NCBI GenBank assembly: GCA_947650285.1
Contig: CANTFL010000138.1
Location: 124,001-188,000, forward strand
DNA length: 64,000 bases
From: Hyaloperonospora brassicae
Lineage: Eukaryota > Oomycota > Peronosporomycetes > Peronosporales > Peronosporaceae
Reading direction: 5' to 3'
Under the pieces are notes generated by a model, which was given only the letters and a program-made list of their open reading frames with translations, was not told the origin of the DNA and did no database searches. Of the stretch, positions 1 to 64,000 are shown one piece after another. Each line of letters begins with the position of its first letter. Positions within the stretch are counted from its first letter, which is position 1. The translations under genes were made by a program, and so were the position numbers.

Positions 1-213
1 ATGTATGGTGACGTCTCGTCACCACTCATTGCGCGCGTCTTGCGGCGATTGGTGGGTTGATATCATCATGATATCAACCAATGAACAGACCCTTTTGTCG
101 ACCCTTTAATATCACCACTTTGGTGATATTGTTTTAAAGAATATCCATCTTTATATTCTTTATTGTCACTTTCCTTAAAGTGACAATTTCATGTAACGGG
201 CTGCCCCGTTACA
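1..213 (-). repeat. 3' LTR of Gypsy copy A1 (truncated by window start)
   Basis: Positions 1-213 match 7594-7806 with about two differences and end in the LTR terminus ccccgttaca. The segment is a run of short hairpins: a gatatc-containing stem near 58-88, a caccactttggtg stem, a stem around the stretch ending tttatattc, a tgtcacttt/aaagtgaca stem, and the terminal gtaacggg/ccccgttac stem. Confidence 0.95.
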
Positions 214-230
214 TCACCTCCCCCTAACTG
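214..230 (-). other. Polypurine tract of A1
   Basis: On the minus strand the bases just before the 3' LTR are a purine run reading about AGGGGGAGGTGA. This is the expected place and composition for the plus-strand primer of an LTR retrotransposon. The same tract lies next to the 3' LTRs of A2 and A3. Confidence 0.8.
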
Positions 231-350
231 ATAGTCACCGTGTGACTATCGAAAACATGGAGGCCACCCGTTGGCCACCATTGGGACTGGGAGCACTTGT
301 TGGGTCCGTTCCATTCACTTTCCGCTTGACCTCGCATAGTTAACACGTCT

Positions 351-1952
351 ATGCGAGGTGACTCAAGACCCACACAGCCTGGTGCTGTGCAAGCCTCTGC
401 GGCAGACGCTCCGTCGTCTGCCGCCCCTTCTTCGCCTGCAGCAACAGGTGCTGCAGGTGCACGCGGTATCACACCGCGTGCGCACGATGACCCTGATGTA
501 GAGGTCATCTACTCTGGCGAGTCAGACGTGTCTGACTCGGGCAATGCTCCAGAGGCGTCTCGCTCACCGGCGACGCCTCAGTATTCGCCAAGACCACTGC
601 CGAACGAACGGACTCGTGATTTGCATCACAGTCTGTTCGGCAGTGATGATGATGATGATCAGGGTGGTGAGTTCTATTCTTCACCACCGCCGGCTCGTGC
701 GTCTTCGCAAGAGCGTGATGACGATGGCGCTAGCCGTCGTCAATCTGGGAGCCGTGGTACTGACAAGGGTACCACTGTGAAGCGTAATGAGTTGGATCCG
801 TGGCGTTTGCCTGAACGTCTCATCAATAGCCTGTCTCACGAGACAGGCCAACACCATCGAATACCCTTATTCGATGCAACCGAGCTTCACGGCTTGAGTT
901 CCAGCGCGAAGAACTTTCGCGCTGAAGAAGATTTTTATCTCGATGTCTTTCTTAGACATCGATGGTACAACAGCAACCAAAAGCGTGACAAAACATCGCT
1001 TTTGGCTGCGTGGAACGCGTTCGTCCAAAACGTAAAGAATTTTGGACGAGAAGGGTGGCTCAAGAAACTTGAGGCAACACGCCTCAGGTTCGAACGGCGA
1101 ACGCCAACCGGTGCTAGGTACCGGTTGCATTGTTTATCGAGTGAGGCAGGCATTACTTGCCTCACATGGGGAGACCCTTGTGCGAGTTGTGTTGACAACT
1201 CGCAGCGTGCACATAGGGATGTGTACTCCCTAAATTCGCCCTGGGGAAGGGCACATCTCTCGGAGGAGATGCGTGACGCGATTGCAAACTTGCAATCCGT
1301 CTACAAGCGCCTAGGGCGCGTGTTTACCGATGGGCCACAGGACTCATCGGATGGGTCTCGTCATACTGGTGGACGATACCTTCAACATCCATCAACAGCT
1401 GAGAGCGGGGCTCCCAGCTGTTCCAAGAGGGTGGATACCCCCGCCACTGGACGAGGTAGCTCGTCCTTGATCCTGAATCGTCACGGTGATTCAAGATACG
1501 CTCCACTAGAAAGCGTTGATCACCGTGAGCATCCACCAAAGGATGTGGTGGAGGAGGAAAGACCTCCTCCAGATGATTCTGTTCACCATCTCGACCCTTA
1601 CGAGATGGATCGCGCAATCGATGAATTGCGCGATGACTTGAAGCACGAGCGCGATCGGCGCTACGCTTTGACCGATACCGTGCGGAAGAACCGCAAGGGT
1701 CACGAGGCTGATCGGGCGAGGGATCGCGCCGATTATGCCACGGCGCAGCTTCAGGTCGAGCGGGATGTCCGCTCCCTATTCGGCGAGCTGGCGACAGCTC
1801 GCGGGGAGATATCTCGGTTGAATACCGAGGTATCATATCTGCGCGACCAGACGGATCGTCTGGAGCGCGAACGCAAGAACTTGATGGATGTTCTTGAACG
1901 TGGGGGCTATCTTCATCGGAAGAAGAAGGCTCGTACTGACAGTACGACCTAA
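351..1952 (+). CDS. Antisense protein of Gypsy family A (copy A1, intact, 533 aa)
   Basis: This long open frame runs opposite to gag-pol, between the 3' LTR and the end of pol. Its last 629 bases (1324-1952) lie antisense to the integrase-tail/chromodomain coding region, and the first ~970 bases overlap nothing. The predicted protein has a low-complexity Ser/Pro/Asp-rich N-terminal third with an Asp run near residue 100, and a basic middle region with cysteines at 261, 270, 277 and 280 (C-x8-C-x6-C-x2-C, possible metal binding). A strongly charged heptad-like coiled coil follows at about 417-520, then a Lys/Arg-rich tail. I do not recognise the family. A2 carries the same gene intact (535 aa), A3 a frameshifted version, and Gypsy B an unrelated-looking protein in the same place. 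A promoter in the adjacent 3' LTR firing inward would transcribe it (inference). Start chosen at the first ATG; A2 has an ATG two codons earlier. Confidence 0.75.
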
Positions 1953-2548
1953 GCCTCCCCACGTAAAACGTAGGATGCGTGCGCATCCTACGTGGCAATT
2001 CGACTGTGTATGCATTGCCCTTGCGATGCAACACTCGAAATGGCTCAATGTATTTCTGCAGTAGTTTGCTACTGCCGACACTAGTGACTGCATGTCCAGG
2101 TAGGTTTACCGCTGACAGTAGTACTAGGTCGTTAACCTTAAATGAAAGAGCATTTGCTCTTCCATTCTTGTCTGCGTTCCGTTTCTGACGGTCCACCGCA
2201 TTTGCTATGGAGTCCTGAACGAAACGGACTACCGCTTCTCGAGTCAGCAGGAAGTTCTCTGCTGACTCTTTGTTTTGTCTGGCAGTGCGCTTCGTGCGCA
2301 CTGCTAAGAGATTGCTCTCTTCTTCAGCGAGGTTGTCTTCTTCCTCGCTGACATAATCGTTGGCGATGCTGAATATACCAGCATCGTCATCATCATCCGA
2401 ATCAATAATAGCGTCTTCGCTATTACTGAGATGATCTTCTTCATCGATGTCGACTTGATCGACGTCGGCATCATACGTGACGACGTTTGCGTCGACACGT
2501 GATGAGCAAGAGCCAAAACGGTTTTTGCTCGAGCGAGTCCCTCCCCCC
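1324..2548 (-). CDS. pol C-terminal part with chromodomain (A1), separated from pol by an indel
   Basis: The frame continues pol after a one-base deficit in the G run at 2543-2548, compared with A3 where the two parts are fused. It encodes the integrase C-terminal region (a basic/acidic linker, then an SH3-like stretch around [16 protein letters not shown]). It ends in a chromodomain in the last ~65 residues, with [16 protein letters not shown] and NSWEP motifs. Chromodomains of this kind direct integration of chromoviruses to particular chromatin. The last 629 bases overlap the antisense gene. It is either a frameshifted pseudogene portion or reached by recoding; A2 has the same length at this site. 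Confidence 0.8.
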
Positions 2549-5500
2549 TTATCCAAGAGTTACACTCTATAAGGGTGGGCACTCGTGGATGGCGTAGGCC
2601 ATTCACGTAAAACGGTGTGTGCTGTGTTGAAGCATGCACCGAATTATTGATGGCGAATTCCACCATGGGTAGGAATTCGCTCCAACTCGGAAACGAGTGG
2701 ACATATCCTCGAAGAATCTCTTCGAGGACACGGTTCGCACGTTCCGTCTGACCATCTGTTTCTGGATGGTCAGAAGTGGACATCTTCGATCGTGTTCCGA
2801 GAGTATGGAACACGGTTTGCCAAAAGTCCGCCGTGAACCGAGGGTCACGGTCGGATACGAGTTCACGGGGTAACCCGTGGAGTCTAAAGACCGTGTCTAG
2901 AAAGACACGAGCACAACCTTGAGCCTTGATTGACTCGGGGACTGCAGCAAGATGGACCATCTTGCTGAATCGGTCTACAAACACAAGAATACCATTATTC
3001 TTGTGAGCGATTTCGGGAAACCCGAAGACGAAGTCCATTGAAACGGACTGCCAGCACTCTGTCGGAACAGGCAGAGGCTGCAATGGCGCACGGGATGAAG
3101 GACTAGGCTTCACCCGTTGACAAACTTCGCAAGCACGTATGTACTTGCGAACAAACTGATACTGGCGGGGCCAGTAAAAGTCACGACTTACCGTGAGGTA
3201 AGTCTTTTCCCTTCCACGATGGCCGCTTGTTGGGGCATCGTGACACTCGTACATGATGCGCAACCGCAAATCATGATGAGCGGGTACGACGACACGAGGC
3301 GTGTCGTCGGCAACGGCTGTATAGTACAGCAATCCGTTGCGTGTACTATACCGATCCGATGAGGATCGGTACAAAGCCGGTAAATCCCTCATGGATTTAC
3401 TGGATGGATTTACCAGATGATCCATCAATCGCAGAAGATCCTTATCTTCCGCGTATGCCTTTCGTACGTCGTCAAGTAAACTTGACGACGGGACACTGAC
3501 TGACAGTGTCGCAACAGTGGGCTTATCCTCACTGTTGGATTGTGCGTCCGGCTCGAAATCGGGCCGGCGCGAAAGAGCATCCGCGACGACATTGAGTCGT
3601 CCCGGTTTATACTCCACGGAGAAGTTATACTCCGCGAAGAAAGACAGCCACCTCGCCATTCTTTGCGAGAGGTGTGGGCTGTTTACGGCCGTGCGTAATG
3701 ACGCATGGTCCGTGTAGACAACAAACGGTCTATCTCCCAAGAGATAGACGCGAAACTTAGCCAGTGCGTATTTCATGGCAAGGAGTTCCTTGTCATGCAC
3801 TGGGTAATTACGCTCAGCTGCTTGCAGCTGAAGCGACTGATAACAGATGACGCGCTCCGCGCCATCTGCATCGAACTGCATTAACGCACAGCCGATTGCG
3901 AAATCGCTGGCGTCACAGACCACATGAAATGGTCTGTCCTGATCTGCAATCGCCAAGATCGGCGATTGCATCAAGCTCCGCTTGATACCTTCAAAGGAAC
4001 GCTGGCACTCAGCGTTCCATGACCACTTGACATTTTTCTTGAGCAAGCAAGAAAGATGAACAGTCATCTCGGCGTAGTTGCGCGAGTACTTGTGCAAGTA
4101 TGCCGCAAGACCAAGGAACTTCCTTAGTCCCTTGACATCGACTGGCACTGGCCAGTCGGTGATCGCCTTGATCTTTTCGGGATCAGGGCGTACGCCGTGT
4201 TTACCCACGATGCACCCAAGAAGTGGTATTTCGCTTGCCGCAAATATGCACTTCTTGAGGTTGGCGTACAACTTATGCTTGCGCATAAGTTGAAGAACCT
4301 GACGAACGTGAGTTCTGAGAACTTCAACGTCCGTCTTTCCGTCCATATCCCGGCTATGGACGAACACATCGTCGAAGTAACTCGGTGCGAAGTCTCGCAC
4401 CGGTCTCAACAGATTTGTTACACATCTGTTGAATGTTGCAGGGGCATTACTCAGCCCCTGTGGCATCACTAGCCACTCCCACAGCATCCCGCTGGGGGTA
4501 CTCACTGCCGTGAACGGGACGTCCCGTTCACGCATCAGGATCTGATAGAATCCATCCATCAGATCCATGGACGAAAAGATGGTACTCTTTGACATACCAT
4601 CTATGATTACGTCCTTCCTCGGTATCGGCGTCTGAGCCGGTACCGTTGCAGCATTCAACTTGTTGAATGCGTGCACTATCCGCCACCCTCCTGTGGCCTT
4701 TCGCACACAGAAGGTCGGAGAGCTGTGAGGGGATGTTGATTCCCTCACATGGCCCGCTGCAAAGCGATCGGCAAAGAACTTGTCGATCGCTATCACTTGT
4801 TCACGAGGCAGTGGCCACTGCTTCATGACACAGTATTTCGAGCCCGGTTTGAGCTCGATCTCGTGTCGAGTGCCTTTGTCCTTAGGAAACTCGCAAGGTA
4901 CGGATTCAGGGAACACATCCCTGAATTCGATCAAATCCTCATACAAAGGATTTGCCTGAAGTGACTCCCAGGATTGGGACGCGTATCGCTCAATCCGAGT
5001 CTTCTCATCGAGGACACTTTCGTCCATCGATGAGCTGCTGAGAACCCGTTCGTTCTCAGCAAATACTGTTGCCGACCGAATGTCGGTCACATACTCGTCC
5101 TCTGTGACGAGTATGCGGATCTGCTTGACTTTGCCACTACGCAGATCACGCAAGAACCGTTTCGGTTCTAGCGTTGGCAACTGAGTTATCTCCGAAGTCA
5201 ACTTCGGAGGCACAATCAGATCAAGCGTATAAGCGCCTACGCTTGATCCGTCATTAACCAAGACGTTCAACGTCTCGGTTTCTTCCTGGGAACTTGCTTC
5301 CACAGGTTGCTGAGGGCCTAATCCCTCAGCAAGCGACTCTTGAGGAATTCCTTCCTCAAGTACGTGGGGACTTATTCCCTCGACGTCTTCCGACTGTGGC
5401 TGTGCAACCACAGTCAGGAACCGATCCTCTACGGTCGACTCTCCAGTCGACCTAGGATTTTCATGTTGCCCCTTGGGGGCAACAGACTTCTTTCTTCTAA

Positions 5501-6167
5501 GATGCTGCCCGCTAGGCATGCATCCATGTCCCGGTCCACTCGACTCATTCGAGTGGTGGACCTTCGGCGCAGCCTGTACTTCTGTACAGCCGCCGGGAGC
5601 TTGCTCCACAGTGTAGTGATCAACTACACTGTGATCCTGTGCAGTCGTGCTAACGACCGTACCGCAAGTGAGGCCATCGCACTCACTCGCAGAGCATCCA
5701 CACGCTTGTGGACGCTCCAAGGTGTTCATCAGATGGCCATCTGATGAACAAGCAGCAGGCATCTTCACGGATCGATGCTGCCAGCTCACTCTTGGCTCGT
5801 ACTTTCTGAGCCAAGGTAATCCCAGGATGACATCAAATTTGTCATCCAGATCTAGTACGATGAAGTCATCATCGTACTGTTCGCCCTCTAACGTGTAGTG
5901 GATTCCAACTACACGTTTCTCAACGGTTATCGATGCGCCTGTTGCAAGGCGCACCGTCATCCTTGTGAGGGGAATGTCGCGCTCAACGAACTTGAGCCTA
6001 CGACCCTCTAGTGACTGGCGACGAACAAAGTTGTTCGACGCCCCACAGTCTACTAGGGCACGAAGCGACAAATCATTTGTCGCTTCCAACTTCAAGGTGA
6101 TGAGCGAAACGTCATCACCAGGTGCAGAGACACACAATGATTGTGTATCTGGAGCAACTTTCGTCAA
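2304..6167 (-). CDS. pol polyprotein: protease, RT, RNase H, integrase (A1, 1287 codons)
   Basis: Retropepsin-like protease has the active-site motif DCGAS at residues 40-44 (Cys where Ser/Thr is usual). Reverse transcriptase has YFDD near 597-600 and [13 protein letters not shown] upstream of it. RNase H has [11 protein letters not shown] around 752. Integrase has an HHCC zinc finger from about 983 and a D1045/D1106/E1142 triad (DD35E spacing, motifs SMDF, VSDRD, DGQTERAN). The frame has no gag of its own: it is open upstream into the gag stop region in the -1 frame, which fits synthesis as a Gag-Pol fusion. The first in-frame start-like codon is TTG, so 6167 is not a real initiation site. 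The frame closes at 2304, past the indel at 2543-2548; the chromodomain lies in the other frame. Confidence 0.92.
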   Translation of the reverse strand: MTKVAPDTQSLCVSAPGDDVSLITLKLEATNDLSLRALVDCGASNNFVRRQSLEGRRLKFVERDIPLTRMTVRLATGASITVEKRVVGIHYTLEGEQYDDDFIVLDLDDKFDVILGLPWLRKYEPRVSWQHRSVKMPAACSSDGHLMNTLERPQACGCSASECDGLTCGTVVSTTAQDHSVVDHYTVEQAPGGCTEVQAAPKVHHSNESSGPGHGCMPSGQHLRRKKSVAPKGQHENPRSTGESTVEDRFLTVVAQPQSEDVEGISPHVLEEGIPQESLAEGLGPQQPVEASSQEETETLNVLVNDGSSVGAYTLDLIVPPKLTSEITQLPTLEPKRFLRDLRSGKVKQIRILVTEDEYVTDIRSATVFAENERVLSSSSMDESVLDEKTRIERYASQSWESLQANPLYEDLIEFRDVFPESVPCEFPKDKGTRHEIELKPGSKYCVMKQWPLPREQVIAIDKFFADRFAAGHVRESTSPHSSPTFCVRKATGGWRIVHAFNKLNAATVPAQTPIPRKDVIIDGMSKSTIFSSMDLMDGFYQILMRERDVPFTAVSTPSGMLWEWLVMPQGLSNAPATFNRCVTNLLRPVRDFAPSYFDDVFVHSRDMDGKTDVEVLRTHVRQVLQLMRKHKLYANLKKCIFAASEIPLLGCIVGKHGVRPDPEKIKAITDWPVPVDVKGLRKFLGLAAYLHKYSRNYAEMTVHLSCLLKKNVKWSWNAECQRSFEGIKRSLMQSPILAIADQDRPFHVVCDASDFAIGCALMQFDADGAERVICYQSLQLQAAERNYPVHDKELLAMKYALAKFRVYLLGDRPFVVYTDHASLRTAVNSPHLSQRMARWLSFFAEYNFSVEYKPGRLNVVADALSRRPDFEPDAQSNSEDKPTVATLSVSVPSSSLLDDVRKAYAEDKDLLRLMDHLVNPSSKSMRDLPALYRSSSDRYSTRNGLLYYTAVADDTPRVVVPAHHDLRLRIMYECHDAPTSGHRGREKTYLTVSRDFYWPRQYQFVRKYIRACEVCQRVKPSPSSRAPLQPLPVPTECWQSVSMDFVFGFPEIAHKNNGILVFVDRFSKMVHLAAVPESIKAQGCARVFLDTVFRLHGLPRELVSDRDPRFTADFWQTVFHTLGTRSKMSTSDHPETDGQTERANRVLEEILRGYVHSFPSWSEFLPMVEFAINNSVHASTQHTPFYVNGLRHPRVPTLIECNSWIRGEGLARAKTVLALAHHVSTQTSSRMMPTSIKSTSMKKIISVIAKTLLLIRMMMTMLVYSASPTIMSARKKTTSLKKRAIS

Positions 6168-6196
6168 GAGATTTGCAAATTCTCTTGAGGTTGCTG

Positions 6197-6239
6197 GATC
6201 AGTAGGGCGCTCCGCCCCTACTGACCCCGACCATTTTTT
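6197..6239 (-). promoter_or_regulatory. Candidate -1 ribosomal frameshift signal at gag-pol junction (A1)
   Basis: The minus strand has the slippery heptamer A_AAA_AAT (6239-6233) in the gag zero frame, a 9-nt spacer, and a hairpin starting CAGTAGGG with arms closing on CCCTACTG. The gag TAG stop (6220-6218) is inside the 5' arm. The pol frame is -1 to gag and is open across the stop. The same signal is present in A2 and A3. Confidence 0.75.
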
Positions 6240-7372
6240 GATGGTCCGTCTCGCTGTTGCGGCTTCGCAACAGCGCTGGACCCACGCCCATTGCCCTTTC
6301 TGGCAAAAGGTCGTCCATTTCGCTCAGTACTGTTTGGTACTGGGCGTGGAGCACTACACTCGTATGCGTAGTGCCCTAACTTCTGACAGCGATTGCACCT
6401 CTGCAATCGCTTGTTGTTTGTAGAGCGAGGTCTCTCGCTCTCAACATATCAGAGGTCCATTGATTCTGGACCTCCGATCTCTTGTCGTCTCGGTGGACGG
6501 TAAGAGTTTGAGCTAGCATGAGCCTGTCTCATGCTAAAGTCTTCCTGTTCCGCGGCTGATATCGCTTCTTCAAGCGTATTCAGCTCAAGGCGGAACAGGT
6601 GGCTCCTGACGGGCCCTTCTGCGAGCCCTTGCATGAACACCGTAATCAACGTGTGTTCATGTACCGGGTTAGCAGTTATACTACTCGCAAGGAGTCGTAT
6701 ATGTTGTGCGTAAGCGTGCACATCACGCTTACCCTGCTTGAGTTTCAGGAGCTCTGAGCGAGCCCTGAACTCAGCACGTGGCGGCTCAAACGTTTGTCTG
6801 AGCCGGGACTTGAAGTCATCTAGCGACCTAAACACATTTGGGTCGCTACTCTCGAGCCCCAGGGACCAAGTTTTGGCACGCCCTGCCAAGTGGGTCTGAG
6901 CAAATGTGAGTTTCATTTGCTCATCTTCGACGCGACGAGCCCTTAGGGCTCTGTCGAGTTCGACAAACCATAGTAACAGGGAGTCCTCCGGGACTCCACT
7001 GTACTTGGAAATGTCGACTTTCATGACTTCGGGACGACGCTCATGCGCCGTCCCGCCCACAGCAGCATGGAATTGCTGCTGTCTCAACAGCTCCGTCTGT
7101 TGAGCACCGAGTTCTCTCAACTGCTCGGCCTGTTGAGAGCCTTGCTGGTGAAGCAAGGCTACTTTCTCCCTCTCGAGAGCAAGTTCATTCTGAATGAACT
7201 TGGCGATAGCGGCATGTTGTTGGTCTCTGTCTAGAGACTCCAACATGGTGCTGACGACGAGTTCGCCTACGGTAGAACTCATTCGTTCTACCGCACCCCA
7301 TTTGATTTCACTCAAATGGGTAAACCCTTCACGCGTGGCGTGAAAGGTGTCTTCTTCATCCAACATGTTCAT
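6218..7372 (-). pseudogene. gag with one nonsense codon (A1)
   Basis: Nucleocapsid/capsid protein gene of 384 codons, matching the intact A3 gag, but with TGA at 6449-6451 where A3 has TGC (Cys after PMDL). The N-terminal part has a Gln/Glu-rich helical segment, then a retrotransposon-gag-type capsid domain (WFVELDRALRAR, WSLGLES, LRQTFEPP, LLKLKQGKRDVHAYAQ). The zinc knuckle CNRCQKLGHYAYEC (CX2CX4HX4C) lies after the stop, so the truncated product lacks it. The start ATG at 7372 sits inside a perfect 10-bp-arm hairpin. Confidence 0.9.
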
Positions 7373-7406
7373 GTTGGATGATGTGGTCCTTGGAAGGACT
7401 ACAAAG

Positions 7407-7416
7407 TGCTACCAGG
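7407..7416 (-). other. Primer-binding site, A1
   Basis: Two bases after the 5' LTR the minus strand reads TGGTAGCACT, starting with the TGG complementary to a tRNA CCA end. Families A and B share the same ten bases. The TGGTAGC core resembles initiator-Met primed elements, but the tRNA is not identified here. Confidence 0.6.
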
Positions 7417-7806
7417 TGTAACGGGGCACACCCTTGAGTAACTTAACGCAAGGATTTGAGTGCCCCGACAGACGTACACGTGGCAAGCGAGGAAGCGTAG
7501 GTAGGGTAAAAGTAGAACCGTTATATTAATAAATTAAGTCTTTAAACTACTGTCTCTTCGTTTGACTTAATTCAATTATACTAATATAACTGCATGTATG
7601 GTGACGTCTCGTCACCACTCATTGCGCGCGTCTTGCGGCGATTGGTGGGTTGATATCATCACGATATCAACCAATGAACAGACCCTTTGGTCGACCCTTT
7701 AATATCACCACTTTGGTGATATTGTTTTAAAGAATATCCATCTTTATATTCTTTATTGTCACTTTCCTTAAAGTGACAATTTCATGTAACGGGCTGCCCC
7801 GTTACA
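7417..7806 (-). repeat. 5' LTR of Gypsy copy A1
   Basis: 390-bp LTR with inverted termini tgtaacgggg / ccccgttaca. Internally it is a series of hairpins, including a large one near the end pairing ggggcac with gtgcccc around an inner stem formed by cgcaagg and its complement (partly degraded here). It carries the 'gcatgtatgg' subtype signature near 7592, shared with the A2 3' LTR but not with A3. Confidence 0.95.
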
Positions 7807-8302
7807 CTGTGCCATCGATGATGCGAGCAAATATACTGTGACATCGGCCATTTCTGCGAGATTGTCGCCATGTCATCATGCCTTGACTAGAGCTGCCGCA
7901 TAACATCGAAACGAGCGCCGAGACCTGTGCTGGGTACGAAACCAAATTGCATCACCTCAACGCTCTGACGTATTGAGCGGGCTGAGTGTACGCGTAACTG
8001 TATGGTCACGCTACCTCGTTTCTGCATGGAGCGCACCCAGACAAGAATACGCGTGATGACGGTCGTTGATTCATGCCTTACATAATCACGCTCTTGCGCC
8101 ACGAGCGCAACGCACAACAAAACGAGATCAGATCAAAAGCGTTTTCGACCGACGCGGCGCATCAGCTGCGCTGGTACAATGTACCCGCGTCGGTACGTTC
8201 CACGCGCGCAGACGTATCCAACGCCCAGACACAGCCGGCGCGTCTCGTCCGCCGCCGCCTGTTCATACGAACCGCAAGTGAAGCGAACCCACTCGCGCCA
8301 CT
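7807..8302. other. Intergenic region between A1 and the A9-domain gene
   Basis: No repeat or gene is recognised. GC rises towards 8300. It presumably holds the promoter of the downstream plus-strand gene; I could not identify an oomycete initiator element with confidence. Confidence 0.5.
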
Positions 8303-10487
8303 ATGCGCAGTCGCTGGGTCGACTCGCTCAAGCGCAGCATCTCGGCGTCCCCGCGGCACGACGAGCGGCGGCCATCGCCTTCGAGCACCCCGTCCACCAC
8401 TGCTGCGCACGCGGCCACGTGTGCGCCCGGTCTCGTGGGAGCGGCCACTGCCGCGTACGCGCACGACGTCGAGCGCTGCACCGGCGTCGGCGTCTGTTCC
8501 GTCGCGCGCGTGCTCGAGGACTGCGTGCTGCAGGGCGGTGTGCACCACACGCACATGCACGTGCTCACGTACTTGGGACGGCCGCTGCGCTCGACGTGGT
8601 GCTGTTATCCCGTGTCGGTGCAGTGGTTCCGCGCGGTGGGGGACGAGGACGATTTCCAAGTGATCCCTGGGGCGTGTCACGAGTGGTACACGCCTACGGC
8701 CGACGACATTGGCGCGCGGGTGCTGGTGAAAGTCATGATTGAAGACAAGGACGGGCTCAAGACCAAGATGCTCGAGTACGGACCGATCCAAGAGGACCCG
8801 CAAGTGAGGAGCAAAGTGGAGCTGTACCTCGAGCGCAAGTCGGTGCTTTTCATGGGGCTGCAGAGCCTCTCGGTGCAGAAACGAGACAATGGCTGTCTGC
8901 ACGAGGACGAACTACGAGTACGACAGGCCATTTATTGGATGAGCGGCGAGAGCGCAGAGAGAGAGAGAGAGAGACAGAGAGGGGGGGGGAAAGAACGAGA
9001 GCTAAGCTGGTGCGTCGTGGGTGTTTGACGTGTGCAGGAGAGCTGGACGTTGCTAAGTGACGATCGCGTGGTGCGGCTGACGTGTGAATCGTCGCTACTT
9101 CCTCCGTTTGAGAGGCGGTATTCTACAGAGATCAAGGTAATGATGGTCTTTGTTCTCTCACTGGGTGGCATGAGGCAGAAGGCTCACCATGTCGTGCTAT
9201 GTGTGATGGGACGAAAACGTGGTGGCCCGTCTACGAACCGTCTATTGACTGCGCTTGTAGCTCAAGATCGCTTGCAACACACCCAACGAGTTCTTTCTTT
9301 ACCTGGGCGAAGACTGCTTCGTTCGGCTTCGAGCCGAGTCCAACACGGTGCGGGATATTATTGTGCTCACGCTGCGTATTTTCTGCAAGATGGCCATATC
9401 GGACGAGAATGAGCATGATGCCGTTGCTTGCGGGCTACCCCCAGTGATCCTACGCAAGATCGCGCCGGACGGAGAAACCACGAAGCAGTCCCCAGTAGGT
9501 GTCAGTACAAACTTTGACGGATTACTGGGATTGAAATGCATGCTGAGGTTGTACACGCCGTCTCTTGAATGCGACCAGCAGACTACGGACAACACTTCTC
9601 GAACGCCACTTCCTGCTCTGGCGCGTGATCTACCGTGGAATCAGTCTGCGAGCAGCTTTGTCAGTAAGGTTCGTCCCGAGTCTTCAGCTGCAAGCGCTGA
9701 TCTTGAAGCACTGGACGAATGTCAAAGAGCAGATATCGGGCCGTCCAGTGATGCAATACCGATTTCTACAAGCAGCATGGGTGAAGACGTCGGAGGTCAA
9801 GAGTGTCAGCATATCGACGACACAGCTGGCTGTTTACTGTCGGACGCTGATGCGCTTATCGACACTACACAAAAGATTGGTGGACCTCACCAGACGTTGC
9901 CCCGCGCTTCAAAGCGCATTTCGATATCGGATATCCCGAATTTGGAAATTGTTGAGGTGACGGAAAGCGTACATGAAGGGAGCACAAGCTTTTGGCAAGA
10001 AAAACAAAGAGCTCGACAGCGGCAGCTAGATCAGCGTCGTTGTCGACGAAGCAATGGCAGTGCTGGCGACTGCGAATCAGGAGACGATTGCGAAAAAGGT
10101 GGAAGCAGTATCGATGTCGATAGAAGCGGCGCTGCTGGGACGCTTGGGACGATTGATGCTAGCTCTATCAATAAGTTGATCGAGGACTTTATGGCAGATG
10201 AGACGCTAGTGGAGCGTTCGGATGGAGCGGCATCACGAGATCGCTACGTCGCTATCTTTTGTTTGCTGCAGCGCGAGCTACGCTCGTACGAGCAGCGCGT
10301 TGCAACATTGTTGAAGCAGCTCGAGGAAAAGCAGGAGCTTAACGCTAGTTTGCGAAAGGACATTGAGTCGCTGCATAGTGCCCTCACGTCGATGCAGCTG
10401 GCTGACAAAGTGTACAATCTCGTGTCCACCGATTTGCAACAGCTCGTAACAAGCACAGCCGCCAAGACGGGAAGAACAGACGAATGA
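8303..10487 (+). CDS. A9-domain (AIR9-like) coiled-coil protein, three exons
   Basis: Predicted exons are 8303-8917, 9038-9136 and 9261-10487 (646 codons with stop counted apart). They join in frame across two GT-AG introns: 8918-9037 (gtacga...tgtgcag) and 9137-9260 (gtaatg...cttgtag). Continuation is supported by continuous protein-like sequence over both junctions (HEDELR/ESWTLLSDD and STEIK/LKIACNTPNEF). Exon 1 holds a region with W-F-R-x, VIPGA, YTPTADDIGARVLVKV and EYGPI motifs. It resembles the A9 repeats of AIR9, a microtubule-associated, Ig-like module known from plants and several protists. The C-terminal ~80 residues form a Glu/Leu-rich coiled coil. A cytoskeletal role is only an inference from the family. 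Intron 1 contains a GA dinucleotide run followed by a G run. It converges with the gene at 10734-11066. The start is the first plausible ATG and could be further upstream. Confidence 0.6.
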
Positions 10488-10733
10488 TCGTACGCCGATG
10501 GTGTACGTGAGTGAACGTTGAATGTAGCTCAAGCGATAGAGAACAACAGTGTAGAGCAAACAAGCGGATGACTGCCAACATCATGAAGCGCCATTGTCTT
10601 TGCCTCCTCCTTCCTGCGTCGTCGCTGCGTGCATTGCCATCCTAACAGAAGTTCCTTCCGTTGGGCGTCAAGCTCTTCCAGCCAATGGCTCATGTCTCGA
10701 GCGTCCGTCTCCATCCGTCCTCGACCCTCTGTC

Positions 10734-11066
10734 TCAATTCGTCTTCTCCTCGAGCGCCTCGATCCGCTTCGTCAGTCCCGCGTTCTGCGCGATCATCTCG
10801 TGCTTGAGTACGCCCACGGAGCTCTGAATCTGCTGCGTCGACTTCTCGATATCCTCCGTCAGCACGTACAGACCGTAGCCGGCACCCACCGCCACACCCA
10901 CTCCGAATGACACGATTCGCTGCACGAAAGAGCTGCCGCCCTTCTTCACGACGACAGGAGCGGCTGGAGGGACGTGAGTAGCATCTTCTGTGGCCGCTGA
11001 GGCGAAGCGACGTACGAAGGAGTTGGACGTTACGGGTTTGCCCTTGCAAACGCGCAGCACGTTCAT
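10734..11066 (-). CDS. Small single-pass membrane protein, probably mitochondrial (110 aa)
   Basis: The N-terminus is Arg/Ser-rich and lacks acidic residues for about 25 residues (MNVLRVCKGK..FVRRFASAA), typical of a mitochondrial presequence. A glycine-rich hydrophobic segment of about 20 residues follows (IVSFGVGVAVGAGYGLYVL, roughly 52-70), then an acidic/amphipathic C-terminal helix with coiled-coil character (STQQIQSSV..KRIEALEEK). I do not recognise the family. The arrangement of presequence, Gly-rich membrane helix and soluble coiled coil would suit an inner-membrane organising or assembly protein, but that is a guess. No intron is needed. It is convergent with the A9-domain gene, 246 bp away. 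Confidence 0.6.
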   Translation of the reverse strand: MNVLRVCKGKPVTSNSFVRRFASAATEDATHVPPAAPVVVKKGGSSFVQRIVSFGVGVAVGAGYGLYVLTEDIEKSTQQIQSSVGVLKHEMIAQNAGLTKRIEALEEKTN

Positions 11067-11597
11067 GACTTATCTGAAGTTCGGTTCGTCGTCAGGACGC
11101 TCTTGGCAAGTGGAGAAGGCGTCCGAACAATCGTAGTCGATCGACAACGTTGTTTTAAAATTATGGACTCGCCAGGTATTATATTTTGGAGGAAAACATT
11201 TGGGATAATGTACCGAAAAAAATGGAAGCAATTCTAAAATGGCTAAAACTTGACATTTAACTGTCAATACATATTTCGTAGCTCAAGTTACAACATTACA
11301 CTCACATTCATTTACGTGATCGATCACGATTTGAAATATACTGTTATAGCTGTTTGAAAGCCCCATCCTTCAATTTTGAGCCTCCCCTTCAACATAACCA
11401 CATGTGCCTCTGAACGTCACTCCTCAAACCCATCCCTTCAACTGACCTCCCCTAACAGAATCCCAGTCCGAAGCAACTAAGAGCAGTCTATATCGTCTTC
11501 TAGAGCCTATCAGAACACCACAACGCCGAAGTGGTTATCGCTCCAGCATGCTCTCCATTACAGCTGCTGCTAATAGGTTCTCATTTCCTGATCAACC
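11067..11597. other. Non-coding region upstream of the pogo-like transposase
   Basis: No gene recognised. From about 11360 the plus strand is pyrimidine-rich (repeated ccttcaa, cctcccc motifs). It probably contains the 5' end of the pogo-like transposon; I searched for terminal inverted repeats matching the far side near 22000 and did not find a convincing pair. Confidence 0.4.
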
Positions 11598-12129
11598 ATG
11601 GAAGCCAACGCTACACTATCGCGAGAAAAACATATTGCTAGGGAGGCGAAGAAGGCATCGTTACGATCCGTGGCCGTCAAGTACAATGTCGACCGTCGCT
11701 GCATCCGCGACTGGATCCATCAAGACAAGGCTAGCGCGTTTGACGAGGAGTCGCCGAGCAGGTTCAGTCTTGGCGGGGGCGGTCGCCGTATTGCCCGTAA
11801 AGAACTGGAATTTCTTCCCATCGCTGAAGTTCGTAGAGTTCGTTCCAAGCACCTGCGTGTCACTCGACGTCGGGTCGTGGAAATGGCGGCATAGATCCTC
11901 TAGACGATGACAGATCAGCCCGACATAGCTCTCTCGAACGGTTGGCTTGAGTGTTTTCTTCGCCGACACAAACTAGTCTTGCGAAAGAAAACCAACAAAC
12001 CGAAACCGATTGCTGAAGTCACCGCCACGCCAGTTACAACTTCATTTTGCACTTGCGCAATCTTGTCCGCGAATGCAATATCGAGCCGCAAAACGTGGTT
12101 AATCTGGATGAGACCGCGGTCTTTGCTGA
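11598..12129 (+). pseudogene. pogo-like (Tc1/mariner superfamily) transposase, 5' part
   Basis: Starts with an ATG and a helix-turn-helix region (SLRSVAVKYNVDRRCIRDWI, residues ~23-42). A CENP-B/Tc5-type second DNA-binding segment follows (ALSNGWLECFLRRHKLVLRKK, in another frame from 11928). The start of the catalytic domain, with NLDETAVFAD (first Asp of the DDE/D triad), lies just before 12129 in a third frame. At least two frameshifts and a stop at 11892-11894 show decay. The reading is interrupted exactly at the GCTGA target duplication of the solo LTR and resumes at 12523. Confidence 0.75.
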
Positions 12130-12522
12130 TGTAACGGGGCAGCCCGTTACATGGAAATTGTCATTTAGAAAATAATGACGATAAAGAATATAATGTTGAA
12201 TATTATTTTAACAATTTCACCAATGGCAGTGATATTGATGGGTCGACCAAAGAGTCTGTTCATTGGTTGATATCTGGACGATGTCAACCTATTCATCGCC
12301 GCAAGACGCGCGCAATGAGTGGTGAGTAGACGTCGTCATACATTTAGTTAAATTGGTATAATCAAGTTAAGTCAAACAGAGAGACAGTGGTTAAAGACTT
12401 ATTTATATTAATATAACGGTTTTACTTTTCCCTTATCCACGCTTCCTCGTTTGCCTCGTGTACGTCTGTCGGGTGCACCAAAACCCTTGCGTTAAGTAAA
12501 CGCAAGGGTGTGCCCCGTTACA
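12130..12522 (+). repeat. Solo LTR of Gypsy family A
   Basis: 393 bp, starting tgtaacgggg and ending ccccgttaca, flanked by a perfect 5-bp duplication GCTGA (12125-12129 and 12523-12527). No internal element sequence remains, so it arose by LTR-LTR recombination. It is the most diverged family-A LTR here: several stems carry mismatches, for example gatatc versus gatgtc in the long stem near 12270 and a degraded tgtcattt/aatgacg stem. Confidence 0.95.
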
Positions 12523-12941
12523 GCTGACCAGGACAAGGACGATACGCTGGCGGAGCGTGGGTCACCGACGTGTGCGTCAGGACTCTCGTCTTAAAAAATA
12601 TTCGCTTGAATGCTGTGTTAGATGTTCGCGGAGACGGAACCAAGTAAGAGGCATGTGTTCCAAACAAGCGCAAGGAGTCATAGAACACGATGAAGAAAGG
12701 GATTTTGGTTATCACCGACGCCAAACTATGAATGGATTCAGACGCGTTTATTCGATACTACTGAAAATCATCGAATAAGATTTTTGTACAGTTGACCGTT
12801 AAACTGTTCCTATTCGATCTCGCGTCATTACGGTAAATCTGTGACGTCATCTCGATGACGGTACCTAATATACAGACGCGTATAATGATAGGACGCACAT
12901 AATCTGATTAATGTAGATGTACCATGTGATCAGGCACATTC
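12523..12941 (+). pseudogene. pogo-like transposase, middle part
   Basis: After the solo LTR the transposase frame resumes with DQDKDDTLAERGS, then NAVLDVRGDGT around 12612. Next comes a stretch with GILVITDAKL, an in-frame TGA where a Trp would suit the family, and MDSDAFIRYY near 12760. The sequence from about 12780 to 12941 is less clear and may be degenerate or contain inserted DNA. It stops at the CATTC duplication of Gypsy B1. Confidence 0.6.
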
Positions 12942-13468
12942 TGTAGCGGAGCTACACAGCTCCTTAAGTCAGAGGAAGACTTTACGCTCAATGAGCAACT
13001 TCGGTTCAAAGAACCCGACTCAGAGAGTCAACAGCTCAGAGAGCTTAAAGGGTGGTTCAGAGAACCCGACTCAGAGAGTCAACAGCTCAGAGAGCTTACG
13101 GTCCCCGTTCCAGAGGGACCAAACGATTCAAATGAATCACAGCACAGAGTGCTCGAGGACAAGCTACCTTTACAGGCGTTGCTTCTGTCCTCCCGATCAA
13201 AGACGCCTCGTAAGGCACGTGTCTTATGTTGATCAAAATGGGAACTGAATTTTATTTCTTCATTTATCCTAAAAGAACACCTTAGAACAACGTATTTAAC
13301 CTGCCCTAAATAACCTCTTAAAAGATCTTGCAATCAATTGATGACAGACACCAGTCTTCAACAATTGATACGCTCACTGTGTTCTAATATTACCTTATAG
13401 GATACCCCCCCTCTCGTGTGTGCACCACACCTATCGTCGGCTACCAGCCGACGTGTAACCCCGTTACA
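12942..13468 (-). repeat. 3' LTR of Gypsy B1
   Basis: 527 bp, begins tgtagcggag and ends ccccgttaca on the plus strand. Contains two 51-bp tandem units starting at 13011 and 13062, each holding the mini-palindromes GACTC-AGA-GAGTC and AGCTC-AGA-GAGCT. Confidence 0.95.
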
Positions 13469-13482
13469 CCCTCCCCCACCAG
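13469..13482 (-). other. Polypurine tract of B1
   Basis: The minus strand reads GGTGGGGGAGGG immediately before the 3' LTR, as expected for the plus-strand primer. Confidence 0.8.
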
Positions 13483-13575
13483 ACTGACGTTACCACAAAA
13501 CGTCAATCGAACTTTTCCTCGAAGAAAACGGTGTGTGTGCGCTCTAACCTCACGGTTTGCAAAGCACGAAACACC

Positions 13576-14877
13576 ATGGCATCGCCACCTAACGAGTCCC
13601 CGACTCTCTCTTCTTACCTCGGCATTAATGTGGAGGAGGACTATGGTAGTGATACCGATGTCCGTGGTGAAGAACGGACAATGTCCAACTCACCAGTGCA
13701 AGAGGCATCGCCTCATACTGCACCAAACCCATTTGCCGAGCGTAGTGAGACCACCGCGTTAGAAACGCAGCATCATGCAACAGATGCAGGTGAACACATC
13801 ATCACCAACCCGCTCGATGAGCAACAAGAGTTGGTAATCCAACAAGAGGAGAGCGCTCAGCGCCGTATGCAGCTTGCTGCAGACCTTGAGGGTCGTCGTG
13901 GCTATCAGTTCACGCCACTCAATGTGGAAGAGCGTATACGCCAAACGACAGGTCGTTCCCTGGCAACGTGGGCCATTGGCGCTGAGCCTACATCTTCTGA
14001 TGAAGTGGCGAGCCGACAGGCACTTCGTGAGAGGTACCTGCAACCCCACTTGACGACTCTAAGTCAATACAAGTTGCGACTTGACACGCAAGCACGGGGT
14101 GCACCGGTGCCACCGATGAGGGGTATACCCATCCTCTTATTCGCAGGCGAATCTCCGGAGGAGGAGGACAACACTTTTGTGCGCTGGGTGCACCGGAAAC
14201 GTCACCTCAGCAGCATGCTAGCTCTCAGAGCAAGTGCCAATGTGGCAGATGTTCGTCTCGAACGAAAGCTTCGGTATGACTATGCCAAGCTTAAGGCCAG
14301 AGGCCAATTGCGATTTCGCACCCGCTATGCTCCGGCTGTGCCGATGGAAGTGGGAGTTGGTCAAGCGGAACCAAACGACCCACCTGCTTCCACCACTATT
14401 GGTGGGAAGCGATATCGGTCGAAGGATGATCCCTGCCACGATGTTCAAAAACATCAACGGCGTACGGGCAATCCTGCCGAAGGGGTACCTCAAATTCCCA
14501 CGAGTTCTCCGACTCCGGGTACCCTCGCCACTTTACCAGATACTGGTATTGACCCTGACGACGACGTCGTTTCAGGAGTCGTTCCACATGGAACTGGCGG
14601 TTCCCTTGCTCATCGAGCAGCGTCGGAGGTGGTCGGTATACCGAAGGAGGAGCACGAGAAGGTGCTTCTCGAGCTGAGTGGTCTCCGTGAGACGTTGGGT
14701 CAGACCCAGAGTGCGTTCGACGCAATGCGAGCCCGTGTTCGGGCGTTGGAGTTGGGCCAAGCCCGGATGGAGGCTCAGCTTGACCTCCTGATACGGATTC
14801 AGCAACCGATGGCAAAGCCAACCTACCCGGCGCAAGCGCCTCCAAGTTCACGTGGGACGGATCCCGATACGGCTTAA
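13576..14877 (+). CDS. Antisense protein of Gypsy family B (433 aa)
   Basis: Open frame on the strand opposite to gag-pol, just inside the 3' LTR, in the same place as the family-A antisense gene. I chose the ATG at 13576 ([13 protein letters not shown]); the frame is open slightly upstream only with GTG. The N-terminal ~80 residues are acidic and Ser/Pro-rich. The middle is basic with repeated Leu/Arg ([36 protein letters not shown]). The end is a predicted coiled coil (from about [17 protein letters not shown] to QLDLLIRIQ). From 14396 it lies antisense to the chromodomain end of pol. No family is recognised. I see no convincing sequence similarity to the family-A protein, only the same layout: disordered acidic N-terminus, basic middle, coiled-coil end. 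Confidence 0.75.
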
Positions 14878-17800
14878 GCATGCCAACGTAGAACACGGGG
14901 TGTGTGCGCAGTTTGCGCGGAAGGTTGAGCGTATACGCAAGTCCCTTCTTGGCGACGACCGTAAAGGGTCCAATGAAGCGCGGGCGCAACTTCGTCTTGA
15001 AGACGGCGGATACTACATTTGTAGGTAGGTTTTTAGCATTGAGTAGAACTTGGTCTCCGACCTTATAACGTTCAATACAACCTCTGCCTTTGGCATCTGC
15101 TTGTTCCTTCTGCTTATCTTGGCTATCAGCCAGTGCGTCACGCACATGTCGTAAGACATTCAATCGCGTTGCGAGAAACTCGCTTACCTGTTTTTGAACA
15201 GTAGCAGGGCTGATATCAGCAAGCCGATCGGCAACTCCTCCCCCACCAAGCCCTGAACCACGTAGTGGTAGCGTTAACGGAACGCGAGGGTGTGTGAGAC
15301 CGTTCACGTAGAACGGGGTAAAGCCGGTGGAGGCATGCACAGCGTTATTCAACGCAAACTCAACGACAGGGAGCATCGAGCTCCAACGCTTAGGTGTTTC
15401 AGCGCAAACACTGCGCAAGATGTCACCAATGACACGATTAACGCGCTCCGTTTGACCATCGGTCTGCGGATGATCCGCTGTGGACATGTCCAAACGTGTG
15501 CCGAGCACCTTGAAGATGGAATTCCAAAACTTCCCAGTGAAGCGAGGATCTCTATCAGAGACAATTGCCAACGGCAGACCGTGTTGTCGAAACACGCGAT
15601 CGATAAACAGCGTCGCTGTACCTTCACCATCAATGGTGTCTGGCACCGCCGCTAAATGAGCCATCTTGCTCAAACGGTCAACAAAGACCACAATACCCGT
15701 ATTTCCATACGAATCCGTCGGTAAACCGAACAGGAAGTCCATACTGATGGACTCCCAACACCCTTTGGGTATAGGCAAACTAGCCAGCGGCGCTGCCGCA
15801 TGTGGTGAGGGTTTCACCCGTTGACACGTTTCACACGTACGTACATAGGTGCTCACCCATTTGTATAGTTTGGGCCACCAATAGAATTGGCTCACAGAGC
15901 CGTAGGTCTTTTCACGACCGAGATGACCACTCAACGCAGTATCATGTGCCTCATAGAGGATCCGATACTTCAACTCCTCATCATGAGGGACAACGATGCG
16001 AGGGGTATCCTCCACATCCGTGCTATAGCACAACAGGCCTTGATCGATGGAATATCGATGTAACCTCGCACGTAACCGTGCCGACAATTTTATGTCCGAG
16101 TCTTTAAACTCCTCGCTCCCTAGAGCACGTAGCAGGGCTACACAATGTTCATCCTTGACATATGCCGTGCGGATTAGGTCAGTGACCGGTGACGACAGAG
16201 TCGTAACATGAGCAAGCTCATAGTCAGGCCTGCGTGACAACGCATCCGCCAAAGCATTTTGCTTGCCCGGCTTATACTTCACCTCGAAGTTGTACTCGGC
16301 AAAGAAGGAAAGCCAACGAGCCATTCTCTGAGAGAGGTGAGGCGACTGGGTCGCAGTGCGTAGTGACGCATGATCTGTATAGATCACAAACGGCTTAGAG
16401 CCAAGAAGATGAACTCTGAATTTGACGAGAGCATACTTCATTGCAAGTAGCTCTTTGTCATGAACAGGATAGTTCTTCTCCGCAGCTTTTAGCTGTCGGG
16501 ACTCAAACGCAATAACGCGTTCCCGCCCATCATCATCTGTTTGTAACAGAGCGCTGCCTATGGCAAAGTCAGATGCGTCACAGACGACACTGAAAGATCG
16601 CTCAGGATCAGGCAAAGCCAATATGGGCGCATGTAGGAGACTCTCCTTGACTGCTTGAAAAGCATCATGCTCAGTGCTAGTCCAGCACCATTCTACATCC
16701 TTTTTAAGGAGATTGGTTAATGGCCGAGCCATGTCTGCGTAATTCGCACTGTACTTGTGTAAGTAATTGGCGAGGCCAAGCCACTTACGTAAGTCCTTTT
16801 GGTTCTTTGGAACCGGCCAATCAACTATGGCTTTTACCTTGGCGGGATCCGCTCTAAGGCCTTGCTTACCAATAAAGCACCCTAAAAAGGGAATCTCTTC
16901 TGCACCAAAAATGCACTTAGACGCGTTGGCGTACAACTTATTCGTGCGCATGCACTCGAGCACCGCTCGTAAATGGTCAATGTGATTATCCACATCTGAC
17001 CGACCGTTCATAGCACGACTATGGACAAAGATGTCATCAAAGTACGTCTGTGCATAACCTCTGTGAGGTCTAAACAATTGTGTCACAAGACGGTTGAATG
17101 TAGCCGGGGCATTTGATAGCCCTTGCGGCATAACGAGCCACTCCCAGAGCATACCGCTTGGAGTGCTGACCGCTGTCAGCGGAATATCGCTTTCTCGCAT
17201 GAGAAGCTGGTAATAACCATCGACTAAGTCGAGCGCACTGTACATTGTACATCCCACCATATTGTTCTGAAGAACATCCTTCCTCGGAATTGGTGTCTGA
17301 GCCGGGATGGTGGCCACATTAAGCTTATTGTAAGCATGAACAATGCGCCACTTCCCGTTGGGCTTTTTGACACAGAAGGTCGGTGTGGAATGGGGAGATT
17401 TGCTCTCACGAACCATCCCCGCCGCGTGCTTTGCACGAAAGAAGTCGTCTATGACGTCACACTGTTCCTTGGGCAAAGGCCACTGCCGTGTTACGCAGTA
17501 TTTAGTTCCAGGAACCAAGTCAATTTCATGACGCACACCTCTATCAGGAGGTAATACAGACGGTGGGTCGTGACACACCACGTCTTGAAATTCCTTTACC
17601 AAAGGATAAAACGGATCAAGAGGATCCTTAAGGATCGAGGATCCACTACGGGCATCCAATGCCGCCTTTGTGTCCTCAAGGACAGACTCGTCCAATAACG
17701 AGGATGAGTTCAACTCAATATCAGGCCGAATGACCACTAACTCGGAGAATTCTCCTGCCTGCAAGGCTTGGCTAAATTCGCCGTCAGACATCTCGTCTAG

Positions 17801-19078
17801 CTCAAAGATTTTATCCACGGATGGAAGAGTCTCAAGACTAATATTGCCATCGATCTGGCCAGTCAATCCATTGACAAGTGTATACAGTGTATTATTACTA
17901 TTATCACTTCGTGACTTCTTAAACGTTGGGCGCTTAACAGTCACCACCCTACGCTTCGATTGTTTCCTCAAAGAAACCTTACGCCTCTTAGAGGCCGGGA
18001 CAGCAAAGTCCCCGTGGTTGCTATTCATCTTAGCACGCTCTATACGAGAGCTCATGTCTTGAGCGACATCTGGTGAAGTGTTACGTAACTCGAACACTTC
18101 ACCCAGTGGATTTACACGTACCACTTCACGTACATTATTCGGGCCTAGCCCTAAACACTCTGGCTTCTCGCCAACAATGTCATTACCGACATTCAGTGAG
18201 GTGCCACCTCGGCCGCCCTCACTCTGTGTAATTTCACGTGCCACCGCACTTATAGCATTAGGGCCTAGCCCTGAACACTCTGGCTTCTCGCCATCAATGT
18301 CATTACCGACATTCAGTGAGGTGCCACCTCGGCCGTCCTCACTCTGTGTATTTTCACGTGCCACCGCACTTACATCAGAGGAATTACATTCTTGATGTTT
18401 CGGCCCTAGGCCAACCATGCTTGACGCATGCAGTGACTCAGTATCACAACGAGTATCACTCAACGGAGTATAACTCTCTCCAAACGCGTTAGAAGAGCTC
18501 CGCTCAATATTTATGTCATCGACATTCGAGTTAAATAACTCTGACATACCAATGTCCAGCACATTGACATCTTCCGTCAATGGCTCGCGCCAATAGCGCT
18601 TTTGTTGCCTAGCAAAGGTGGGTTCATGACTCTCCAAAGCTTCGCTAGGAACATTGCGCGTGGCGCCTAAGGTCTTAGTCCTCCAATCAATCCATGGCTC
18701 ATGGCGTTCAAGCCAAGCCATACCCAGGATGAGATCATATCTCGAATCCAAATCGAGGACGAGACAACGTTCAATGCTGTCAAAGTCCAAAAACTTCACA
18801 CCTAAGTTCAACGGAACTTTAGGCACCGTGACGCGACTACCAGTCGCTAAACGAACGGTGATCGAATCACCTTCGTGCGCTTTGAGCGCTTCAGCGTATC
18901 GCTGACTTCCCTCAAGGGAACGACGTCGAGCATAGTTACATGATGCTCCTGAATCGATTAAAATCGACCACGGCTTCTCAAAGCCTTTTACTGTCGCCTC
19001 GGCGACTAACAAGCCAGGCTTGTATCCACGCTCTGTGATGGCTGGCACAGCGCTAAGTGGGGCTAAGCCCTGTTTCAC
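14396..19078 (-). CDS. pol polyprotein with chromodomain (Gypsy B1, intact)
   Basis: About 1560 codons from the first start-like codon (GTG at 19078). The frame is open further upstream, overlapping the gag stop in the -1 frame, so translation is expected by frameshifting from gag. Retropepsin DSGAS is at residues 42-46, RT YFDD at about 679-682, RNase [16 protein letters not shown] around 834. The integrase zinc finger follows (GHLGREKTY to CETCQRVK), then catalytic motifs SMDFLFG, VSDRD and DGQTERVN. The chromodomain is at about 1496-1545 ([22 protein letters not shown]). A long acidic/Ser-rich insert sits between protease and RT. No stop or frameshift is seen. The region around 18078-18400 holds two near-identical stretches of about 115 bp, an internal tandem duplication of the protease-RT linker. 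Confidence 0.95.
18121..18372 (-). repeat. Tandem duplication inside the B1 pol linker
   Basis: Two adjacent near-identical copies of about 120 bp share the core cattcagtgaggtgccacct and gggcctagccct. They encode a repeated [15 protein letters not shown] / [15 protein letters not shown] motif in pol. The reading frame is kept. Confidence 0.85.
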
Positions 19079-19110
19079 TTTATCTCGTAGAGATGTGACA
19101 GAACTTAGTT

Positions 19111-19156
19111 CTACCCCAGTAGGGCGCCCCGCGCCTACTGGGTGTCGACGTTTCCC
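19111..19156 (-). promoter_or_regulatory. Candidate -1 frameshift signal at gag-pol junction (B1)
   Basis: Minus strand: slippery heptamer G_GGA_AAC (19156-19150) in the gag frame, spacer GTCGACACC (9 nt), then a hairpin beginning CAGTAGGCGC and closing GCGCCCTACTG with one bulged base. The gag TAG (19137-19135) is in the 5' arm. pol is in the -1 frame and open through the region. The spacing is identical to family A although the heptamer differs. Confidence 0.8.
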
Positions 19157-20169
19157 CGTGCCATACCAGGTTTCTGGTTGAGGCTGGGGTTTCGACTCAT
19201 AGGAGTCGGTTGTTGCTTACGCAAAGGACAAGTGGGACGCAAGTGTTTAGTGCTTCCGCACATGTAACAGCGTCTCACATCCTGTCGTTGCTCCGCAACA
19301 TGAAGCTCCGCTTCGCCTTCATCTTCAGCATGGCTGAGATCCATCGGTTCTGGCTTACAGTAAGCCGAAGTCCTCGCAGAGGCCGCCCTCGCAAAGCTTG
19401 GGTTGTACCCATTCCAACCAAGTCTGGCCGACTTGAAGTTGTGCTCAGCATTTTGAGCGACGCTCACAGCTTCCTCAAAAGTAGAGGGATGAACCCGAAA
19501 AACCTCGGTTCTGGCCACGCCAGTGCGGAGACCTTCCATGAAGACTGTCACGTAGACAGTCTCAGGGAGAGGGTCAGACTGCATAGCAGCCATTAGAGTT
19601 CTCAACTCTTGGACATAGTCCGTTAACTCGCTCTTACCCTGACGGGTTGATAAGAAGCGTGATCGCACGCGATATGCCTGGTTAGGCGGCGAGAAAACTC
19701 GCATGAGGTCTAACTTGAGCGATTCCCACGTGGGAAATGCCAAATTGACCGACGTGCCACACGTCAAAGCCCACTCTCTAGCTCTACCATCGAGCTTAGA
19801 GATAGCCAAAGAGACCCGTTGGTTCTCTAGTGAGATGAGACCAGAGTCCATGGCCATCTCAATCTCACGGATCCAGAGGGTCAAGTTTTCCCCCTCCTTC
19901 CCGGAGTAACATTTAACGTCCACCCGAAGGGGACGAGGCTTAGCCTCTTCTGGTGGCATAGCCACGTAGCGTGTCGGCATAGCCGACGCTACTTGGTTTT
20001 GAACCTGGCCCAACAGGGCCGTTTCATACTGCATAAAGGCCTCGACTCGTGCATTGAGCACATCGGGACCCTGTGCAGCTAGAAACTCCACATACTCTAG
20101 GCCTACGGCCGCGGTCAGCTTATCAAGCGCGACCTTTTGAGCCTCAGAGAGGGGTGTGGATTGCTCCAT
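19135..20169 (-). CDS. gag (Gypsy B1, 344 aa, intact)
   Basis: Capsid/nucleocapsid protein. It has an N-terminal helical region and a retrotransposon-gag domain ([43 protein letters not shown]). A conserved EPMDL precedes the zinc knuckle [14 protein letters not shown] (CX2CX4HX4C, residues ~306-319), then a basic tail. It initiates at an ATG about 60 bp inside the 5' LTR and ends at TAG 19135-19137 within the frameshift hairpin. It packages the RNA and forms the particle in this family. Confidence 0.93.
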
Positions 20170-20216
20170 CCTCGCAGAGGATCAGTCGTTACCGACTCAG
20201 GTGTAGATTGACTACT

Positions 20217-20226
20217 AGTGCTACCA
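20217..20226 (-). other. Primer-binding site of B1
   Basis: Minus strand TGGTAGCACT begins two bases after the 5' LTR, identical in sequence and spacing to the family-A primer site. Confidence 0.65.
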
Positions 20227-20228
20227 AG

Positions 20229-20805
20229 TGTAGCGGAGCTACACAGCTCCTTAAGTCAGAGGAAGACTTTACGCTCAATGAGCAACTTCGGTTCAAAGAA
20301 CCCGACTCAGAGAGTCAACAGCTCAGAGAGCTTAAAGGGTGGTTCAGAGAACCCGACTCAGAGAGTCAACAGCTCAGAGAGCTTAAAGGGTGGTTCAGAG
20401 AACCCGACTCAGAGAGTCAACAGCTCAGAGAGCTTACGGTCCCCGTTCCAGAGGGACCAAACGATTCAAATGAATCACAGCACAGAGTGCTCGAGGACAA
20501 GCTACCTTTACAGGCGTTGCTTCTGTCCTCCCGATCAAAGACGCCTCGTAAGGCACGTGTCTTATGTTGATCAAAATGGGAACTGAATTTTATTTCTTCA
20601 TTTAACCTAAAAGAACACCTTAGAACAACGTATTTAACCTGCCCTAAATAACCTCTTAAAAGATCTTGCAATCAATTGATGACAGACACCAGTCTTCAAC
20701 AATTGATACGCTCACTGTGTTCTAATATTACCTTATAGGATACCCCCCTCTCGTGTGTGCACCACACCTATCGTCGGCTACCAGCCGACGTGTAACCCCG
20801 TTACA
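20229..20805 (-). repeat. 5' LTR of Gypsy B1
   Basis: 577 bp with the same termini as the 3' LTR. It has three 51-bp tandem units starting at 20298, 20349 and 20400. Further stems: gattcaaatgaatc, agcac-AGA-gtgct, gcctcgtaaggc, a tccc/ggga arm pair near 20440, the perfect 7-bp stem 20773-20789 and the terminal gtgtaa/ttacac stem. Confidence 0.95.
20298..20436. repeat. 51-bp tandem repeats in the B1 5' LTR
   Basis: Three units (the last partial), each with two 13-nt palindromes whose loop is AGA. The matching 3' LTR has two units, so the number changed after, or during, the last round of replication. Confidence 0.9.
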
Positions 20806-21500
20806 CATTCTAAAGAAGGCAGAAGATAAGACTCATAAATCAATCACGTTTCAATCTCTATTTCCCATAGCAAGTGTTTTCTCTTCGGTTCGTTTAAGTG
20901 CATACCAATCTCGCCCTTGTATAACTTCCATTGTCAACAGATTCGTCGATTATCTATTTCCGTCCTACGCCGAACACGATTATGCTCGTTTTCGACTCCA
21001 CACCAAGTCACGTGAGCAATAACGTGAAGAGTCACCTACAGGCTAGCAACTTACTGTACGCGGTCATCCTCGGCGGGCTGACGTCGTATCTCCAAACCTG
21101 CGACTACTGCGTCTTCAAGCCTTTATAGAAGCGACTAGCCGACCTGGTCGACAATTGGGAGGAGCACGGAACTCACTCCTACACGACAGGTGAAAATGTT
21201 CGCTCTCCGTCGCTTTCAATATGGTCGTTGGCTGGATAAAGGCCGCGTGTTTAATAATTGGCGAGCCATCTATACTCTGCAGCTTCCGCATCTGCTTTCT
21301 CGATATAAAACGCTGACTCGACACGTACGTGTCACATATATCACGAACACCATTTCCAGTAACTTGTGTTCGATGGCGACATCGCCGAATCGCTTTCGCA
21401 CTTAATCATCCTAAATTACAACAACAGCAGTGTCATGGACATCGATGACGACGACGAGTACGAGCTAGACTTCTCGAATGATCCAGATCTAAAGCTGTGA
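20806..21500 (+). pseudogene. pogo-like transposase, 3' part
   Basis: After Gypsy B1 the transposase resumes. A clear segment reads TIMLVFDSTPSHVS (second catalytic Asp), then LYAVILGGLTSYLQTCDYCV around 20980-21115, matching the family pattern of a GGLT..LQ motif after the second Asp. A stop follows FKPL at 21124-21126. Further fragments (LADLVDNWEEHGTHSYT, then an acidic tail DDDDEYELDFSNDPDLKL ending at a stop near 21500) lie in shifted frames. The gene is decayed independently of the LTR insertions. Confidence 0.7.
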
Positions 21501-22629
21501 TTCCTTAGGAGCGCATACCTGCGAAGTGCAAAGTGAGAAACTGCGTTGAGCGTAATATATCAAATTCAGGTCACTACGGCTTGGTTGCGGTCTTGTGGCT
21601 TTGGAAACACTGGGAAAAACGGAAAGTAAGTGGATCAATACACGTTTTATTCGTGTCACATACCTCAGATAATGGCACTTCGTTTGCTTCTACATAGTGC
21701 TCGCAGGATGCGCACAGCCGGGACTAGCACGTCTTAAACGCACAGGGACTTAATGCGTCACGGGCCGCAAACTAGCGCAAGGGAATAAGACACGACCGTT
21801 AGCTCACCACGAGCAAATTTGCAGAATGAGAAATTCAAAGCACGAGACTTGTGTCGGCGCTTGGTTTGACGTCATCTTATCACAATTTATTATCTCAATA
21901 TTTTGCCAAATCCTTTTTTCAATCTTATCACAAGCTCCTTCTCTCAATCTAATCCCAATTTAATCCAATCGTGATCATTCCAATTCATTTCTCTCAAATA
22001 AGGCCTACCCTTCAATAAGAACCTACTCTAGCGTTGGGTTTATAGCTAAAACCCCAGTAAGGTTATGCGCAGGTTTTATAGTAGTCGCAAAAACCTATGG
22101 TACGAAGGATTTATAGTCATCGCCGGAATGTTGTAAAACATCCACATGCCTAGGGCCAATAACGTGCATAAAAGTTACGTCTTCGTTGTCCATTCATAGA
22201 GACACGGCGTAAATTAAAATTGAGGGCTAGCAAGGTCCAATAATAACCCTTTGATTTCTACCTACTTAATATTTACCTGACCCTTTACCGGTGAATATTG
22301 TAAACACGCAGAAATATATTGCCACACAATATATTGATATCCAACTCGACGCAGTCATGATCGATGTGCATAAACTTCGCAATATCGAGACTCCTGGTAA
22401 TATAGCATAGTGAACGTACTCAATGCTTTATCGACGCTCGCTAACGTAATGCAGTCGACATCTCTTTTGTGATGTGGCACAGCGTTTACCAGATCCCTGG
22501 TCAGACCTTGCACCGAGATAGCACATGTGTGTGCACTGTCAAAAGCGCACTTACCCCGCACTTGCAGAAGATGTGAGAAGCAGACAAAGAGTTGGTAAAT
22601 AATAGAACGAAGCGCAAAATTTAATATTG
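21501..22629. other. Non-coding, AT-rich; probable 3' end of the pogo-like transposon
   Basis: No gene is seen. Around 21870-22030 there are repeated caatcttatcacaa / caatctaatcccaat phrases, and near 22035-22160 three similar 'ttatag' phrases about 45 bp apart. I could not define a transposon end here. Confidence 0.4.
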
Positions 22630-22679
22630 GATACCGTTACGTGTCACCAATACACCTTATTAATCTTATTTAGACTATG

Positions 22680-22770
22680 TTTAAATACAAACTTCTGTCG
22701 TGGAATCTCGTTCCTCACCCGTTGCGTGCGTCTAGTAGCGATTGGTAATCAATTTGGGTAACGTCGTGGC
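22680..22770 (-). repeat. LTR-like remnant related to family A
   Basis: The stretch ctcacccgttgcgtgcgtc followed by agcgattggt aligns with the family-A LTR core caccactcattgcgcgcgtc followed by gcgattggt. Flanking stems are lost. It would be the 3' LTR of the decayed Gypsy element. Confidence 0.4.
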
Positions 22771-24191
22771 CTTCATCAAGCAATAGTGGAGCGGTGCCGA
22801 TTATTACCGTTAAATCTAATGTTCCTTCCTTTTGACTCGCACGAGTCATTTTGAACAGCGTAAGGATGGAGGAAATTTCGAAACTAGGTGTTAATTAGAT
22901 TGCTTTTGCAACACACCTAAAATGTTATCACCGATCCTATGCTCAGTACTATAAGTTATATCTTCCTTATCGCTGCAAAAACGATTTGATACATTTTTGT
23001 AGATAATAGGATCAATGAACTTATAAAAGTGAATGACCATTAATCAGTTGAAATGAGTAGTCCTGACATCCTCCACGATTTTGTCTGTCGTTGATGCTAC
23101 TTAAATCAAACGAGAAGATTCTTCCAATGAAAGATATGTCATATCTTCTTCTTTGTTTCAAACTTGCGACTCCTTCATTTCCACCATGCCATTGAATGAG
23201 CCTGTGTGGTTGGCGATCAAATTGAGTATTTTTTAGTAAGCGTTCGATAAATTAAAGGTTATCCGCTGAGGCGTTATCCACAAATTTGAACGCTTTTGGT
23301 ATTGGTTAGCTGCGGAATTTTTTAGGGAGTTAGCCCTTACTTAGACAGCACATCGACTTTAACAGTTAGATCAATAATCTCCATACTCTAAGAAAGGTTA
23401 ACGTTCTCCACATAGGATTGATCATCTTGAGTATATCGGATGGTCCACTTTGTTGTAGCAAATTTGGCTTTTTTAATTTCATAAATTTAAGGGGCATTCC
23501 TCATTATATACTGCGCTTTTAAGCATCTCTAAGTCTCCAACTTGAAAATTTGACTTGATTTAATCGACTTTTTTGTTGCATCATTGCATTTTTCGTCGCT
23601 TGAGACTTGCGATAAAGTGAACGAGCTTGATCCATGATCTTCGTTCGTGTTTTGGGTAATTAAAACGCTTGAATATCAATCTCCTTTCTCTCACCGTTTG
23701 CCTTGGTCAATCCCAGCCATGGATAGCGAATCTCTTTCCTACATCAATTTCGAAGGAATATGATGCCATGGATGCGCCAACAAGCGTAGCATGGGCGGAT
23801 TCGATACTTTTCAAGTAATTTGTTCAATCTGTGCTATGATACGCTACCATTAATCGAAGCTCAACTTCTACAACTAAGATTTGTCATTCAATATGTCCAT
23901 CAACTTTAGCTTAGTGAGTTGTTGTCATAAGTACGCGTAATCCTATGATTCTCAATTGCGAATCCTAAAATATGCAGGTGAACTTCCTATATTTGGTCAC
24001 TGTTGATGACTTCGTTTAGACCATTGTAAAGAACTATAGCATCAAAAATACGTCAACGTTGCACGTGTATCGTCTTTGACGTGAACAGCTGTGTACTTCG
24101 TACGGCTCAAAATTTATTGCAACCATCACAATGACATCAAATACATTGTAGCTTGAAAGTCCTTTGATAAGTTCATTGACACTACTTTTCA

Positions 24192-24395
24192 TCAGTCATC
24201 GGGTTTTAGGATGGGCATAAGTACATATTTACGCTGATATTCATGCTTCCAGCGTGCACACGTCTCGCATCTATTGATATACTCCTTGATGTCGTTTTGT
24301 AATAATTTCCCATGAATATCATTGGGAATCACGCAAAAAAGTTCTGCGAGATCCGTACGGCGTAGAAATTTGCTAGTCTTGGCTACGGATGTCAC
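24192..24395 (-). pseudogene. Integrase zinc-finger fragment of decayed Gypsy
   Basis: A 67-codon stretch ends in a CETCARWKHEYQ-type motif, the CxxC half of a retroviral HHCC finger, preceded by a DIKEYINR-like phrase usual just before it. No catalytic core follows in frame. Confidence 0.55.
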
Positions 24396-24821
24396 CTGAG
24401 TTCACACGTGGTTGTTTTTCGGTACACAAATCCGTGTAAGCCTATTTGCTGATTGCAAAAATAAAAATTTGTCTTCACTCACGATCAATAAACTCTCGTC
24501 GGCATCGTTCCAAGCTATTTTAAGCTATGAATTTCTTGCGTAGACTTGTTAAAGCAGTGTACGAATTCAATGTGAAAACATGACATATGACGTCGTTCGG
24601 CGACAACATGCATGGACGCGGAATATTCCCGGGGTAGAATTGACACCGAGGCAGATTGACGTAAACGTACACCACGTTGCTAGAAAACGAAATCGTATGT
24701 GTAAACGTGTATAAGATGTGCGACAAACGCTTCGTGTCGGCGCGAGAGTGCATCAGCGACGACGTTTATAGCATATGTGATGTAGGGAATAGTAAATGTA
24801 TACTGAATAAAGTCGTAATAT

Positions 24822-25400
24822 ATCGAGCTAGCCCAAAAGTTACTTTAAGATGATGGATAAGCCAGGAAAAAGCGCTATTGCCAGTAAAAATGTCAAACTG
24901 ATGCCCATATAGGTAATGATGCCATTTGTAAACCCAGCTTTGATGGCGAATAGCTCTTTATCGTGAGCAGGCTAATTCATATCATGATTTCCAAGCTATT
25001 TGAAGTAAAATGCTATAGGATGATCATACCCATTCCGAAATTGAGACAAATTACACCTATGAAAGATCCAGACTCATCCGTGGTTGGAACAAACGGCGCA
25101 GGAAGTCACGATCGAGCTAGCCCGAAAGTTACTTTAAGATGATGAATAAGCCAGGAAAAAGCGTTATTGCCAGTAAAAATGTCAAACTGATGCCCATAAA
25201 GTTAATGATGCCATTTGTAAAACCCAGCTTTGATGGCGAATAGCTCTTTATCGTGAGCAGGCCAATTCATATCATGATTTCCAAGCTATTTGAAGTAAAA
25301 TGCTATAGGATGATCATACCCATTCCGAAATTGAGACAAATTACACCTATGAAAGATCCAGACTCATCCGTGGTTGGAACAAACGGCGCAGGAAGTCACG
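24822..25400 (-). repeat. 289/290-bp tandem duplication in the decayed RNase H region
   Basis: Two adjacent units, 24822-25110 and 25111-25400, are nearly identical (a few substitutions and single-base indels). Both encode the same broken RNase H segment on the minus strand. The duplication is much younger than the element it sits in, since the units are far more alike than the frame is intact. Confidence 0.9.
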
Positions 25401-27141
25401 CATAGTCAACAAAGAGGCAGATTTTAATCCGACTCCAGCCGCAAACAGATATTTTATTGCTTGGCAGTCTAGACCCACGGTGTATCATCTTTGACGAGAT
25501 GGCTAAACGGCAGAATTATGTCTGCGAAGTGATATATGAAGCGGCGATGGTAGCCTGCCAGGACAAGAAAGCTTTACAATTCTTACAGTGAGCTTGGTGA
25601 CGTCCACGTTGCGATTATCCCGTATTTGTATTAATGAAGGACAAGCCTTACCTGGACACTGTATGCCCCGAAATGTTGACCTCCGTGCATGCAAACGTGC
25701 AAATCTGCAAGTGTGCGTATATTTTTTCTTACGGAAGACGGTGAGATCTGTAATCAGATCTCACCAATGCTTTTCACAGGATTTAGAATTGATACATGTG
25801 TCATTCAAATGCACAACAACGAATATTTGAATTCGTAATAGAACAAGCATCATGCGCGACCAAATTCCAGGTATTCCCGCAAGAACTATAGGAGTGACGT
25901 AACGCCAATATGTCTCGTTTAATGTACGAAACGCAGTGTGCTTCAAGCTATTTGAGTGAATGCGCGTCTGGCGCTATTCTCGAGATAGATCAATAAATGT
26001 GGAATAGCACATTTCTTGCATCTTATCGAATAGCGCATCGATCCGCGATAACGGGATTTTTGAGACTTTCGACTGCAATTTGGCATTGCGGTATTCGATA
26101 ACCGGACGAAACAGAACTTATTCGAGCTACCAGAACAAATTTTTTAGTCGAGAAACAACATTCCCCGTGTCAGAATCATTTTGGGCATGCCAAAATGATT
26201 CGACAACCAGCTTGACTTAGAAAACTTAATAACTCCACGAAAGAGGTTTTCATCGACGAGCTTGTGTAATGCCTTTTGTTATCCCTGTAAAGACGAAAGG
26301 TGGACGGTTGCTGGATTAATAGCAAGGATTCATCACCATCTCAAATCTCAGTACGATTCGGAGGTAGTGCATCTGCTAGTTTCTCCGTAAAAACATCGTG
26401 AACGAATCAAGAAACGACTGCAACTAAGTTTATCGAGGCCCGTCTGATGTGGAAACTAGACAATTTTTAATGCAAAATTTGCTTCGTATTTGACTGTTTT
26501 TGATTTCTATAAATTTGGTAGTGAAAAGAATCACCATTTCGAGCGCTGGATACTGTGGTTATTAACATTGTTCGAATGACACGTGATGCGTGCGCCAATT
26601 TAAGGTTGGATCATGTGCAGTGAACCACTTTTTTTACCTAAATCTACATCATGGAATTTTTTATGGACCAGTTAATGACAGGAACGTCTGATCGGTGATA
26701 AAACATAAAGGCAATGATTACAAAGACTTGTTACAGCTTTTCTTCATGGTGTTGATGGTGTTGGCGCCGTCGAAACGAGTGACATAAAACTATCGAACAT
26801 AGTCATCGTTTCAACGTGCACCAACATGATCAAGAAATAGGTGAATAAGGCGTTGCAAGCATTGGATTTATGGGTTATATTTTTAGACGTTTAATGGCAC
26901 GTTCTAGCAATTTTTGATTAACAATGTTTCATGTGGCTCTCAAATCAAGCATGATATTTACTGCATGATGATAATGCGCAAATTGGTGGACTATAAGGTA
27001 TCTGCAAGTGAATGGCTTGAAACTAGATTCACTCATTCTTGTAATTACTACATGTGATAGTGTGGAGATCTCTTCTTTATATCCATATTCGTCTTCATTA
27101 TACGCTTCTTCAACGATATTCATCATTATCGTCTTAAATAT

Positions 27142-27407
27142 ATGCCCTATTCAATTAAAATAGCCGTGCTTCACGAGAACACGACCTGTCGATGCATCGC
27201 GAATGGCTTACTGCCACGGCGGCGTGAAGTGCTTTGCAGGATAAGAAAACCCTGCCAGAAATCTCCGCTCATGTCCATCCTCGCGCTCGACAGCCTGTAC
27301 AACGTGATCGGGGCACGCGATGAAATTGACGGGATCATAATCCGTGGCGGTGATCGATCGGGGTAGATCACCGTGTCTGGCTATGCGGACGACACGGCAG
27401 TGTATTC
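27142..27407 (+). pseudogene. LINE reverse transcriptase, piece 1 of 4
   Basis: Protein-like sequence of a non-LTR reverse transcriptase: VLHENTTCRCIANGLL, then ILALDSLYNVIGARDEIDGI, then the catalytic SGYADDTAVY (YADD at about 27382-27393, after a TAG at 27364-27366). No endonuclease part is seen to the left, so the LINE copy is 5'-truncated, as is common. It is cut at 27407 by the Copia insertion and resumes at 32838/32843. Confidence 0.8.
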
Positions 27408-27720
27408 TGTTGTAATTTGAATTTGCAGCGACAGGTGCTAAGTAGCAACAGTTGTCAAAAATGTAATGGGTGCGGAGCGACAGGGTCAGTGCGACGTTCC
27501 CAGGTCTTGGTGGGTGAGAAGCAAAGGGGTCTGAATGACAACAAAATCGGTTGGTCTAGAAGCGTGCGTAAACGAGAAGATATGGGACCATGCACAGCAC
27601 CTGTAAGAGTAGTAGTAGTGTGCACAAGGAATAGCCAAGTGCGCGGGTATATGTAAATGTCAGTTCTAAAAACACCATCCCGTGCTAACATCTCCATTGA
27701 GCAAACCGTAATCTTCAACA
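27408..27720 (+). repeat. 5' LTR of Copia element
   Basis: Starts TGTTGTAA and ends TTCAACA, giving 5-bp inverted termini TGTTG/CAACA. The 3' copy lacks this ending. Confidence 0.9.
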
Positions 27721-27725
27721 GGGAT

Positions 27726-28600
27726 ATGAGCCCAAAAGACGCGGTGAGCTCAATGAAGAAGATGGGTAAGCAGAAGTACACGAGTGAAGGAGTTCCGATC
27801 GAGTGGGATGGGCGTCATTGGCAGTTTTACAAGCTGGTCATGCGAAATGTCTTCGATGAGCAGAAGATGAGTGACATGATCGACGAGCGGTATGATAAGG
27901 CCAAGCTTACCACTGCGGAAGGCCAAGAAGCATACGATCAACTTCAGCTCCGGGCGAAGCGCTACATCTTCACTAGCCTATCGCGAGATCTGCTACATCA
28001 GGTGAGCGAGCACACAACAGCACCAGAGCTATGAAAAGCTTTGGTGGCTATTAACAAGGACAAGTCGGAACCCACAGTTCGAGGACACCGTGTAAGACAG
28101 CTGGTTCATGAGCTTTGGAATGCAAAGCTGGAGGAAGGTGGAAATGTGAATGCGCATTTGGCAAGTATGTTTAATCTCAGGACGGATCTGGCTGATCTAC
28201 AATACACCGTGAACGAACTCGATATGCGTGAAGCTTTGTTATCTAGTTTGCCGACAAAGACTCAATTCAACCAAATGCGACAAACAGTATTGTTTGCGGG
28301 TGACGCGGCGATCTATTCACCAGAGAAAATTCGAGAGCTGATTAGAACGGCTGCTACTCTGTAAGAAGAGACCAAAAGCGAATTTGGCATTGGCGCTCTC
28401 ATGAGCACAAGTCGCAGGGACGTGGAAAATCAGCGTGAACATAAGAAAGGCGTTCATGTTGTAATAGCAAAGGGTTTAACGCTATTAACGAAGCGAAAGG
28501 GCTGGATAGAGCGAAGGACAAAAAGAAGAAGTGCTACATGTGCAGCAGTTACGAGCATTTGAAGAGAGATTGTCCTCGTCGTGCAAAATATGACGATGCA
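27726..28600 (+). pseudogene. Copia gag
   Basis: Gag-like protein from the ATG at 27726 (MSPKDAVSSMKK). It contains a Copia-type gag domain (WDGRHWQFYKLVMRNVF, then LVHELWNAKLEEGGNVNAHLASMF, LLSSLP). The zinc knuckle is CYMCSSYEHLKRDC at about 28527-28570. Interrupted by TGA at 28032-28034, TAA at 28362-28364 and a frameshift before the knuckle. Confidence 0.8.
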
Positions 28601-30211
28601 TCGACACCAGCCAGAGATAAAGGCGGCGATCGTGATGAAGGTAAACGCAACGTGAAGACAAACTTCACGCGACGTGACGTGCTTGGTATTTTTGGTGAGG
28701 ATCAAGACGTAGGAACCAGTGAAATGGGGCATGTGGACGATGTCGAATCCATTGTTGAAATACATAAAGAGACCAATCCCGTTGAGATGCAGGAGTGGTA
28801 CATCGACCCTGCAGCAAACACTCATGTGGTTGGTGGCAAACGATACTATATTCGATATAGGAAGCTTTCGATCGACGAAGCGATTGTGCGTGGCGTTGCA
28901 CCAAGCTTTCAGGAACAACCAGTTAGTGTTGGAACGATCGTTCTTACGACACTTGTCGAAGGAAAGACAGTCCATACTGTGTCCGACGACGTGCTCTTCA
29001 TTCCTGGTGCGATCAACCCGCTTTTGTCGATGGGACGTGCACTCGACGATGGATTCAAATTCGAGTGGGACTCGAACACGCACCTATTTACTATGATAAA
29101 GAGCAACGAAGCAGTGGCACAAGCAGACAAAGTCGGAGCAGTTTGTGTGTTCGAGGGGCAAATCGCATCTAGAGACAAGGTTGACAAAAGTGTAGAGACG
29201 CGCGTGATAAACTTTACAGCTCAAGATGGTGTCGCTGATCTGCAGTTGTGGCATGAGCGCTTGGGTCATGTGTGCCCACAGTACATCAAGCTGATGGTGG
29301 ATAGGAAGCTTGTCGATGGTATGATGCTATCAGGACGAGATGTACATGACTGTGAGACATGTCACTTGGCAAAGCAAGTACGAAAGTCATTCAGGAAGAC
29401 GCTGGACCGCAAAATTGTCATGCCAAATCAAATTGTTTGTGCAGATTTGCTAGTGCTGGGCATCTCTTGCAGCACAAGAGTTGGAGCAATTTTGGTCATC
29501 ATCGATGCATTCAGCAAGTTTGTGACGATCTACATGCTGTGCACGAAAGCAGCAAGTGCAGCGGCCGCTGCTTTGAAGCAGTACTTTGCTTGGGCTGAAC
29601 GACAAGCTCGTCGTCATACAAGCAAAAACATCGGCGATACAAGGGCTGCGTATCCGGTACGACAACTACTCACGGACAAAGGTGGCGAGTTCGCGAGTTC
29701 CGAGTTCAAGCAATGGTTAAATATAATCGAGGCATAGAACATATACAAGTTGGACCAGCCAGTTCGCAGCAGAACCCATGCGAACGGGTTCACAGGACAT
29801 TAATCGAGATGACGCGAACGATGTTGCAACACTCGGGCATGTCTAAATATTTTGGACGGATGCGTTTCAAAACGCCGATATATTAAGAACCGCATATTTT
29901 CTCGTGAATGCGCAAGCACACCGTACGAAACAATGTTTGGCACGCGACCAGACATCCATCGTCTTCGAACTTTTGGCTCGCTGGCGTATGCGCACGTCAA
30001 AGCTAACGCACGTCGTCACAAGCTGCACCGTAACGCAAAGATCGGGTATGTTTTGGGTTACGCAGAAGATATCGTGGGTCGCAAACTCTACTTTTCGGAT
30101 GAACGCACGCGGAATCACGTGCCTGACATTCGGGTGAACGAAATTGTTCTCTACCGCGACCGACATACCAAGGCATATGTTGCAACCGACACCGTGGATC
30201 TTATGATGTAG
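28538..30211 (+). pseudogene. Copia protease and integrase
   Basis: Downstream of the zinc knuckle the frame has WYIDPAANTHV, the protease active-site region (DPAA where DSGA is usual). The GAG-pre-integrase zinc segment (LWHERLGHVC to CETCHLAKQ) follows, then integrase core motifs CADLL and LTDKGGEFASSEF. The frame stops at 29735-29737. The remainder, with the conserved Glu region NPCERVHRTLIEMTRTML and then STPYETMFGTRPDIHRLRTF, lies in two further frames. Confidence 0.8.
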
Positions 30212-30415
30212 CCATCGACGAGGGCTACAGCAGTGTCGATGCAGGCGACAGCGGTGTCGATGCAGACAAGGACGTGACCAATATGTGCTACGACGTATGT
30301 GACAGCGATGACGTACGTGATGTAACCGTCGACGAGGGCGACAGAGGTGTTGATAAAAACGAAGACGTGACCAATATGTTCAACGGCGTAAGTGACGGCG
30401 ATGTTGTACGTGACA
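30211..30415 (+). repeat. Degenerate tandem duplication in Copia integrase-RT spacer
   Basis: Two units of about 100 bp (30211-30320 and 30324-30413) share cgacgagggc, gacgtgaccaatatgt and gtacgtga phrases. They encode Asp-rich repeats. The spacer is the least conserved part of Copia polyproteins. Confidence 0.6.
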
Positions 30416-30879
30416 GAGATTCTGCGTCAGTTATTGGTGAATTTGTCGGTGGATGTCAACCAGGCACAATAGGCCCAGAATCAGCAGCGACACCAGACAT
30501 GAGTCATGTCAGTGAGATAGTCGAAGAGAGTCATCAAGATTCGAGCGAAGGTGAATGTGCACGCATTGGATCGATTGATGGAGAACAGGGATCAATAGAC
30601 TTAGACAAACATACGGGAGGTAATGATATGACGACCGCATGCAGCGCGGCAAGACTCGCAGATCGAGTTGAGGCAGGAAAGCGCAAGCGTACACAACTGT
30701 AATCGACAGGCAGTAACACGGGAATCGTGAAAGTCAAGAAGCGACGTGAGGGTTTGCGGCAGACGAGTCAGCGTCGATTGCTATCGCGATTTAATGACTT
30801 CATTGTCCAATTAAACAATATGTGCATCTGGTGACGGGGAGAGAGCTATACACAAAAACGAAGTCAAGATTCCAAAGAC

Positions 30880-32440
30880 CCATGCGGAAGCAATAAATAC
30901 TGAGTACGCAAGCGAGTGGCGGGACGCGGAATTACTGGATCTTGAGGCACTGAATGATAAAGGAGTTCTCGAAGAAATTGACGCAGATGACGTTCCACCG
31001 TCAACCAACATGTTGACTACGATGTGGGTCTATGCGATGAAGACCAACGATCAAGGAGGAGTGATTCGATATGAAGCTCGACTCGTTGCGCGCGGTGACA
31101 GGCAACGCACAGGTTTTGATTTTGTCGACACGTTTGCACCGGTCGCTCGCATGGCTTCGTTTCGCTTGTTTGCCGCATTGTCGGCGATTTAAAATTTGGA
31201 ATTCTACAGTTTTGACTTAAATACAGCCTATCTCAATGCGAACTTACAAATTACACAGTACGTAAATCGAATTCAAGGTCACGTGAATGATAGCAGCAAA
31301 GCGTATATAGTGAGGAAAGCGATATTTGGATTGCGTCAAGCTGGACGAGCGTGGAACACGAAATTAGATCACTTTTTAAAGGCACAAGATTTTGAACATG
31401 GACAAACAGAGCCGTGCTTATACGTACGTTGGCAAAATGGAGAAGTCTGTCTAACGCTGGTATACGTCGACGATGTACTCACAGCAACAAAATTAGTAGA
31501 GCAGAAGGATGATCTGTTCGAGTTGCTAAATAAGCAGTATGACATTAAAGATCACGGGCGAGCAACACAGTATCGTGGTGTCGAGGTTGATCGCAGTGAC
31601 TCCAGCTACTGCTCGCAGCAGACTCAGTATACACGTGAAATTCTCGAGCGGTTTGGATTCACAGAAGCTCGCAAAGTCGGCAACCCAGTGGATTGCACCA
31701 CGCGACTTGTGCATGAAGAACCAGAGACAAGTACTGAAATGGTTTCTTATCCGTACCGTGAGGCAGTAGGGGCGCTCATGTACTTGGCAACGTCAACGCG
31801 ACCAGACATCGCGTTTGCAATTGGGTTGCTCAGCCGGTTTGTCAGTAATCCGAGTAGCAAGCATGTTGGAGCAGTGAAGCGAGTATTTCGCTATTTGTCA
31901 AGTACGTTGGCGTACCAATTGAGCTACAAGCGCCAAGATGGAAGTGCAAGTCAAAATGATGTCGAAGGATATAGTGACAGCGATTGGGGCGGTGATCCAG
32001 AGTCGAGACGCAGTCTTACTGAAGTCGTATTTACGATTGCGGGCGGTGCGGTGCCATGGCTATCACGGCTTCAGAGCGTAGTTGCACTGAGCACAGCAGA
32101 AGCGGAGTACATAGCATCGTGTGAAGCAGCTATGGAAGCAGCGTCTCTTTGAAAAGTCATTGATGAAACATTAGGCGTGACGAAGCAGGGCATAGCAGTG
32201 AAGCTCGGCTTCGACAACTCGAACGCGATGACACTGGCGATGAATCCGACAATCAGTCGTCGGACACGGCACATTGAGTTGCGCTGGCACTATTTTCGCG
32301 AGCAAGTGAAGAAGAAAAAGATTATACTTTACAAGGTCAAGACGGCTGAAAATGCTGCAGATCTTCTTACGAAAGCAACCAGTGCAGGCAGGATTCAGCA
32401 CTTGATGCGACTCATCGGACTTACGGATGGAGCCACATAA
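30880..32440 (+). pseudogene. Copia reverse transcriptase and RNase H
   Basis: RT from about AINTEYASEWRDAEL, with MWVYAMKTND, EARLVARGDRQ, FAPVARM, YVRWQNGEV and catalytic LVYVDDVL (about 31465). RNase H has GYSDSDWGGD, ALSTAEAEYIA and HIELRWHYFREQV. Otherwise in one frame, with nonsense codons at 31190-31192 (TAA) and 32150-32152 (TGA). The final stop is at 32438-32440. Confidence 0.88.
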
Positions 32441-32524
32441 GTCAGTGAAATTGATTGAAGCTCGGAAGTCTACGACTAAGTAAATCAACTGCGCATAACG
32501 AGTGATTGCAAGTCGAGGAGGGCG

Positions 32525-32837
32525 TGTTGTAAGTTGAATTTGCAGCGACAGGTGCCAAGTAGCAACAGTTGTCAAAAATGTAATGGGTGCGGAGCGACAG
32601 GGTCAATGCGACGTTCCCAGGTCTTGGTGGGTGAGGAGCGAAGGGGTCTGAATGACAACAAAATCGGTTGGTCTTGAAGCGTGTGTAAACGAGAAGATAT
32701 GAGACCATGCACAGCACCTGCAAGAGTAGTAGTAGTGTGCACAAGGAATAGCCAAGTGCGCGGGTATATGTAAATGTCAGTTCTAAAAACACCATCCCGT
32801 GCTAACATCTCCATTGAGCAAACCGAAATCTTTATTA
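32525..32837 (+). repeat. 3' LTR of Copia element
   Basis: Starts TGTTGTAA like the 5' LTR and is the same length. Its last five bases are TATTA instead of CAACA, directly before the TATTC duplication. Confidence 0.85.
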
Positions 32838-32946
32838 TATTCACCAAAGATTGGTGACATCCCGTTAGTGCTAGAGATCCAAGATAATTTAACTCTATTT
32901 TGAGCCTCGCCATCATCCACGCGAAGTCCATCAGGCTTGTGCTCGG
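32838..32946 (+). pseudogene. LINE reverse transcriptase, piece 2 of 4
   Basis: Continues piece 1 in protein terms: after YADDTAVY the flank reads KIGDIPLVLEIQDN, then HAKSIRLVLG in a shifted frame, typical of the region after the YADD motif in non-LTR RTs. It ends at the ctcgg next to Gypsy A2. Confidence 0.7.
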
Positions 32947-33338
32947 TGTAACGGGGCAGCTCGTTACATGGAATTGTCACTTTAAGGAAAGTGACAATAA
33001 AGAATATGAAGATGGATATTCTTTAAAACAATATCACCAAAGTGGTGATATTGAAGGGTCGACCAAAGGGTCTGTTCATTGGTTGATATCTTGATGATAT
33101 CAACCCACCAATCGCCGCAAGACGCGCGCAATGAGTGGCGACGAGACGTCACCATACACTCAGTTATATTAGCATAATTAAGTTAAGTCAAACAGAAGAG
33201 ACAGTAGTTTAAAGACTTAATTTATTAATATAACAGTTCTACTTTTACCCTACCTACGCTTCCTCGCTTGCCACGTGTACGTCTGTCGGGGCACTCAAAA
33301 CCCTTGCGTTAAGTTACGCAAGGGTGTGCCCCGTTACA
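32947..33338 (+). repeat. 5' LTR of Gypsy A2
   Basis: 392 bp, tgtaacgggg...ccccgttaca. It carries the subtype signature 'cactcag' near 33160 shared with A3. It is composed of consecutive hairpins, for example 9-bp arms tgtcacttt/aaagtgaca and 10-bp arms ggttgatatc/gatatcaacc. Confidence 0.95.
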
Positions 33339-33340
33339 CC

Positions 33341-33350
33341 TGGTAGCACT
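33341..33350 (+). other. Primer-binding site of A2
   Basis: TGGTAGCACT, two bases after the 5' LTR; identical to B1. Confidence 0.65.
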
Positions 33351-33382
33351 TTGTAGTCCTTCCAAGGACCACATCATCCAAC

Positions 33383-34537
33383 ATGAACATGTTGGATGAA
33401 GAAGACACCTTTCACGCCACGCGTGAAGGGTTTACCCATTTGAGTGACATCGAATGGAGTGCGGTAGAACGAATGAGTTCTACCGTAGGCGAGTTCGCCA
33501 TTAGCGCCATGTTGGAGTCTCTAGACAGAGACCAACAACATGCCGCTATCGCCAAGTTCATTCAGAATGAACTTGCTCTCGAGAGGGAGAAAGTAGCCTT
33601 GCTTCACCAGCAAGGCTCTCAACAGGCCGAGCAGTTGAGAGAACTCGGTGCTCAACAGATAGAGCTGTTGAGACAGCAGCAATTCCATGCTGCTGTGGGC
33701 GGGACGGCACATGCGCGTCGTCCCGAAGTCATGAAGGTTGACATCTCCAAGTACAGTGGAGTCCCGGAGGACTCCCTGTTAATATGGTTTGTCGAACTCG
33801 ACAGAGCCTTAAGGGCTCGTCGCGTCAAAGATGAGCAAATGAAACTCACATTTGCTCAGACCCACTTGGCAGGGCGTGCCAAAACTTGGTCCCTGGGACT
33901 CGAGAGTAGCGACCCAAATGTGTTTAGGTCGCTAGATGACTTCAAGTCCCGGCTCAGACAAACGTTTGAGCCGCCACGGGCTGAGTTCAGGGCTCGTTCA
34001 GAGCTCCTGAAACTCAAGCAGGGTAAGCGTGATGTGCACGCTTACGCACAACATATACGACTCCTTGCGAGTAGTATAACTGCTAACCCGGTACATGAAC
34101 ACACGTTGATTACGGTGTTCATGCAAGGGCTCGCAGAAGGGCCCGTCAGGAGCCACCTGTTCCGCCTTGAGCTGAATACGCTTGAAGAAGCGATATCAGC
34201 CGCGGAACAGGAAGACTTTAGCATGAGACAGGCTCATGCTAGCTCAAACTCTTACCGTCCACCGATACGACAAGAGATCGGAGGTCCAGAACCAATGGAC
34301 CTCTGCTATGTTGAGAGCGAGAGACCTCGCTCTTCAAACTACAAGCGATTGCAGAGGTGCAATCGCTGTCAGAAGTTAGGGCACTACGCATACGAGTGTA
34401 GTGCTCCACGCCCAGTACCAAACAGTACTGAGCGAAATGGACGACCATTTGCCAGATAGGGCAATGGGCGTGGGTCCAGCGCTGTTGCGAAGCCGCAACA
34501 GCGAGACGGACCATCAAAAAATGGTCGGGGTCAGTAG
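33383..34537 (+). pseudogene. gag with one nonsense codon (A2)
   Basis: 384-codon gag as in A3 but with TAG at 34457-34459 where A3 has AAG (Lys), 26 codons before the normal end. The capsid domain and zinc knuckle CNRCQKLGHYAYEC are retained; the basic tail and the frameshift site are lost from the product. Gag-Pol therefore could not be made from this copy without readthrough. Confidence 0.92.
33556..33695 (+). repeat. Example block of the family-A hairpin chain inside gag
   Basis: Five back-to-back perfect inverted repeats in 140 nt of coding sequence: 33556-33572 (8-bp arms, 1-nt loop), 33596-33616 (8, 5), 33616-33641 (8, 10), 33651-33672 (8, 6) and 33674-33695 (8, 6). Confidence 0.95.
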
Positions 34538-34558
34538 GGGCGGAGCGCCCTACTGATC
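34516..34558 (+). promoter_or_regulatory. Candidate -1 frameshift signal at gag-pol junction (A2)
   Basis: A_AAA_AAT at 34516-34522 in the gag frame, spacer GGTCGGGGT, hairpin 34532-34555 with arms CAGTAGGG and CCCTACTG. The gag TAG at 34535-34537 is inside the arm, and pol is open in the -1 frame from here. Confidence 0.78.
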
Positions 34559-34587
34559 CAGCAACCTCAAGAGAATTTGCAAATCTC

Positions 34588-37500
34588 TTGACGAAAGTTG
34601 CTCCAGATACACAATCATTGTGTGTCTCTGCACCTGGTGATGACGTTTCGCTCATCACCTTGAAGTTGGAAGCGACAAATGATTTGTCGCTTCGTGCCCT
34701 AGTAGACTGTGGGGCGTCGAACAACTTTGTTCGTCGCCAGTCACTAGAGGGTCGTAGGCTCAAGTTCGTTGAGCGCGACATTCCCCTCACAAGGATGACG
34801 GTGCGCCTTGCAACAGGCGCATCGATAACCGTTGAGAAACGTGTATTAGGAATCCACTACACGTTAGAGGGCGAACAGTACGATGATGACTTCATCGTAC
34901 TAGATCTGGATGACAAATTTGATGTCATCCTGGGATTACCTTGGCTCAGAAAGTACGAGCCAAGAGTGAGCTGGCAGCATCGATCCGTGAAGATGCCTGC
35001 CGCTTGTTCATCAGATGGCCATCTGATGAACACCTTGGAGCGTCCACAAGCGTGTGGATGTTCTGCGAGTGAGTGCGATGGCCTCACTTGCGGTACGGTC
35101 GTTAGCACGACTGCACAAGATCACAGTGTAGTTGATCACTACACTGTGGAGCAAGCTCCCGGCGGCTGTACAGGAGTACAGGCTGCGCCGAAGGTTCACC
35201 CCTCGAATAAGTCGAGTGGACCGGGACATGGATGCATGCCTAGCGGGCAGCATCTTAGAAGAAAGAAGTCTGTTGCCCCCAAGGGGCAACATGAAAATCC
35301 TAGGTCGACTGGAGAGTCGACCGTAGAGGATCGGTACCTGACTGTGGTTGCACAGCCACAGTCAGAAGACGTCGAGAGAATAAGTCCCCACGTACTTGAG
35401 GAAGGAATTCCTCAAGAGTCACTTGCTGAAGGATTAGGCCTTCAGCAACCTGTGGAAGCAAGTTCCCAGGAAGTAGTCGAGACGTTGAACGTCTTGTTTA
35501 ATGACGGATCAAGTGTAGGCGCTTATACGCTTGATCTGATTGTGCCTCCGAAGTTGACTTCGGAGATAACTCAGTCGGAAACGCTAGAACCGAAACGGTT
35601 CTTGCGTGATCTGCGCAGTGGCAAAGTCAAGCAGATCTGCATACTCGTCACAGAGGACGAGTATGTGACCGACATTCGGTCGGCAACAGTATTTGCTGAG
35701 AACGAACGGGTTCTCAGCAGCTCATCGATGGACGAAAGTGTCCTCGATGAGAAGACTCGGATTGAGAGATACACGTCCCAATCCTGGGAGTCACTTCAGG
35801 CAAATCCTTTGTATAAGGATTTGATCGAATTCAGGGATGTGTTCCCTGAATCCGTACCTTGCGAGTTGCCTAAGGACAAAGGCACTCGACACGAGATCGA
35901 GCTCAAACCGGGCTCGAAATACTGTGTCATGAAGCAGTGGCCACTGCCTCGTGAACAAGTGATAGCGATCGACAAGTTCTTTGCCGATCGCTTAGCAGCG
36001 GGCCGTGTGAGGGAATCAACATCCCCTCACAGCTCTCCGACCTTCTGTGTGCGAAAGGCCACAGGAGGGTGGCGGATAGTGCACGCATTCAACAAGTTGA
36101 ATGCTGCAACGGTACCGGCTCAGACGCCGATACCGAGGAAGGACGTAATCATAGATGGTATGTCAAAGAGTACCATCTTTTCGTCCATGGATCTGATGGA
36201 TGGATTCTATCAGATCCTCATGCGTGAACGGGACGTCCCGTTCACGGCAGTGAGTACCCCCAGCGGGATGCTGTGGGAGTGGCTAGTGATGCCACAGGGG
36301 CTGAGTAATGCCCCTGCAACATTCAACAGATGTGTAACAAATCTGTTGAGACCGGTGCGAGACTTCGCACCGAGTTACTTCGACGATGTGTTCGTCCATA
36401 GCCGGGCTATGGACGGAAAGACGGACGTTGAAGTTCACAGAACTCACGTTCGTCAGGTTCTTCAACTTATGCGCAAGCATAAGTTGTACGCCAACCTCAA
36501 GAAGTGTATATTCGCGGCTAGCGAAATACCACTTCTTGGGTGCATCGTGGGTAAAAACGGCGTACGCCCTGATCCCGAAAAGATCAAGGCGATCACCGAC
36601 TGGCCAGTGCCAGTCGATGTCAAGGGACTAAGGAAGTTCCTTGGTCTTGCGGCGTACTTAAACAAGTACTCGCGCAACTACGCCGAGATGACTGTTCATC
36701 TTTCTTGCTTGCTCAAGAAAAATGTCAAGTGGTCATGGAACGCTGAGTGCCAGCGTTCCTTTGAAGGTATCAAGCGAAGCTTGATGCAATCGCCGATCTT
36801 GGCGATTGCAGATCAGGACAGACCATTTCATGTGGTCTGTGACGCCAGCGATTTCGCAATCGGCTATGCGTTAATGCAGTTCGATGCAGATGGCGCGGAG
36901 CGCGTCATCTGTTATCAGTCGCGTCAGCTGCAAGCAGCTGAGCGTAATTACCCAGTGCATGACAAGGAACTCCTTGCCATGAAATACGCACTGGCTAAGT
37001 TTCGCGTCTATCTCTTGGGAGATAGACCGTTTATTGTCTATACGGACCATGAGTCATTACGCACGGCCGAAAACAGCCCACACCTCTCGCAAAGGATGGC
37101 GAGGTGGCTGTCTTTATTCGCGGAGTATAACTTCTCCGTGGAGTATAAACCGGGACGACTCAATGTCGTCGCTGATGCGCTTTCGCGCCGGCCCGATTTC
37201 GAGCCGGACGCACAAATCAACAGTGAGGATAAGCCCACTGTTGCGACACTGTCAGTCTGTGTCCCGTCGTCAAGTTTACTTGACGACGTACGAAAGGCAT
37301 ACGCGGAAGATAAGGATCTTCTGCGATTGATGGATCATCTGGTAAATCCATCCAGTAAATCCATGAGGGATTTACCGGCTTTGTACCGATCCTCATCGGA
37401 TCGGTATAGTACACGCAACGGATTGCTGTACTATACAGCTGTTGCCGACGACACGCCTCGTGTCGTCGTACCCGCTCATCATGATTTGCGTTTACGCATC

Positions 37501-38451
37501 ATGTATGAGTGTCGAGATGCCCCAACAGGCGGTCATCGTGGTAGAGAAAAGACTTACCTCACGGTAAGTCGTGACTTTTACTGGCCACGCCAAATTCAGT
37601 TTGTCCGCAAGTACATACGTCCTTGCGAGGTTTGTCAACGGGTGAAGCCTAGTCCTTCATCCCGTGCGCCATTGCAGCCTCTGCCTGTTCCGACAGAGTG
37701 CTGGCAGTCCGTTTCAATGGACTTCGTCTTCGGGTTTCCCGAAGACGCTCACAAGAATAATGGTATTCTTGTGTTTGTTGACCGATTCAGCAAGATGGTG
37801 CATCTTGCTGCTGTCCCTGAGTCAATCAAGGCTCAAGGTTGTGCTCGTGTCTTTCTTGACACGGTCTTTAGACTCCACGGGTTACCCCGTGAACTCGTAT
37901 CCGACCGTGACCCTCGGTTCACGGCGGCATTTTGGCAAACCGTGTTCCGTACTCTCGGAACACGATTGAAGATGTCTACATATGACCATCCCGAAACAGA
38001 TGGTCAGACGGAACGTGCGAACCGTGTCCTCGAAGAGATTCTTCGAGGATATGTCCACTCGTTTCCGAGTTGGAGCGAATTCCTACCCATGGTGGAATTC
38101 GCCATCGATAATTCGGTGCATGCTTCCACACAGCACACACCGTTTTGCGTGAATGGCCTACGCCATCCACGTGTGCCCACCCTTTTAGAGTGTAACTCTT
38201 GGATAAGAGGGGAGGGACTCGCTCGAGCAAAAACCGTTTTGGCTCTTGCTCATCACGTGTCGACGCAAACGTCGTCACGTATGATGCCGATGTCGATCAA
38301 GTCGACATCGATGAAGAAGATCATCTCAATAATAGCGAAGACGCTATTATTGATTCGGATGATGATGACGATGCTGGTATATTCAGCATCGCCAACGATT
38401 ATGTCAGCGAGGAAGAAGACAACCTCGCTGAAGAAGAGAGCAATCTCTTAG
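34588..38451 (+). CDS. pol: protease, RT, RNase H, integrase (A2)
   Basis: 1287 codons with the same domain map as A1: DCGAS 40-44, YFDD 597-600, RNase H Asp 752, zinc finger from 983, integrase D1045/D1106/E1142. 34588 is a TTG and not a real start; the frame is open upstream into the gag overlap. It closes at 38451, beyond a G-run site (38208-38217) where A3 has one more base and continues into the chromodomain frame. All domains up to integrase are undamaged. Confidence 0.92.
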   Translation: MTKVAPDTQSLCVSAPGDDVSLITLKLEATNDLSLRALVDCGASNNFVRRQSLEGRRLKFVERDIPLTRMTVRLATGASITVEKRVLGIHYTLEGEQYDDDFIVLDLDDKFDVILGLPWLRKYEPRVSWQHRSVKMPAACSSDGHLMNTLERPQACGCSASECDGLTCGTVVSTTAQDHSVVDHYTVEQAPGGCTGVQAAPKVHPSNKSSGPGHGCMPSGQHLRRKKSVAPKGQHENPRSTGESTVEDRYLTVVAQPQSEDVERISPHVLEEGIPQESLAEGLGLQQPVEASSQEVVETLNVLFNDGSSVGAYTLDLIVPPKLTSEITQSETLEPKRFLRDLRSGKVKQICILVTEDEYVTDIRSATVFAENERVLSSSSMDESVLDEKTRIERYTSQSWESLQANPLYKDLIEFRDVFPESVPCELPKDKGTRHEIELKPGSKYCVMKQWPLPREQVIAIDKFFADRLAAGRVRESTSPHSSPTFCVRKATGGWRIVHAFNKLNAATVPAQTPIPRKDVIIDGMSKSTIFSSMDLMDGFYQILMRERDVPFTAVSTPSGMLWEWLVMPQGLSNAPATFNRCVTNLLRPVRDFAPSYFDDVFVHSRAMDGKTDVEVHRTHVRQVLQLMRKHKLYANLKKCIFAASEIPLLGCIVGKNGVRPDPEKIKAITDWPVPVDVKGLRKFLGLAAYLNKYSRNYAEMTVHLSCLLKKNVKWSWNAECQRSFEGIKRSLMQSPILAIADQDRPFHVVCDASDFAIGYALMQFDADGAERVICYQSRQLQAAERNYPVHDKELLAMKYALAKFRVYLLGDRPFIVYTDHESLRTAENSPHLSQRMARWLSLFAEYNFSVEYKPGRLNVVADALSRRPDFEPDAQINSEDKPTVATLSVCVPSSSLLDDVRKAYAEDKDLLRLMDHLVNPSSKSMRDLPALYRSSSDRYSTRNGLLYYTAVADDTPRVVVPAHHDLRLRIMYECRDAPTGGHRGREKTYLTVSRDFYWPRQIQFVRKYIRPCEVCQRVKPSPSSRAPLQPLPVPTECWQSVSMDFVFGFPEDAHKNNGILVFVDRFSKMVHLAAVPESIKAQGCARVFLDTVFRLHGLPRELVSDRDPRFTAAFWQTVFRTLGTRLKMSTYDHPETDGQTERANRVLEEILRGYVHSFPSWSEFLPMVEFAIDNSVHASTQHTPFCVNGLRHPRVPTLLECNSWIRGEGLARAKTVLALAHHVSTQTSSRMMPMSIKSTSMKKIISIIAKTLLLIRMMMTMLVYSASPTIMSARKKTTSLKKRAIS

Positions 38452-39431
38452 CAGTGCGCACGAAGCGCACTGCCAGACAAAACAAAGATTCAGCAGAGAA
38501 CTTCCTGCTGACTCGAGAAGCGGTAGTCCGTTTCGTTCAGGACTCCATCGCAAATGCGGTGGACCGTCAAAAACGGAACGCAGACAAGAATGGAAGAGCA
38601 AATGTTCTTTCATTTAAGGTTAACGACCTAGTACTACTGTCTACGGTAAACTTCCCTGGACATGCAGTTACTAGTGTCAGGAGTAGTAAACTACTGCCGA
38701 AGTACATTGGGCCATTTCGAGTGTTGCATCGCAAGGGCAATGCATACACACTCGAATTGCCACGTAAGATGCGCACGCATCCTACGTTTTACGTGGGGAG
38801 GCTTAGGTCGTACTGTCAGTACGAGCCTTCTTCTTCCGATGAAGATAGCCCCCACGTTCAAGAACATCCATCAAGTTCTTGCGTTCGCGCTCCAGACGAT
38901 CCGTCTGGTCGCGCAGATATGATACCTCGGAACTCAACCGAGATATCTCCCCGCGAGCTGTCGCCAGCTCGCCGAATAGGGAGCGGACATCCCGCTCGAC
39001 CTGGAGCTGCGCTGTGGAATAATCGGCGCGATCCCTCGCCCGATCAGCCTCGTGATCCTTGCGGTTCTTCCGCACGGTATCAGTGAAAGCGTAGCGCCGA
39101 TCGCGCTCGTGCTTCAAGTCATCGCGCAATTCATCGATTGCGCGATCCATCTCGTAAGGGTCGAGATGGTGAACAGAATCATCTGGAGGAGGTCTTTCCT
39201 CCTCCACCACATCCTTTGGTGGATGCTCACGGTGATCAACGCTTTCTAGTGGAGCGTATCTTGAATCACCGTGACGATTCAGGATCAAGGACGAGCTACC
39301 TCGTCCAGTGGCGGGGGTATCCACCCTCTTGGAACAGCTGGGAGCCCCGCTCTCAGCTGTTGATGGATGTTGAAGGTCTCGTCCGCCAGTATGACGAGAC
39401 CCATCCGATGAGTCCTGTGGCCCATCGGTAA
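38199..39431 (+). pseudogene. pol C-terminal region with chromodomain (A2), broken
   Basis: The frame carrying the acidic linker, integrase C-terminus ([16 protein letters not shown]) and chromodomain ([21 protein letters not shown]). It is out of frame with pol at the G run, and has an in-frame TGA at 39084-39086 before the chromodomain (39138-39431). A3 has the same TGA; A1 does not. On the other strand the same bases keep the antisense gene open. Confidence 0.85.
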
Positions 39432-40410
39432 ACACGCGCCCTAGGCGCTTGTAGACGGATTGCAAGTTTGCAATCGCGTCACGCATCTCCCCCGAGAGAT
39501 GTGCCCTTCCCCAGGGCGAATTTAGGGAGTACACATCCCTATGTGCACGCTGCGAGTTGTCAACACAACTCGCACAAGGGTCTCCCCATGTGAGGCAAGG
39601 AATGCCTGCCTCACTCGATAAACAATGCAACCGGTACCTGGCACCGGTTGGCGTTCGCCGTTCGAACCTGAGGCGTGTTGCCTCAAGTTTCTTGAGCCAC
39701 CCTTCTCGTCCAAAATTCTTTACGTTTTGGACGAACGCGTTCCACGCAGCCAAAAGCGATGTTTTGTCACGCTTTTGGTTGCTGTTGTACCATCGATGTC
39801 TAAGAAAGACATCGAGATAAAAATCTTCTTCAGCGCGAAAGTTCTTCGCGCTGGGACTCAAGCCGTGAAGCTCGGTTGCATCGAATAAGGGTATTCGATG
39901 GTGTTGGCCTGTCTCGTGAGACAGGCTATTGATGAGTTGTTCGGGCAAACGCCACGGCTTCAACTCATCACGCTTCACAGTGGTACCCTTGTCGGTACCA
40001 CGGCTCCCAGATTGACGACGGCTCGCGCCATCGTCATCACGCTCGTGCGAAGACGCACGAGCCGGCGGTGGTGAAGAATAGAACTCACCACCCTGATCAT
40101 CATCATCATCACTGCCGAACAGACTGTGATGCAAATCACGAGTCCGTTCGTTCGGCAGTGGTCTTGGCGAATACTGAGGCGTCGCCGGTGAGCGAGACGC
40201 CTCTGGAGCATTGCCCGAGTCAGACACGTCTGACTCGCCAGAGTAGATGACCTCTACATCAGGGTCATCGTGCGCACGCGGTGTGATACCGCGTGCACCT
40301 GCAGCACCTGTTGCTGCAGGCGAAGAAGGGGCGGCAGACGACGGAGCGTCTGCCGCAGAGGCTTGCACAGCACCAGGCTGTGTGGGTCTTGAGTCACCTC
40401 GCATAGACAT
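38803..40410 (-). CDS. Antisense protein of Gypsy family A (A2, intact, 535 aa)
   Basis: Same gene as at 351-1952, starting two codons earlier (MSMRGDSRP). Disordered acidic Ser/Pro N-terminus, basic middle with the C-x8-C-x6-C-x2-C cysteines, C-terminal coiled coil and KKK/R tail. 38803-39431 is antisense to the integrase tail and chromodomain. It differs from A1 by scattered substitutions and no frame change, while the sense frames in both copies are broken, so the antisense frame has been kept open better than pol in these copies. Promoter presumably in the 3' LTR, reading inward (inference). Confidence 0.75.
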
Positions 40411-40528
40411 GTTAACTATGCGAGGTCAAGCGAAAAGTGAATGGAACGGACCCAACAAGTGCTCCCAGTCCCAATGGTGGCCAACGGGTGGCCTCCATAT
40501 TTTCGATAGTCACACGGTGACTATCAGT

Positions 40529-40541
40529 TAAGGGGGGGTGA
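40529..40541 (+). other. Polypurine tract of A2
   Basis: aagggggggtga directly before the 3' LTR. Confidence 0.8.
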
Positions 40542-40932
40542 TGTAACGGGGCAACCCGTTACATGAAATTGTCACTTTAAGGAAAGTGACAATAAAGAAT
40601 ATAAAGATGGATATTCTTTAAAACAATATCACCAAAGTGGTGATATTGAAGGGTCGACCAAAGGGTCTGTTCATTGGTTGATATCTTGATGATATCAACC
40701 CACCAATCGCCGCAAGACGCGCGCAATGAGTGGTGACGAGACGTCACCATACATGCAGTTATATTAGTATAATTGAATTAAGTCAAACGAAGAGACAGTA
40801 GTTTAAAGACTTAATTTATTAATATAACAGTTCTACTTTTACCCTACCTACGCTTCCTCGCTTGCCACGTGTACGTCTGTCGGGGCACTCAAAACCCTTG
40901 CGTTAAGTTACGCAAGGGTGTGCCCCGTTACA
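40542..40932 (+). repeat. 3' LTR of Gypsy A2
   Basis: 391 bp. It has the 'catgcag' subtype signature of A1 rather than the 'cactcag' of its own 5' LTR. Confidence 0.95.
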
Positions 40933-41157
40933 TTTGGGACGTCCATGGAATGTGCTCGATGCGCTCTCTGTTCAACCGTCTGAGTCTTCTCACGGGCTAG
41001 AGCGAGACGGGTCCAGATAGTCTTGGTGCCTCGTTCCTAGTTCAATGGGGCGTGTCGACTTGTCCACTTGCACCCCAAGGTATCTGAACAGCTCATTAGA
41101 CCCGAGCAAAGGAGGCCTGTACGACTCGACTGTTCAGCTTGGGTCGAAAAGGCCGAG
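40933..41157 (+). pseudogene. LINE open reading frame, piece 3 of 4
   Basis: 225 bp between A2 and A3. It begins with a phrase that continues piece 2 (GTSMECARC) and contains further LINE-like but broken sequence, ending WVEKAES in one frame. It is the spacer of the A2/A3 inverted pair. Confidence 0.6.
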
Positions 41158-41555
41158 AGTAACGGGGCACACCCTTGCGTGAACTTAACGCAAGGGTATC
41201 GGTGCCCCGACAGACGTACACAAGGAAAGCGAGGAAGCGTAGGTAAGGTAAAAGCAGAACTGTTTTATTAAAATATATTAGGTCTTTTAACTACTATCTC
41301 TCTGTTTGACTTAACTTAATTATGCTAATATAACTGAGTTTATGGTGACGCCTCGTCACCACTCATTGCGCGCGTCTTGCGGCGATTGGTGGGTTGATAT
41401 CATCAAGATATCAACCCAATAAACAGACCCTTTGGTCGCTTCACCAATATCACCACTTTGGTGATATTGTTTCAAAGAATATTCAACTTCAATTTTCTTT
41501 ATTGTCACTTTCTCTTCAAAGTGACAATTTCCATGTAACGGGCTGCCCCGTTACA
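41158..41555 (-). repeat. 3' LTR of Gypsy A3
   Basis: About 398 bp. In the tgtcacttt/aaagtgaca hairpin the loop has changed from the usual cctt to ctcttc while both 9-bp arms are unchanged. Another stem near 41475 is degraded. Confidence 0.92.
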
Positions 41556-41691
41556 TCACCCCCCCTTAACTGATAGTCACCGTGTGACTATCGAAAATAT
41601 GGTGGCCACCCGTTGGTCACCATTGGGACAGGGAGCACTTGTTGGGTCCGTTCCATTCACTATTCCGCCTGACCTCGCATAGTTAACATGT

Positions 41692-43293
41692 CTATGCGGG
41701 GTGACTCAAGACCCACAGAGCCTGGTGCCTGTGCCAGCCTCTGCGGCAGACGATTCGTCGTCTGCTGCTCGTTCTTCGCCTGCAGCAACAGGTGCTGCAG
41801 GTGCACGCGGCATCACACCGCGTGCGCATGATGACCCCGACATTGAGGTCATCTACTCTGGCGAGTCAGACGTGTCTGACTCGGGCAATGCTCCAGAGGC
41901 GTCTCGCTCACCGGCGACGCCTCAGTATTCGCCAAGGCCACTGCCGAACGAACGGACTCGTGAGTTGCAACACAGTCTGTTCGGCAGTGATGACGAATCT
42001 GGTGATGAGTATGTTTGCTCATCACCGAATCGGCTCGTGCTCCTTCGCACGAGCGACCTGACGATGGTGCAACCCATCGTCATACTGACAACCGTGGTAC
42101 CAACGAAGGATACCACCGTGAAGCGTGATGAGCTGAAGCCGTGGCGTTTGCCCGAACGGCTCATCAATAGCTTGTCTCACGAGACAAGCCAACACCATCG
42201 AATACCCTTATTCGATGCGACTGAGCTTCACGGCTTGAGTCCCAGCACGAGCAACTTTCGCGCTGAAGAAGATTTTTAATCTCGATGTCTTCCTCAGACA
42301 TCGATGGTACAACAGCAACCAAAAGCGTGACAAAACCTCGCTTTTGGCTGTGTGGAACGCGTTCGTCCAAAACGTAAAGAATTTTGGACGAGAAGGGTGG
42401 CTCAAGAAACTTGAGGCGACACGCCTCAGGTTTGAAAAGCGAACGCCAACCGGTGCCAGGTACCGGTTGCACTGTTTGTCGAGTGAGGCAGGCATTCCTT
42501 GCCTCACATGGGGAGACCCTTGTGCGAGTTGTGTTGAAAACTCGCAGCGTGCACATAGGGACGTGTATTCCCTAAGTTCGCCCAGGGGAAGGGCACATCT
42601 CTCGGAGGAGATGCGTGACGCGATTGCAAACTTGCAATCCGTCTACAAGCGCCTAGGGCGCGTGTTTACCGATGGGCCACAGGACTCATCGGATGGGTCT
42701 CGTCATACTGGCGGACGAGGCCTTCAACATCCATCAGCAGCTGAGAGCGGGGCTTCCAGCTGTTCCAAGAGGGTGGATACCCCCGCCACTGGACGAGGTA
42801 GCTCGTCCTTGATCCTGAATCGTCACGGTGATTCAAGATACGCTCCACTAGAAAGCGTTGATCACCGTGAGCATCCACCAAAGGATGTGGTGGAGGAGGA
42901 AAGACCTCCTCCAGATGATTCTGTTCACCATCTCGACCCTTACGAGATGGATCACGCAATGATGAATTGCGCGATGACTTGAAGCACGAGCGCGATCGGC
43001 GCTACGCTTTCACTGATACCGTGCGGAAGAACCGCAAGGATCACGAGGCTGATCGGGCGAGGGATCGCGCCGATTATTCCACAGCGCAGCTCCAGGTCGA
43101 GCGGGATGTCCGCTCCCTATTCGGCGAGCTGGCGACAGCTCGCGGGGAGATATCTCGGTTGAGTTCCGAGGTATCATATCTGCGCGACCAGACGGATCGT
43201 CTGGAGCGCGAACGCAAGAACTTGATGGATGTTCTTGAACGTGGGGGCTATCTTCATCGGAAGAAGAAGGCTCGTACTGACAGTACGACCTAA
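41692..43293 (+). pseudogene. Antisense gene of family A (A3, frameshifted)
   Basis: Same gene as in A1 and A2 but broken by an extra C near 41728, an extra A near 42275 and a one-base loss near 42960. The frame is otherwise recognisable to the [10 protein letters not shown] end. Its N-terminal part is the most diverged of the three copies (region 41990-42110), yet the inverted repeats there remain perfect with different bases. Confidence 0.85.
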
Positions 43294-46200
43294 GCCTCCC
43301 CACGTAAAACGTAGGATGCGTGCGCATCTTACGTGGCAATTCGAGTGTGTATGCATTGCCCTTGCGATACAACACTCGAAATGGCCCAATGTACTTCGGC
43401 AGTAGTTTACTACTCCCGACACTAGTAACTGCGTGTCCAGGGAAGTTTACCGTAGACAGTAGTACTAGTTCGTTAACTTTAAATGAAAGAACATTTGCTC
43501 TTCCATTCTTGTCTGCGTTCCGTTTTTGACGGTCCACCGCATTTACGATGGTGTCCTGAACGAAACGGACTACCGCTTCTCGAGTCAGCAGGAAGTTCTC
43601 TGCTGAATCTTTGTTTTGTCTGGCACTGCGCTTCGTGCGCACTGCTAAGAGATTGCTCTCTTCTTCAGCGAGGTTGTCTTCTTCCTCGCTGACATAATCG
43701 TTGACGATGCTGAATATACCGGCATCGTCATCATCATCCGAATCAATAATAGCGTCTTCGCTATTATTGAGATGATCTTCTTCATCGATGTCGACTTGAT
43801 CGACATCGGCATCATACGTGACGACGTTAGCGTCGACACGTGATGAGCAAGAGCCAAAACGGTTTTTGCTCGAGCGAGTCCCTCCCCCTCTTATCCAAGA
43901 GTCACACTCTAGAAGGGTGGGCACACGTGGATGGCGTAGGCCATTCACGCAAAACGGTGTGTGCTGTGTGGAAGCATGCACCGAATTATCGATGGCGAAT
44001 TCCACCATGGGTAGGAATTCGCTCCAACTCGGAAACGAGTGGACATATCCTCGAAGAATCTCTTCGAGGACACGGTTCGCACGTTCCGTCTGACCATCTG
44101 TTTCGGGATGGTCATATGTAGACATCTTCAATCGTGTTCCGAGAGTACGGAACACGGTTTGCCAAAATGCCACCGTGAACCGAGAGTCACGGTCGGATAC
44201 GAGTTCACGGGGTAACCCGTGGAGTGTAAAGACCGTGTCAAGAAAGACACGAGCACAACCTTGAGCCTTGATCGACTCAGGGACAGCAGCAAGATGCACC
44301 ATCTTGCTGAATCGGTCAACAAACACAAGAATACCATTATTCTTGTGAGCGTCTTCGGGAAACCCGAAGACGAAGTCCATTGAAACGGACTGCCAGCACT
44401 CTGTCGGAACAGGCAGAGGCTGCAATGGCGCACGGGATGAAGGACTAGGCTTCACCCGTTGACAAACCTCGCAAGGACGTATGTTCTTGCGGACAAACTG
44501 AATTTGGCGTGGCCAGTAAAAGTCACGACTTACCGTGAGGTAAGTCTTTTCTCTACCACGATGACCGCCTGTTGGGGCATCTCGACACTCATACATGATG
44601 CGTAAACGCAAATCATGATGAGCGGGTACGACGACACGAGGCGTGTCGTCGGCAACAGCTGTATAGTACAGCAATCCGTTGCGTGTACTATACCGATCCG
44701 ATGAGGATCGGTACAAAGCCGGTAAATCCCTCATGGATTTACTGGATGGATTTACCAGATGATCCATCAATCGCAGAAGATCCTTATCTTCCGCGTATGC
44801 CTTTCGTACGTCGTCAAGTAAACTTGACGACGGGACACATACTGACAGTGTCGCAACAGTGGGCTTATCCTCACTGTTGATTTGTGCGTCCGGCTCGAAA
44901 TCGGGCCGGCGCGAAAGCGCATCAGCGACGACATTGAGTCGTCCCGGTTTATACTCCACGGAGAAGTTATACTCCGCGAATAAAGACAGCCACCTCGCCA
45001 TCCTTTGCGAGAGGTGTGGGCTGTTTTCGGCCGTGCGTAATGACTCATGGTCCGTATAGACGATGAACGGTCTATCTCCCAAGAGATAGACGCGAAACTT
45101 AGCCAGTGCGTATTTCATGGCAAGGAGTTCCTTGTCATGCACTGGGTAATTACGATCAGCTGCTTGCAGCTGACGCGACTGATAACAGATGACGCGCTCC
45201 GCGCCATCTGCATCGAACTGCATTAACGCATAGCCGATTGCGAAATCGCTGGCGTCACATACCACATGAAATGGTCTGTCCTGATCTGCAATCGCCAAGA
45301 TCGGCGATTGCATCAAGCTTCGCTTGTACCTTCAAAGGAACGCTGGCACTCAGCGTTCCATGACCACTTGACATTTTTCTTGAGCAAGCAAGAAAGATGA
45401 ACAGTCATCTCGGCGTAGTTGCGCGAGTACTTGTTTAAGTACGCCGCAAGACCAAGGAACTTCCTTAGTCCCTTGACATCGACTGGCACTGGCCAGTCGG
45501 TGATCGCCTTGATCTTTTCGGGATCAGGGCGTACGCCGTTTTTACCCACGATGCACCCAAGAAGTGGTATTTCGCTAGCCGCGAATATACACTTCTTGAG
45601 GTTGGCGTACAACTTATGCTTGCGCATAAGTTGAAGAACCTGACGAACGTGAGTTCTGTGAACTTCTGAACTTCAACGTCCGTCTTTCCGTCCATAGCCC
45701 GGCTATGGACGAACACATCGTCGAAGTAACTCGGTGCGAAGTCTCGCACCGGTCTCAACATATTTGTGACACATCTGTTGAATGTTGCAGGGGCATTACT
45801 CAGCCCCTGTGGCATCACTAGCCACTCCCACAGCATCCCGCTGGGGGTACTCACTGCCGTGAACGGGACGTCCCGTTCACGCATCAGGATCTGATAGAAT
45901 CCATCCATCAGATCCATGGACGAAAAGATGGTACTCTTTGACATACCACCTATGATGACGTCCTTCCTCGGTATCGGCGTCTGAGCCGGTACCGTTGCAG
46001 CATTCAACTTGTTGAATGCGTGCACTATCCGCCACCCTCCTGTGGCCTTTCGCACACAGAAGGTCGGAGATCTGTGAGGGAATCGTCGATTCCCTCACAT
46101 GGACCGCTGCTAAGCGATAGGCAAAGAACTTGTCGATCGCTATCACTTGTTCACGAGGCAGTGGCCACTTCTTCATGACACAGTATTTCGAGCCCGGTTT

Positions 46201-47518
46201 GAGCTCGATCTCGTGTCGAGTGCCTTTGTCCTTAGGCAACTCGCAAGGTACGGATTCAGGGAGCACATCCCTGAATTCGATCAAATCCTTATACAAAGGA
46301 TTTGCCTGAAGTGACTCCCAGGATTGGGACGTGTATCTCTCAATCCGAGTCTTCTCATCGAGGACGCTTTCGTCCATCGATGAGCTGCTGAGAACCCGTT
46401 CGTTCTCAGCAAATACTGTTGCCGACCGAATGTCGGTCACATACTCGTCCTCTGTGACGAGTATGCGGATCTGCTTGACTTTGCCACTACGCAGATCACG
46501 CAAGAACCGTTTCGGTTCTAGCGTTGGCAACTGAGTTATCTCCGAAGTCAACTTCGGAGGCACAATCAGATCAAGCGTATAAGCGCCTACACTTGATCCG
46601 TCATCAAACAAGACGTTTAACGTCTCGATTACTTCCTGGGAACTTGCTTCCACAGGTTGCTGAAGGCCTAATCCTTTAGCAAGTGACTCTTGAGGAATTC
46701 CTTCCTCAAGTACGTGGGGACTTATTCTCTCGACGTCTTCTGACTGTGGCTGTGCAACCACAGTCAGGTAACCGATCCTCTACGGTCGACTCTCCAGTCG
46801 ACCTAGGATTTTCATGTTGCCCCTTGGGGGCAACAGACTTCTTTCTTCTAAGATGCTGCCCGCTAGGCATGCATCCATGTCCCGGTCCACTCGACTTATT
46901 CGAGTGGTGGACCTTCGGCGCAGCCTGTACTTCTGTACAGCCGCCGGGAGCTTGCTCCAAAGTGTAGTGATCAACTACACTGTGATCTTGTGCAGTCGTG
47001 CTAACGACCGTACCGCAAGTGAGGCCATCGCACTCACTCGCAGAACATCCACACGCTTGTGGACGCTCCAAGGTGTTCATCAGATGGCCATCTGATGAAC
47101 AAGCGGCAGGCATCTTCACGGATCGATGCTGCCAGCTCACTCTTGGCTCGTACTTTCTGAGCCAAGGTAATCCCAGGATGACATCAAATTTGTCATCCAG
47201 ATCCAGTACGATGAAGTCATCATCGTACTGTTCGCCCTCTAACGTGTAGTGGATTCCTACTACACGTTTCTCAACGGTTATCGATGCGCCTGTTGCAAGG
47301 CGCACCGTCATCCTTGTGAGGGGAATGTCGCGCTCAACGAACTTGAGCCTACGACCCTCTAGTGACTGGCGACGAAAAAAGTTGTTCGACGCCCCACAGT
47401 CTACTAGGGCACGAAGCGACAAATCATTTGTCGCTTCCAACTTCAAGGTGATGAGCGAAACGTCATCACCAGGTGCAGAGACACACAATGATTGTGTATC
47501 TGGAGCAACTTTCGTCAA
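42666..47518 (-). pseudogene. pol with chromodomain (A3), multiply frameshifted
   Basis: All pol domains are present in order on the minus strand, but split. Breaks: an inserted base near 46769 after protease; a +1 change at 46074-46098 before RT; an 8-bp tandem duplication near 45661-45668 after YFDD; a one-base loss near 45329 before RNase H; TGA at 43010-43012 before the chromodomain (42666-42959). Unlike A1 and A2, the integrase and acidic linker are fused in frame at the G run 43884-43888. Confidence 0.9.
46074..46098 (-). repeat. Perfected hairpin with frame-breaking change in A3 pol
   Basis: Arms gtgagggaatcg and cgattccctcac (12 bp) surround one base. A1 and A2 have a 24-nt sequence here with only about 7 paired bases and an intact frame; A3 has 25 nt. 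Confidence 0.95.
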
Positions 47519-47547
47519 GAGATTTGCAAATTCTCTTGAGGTTGCTG

Positions 47548-47590
47548 GATCAGTAGGGCGCTCCGCCCCTACTGACCCCGACCATTTTTT
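47548..47590 (-). promoter_or_regulatory. Candidate -1 frameshift signal (A3)
   Basis: Heptamer A_AAA_AAT at 47590-47584, 9-nt spacer, CAGTAGGG hairpin; sequence identical to A1 and A2. Confidence 0.78.
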
Positions 47591-48723
47591 GATGGTCCGT
47601 CTCGCTGTTGCGGCTTCGCAACAGCGCTGGACCCACGCCCATTGCCCTTTCTGGCAAAAGGTCGTCCATTTCGCTCAGCACTGTTTGGTACTGGGCGTGG
47701 AGCACTACACTCGTATGCGTAGTGCCCTAACTTCTGACAGCGATTGCACCTCTGCAATCGCTTGTTGTTTGTAGAGCGAGGTCTCTCGCTCTCAACATAG
47801 CAGAGGTCCATTGGTTCTGGACCTCCGATCTCTTGTCGTATCGGTGGACGGTAAGAGTTTGAGCTAGCATGAGCCTGTCTCATGCTAAAGTCTTCCTGTT
47901 CCGCGGCTGATATCGCTTCTTCAAGCGTATTCAGCTCAAGGCGGAACAGGTGGCTCCTGACGGGCCCTTCTGCGAGCCCTTGCATGAACACCGTAATCAA
48001 CGTGTGTTCATGTACTGGGTTGGCAGTTATACTACTCGCAAGGAGTCGTATATGTTGTGCGTAAGCGTGCACATCACGCTTACCCTGCTTGAGTTTCAGG
48101 AGCTCTGAGCGAGCCCTGAACTCAGCACGTGGCGGCTCAAACGTTTGTCTGAGCCGGGACTTGAAGTCATCTAGCGACCTAAACACATTTGGGTCGCTAC
48201 TCTCGAGTCCCAGGGACCAAGTTTTGGCACGCCCTGCCAAGTGGGTCTGAGCAAATGTGAGTTTCATTTGCTCATCTTCGACGCGACGAGCTCTTAGGGC
48301 TCTGTCGAGTTCGACAAACCTTAGTGACAGGGAGTCCTCCGGGACTCCACTGTACTTGGAAATGTCGACTTTCATGACTTCGGGACGACGCGCATGCGCC
48401 GTCCCGCCCACAGCAGCATGGAATTGCTGCTGTCTCAACAGCTCCGTCTGTTGAGCACCGAGTTCTCTCAACTGCTCGGCCTGTTGAGAGCCTTGCTGGT
48501 GAAGCAAGGCTACTTTCTCCCTCTCGAGAGCAAGTTCATTCTGAATGAACTTGGCGATAGCGGCATGTTGTTGGTCTCTGTCTAGAGACTCCAACATGGC
48601 GCTAATGGCGAACTCGCCTACGGTAGAACTCATTCGCTCTACCGCACTCCATTCGATGTCACTCAAATGGGTAAACCCTTCACGCGTGGCGTGAAAGGCG
48701 TCTTCTTCATCCAACATGTTCAT
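47569..48723 (-). CDS. gag (A3, 384 aa, intact)
   Basis: Complete Gag: Gln/Glu-rich helix, capsid domain (RFVELDRALRAR; LLKLKQGKRDVHAYAQ), EPMDL, zinc knuckle CNRCQKLGHYAYEC and a basic tail ending NGRGQ at TAG 47569-47571, which lies in the frameshift hairpin. It is the reference for judging the nonsense codons in A1 and A2. It could supply Gag in trans to other copies. Confidence 0.93.
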   Translation of the reverse strand: MNMLDEEDAFHATREGFTHLSDIEWSAVERMSSTVGEFAISAMLESLDRDQQHAAIAKFIQNELALEREKVALLHQQGSQQAEQLRELGAQQTELLRQQQFHAAVGGTAHARRPEVMKVDISKYSGVPEDSLSLRFVELDRALRARRVEDEQMKLTFAQTHLAGRAKTWSLGLESSDPNVFRSLDDFKSRLRQTFEPPRAEFRARSELLKLKQGKRDVHAYAQHIRLLASSITANPVHEHTLITVFMQGLAEGPVRSHLFRLELNTLEEAISAAEQEDFSMRQAHASSNSYRPPIRQEIGGPEPMDLCYVESERPRSTNNKRLQRCNRCQKLGHYAYECSAPRPVPNSAERNGRPFARKGNGRGSSAVAKPQQRDGPSKNGRGQ

Positions 48724-48767
48724 GTTGGATGATGTGGTCCTTGGAAGGACTACAAAGTGCTACCAGG

Positions 48768-49158
48768 TGTAACGGGGCACACCCTTGAGTAACTTAACGC
48801 AAGGGTTTTGAGTGCCCCGACAGACGTACACGTGGCAAGCGAGGAAGCGTAGGTAGGGTAAAAGTAGAACTGTTATATTAATAAATTAAGTCTTTAAACT
48901 ACTGTCTCTCTGTTTGACTTAACTCAATTATGCTAATATAACTGAGTGTATGGTGACGTCTCGTCACCACTCATTGCGCGCGTCTTGCGGCGATTGGTAG
49001 GTTGATATCATCACGATATCAACCAATGAACAGACCCTTTGGTCGACCCTTCAATATCACCACTTTGGTGATATTGTTTTAAAGAATATCCATCTTTATA
49101 TTCTTTATTGTCACTTTCCTTAAAGTGACAATTTCATGTAACGGGCTGCCCCGTTACA
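48768..49158 (-). repeat. 5' LTR of Gypsy A3
   Basis: 391 bp, canonical termini; primer site TGGTAGCACT two bases inside. Confidence 0.95.
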
Positions 49159-51450
49159 CCAAAGGCTTCTACGCCGCGCTGCACTGCTGGCCCCCGTCAG
49201 CCACTATCACCAAGCTCGACGACCTGATAAAGAACTTAGCGTGACGTAAGGGCAACGGAAGGCGGTCTCGCTTATGGGTGCAAGCGAAGCAAGCAGCACT
49301 GCTATCCGGAGGGGAGGCATGTCCATCCGTGCATCCGTACTGAAATGAAGACACTTGCAGCCTTTACAGTAGGTAAATGGGCGCTGTCCTCTACCACACT
49401 AATTCTCTTCATCGGCGACATGATGTGGGGCGGCGGGGACACGAATCCGCGTTACATCACTCCGCGCTAGGAGGCTGACGTGGAACCGCAAATACTTAGT
49501 TCAATCTGGGAGACCGGGGATGATGCGGTCGCGGTGGCGACTGCAGAACACACTGGAGGAAGAGACGTGCGACGGATAATAAGCACGCGGATTGTTTCTT
49601 AGTGAAGGAAAAGATCACGAATACAATGTTGAAGAGAGCATCACAATCGACGTGCGAACGGCAATGATCGGCAGTACTCGCTACGAGATGGCCGTGGACA
49701 CCATTCGTAACAGTCCTTTTGACTCGAGGTGGATTCATCACGCGTCAATGGCAAACACGTCGTTGCAACTTGACCAACAAAGGAGTCAGTTGCAAGCCCT
49801 ACAGTGCAAGTATCGCACGTAACAAAACAACACTTATCGACACTCTCTTATGGAATTAGATCGAGTACAACTTAGTGCTGCTTACATCTACAGACAGCAT
49901 GAAAATGATGCCCATGGCTAAGCAACGGCAAATCGGTCGTTTCTGCCTCGCACTGGCGTACAATCTCTCTTGCGCTGGCCGGCCGTGGGCAACACCCTCA
50001 TATCGGATCAAACTGAAGCCCACAAGCATCATGACGGGACGTTGGATTGCAGCCGCACGACTCTTTTGCACTACGATGCAGGTCAATTGTGTGGCACAAC
50101 CCAAGTGCACTTCGTGGCGGCGTCCGTCGGGGCACCCGTCTCTTGCGGCACTCCTGGCTGCTTCGGAGCACATGCATCTCTCATGCGCATCGTGCAGCTT
50201 CAAGCAGATAAGCATCGGTGGCAGCCGCGCCGTGGAGTCCTGAAGAAGATTGTGGCTATCCAGCAATAATGACAAGTTGAACAGCAAAGTGACAAGTGCG
50301 TGATAGCGAATGACTATCGCGTCGTCTCACTTGGCGCATTCATGGTCTAGTGGATGAAGTTACGGCAAATACGTGCAGCGTTCCCGCAAGTCACACGAAC
50401 GATGTATCGGCTGAAGAGTACCAATTTTATCGCTGAAATTGGGCAGCGCAGGACACGGCCCCGAGTGATCCCACGGCTTCTAAGCATCCGCCAGCCATGA
50501 CCTCTCCTCAGCGCAACTACATTGTCAACATATCTTGGCGCTATTGGGTCGCCACGAGGGCGTCGACGATGTTTGCATCCACAATTAAACCTTTGCAATT
50601 GCGCTGTAGTAATAATCAAGCACCGCGTGGGAGGCGGCCCAAACGACGCTTATAAAAAGTGTTATGACACGATAGACAAGGGTGGCGGTCTTCGCGGCTG
50701 CGAACAAACGCTGTTGCTATGCGGCTGCAACGAGGGCTCACGCGATCAATACCGTGCGGCTCTAATGCATGAAAGACCCGACCTTATCGGATAAAGACAA
50801 CCAAGTAATTGATAGCCCAGTCAACGGCCTGCCTTGCATGCTTTCGCAGCTTGACCTACCACCATTGGTGGCGCCGAAGAAGGCCGGAAAGGAATCTCGT
50901 GAGATAAGCGCTCTCGGATACTCTTCTACGACACTTCGGACTTGCTCCACAACAGGACTTTCACCAGGTGGACAATCCGATTTTCGCTACCTGCGCTTAT
51001 TCGGTGAAACTTTCTCGGCAGCCTGGGCCCAAACGGCTTCGGGTCGGTTATTCATTGAGTACACGGGCCAACACATGCAGCGACAACCACGTGGATCGCA
51101 TTCATGCCATACATCGCGAAGAAGACAACGGACAATGTTGTTGAGTACATTGAACTTGTCCATGCCCTCCGAAAATTGAAGGTGAGCGGATCGTGACACA
51201 GCGCGTAGTGGGCAACAGTGCGATGGGGCTTTCACAGCGCTGAATGCACCGCTCCCCCTTTAAGCATCGACTTAAATCCCTCTATCGCAAGGCGAGAGCA
51301 CTCGCAGACGAAGTTGTGGTCGCACACTAGGCTCATTCCTACCGCGAGTACAACATGGTGGTGAACAGAGCAGCCAACATTGCGATGGACACTCGAGAAT
51401 TCTCTCAGGTGCTCACACCGACTTATCGCCATCCCGTATGCTCAGTAAGA
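49159..51450 (+). pseudogene. LINE open reading frame, piece 4 of 4, with RNase H domain
   Basis: Broken sequence that near its end contains an RNase H-like series: NVVEYIELVHALRKLK at about 51140, VVGNSAMGLSQ, LYRKARALADEVVVAH and EYNMVVNRAANIAMDTR at 51340-51390, with the expected acidic and Asn/Asp positions of type I RNase H in LINE ORF2 proteins. Several stops and frameshifts occur. The first ~1.5 kb is LINE-like by position only; phrases such as FYAALHCWPPSATITKLDDL are protein-like but not assigned. Confidence 0.6.
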
Positions 51451-51999
51451 ACCTCGTTTTTAGACACCAATAAGTGGCTCGAGAATCAGCCTGTCATGAA
51501 AAGCGAGGAGCACGGAGGGCCGGCAATATCGGCGCGCGGGAGCGCAGCCGCAACGCGACAGTCCTCACGGCGGCAAGCAGCCATTCGAGGCCTCGCAGGA
51601 ACGTTAAAATTGAGAAAGCGGCGCAGCGACTGGATCGCGGCAGAATGGGTATCTTAGGTCGGAATTTGTACCGCAACATTTATCACCTCCATTGTCATCT
51701 AAATGTCATTCGTCCGATGGTGATGATATTAGGGGATATTAAAGTTTGACATGTTTTGACGCTTGTAACACTATTTAATGTTATGCCCCACATTCATTGA
51801 GTAATCACACTTGGTCTATTAGGAGAAAGCTATTGGTGTAAGACTTGAAATAACCTATGATTAGGCTGAGTATTTTCGGTTTCTATAGGCTCGGCCTCAT
51901 CAAACAATTCTATCGACACGTGACGGTGCACTAGGACGAGCAGTATCGGTAAGTAATTGTTGAAACCACCCGAATACGCGCATTAGAAAAACCAGCGCA
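51451..51999. other. Non-coding region
   Basis: Includes a GC-rich stretch with one open frame to 51657 that I cannot connect to a family, then AT-rich DNA. Likely contains the 3' end of the LINE; no poly(A) tract seen. Confidence 0.4.
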
Positions 52000-52893
52000 A
52001 CAGTTGTTACTTTATACAAAGTTGCAACTCGTTGGTTTTAAAATTCATCTTGCGTTTTTTTGTCGTAATCCATGTTTAGAGTACATCATTTGGTCTATCT
52101 CAGTCATTCCGTCTACTTGCAAAAAAATATTTTGGCGAAGATTGGCGATTTGGTCCATTAAAACATTGCACTGGGCTTGTTTATGGCGATGGATATCATC
52201 TTCTAAACCTTGTTGTGTGTCCCCACATAGATATTCGTTTTACACAGCGAGAAAGAAACCGTCCACCGAGTTCTCGTTTCCTATTGATAAAGTACGATAC
52301 ACTGTGCTGCTAGTACTGGAAATAAACTCTAGATAATGGCTAGTATTTGGGGTGCCACACTGTCACTTGTCCACCCCCTTCCTCGTGCAATAAATATATT
52401 GTTTCACTTGTCCGTAGCAAAGTCGAACATATTCTTTACTTCGTCCGCTGTAAGTCGGCAATTTAAACCCGTCTACCGTTAGGCCTACAGCACCGTGCTA
52501 CATGGCCAAGGTATTATTGCATATCTGCTGGCTATGTAAAATCAGCATAGTTTGCTGCATCAACTCTTCATGGTAGATTTGAACATGACTAATAGCAAAA
52601 TCATTTTTAACTTTACCTATGTCTCTCATAATGTATCGGATATCCTTGGAAATGGTACGCTCGAATTCTTGAAGGAGCACGTCGACTTAATACAGCGATT
52701 TCGATCAACCAATTCCTACGTTTAAAGGATCGCCTTTTCCTTGGTAAGCTGCTTGGACAAACTCTTGGAGATACGGCGTTTCTTCTTCACGAACGACAGA
52801 ATGATGCTGGATATTGGTGTTAATGCGCTCAATCACGAATTCTTTACTGCTTTCAAACGGGTTTTGAGGTTCATCTTTGCCCTTTTTGCTCAT
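52000..52893 (-). pseudogene. Gag-like retroelement relic
   Basis: From ATG at 52893: a charged N-terminal region (NPFESSKEFVIERINTNIQ; EETPYLQEFVQAAYQGKGD), two in-frame stops six codons apart near 52690-52707, then LLQEFERTISKDIRYIMRD and HVQIYHEELMQQTMLIL. After another stop comes VDGFKLPTYSGRSKEYVRLC, a phrase typical of Gypsy gag ('lp-x-y/f-x-G' followed by a helix). Further broken frames run to about 52000. No pol follows. Alternative: remnant of a host gene. Confidence 0.35.
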
Positions 52894-55532
52894 AGAGCTT
52901 GCCGATGTACTAATTTAAAATAGCTCAATATACGAGAGTATATGTATTTTAAATTAATGAGCTAATTAGCAGCTTAAGCCATACCTAATTTCGCACGAAC
53001 GAAGCAACTATCTGCAAAGCAGGCGTTTAAGTCATAGTGTATGTACAGGAAACACATATAAAACTTTAAAGCCGTTGCATTAAAGAGATGGAGCTTCGTG
53101 AACAGCGAGCAAACATTTCCAAGCTACGAGCAGCGCTCGAACGAAAAAGCAAATGGAGTCGTAGACGATTATTTACAAGCGCGAAGCGACACGGTAATTC
53201 CGAAAAGAATAGTCACGACAAAGAAAAAAGACAGGAGAGATAGGCAAAGGAGTAGCTGTGAAAATATTTGACAGACAAGTACAACCATTTGCAAGGGTGG
53301 AGGAAATTCCTAAAACTAGAAGTATACCAGGCCTCAATAATCATTAGTTTTTGTTTTGCGTGACACGCCTGAAAATTATATCGCCTGTCTTATGTTTAAA
53401 TGTAAAATATATATCACCCCTATCGTTGCGCGTGGCTATGTAGCAAATTCAGTAAAGGATAGGATCTATGAGATAATTAAAACTAATATGCATCAATAAG
53501 CCTGAAATGAGTGGTCCTGACCGTGAATATATATTTAGTCGAGGTAATTAATACATTAACACCATCTAGGCCAACGATATATATAATTTACTCATTACAC
53601 CTTCAAATTAATTTCATTAGTCCATAAGGCTGAACGATTGCGTATATTATTCTTGCAAATATATGAGATATTGCAGATTGCAGATTGAGGATTTCGATTT
53701 CGATATCTTTTTCTAAATCACCTTCTGGATTCATGGTTGTGCGGACCGTCCCCAGCTATGGCAGAAAATACAAGCAAACGAATATAAATATTTCGTAAAT
53801 GATAGTATTTTATAAGGAAGATGCCAATGCTTAGAAAAACTTGTTATCTTACATCTATGATACGTTCATCTCTTTTCTGCCATCCACTTCTGACTTTCTT
53901 CTACAAAAGTTTCGGATTAAAACTGCCTTCCCATCATCACAGTAGAAAGGACCGGTAAGAGCGCTTTATAGCAATTACTTCCTCTTCACTGCTACACTTT
54001 AAACTCTTAAATATAAGATAATCGTTCTACTCAATCACACAATAATAATTCATTTCCGTGTCTTGCCGCTCCAAGCGTCAACCTTTTATATACAATTACG
54101 CCTGCATGAGCTTTGAATCCACAATTTAACTGGTAATTGATGAATGCACGCCTATAAGTTGAAAGACAAGCGCCTTGTTAGATGTAGGCTTTTTTGCGCT
54201 AACGCTACCGACCAGGGGATTATATTGGCGGCAGATTGGTCAAACTTTGATAAACGCCTTCATTAATGATCGACTGATTCTACCTAATGTGATTACCCGC
54301 CGAATCAGATTTTTTATGGTATTTTAAAGACGGAGAAGATAGCAAATAATTTGTGCGTTAAATTAGATACATGTTGACTCCACCAAAACAAATTGTACGA
54401 CACATACAAGAGTCTTTGTATACCGTGAGTGCTTTTTTGCATCAAAGGTTTAACATTACAGTTTCAAGATTTAGTGGAGGCTATAAGTATTGGTTAAAGT
54501 GCGATCGTGGTGGAATACCACGTATTATATTATAAAATAAACGCAAGCGTATTGGTGCCACAAAGATATGCACCTGTAAATTCCAGCTCTATGCCCGGGT
54601 GAGAAAGGAATAATTTGACGTTCCAAGTTCGTAAGGCATGACATAATGATCCACGCACTCGTGATATAGCTGGCTTTGCATATGCACGACGCCTAAACAA
54701 GATTAAAAGTTCATGGTAGAGATGAATATTGAGGCGGGTATGTCCCCGCGAGAGACATAAACCTCGTTTAGGAAAGAGGACCAAGGGACAATAGCACACG
54801 AAGAGACTATATACAACGAGCAATTTCGCATTCGAATAGATCGCTAGATAAAAAGAGGAACCGATGGACGCACTCTAGAAGCTCATCGTCTAAATCAGCA
54901 CATCTTTTAGAACTAGTGTGATCCGGAAAGCAAAATAATCACCTGTTTCTTACTCATCCATTTGTAATTATCGTCTACAACAAAATCCACAAGCAATGCT
55001 AAAAGATTGTACGTACAAAACCAACACATTTGGCATCCCACTTCTTCAAGTATTTAGTCTTACCATCATGTACACTACATTCTCTGTATGCTTTGTTTTT
55101 CTAAGAAACGAAGACACCGAATCATACAAATGGACGCTAGAGCGTGTTGCGAAGTGCATCGTCCCACCAAACGTTATGCCGCACCTCGGGCCACCCAGCC
55201 GACTATGATTTTAACCCATTGAAATGATGCATTACTTCCCGCAATTGATCGCGTAATTCTGCTACAAGGAGAATATAATATGTCGTTGGCATATTGCAAA
55301 GAATTTGCTCATGAATGTGCTTCAGTATTATCGCCACCATTTTACTGTGGTCATTTGAAATGGTACACAAAGGATTGAATTAAGGAAGTTTCATAATACT
55401 TTGTTGATAAATTACTGGCTACTCATATATCAATCCTTTCGCAGATGGTGAGGTCGAACACTGAAATGATATAGAATCAGGTATGGGATGATTTCCAAAA
55501 ACAACCTTTAATAGAATAGGGTACTTGATTAC
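52894..55532. other. AT-rich region without recognisable genes
   Basis: Short open frames only, none with domain-like sequence. Simple AT patterns; no tandem arrays. Confidence 0.5.
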
Positions 55533-55717
55533 ATGATTCACTTGCACTGTCCATATCGCATACTGCCACTGGTGGCCGAGTGGAACTGCACTAGATACGG
55601 GACTGGTAGGTACGTGGATCGATACTCGCGCAGGGGCGGTACGATTACCCATCGCGGAGAGTGGCTAACGTAGTCGGATACTGTGGATCGTACGCGTACC
55701 CAAAAATACCTTAAACC
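55533..55717 (+). repeat. SINE-like repeat with tRNA-type head
   Basis: Contains TGGCCGAGTGG (55573-55583), a perfect A-box of the Leu/Ser tRNA type, and GGTACGATTAC (55638-55648), close to the B-box GGTTCGANTCC. The same sequence, diverged, occurs inverted at 60594-60780 and extends beyond the tRNA part (gagagtggctaac, then tacgcgtacccaaa). tRNA-derived SINEs are known from Phytophthora. No target duplication was found by eye. Confidence 0.5.
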
Positions 55718-56726
55718 GTCTTTAGCTCATACATTCATGTCGCACTAAGGATTCTGCAACGGTATTGTTGGCAGAAGCAGGGGAATTGGAATTACCTAGC
55801 CAAAGTAAAATCGTGAAAATTAGATCAGCTATTATGTCAAACCATACGGTGCCATTCTTTCTGATGACATGGAAATTTTTATCAACGTTTTTTGGCGTCA
55901 GACAAAACAAATCATAGGCATGAATTATCTTTATGTCAGCTGAAGGGAAGCCCTTTGCTAGGACCTATTCATTATCACCGTCTGTCGACACGCAAAAATA
56001 TGCAGGAAAGTAAACATTTAGGAAAGTAAATTATAATAGCCACATATAGCAAAGCGAATTGGCTCATTACCTCTAAATTTCACCCACACGTCGCACAAAC
56101 TCGTTTACCTGCTAGCACAAGTGGTGCAAGTCCTTCACACCGATCATATAAAAACTCAAGTAATACCTCATTGCGTTCTTAATTTACCTTTATTTAAGCT
56201 TAGCCCGCGATCGTCTACGAATTCTTGCTTCACCGTTCCAGTGATAGTATCGTGTTGTTGCAATTTCCAAGCTTCAGGGCGACTAGTGTACCGAGCGCTG
56301 GCACAAGTAGACTTAATTTAGCTGTTAATTTTGCTAAAAAAAGACTATTTGTACGCCTATCATTGATTCAAGTTGACATGTTTTCACACGAAATGAAAAA
56401 TATCTCATCAGTGAGTTGTCAGCAGCGTCACACTCATCTCAATCGTTGCCCGTACGTACACTATCCTGTGTAATTTACGCCAAACCCATCGCCTGCTAAG
56501 CAAACGTTCGGGAGAGAACTCTCATGAGTAGGAAAGCGAGGCATATGCTATTAAATAGGTCGGAGATTAGGTGCGATGTTTTGTTAATCATCATTTGTTT
56601 GATTGGAAGAACGACTACTCACCATATGGGTTGGGTAGATGGCTATGAAAACTCAGCTGGTAGAAGAGAAGGCACTAATCGTATTGTGAATCTAATTGTC
56701 CTTCACCTACCTCCTTCTGCGCAGCA
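55718..56726. other. Non-coding region
   Basis: No gene recognised. 56400-56470 resembles 57294-57360 (gagttgtcagcagc followed by catctca), a short direct duplication on either side of the solo LTR. Confidence 0.5.
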
Positions 56727-57236
56727 TGTAGCAGAGCTGCACAGCTCCTTTATCCAGAGGAAGACTTAACGCTCTTTCGAGCAACTTTGGTTCTAGGAAT
56801 TCGACTCAAAGAGTCAAAAGCTCCGAGAGCTAAAGAATGGTTTAAAGAACCCGACTCAAAGAGACAACAAGCTCAAAGAGCTTACGGTCTCTGTTCCAGG
56901 GGTACCAAACGATTCAAAGAATCAAACGCACAAAGTGCACAAGGAGTAGCTGCCTTAACAAGGCGTTGCTACTTCCTTACGATCGCAAGACGCCTCATAG
57001 AGGCACGTGTCTATTGTTGATCAAAATGGGAACTGAATTTTATCTTTCTTTTAACCTAAAAGAACACCGTAGAACAAAGTAAATAAACCTATTAAAAGAT
57101 CTCGTAATCAATGGTTGATAGACATCAGTCTTCAACAATTGATACTTGTGTTCTAATATTACTTTAAAGGGAGATCCCATCCCTTGTGTGCACCACACCA
57201 ATTGTCGACTACCAGTCGACGTGTAATTCCGTTACA
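56727..57236 (-). repeat. Solo LTR of Gypsy family B (diverged)
   Basis: 510 bp, from tgtagcagag to ccgttaca, flanked by cagca and ccgca (one mismatch). It is much diverged from the B1 LTR, but the mini-palindromes persist with altered loops or stems: GACTC-AAA-GAGTC, AGCTC-CGA-GAGCT, GATTC-AAA-GAATC, GCCTT-AAC-AAGGC, GCCTC-ATA-GAGGC, and the perfect stem 57204-57220 with a base pair changed relative to B1. Confidence 0.92.
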
Positions 57237-57619
57237 CCGCACGTCATCATGCCAAGATCCTGTACAAGAACGTGCATTTTATAAAAGTTTTTAACTTATC
57301 AGCGAGTTGTCAGCAGCCTCAAACGCATCTCACATGTTCCCGTGTTACATCGTCCTATGTATATGACGAGCAGACTTTTGCCAATAAGTATATTTGACGA
57401 ACGATGATACAAAGTTTGCATCTGTAAACAAGTCTTACTGGTTCATAAGATTGCGTACAATTGACAAGTTTGGGGCGTGTATTTAAAAACCATAATTTAT
57501 TGTGTTAAGAAGGCGTATATTTGGTAATCTTGCGGGAGTGCATTAAACTGTTTCCTTTCAAGTTTAAAAACTCTTTATAACGTAGTTACAGATGAACTAC
57601 AACTGCAAGTCTACGTGCT
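57237..57619. other. Non-coding region
   Basis: AT-rich, no gene recognised. Confidence 0.5.
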
Positions 57620-58503
57620 AAAACCTCACACGACTCCCTCAAAAAGAGTTTTTATGATGCTTCGTTGTCCATTGACATACTTTTTGGTTCTGGCGCACCA
57701 GAGTAATCTTCGCCACAAGTTACGCAGTTTTCGCACCTTTTATCATGTATGCGATGGCGAATTCATGATCTGTCCATATAAAAGAAGATGCGTCGGTATG
57801 CTTTTTGCAGAATCACTGCACGATCTCTATACTCATTACAGTAAAATTACTGATTATCGGCTGCAATTGACCTTGTCCATCGCAAAGTCTAAATCACTTG
57901 AGCTTGTCACTCTGATGACGATATTATATGCTGCTTCAATACTAAAAAAATTGTCGTCTTTTGCAATATTCAAATATCCAACGACGCGTTTCGCCATTTT
58001 TGAATCGCTAACGCTAGTAAAATGTGTGTGTGTCTTGTGTCTTTGGGATACATAATGCTGACGTAAGGTTCGATTAATTATCATGACATAAAAGATAACC
58101 AATTTCCGGCAGACTTTCTTGAGTAAACTACTTGTTCATCTTGCCCTGTTCCTTGTACAAATATACTGTAGCCGCTCTGTGGTCTTGGTTAAGTCACTTT
58201 ATGGGCATTTTCATGCGATTGGCTCCCATATTTCATTTTCACCGACCTTGTCTTCGAAATTCACGCTCTGGTCGACAGTATATGTTTGCGATTACCACAG
58301 GCATCTTCAACGTACATTTTCTGATTAACTAGGTATTCTATATTTGAAATCATCAAGGTTTTTATTTCTCTACCCAGGAACATATATAGTCTATACTTCG
58401 ACATCCTGCTAACTTCTTCGTATCTGGCTACATGGCCTAACGAGTATGCGTTGTATTGTGGACCCCTAACACATACGAGTATGGGCTTTGTCGTTCTGCA
58501 CAT
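57620..58503 (-). pseudogene. Copia RT/RNase H relic
   Basis: On the minus strand, MFLGREIKTL...EYLVNQKMYVEDA (58.3-58.4 kb) resembles the Copia RT segment 'FLG-x-EI ... I-x-Q-x-x-Y-V-x-D'. It is followed by SKMAKRVVGYLNIAKDDNF and an SSSDLDFAMDKV stretch (57.87-58.0 kb) resembling the 'KRILRYL' and 'Y-x-D-x-D-x-A-x-D' start of Copia RNase H. Frames are broken and no LTRs are seen. It is unrelated in sequence to the 27.4-32.8 kb Copia element. Confidence 0.5.
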
Positions 58504-60593
58504 ACCCGTAGGCCTGACATTCCCCCAAATTTGACTTTGCGGTGACGGCGAAATATTCTTATACTAGTCTTTGCTAATTAAAGACATGCCGAATATCTTT
58601 CTATGGATTCTAAGTGCTATCACAATTCTTAAGACAGTGTTGTATTATATAGTATATATTGGACGGCTGCGCTGACGACGCCAAAAAAATGTGACACAAT
58701 TGAACTTTTTCTTCCGTGTCTGAGCTTGCTATAATTTATGATGTAGTATAAAATTGGTCTTGCCTTAAGCTCAGAAGCAATTAGCTCTTATAGAGAGAGT
58801 AAATTACGTTGAACCATTTATTTATTCACTTCTTAGTTTTAAGCTAGCTTCGACTCAGCTAAATTTTCAAAATAAGGTGTTTATTATACCTGATTCAATT
58901 TTTACGGAAACTTCGATTTCTGTAATTCAATGTGACGTTTATCCGATTAATTAATAAATTATTAACATTAAGTAGGTCTAATATTATCGATAGTTAAGGT
59001 GCGGATAGCTCTTTTGCAGTCGTATGACTTCTTTTCTTTTTTGAGCCAGTTGAAGATGTTAAAGTGCCTAAAGCACTAGATCTTTATGATAATGATGAAA
59101 GTATTAGGATAGCTCTAATGTCGAATTAAAATATGATTAGTCGATTTTTTAACCGATGGTTAGCAGAGGTGGCGTGAGCGTAGTATACAGTACCAAGTAG
59201 CTCAGCCTAATTATTTTTTCTGTGCGATACCAGGCAGCGCCCAAGGTCATCTAGCACCTAGTTTAAATGGAATTTGTTCATTTGCTTGCTACTTACAAGC
59301 GGCCTGCGTTATCATTTTAGCATCCAATATTCAATATAAATTTACACAAGTTTGTCGTGATAGTAGGATCCCGAACGCTGATGTTACCCGTCGGCCGTCC
59401 ATATCTTGGACCACGGCGCCGAAACTGACCTTGCGGCATCGTTGAATCTTCAGTCTTGTACGTTGCTGTATATTTCGGGATTTTTAACCATGTTTAAGTG
59501 ACAGCGCAAACAGAAACACACCTTTTCGACACGTTATATTCGAGTGATAAAGTTTATTGACACTACATCGCACACTTTCTCCGACATGTGATTCAGCTAT
59601 ATTGTACTTCTCTAATGATCGATGTCTAAAGTTTGATTACGCGCGGTTTACATGTCTTAACTTGCGTTTGTAACGCGTAACGTATCTTCGGTATTAGAAA
59701 CACTTCTTCAACTTCATTTGAGTTTTGCAAACTCTAGGATGTGCTGATGTGGTTGCAACATGAAAGCACCGTTTCCTCGCCTTTACTGAAGTTGTGTCTG
59801 AAGAACACATTTGTTGCATTGTATCTATCATATTGCTAAATATACGATTTTTTTGTCGATTCGAAGATGGCTATTTGATTGCTGTAATTATGTATATTTA
59901 ATCTTACTAGGATATTTAAATGATATTCTTTCTATAATGCTGCTTGCACATCTTTGACCTAAACTTTGCGCGCAACGTAAAACTCGTCGCTGTAATTTGC
60001 TTATAAGGGACTCTAGTGAATGGATATACCGACATTTGAGAAAGAGTTGACAAACAAACAGCAACGTATAGTGCTTAAAGGCATACCGAACTATTAGTTT
60101 TTTTAAAGGGATTCTAATCAAATACATAAGATTAACATGTACGCTACTATACGACGTGACTAACATATCGGAAGCATAGTCATTAGCTTTTTTTGCTGTA
60201 ATGCTCTCTAGACACGGCGATACGTGATAACGCTTCAGCACGATTTTTGACCGTTTATTCTTTAGATGCATGACAAAGTAAAACTGTTAAAGATCGTCAA
60301 CATCCAAGCAATATAAAGAGAGCCTTTATAAGGTTAAACATCCATGAAAAACAACGTCCGTATCATCATGGAATGCACCTGTTGGTCTGTTCGGACGATA
60401 TAGTACACGATATTATTTTTCATGTAAAATTGTCAATATAGAAGGAATAGTGTCTTACATGGATACAAGGACCATGTTTTATATCCATCCCGATAAATCA
60501 CATCCATTTCTCTTCGACGAGTCATACATTTTTTGTGGAGGCCCGGACATATTGTGTAACACGCAATGACGGTCTCGTTGTAGTATAGAGATA
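58504..60593. other. AT-rich region without recognisable genes
   Basis: Only short open frames; nothing domain-like. Confidence 0.5.
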
Positions 60594-60780
60594 AAGTTTG
60601 AGGTATATTTGGGTACGCGTACGTCCCATTGAGTCTGGCCATGTTAGCCACTCTCCGCTATATGTAATCGAACCTCTTCTGCGCGGGTATCGATCCACGT
60701 ACTTCGCGGTCCCGGTGCCAGTTCTTATCCACTCGGCTTCTGGAGTCGATTTTAGAATATACGTCGCAAGTGCATATCAC
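60594..60780 (-). repeat. SINE-like repeat, inverted partner of 55533-55717
   Basis: Minus strand has GCCGAGTGG (A-box part) and GGTTCGATTAC (B-box), then gagagtggctaac and tacgcgtacccaaa, matching the copy at 55.5 kb with moderate divergence. Confidence 0.5.
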
Positions 60781-63504
60781 CTCAGAAGATTACGTAGCAT
60801 TTGTTTATATAATTAGAGATAGGTAAATACCGGCTTCATAAGAGCCGGTGACTACTAAAGTGCGAGTTTCACTATGTTGAGGGATTGTTGCTTTCTTACC
60901 ATATTTTCGGTATCGATATATGACTTGATTAAATTGTAATGAGGACGCCATCTGCACACATATCGACATTTATATGCACCAGATGTAAAATTTAGCAACT
61001 TTTTGCAACCTATCGACTACTTTAAACGTTGTGAAAGTATCTTTTTTATTTTTATTGGCGCGAGAACCATATTAGTATCCCATATGACATGTGAATGATA
61101 TAGTCTTATTTCAAAAATAGATCTTGAAGAGTATCTTATAACGCTTCTCCATGCGCAGCACTTCGCATATTGCGCAAATGTGGCTTACTTGGTCATATAC
61201 TGTAAAGAAAGTGGCACATACATGGTCGAGATCCACGACGAAAATGTTCCTGGTTTATTAAACAACATATACAGGAATTGTTTAAGCTTCATCCATTCCT
61301 GGTAAACACAATATTGATAGACCATATTGTTACGCATATTTTAGTTTTCTACGAGCCGTATATCATCTAATTTATTGCACAGCTACAATTTTTGTATTTA
61401 TAAGTATGATCGATTAACGTTAAAAATTTGCACCAACCTTGGGGTCTATCATATTTTCTTTGACCAATGGTGAAGAAATATTGCCACGACGGACAAGCAA
61501 TTTGTAAAGCACCATTTGATCATCTAAGAAATAGGAATCTTTAATTGTATGCCATGGACCTATTTGGCGCTATAAAAGGGTTCCTCTTGCGCAATCTACG
61601 TTTCGACTACAAAAATATATTTGAGAATAATGAAAACTTTGTCCTTGAATCCATCATTTTCGTATATACTCCACAGCAAATTCCTGCCTTGCACCCTTCT
61701 AACCCTTCAAATGAAGATGGGTAATTAGCACAAGAGCTTAGCACCGCATCAGGCTTTATATAAACCCCAATAAAACGGAATGTATTGGAGGCATTGCATT
61801 GAAGTTGTTCCGGAAATACGTATTTATACGTATCTATGCTCGTATTTAATGAATATTTACTCCTGCGGTTCTTCTATATAATAAACATCGCTAACGCCAA
61901 TATGTATGTCTTTAAATAGGCTAAACCTTCATATTTTTATATTAAACGTCAGGAATATCCACATTTTTACACATCGTGTGAGCCATCACATCAATATGTT
62001 GCGTATTCTAACAACCTGTGTAATTTGCCTGAAAAACTTGTGTTGATTACATGTAAAATATGCCTATTTTTATACTCTTTTCATAAATGGCATCTATGGA
62101 ATCTCCATACATTCATTACGGATGTTATCTTTCACACATTTGTGGCCTTAATCATTGTCCAAGGTCGATTTGAATCACTCGCGGGCTCATTCTAGGCGTC
62201 AAACATGTTTACTTCCAGACCTCGTAATATAAGGCGGGAACCCGCAAAATATTCGATATCAATTGCACTCTTTTCTTTAATGGCAAGATTTACGCACTGG
62301 TAATCGACTCTGAGCTGGCATGGTCGTTATAAAGCTGAAAGTTGAGAGCAACCCGCTGTCCTATGAAATTAAATGGATCTACGAAGCATAGCTCGTACAC
62401 GACCAATATTTTTTCAAAGAGACAGATTCTTCCTTGCTGATGTACATTGGATTACACCATTGTTCGACGATATCGATTACCGCTTTCCTACGTCACGCCC
62501 CTCCATCGGTTGCGCGAGGTTCATTGGGAACGTTTTAGCGGTATAGATCGTTCGAAGTCCGATGCAAAACTTCTATTTTTCGCGTCGTATATCGACGTAA
62601 ATAGTTCGTTATAGCAAACTATCTGTGCGCTCACGTAAGAAGTACATGATCTGGTCCAGCTGGCTCATTTGTCAGACTAGTGTGGAGACGTAACAAAATT
62701 TTGCTGTTATAATCAATCGATATTTGCAATTGCGCTCGATCCTATTGTATATATCAATGCGTAGACGCTCTTTCAAACGAAAATGATTATATTTACGTTC
62801 GACTACATTACAAAGTCGTCTACATTCGCAGTATGCAATGTTTGCTTTGAAAACAATTGAGCAGATCCTTACCTCAGTATTTACTGAAGAAGACGATTTT
62901 ATATCCAGTCTAATCACTGACCGAAAAAAGAGGGTCTCACTTTAAAATTTAAGCTAACACAATACTGTATTTCATACTTTTGTCGTACGTCGATAGATTC
63001 AAACCTTTTACCTTCTTTCCCGAGCACTGTTTCAACTTATGGAATTATTGCGTTATAGCGTAATGTTATAGTCCAAAATGGCGGTTTTTCGACAATAAAT
63101 GCGCAAATAGGACAATAGTTACCTTTGGAAGGCAAACTAAGTGAAGGATGTTGCATGAAACCAAGTGGTAGGAATTAAACTAACGACCAACTTATTTTCG
63201 AGCACACTGATACACATCAATAAACACAACAGTTACACCGGCAGGAGTGCTGCTCACTGGATGCTCTGGTTGACTGATCGACCGATAAGCCGAACTGATA
63301 ATTGTTGAGGGTTCATGGGGTAGTCTTAGTGCATCTATTGTGTCGCAAACATTAAAAAGACCTTGGGTTGGTCTGACAGAATATAGAACCCGCTCAGCTT
63401 GCTTGGCACGACCGGTGCTATTCCAGGGCACCAGAAGAACCCCTGGTTTCCGGACGGGGATTTTTCGGGTGCCCTGGAGAAGCACCTATAGAGTGTAGCA
63501 ACTG
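60781..63504. other. AT-rich region without recognisable genes
   Basis: No convincing coding sequence. Near 62400-62560 a GC-richer stretch reads RFFLADVHWITPLFDDIDY on the plus strand but cannot be assigned. A 10-bp inverted repeat (ccagggcacc / ggtgccctgg) spans 63423-63478. Confidence 0.4.
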
Positions 63505-64000
63505 TTGAAGCTGATCAGAGACGACGGGGTGGGTATAATTGATTCGATACAATTACTGACCGATATCAACACTTATCTTAAAAGAGGCAATTTTTGGAGA
63601 CTTTTCGATCTTGTGAAGTTTTGTGACAACAGTTTTTCAGATGTTAATGGACACTTTTTACATTTCCATTTGATTGATTGGCAGATGGGAACAAGTTTGT
63701 ATCCCAGCGTCGAAAAATAGGAGACCCGAAAGGTTTTACTCGTGTGCTTAGGGATCTTGCGTGATATGCGCATATTATTGATTTCGAAGCTAACCAAGTA
63801 AATGGCGTGCGCGCAGAAGTAGTAAGTGAAACTCCGTTCTTGCGCAAGTTGAAACGATAAATTTGGTTAAGAGGTTTTCGAAGTGACAAAAAGAATTGGC
63901 GGGATGATCGGTTCCGATTAGCAGATCCTTTAGGTATTGTTCGGTTACGTCCTGATGGATGCTGGATCCAAGTAGTGGACAGCTGGACCAGCGAGTTGTT
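63505..64000 (+). pseudogene. Possible decayed coding sequence at window end
   Basis: Open to 63720 (IIDSIQLLTDINTYLKRG...), then protein-like phrases in other frames (HIIDFEANQVNGVRAEVVS near 63770-63830 and RLADPLGIVRLRPDGCW near 63916-63970). The last frame is open to the window edge. Family not recognised; it could be the start of a gene or element lying mostly outside. Confidence 0.25.

Follow-up and report, generated by a model that had tools for sequence, protein, structure and literature searches.

Family A is a common Gypsy element of the Hyaloperonospora brassicae genome and carries more than 100 short perfect hairpins of a preferred size, its genes included. This raises the question of whether such hairpins exceed chance and, if so, what maintains them within coding sequence.

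Family A elements in the window

The window, the whole 64-kb stretch of DNA analysed, contained element A2 (32947–40932; this and all further features are on the plus strand unless stated), A1 (1–7807, minus strand, truncated by the window start) and A3 (41159–49161, minus strand, ends placed inexactly). It also contained a solo LTR of a diverged A relative (12127–12526, about 85% identical) and a Gypsy element of family B (12942–20806, minus strand). Flanking LTRs and the Pfam order RVP_2, RVT_1, RNase H, H2C2 and rve identified A2 as Ty3/Gypsy. The LTRs were 392/393 nt long; the 5′ LTR (32947–33338) starts with TGTAACGGGGCA, ends with TGCCCCGTTACA and has hairpin arms of 7, 11, 11, 10 and 10 bp, and the 3′ LTR (40540–40932) is preceded by a G-rich polypurine tract. 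The flanks of A2 as read held no matching 4–6 bp target-site duplication. The widest gap in A2 between chain hairpins with arms of at least 6 bp lay within the LTR (33106–33299; 3′ LTR counterpart 40750–40893) and is possibly a promoter or start region.

The gag ORF (33383–34459) matched Retrotrans_gag and Ty3_capsid and had a weak CCHC knuckle. The pol ORF (34588–38451) encoded protease, RT, RNase H and integrase; the pol end (SH3_Tf2-1, 38199–39086) was in a different frame in A2, and several other A copies had open frames of 1605–1666 aa. An antisense ORF of 535 aa (38803–40410, minus strand) was likewise filled with hairpins. Its protein matched no Pfam family above the cut-off and had a predicted C-terminal coiled coil; in a single-sequence fold (mean pLDDT 49.3) the C-terminal helix alone was confident. 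With its LTRs, Ty3-type capsid gag, protease-RT-RNase H-integrase order and polypurine tract, family A is otherwise an ordinary Ty3/Gypsy (Metaviridae-type) retrotransposon. A published account of yeast Ty3 RNA gives it a well-folded core and, on the 5′ side, short palindromes that serve dimerisation (PMC11381356); unlike yeast Ty3 RNA as described there, family A is a chain of perfect hairpins across all genes.

Hairpin density and preferred arm length

Perfect inverted repeats were counted at an arm of at least 7 bp and a loop of at most 10 nt. A2 had 122 of these where dinucleotide shuffles had 5.1; with arms of at least 9 bp the numbers were 72 and 0.33. Densities per kb were 16.5 in A1, 15.3 in A2 and 14.2 in A3 (shuffles 0.5–0.6), and the same chain was present, as originally predicted, in A1 (129 repeats) and A3 (114). 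Codon-preserving shuffles gave the same picture: gag had 16 repeats against 1.0 (sd 1.1), pol 58 against 3.2 (sd 1.4) and the antisense ORF 27 against 1.5 (sd 1.5), with 33 against 0.23 in pol for arms of at least 9 bp. Family A LTRs had 15–18 repeats per kb, also above dinucleotide shuffles. Repeat density in the rest of the window was about 10 times lower than in family A, with 41 repeats against 14.7 in shuffles between 7810 and 32940, which takes in family B and the solo LTR, and 8 against 11 between 49165 and 64000. In the same size class A2 had 10 direct and 6 mirror repeats, counted without a shuffle control.

The hairpins of family A are thus far beyond chance, their density exceeding both codon- and dinucleotide-matched shuffles and an unrelated Gypsy element. 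That chance, base composition, codon usage or low-complexity sequence produced them has next to no probability: nothing of weight favours this beyond 4-bp arms being close to their expected number in A, and it is excluded by both kinds of shuffle and by pieces of a distant Gypsy family (C) and of a LINE of the same genome, whose repeat counts were at chance.

The best non-overlapping chain in A2 comprised 210 hairpins in its 7986 nt with a median centre spacing of 34 nt, so that the density of one per 25–30 nt given in the original prediction was too high. Arms of 5–6 bp accounted for 86 of the 210, a class mildly above codon shuffles in pol (82 against 49.5, loops 0–16); the clear excess was about 126 hairpins with arms of at least 7 bp, approximately one per 63 nt. 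Spacing was no more regular than random. Loop sizes peaked at 4–5 nt and reached background beyond about 16. The five single hairpins quoted in the prediction were all present at their positions, although three were longer than claimed: the hairpin spanning the gag ATG (33374–33399, 12-bp arms, 2-nt loop), that at 36464–36485 (10-bp arms, not 9) and that at 36224–36245, which forms the centre of a perfect 24-nt palindrome within the RT region (36223–36246). A block said to hold five hairpins (33556–33695) had four in the best chain plus the palindrome CTCTCGAGAG at 33576–33585. With up to 3 mismatches allowed, a 28-mer taken from A matched 781 places across the 100.6-Mb assembly, and each of the 30 A copies examined retained 61–70 inverted repeats (arm at least 7 bp) in 4.2 kb.

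Family B and a third family had hairpins of a different size, which the prediction had overlooked. Its statement that family B pol has far fewer held for arms of at least 7 bp (only 7) but not for arms of at least 6 bp, of which the B pol ORF had 56 against 12.7 in codon shuffles. Family B hairpins were mostly of 5–6 bp arms with loops of 0–6 nt (commonest loop 1), 5-bp arms being in additional excess, also in the LTRs and untranslated part. Hairpin content was intermediate in a relative, D, where 31 hairpins (arm at least 6 bp) were more regularly spaced than random (p 0.001), as in no other family; there was little or no excess in Gypsy C, one LINE and Copia pieces. The trait tracks one Gypsy lineage, to which A, B and D belong, and not the host. 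Comparison of homologous positions showed that A, B and D did not have hairpin positions in common. A search for relatives in viral and prokaryote contigs returned nothing useful.

The preferred arm was about 10 bp in A and 5–6 bp in B, non-coding parts included. In non-coding A2, 11 of 12 arms extended past 9 bp and then 4 of 11 past 10; in B coding sequence 7 of 63 extended past 6 bp (loops 0–6; p 0.0085 against 0.25). These limits are not sharp, since 4 of 11 non-coding B arms extended past 6 bp, and 15/34 and 14/33 arms in A3 and a further copy, L069, past 10. A family-specific length that extends to non-coding parts, in a trait restricted to one lineage, is what would be expected if the Gag or RT complex of each element bound hairpins of that length regardless of sequence, so marking the whole genomic RNA for packaging or compaction. 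The phages MS2 and Qbeta, where numbers are small, had no clear arm-length plateau, which also favours such a shape code. This reading, with Gag as the reader, is the main rival to the one we prefer, although on balance we consider it rather unlikely. Besides the blurred limits, GNRA/UNCG loops were not preferred (3 of 21 four-base loops, either strand), and more than 100 sites are probably more than a packaging signal would need. Interior mismatches of near-perfect A2 stems also count against it, with G-T 13 and A-C 14 of 40, yet MS2 and Qbeta likewise showed no clear G-T preference. For the same reasons G-U tolerance was not decisive as proof of selection on the sense RNA. Among distinct one-sided states, A-C and G-T numbered 26 and 15 in 30 A copies and 30 and 52 in 30 B copies.

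Folding and variation among copies

Folding in 150-nt windows compared with codon shuffles gave z-scores of −24.2 (sense) and −24.4 (antisense) for A pol, against −0.8 to 0.3 for Gypsy C and the LINE and −0.4 to −2.1 for Copia; averaged over windows, the fold energy of gag, pol and the antisense ORF went beyond that of codon shuffles. The coding sequence of A thus resembles genome-scale ordered RNA structure (GORS), in which the coding sequence of plus-strand RNA viruses folds well below sequence-matched shuffles genome-wide. It differs in that A is an integrated LTR retrotransposon with perfect stems and a preferred arm length that varies by family. In the cited accounts, GORS is associated with persistence (PMC3950689, PMC3695492). 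MS2 and Qbeta share dense local hairpins with A, their gain being nearly strand-equal in three of four coding parts. The gain in A2 was larger than in either phage (20–21 kcal/mol per window in A pol, 10.5–13 in phage coding parts, 5.3 in MS2 mat antisense), and perfect repeats with arms of at least 9 bp numbered 9.0 per kb in A2 against 0.28 in MS2 and 1.19 in Qbeta.

Strand symmetry of pairing, together with the 781 genomic matches, could indicate a role at the DNA level, with hairpins or cruciforms forming in single-stranded or supercoiled DNA and, for example, protecting minus-strand cDNA or acting as a recombination barrier between copies. We regard this as very improbable: a loop optimum of 4–5 nt with a spread to about 13 does not demand cruciforms, and nothing in the analysis indicates a DNA step.

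Stems in A pol fell into the three registers as 28, 23 and 5, third-with-third-position pairing being avoided (chi-square p 0.0004), which indicates that the hairpins were built largely via synonymous sites; no clear register bias was found in antisense ORF or B stems. Arm length correlated negatively with stem G+C over the whole of A2 (rho −0.28, p 0.0016) but showed no clear trend in gag and pol by themselves (rho −0.20, p 0.08), and a stability target was rejected.

Selection appears to maintain the hairpins of family A. Although 41.6% of possible synonymous changes would shorten a hairpin, only 4 of 41 polarised shared synonymous variants did so (5 of 43 unpolarised). Third-position variants common to at least 3 of the 30 copies numbered 6/440 in stems, 35/824 outside and 9/125 in loops, whereas rare ones affected stem and outside alike. 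Additionally, hairpin-shortening changes were commoner among rare variants (48/187) than among those in at least 3 copies (14/109; p 0.011), a mark of selection. Shared synonymous changes lengthened hairpins in 10 of 67 cases against an expected 5.2% (p 0.0023), but positive selection for longer hairpins was weakened when both alleles had to occur in at least 3 copies (4/41, p 0.16).

The same variants bear on hairpin-templated mutation, one of the originally predicted roles, in which, during reverse transcription in this lineage, one arm of an imperfect hairpin serves as template for the other. Palindromes would thereby be perfected and accumulate, protein function would only filter them, and each polymerase would set its own arm length. 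Perfect Watson-Crick pairing and strand symmetry agree with this, as do preferred arm lengths, hairpins in all parts of the element at positions not homologous between families, and, among the elements compared, their confinement to a single RT lineage. Rare variants, the nearest to raw mutation, nevertheless had little bias towards making hairpins: 13 of 187 lengthened one against 116 of 1500 random changes (p 0.88), and rare synonymous variants made one in 4 of 72 cases (expected 5.2%), 9 of 87 in a second count (p 0.047) and 7 of 90 unpolarised (p 0.24). Two-sided changes were also few. Five compensatory double changes separated A2 from L069 and two occurred in the 30 copies, each in a single copy; a separate comparison found none on the stems of another copy, L011, and one on those of L069. 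With the scarcity of shortening variants among those that have spread, this makes a purely mutational origin improbable. The LTR alignment showed no covariation beyond shuffles, its pair types including 10 G-T and 4 A-C. L073 and L074, short and decayed old copies of a diverged subfamily (92.8–93.1% to an A copy), had 3–4 stem differences.

Self-folding and RNA silencing

From these observations we infer that selection acts on the folding of the nucleic acid, and a structured RNA genome fits best among the roles first suggested. Our best guess, held tentatively, is that the predicted role of the self-folded RNA is to resist duplex formation and RNA silencing. Selection would have driven the genomic RNA into a chain of local hairpins, their arms close to 10 bp and their loops about 4–5 nt long, and by complementarity the antisense RNA and single-stranded cDNA would fold likewise. 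A strand that folds upon itself instantly would anneal poorly to its complement, be a poor template for a host RNA-dependent RNA polymerase and be hard for small RNAs to reach. Arms in A, almost always of at most 12 bp, would lie below the lengths that Dicer-type enzymes are known to cut. Long-hairpin Dicer substrates and microRNA-like precursors have stems from about 20 bp upwards; the longest perfect arm in A2 (loop up to 14 nt) was 14 bp, in 1 of the 210 chain hairpins. In RNA phages, local hairpins stop the two strands from pairing with each other, and the retrotransposon would use this logic in a host with RNA silencing genes (3 Piwi, 6 RNase III and 1 RdRP domain matches in the genome). 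The small RNAs described in P. infestans are 21, 25/26 and 32 nt long; most of them map to transposable elements, with LTR retrotransposons predominating, and they cover two Gypsy-type elements along their length (PMC3522703).

Silencing evasion is possible as the role of the hairpins, but shielding from single small RNAs would not alone account for the long arms of A, since B reaches nearly the same small-window fold level with far shorter hairpins. In A, 17–22% of 21-nt windows folded at −5 kcal/mol or below (shuffles 7–10%) and 33–41% of 25-nt windows (shuffles 17–22%). A silencing benefit also does not explain why Copia, LINE and distant Gypsy elements in the same host are without the trait, and it leaves the family-specific arm length unaccounted for. 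The few compensatory double changes, lack of LTR covariation and of even spacing, and lack of a clear register bias in antisense ORF and B stems speak against selected self-folding more generally.

The lineage may carry what could be called a hairpin code, with sequence-free hairpins of family-specific length laid over all genes and either read by shape by Gag, as a mark of self, or evading silencing; we consider this possible, though short of probable. If true, a structural layer coded by hairpin length would lie on top of the protein code. Were the hairpins a shield, a retrotransposon would be using, genome-wide, a device elsewhere ascribed to RNA viruses; with the A, B, D and C families in one genome, escape of transposon RNA from silencing would become directly testable. 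As a packaging mark, they would imply recognition based on hairpin length instead of sequence. On either reading an extreme second constraint lies over the protein code, with natural replicates of differing hairpin size in one host. Palindromes in the LTRs of maize Sirevirus (Copia) elements are reported as hotspots of small-RNA mapping (PMC5311732); there the palindromes occupy the regulatory portion of the LTR, whereas the repeats of A, a Gypsy element, run through gag, pol and the antisense ORF.

Perfect hairpins in family A

The three Ty3/Gypsy family A elements of the window, A1 (1..7807, minus strand), A2 (32947..40932, plus strand) and A3 (41159..49161, minus strand), contained 129, 122 and 114 perfect inverted repeats with arms of at least 7 bp and loops of up to 10 nt, compared to 4.3, 5.1 and 4.7 in dinucleotide shuffles. 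Raising the arm minimum to 9 bp left 68, 72 and 62 repeats, and the shuffles gave 0.3–0.4. The single hairpins named in the original prediction were all present in the sequence, three of them being longer than had been stated. The excess over shuffles persisted in the gag, pol and antisense ORF of A2 when protein and codon usage were kept. In this size class, direct repeats of A2 numbered 10 and mirror repeats 6, beside the 122 inverted ones, the shuffle control applying to the inverted class only. Hairpin density outside family A was approximately 10-fold lower or more. The region 7810–32940, which includes Gypsy family B (12942..20806, minus strand) and the solo LTR of a diverged A relative (12127..12526, plus strand), had 1.6 per kb and was above its shuffles (41 versus 14.7); the region 49165–64000 had 0.5 per kb (8 versus 11). 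A literature search by titles and the beginnings of abstracts, with subscription papers mostly outside its coverage, returned no retrotransposon with such coding sequence, which is weak evidence of novelty.

Loop length in family A peaked at 4–5 nt and the excess was gone beyond approximately 16 nt. Arms of 4 bp occurred near the codon-shuffle frequency, arms of 5–6 bp showed a mild excess (82 versus 49.5 in pol) and arms of at least 8 bp a large one. The fraction of arms gaining one further pair (loops 0–8; 0.25 by chance) was 0.62–0.83 for 5 to 8 bp, 0.51 for 9 and 0.30 for 10 in A2 between 33383 and 40410, and 0.88–0.93 for 6 to 9 bp (11/12 at 9), then 4/11, in the non-coding parts of A2. 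At 10 bp it was 0.44 in A3 and 0.42 in L069, a diverged A copy, and in the rest of the window it was 0.23–0.34 for arms of 4–7 bp. As these shares drop near 10 bp, family A prefers arms of approximately 10 bp, with no sharp limit. Within the LTRs of A2, 33106–33299 and 40750–40893 (144–194 nt) held no hairpin with an arm of at least 6 bp in the best non-overlapping chain; judged from sequence, this stretch is perhaps the promoter and transcription start.

Hairpins in other elements

Family B, which shared 50% protein identity with A, had an excess of 5–6 bp arms with loops mostly of 0–3 nt. In B pol there were 37 six-bp arms (4.5 expected) and 50 five-bp arms (14.3 expected) at loops 0–3, with a smaller excess at loops 4–6 (11 versus 2.2 and 37 versus 10.1). 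Only 7 of the 63 six-bp arms in B coding sequence (loops 0–6) reached 7 bp, rarer than chance extension (p 0.0085 against 0.25). The two LTRs and untranslated part of B had chiefly 5-bp arms (14 versus 2.6, 11 versus 2.1 and 17 versus 4.0), and 4/11 non-coding six-bp arms extended further. As these parts are also small-armed, the protein code does not set the small arm size. The solo LTR of a relative (56727–57238, minus strand) also showed an excess of 5–6 bp arms with short loops, weaker than that of B.

The remaining comparators, all from the same genome, were D, Gypsy C and a LINE, each represented by one fetched piece, and Copia pieces. D (2.5 kb, 53% identity to A) carried 20 chain hairpins with arms of 7–10 bp, and 19 repeats at loops of up to 10 nt compared to approximately 1.8 expected. 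The Gypsy C piece (24% identity to A) and the LINE piece had no such excess, and the Copia integrase piece was slightly above expectation for 6–7 bp arms. Hairpin centres were not shared between families A, B and D (A-B 1/56 versus 1.2 expected; A-D 1/39 versus 0.8; B-D 2/24 versus 0.5, p 0.09).

Origin, persistence and folding of the hairpins

Only 5 of 56 pol stems placed third codon position opposite third, the other two registers holding 28 and 23, a rarity that is expected if the pairing was built by synonymous changes. Counts in gag (8, 7, 3) and D (9, 8, 3) were in line with pol; there was no clear bias in the antisense ORF (8, 11, 6) or in B (21, 14, 18).

Thirty A copies (mean identity 98.95%), the best 30 of 106 listed matches to the A2 RT region from 6761 first-look candidates, were compared over 4.2 kb. 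Third-position variants present in at least three copies occupied 6/440 stem sites versus 35/824 outside (p 0.0045) and 9/125 in loops (p 0.0015), whereas rare variants did not differ between stems and outside (32/440 versus 64/824, p 0.82). With transitions weighted 2.6 to 1, 41.6% of the 2388 possible synonymous third-position changes shorten local hairpins and 5.2% lengthen them. When polarised by a single diverged copy, L069, variants for which each allele occurred in three or more copies shortened hairpins in 4/41 cases and lengthened them in 4/41, and rare variants in 22/87 and 9/87. The excess of rare synonymous lengthening changes had p 0.047 polarised and 0.24 unpolarised. Hairpin-templated mutation, which had been proposed, was therefore not well supported as the sole source, since changes that make hairpins were at most slightly in excess among rare variants. 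Divergence from L069 was 2.2–2.9% of sites in stems, 7–9% in loops and approximately 6% in the remainder; part of this contrast follows from calling stems on a single sequence of the pair, but the lower stem divergence held in both directions. Compensatory double changes were few (5 in A2 versus L069, 2 single-copy cases among the thirty copies, and 0 and 1 in a further stem comparison), and the LTRs showed no covariation above shuffles. Outside stems, the thirty copies (34537–38703 of the window) had 46 G-to-A and 24 C-to-T sites, a strand asymmetry for which reverse transcription may be responsible.

The structured folding originally suggested fitted the windowed folding against codon shuffles, in which A pol gained fold energy equally on the two strands (z −24.2 and −24.4); B and D likewise gained on both. 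The A pol gain was 20–21 kcal/mol per 150 nt compared to 10.5–13 in the RNA phages MS2 and Qbeta, except for the MS2 mat antisense strand (5.3). Imperfect pairs in A did not favour G-T over A-C; as the phages had no clear G-T preference either, pair types do not separate the RNA from the DNA level.

That selection acts on folding is well supported. As to what it sees, we tentatively place first a role in which the hairpins would resist duplex formation and silencing, because the host genome encodes Piwi, RNase III and RdRP domains, small RNAs of P. infestans map along Gypsy elements (PMC3522703) and others have examined how the structure of guide and target affects RNA interference (PMC2648742). 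A shape code read by Gag, although somewhat less likely, follows closely, since arm length differs by family and the trait is confined to one Gypsy lineage; a general shield would account for both less well than a protein partner.

Organisation of the elements and their copies

A2 had LTRs of 392/393 nt, a gag with a Ty3-type capsid domain, a pol encoding protease, RT, RNase H and integrase, and an SH3-like tail in another frame. The family A antisense ORF (38803–40410, minus strand, 535 aa) lay over the 3′ part; it had no Pfam family above cut-off and no PDB match, and a coiled coil was predicted at its C-terminus. It was stop-free over the compared part of A1 and shifted to a different length in A3 and L069. 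The copies in the window were partly damaged: A1 gag contained a stop, and A3 pol, like all three L069 frames, differed in length from A2. In other A copies pol was open over as many as 1666 aa, and across the 100.6-Mb genome a 28-mer of A, with 3 mismatches or fewer allowed, had 781 matching places. The same genome gave 29 matches to the elicitin domain, elicitins being characteristic of oomycetes. No clear target-site duplication was readable in the flanks of A2 (32942–40937). The LTRs of A3 (41159–41558 and 48768–49161) were approximately 10% apart compared to 3% in A2, which, on sequence grounds, suggests recombination between LTR subfamilies. Elsewhere in the window, an ORF at 8303–9028 had a weak match, just above cut-off, to SCAB-Ig, the Ig domain found in a family of plant proteins that bind actin.
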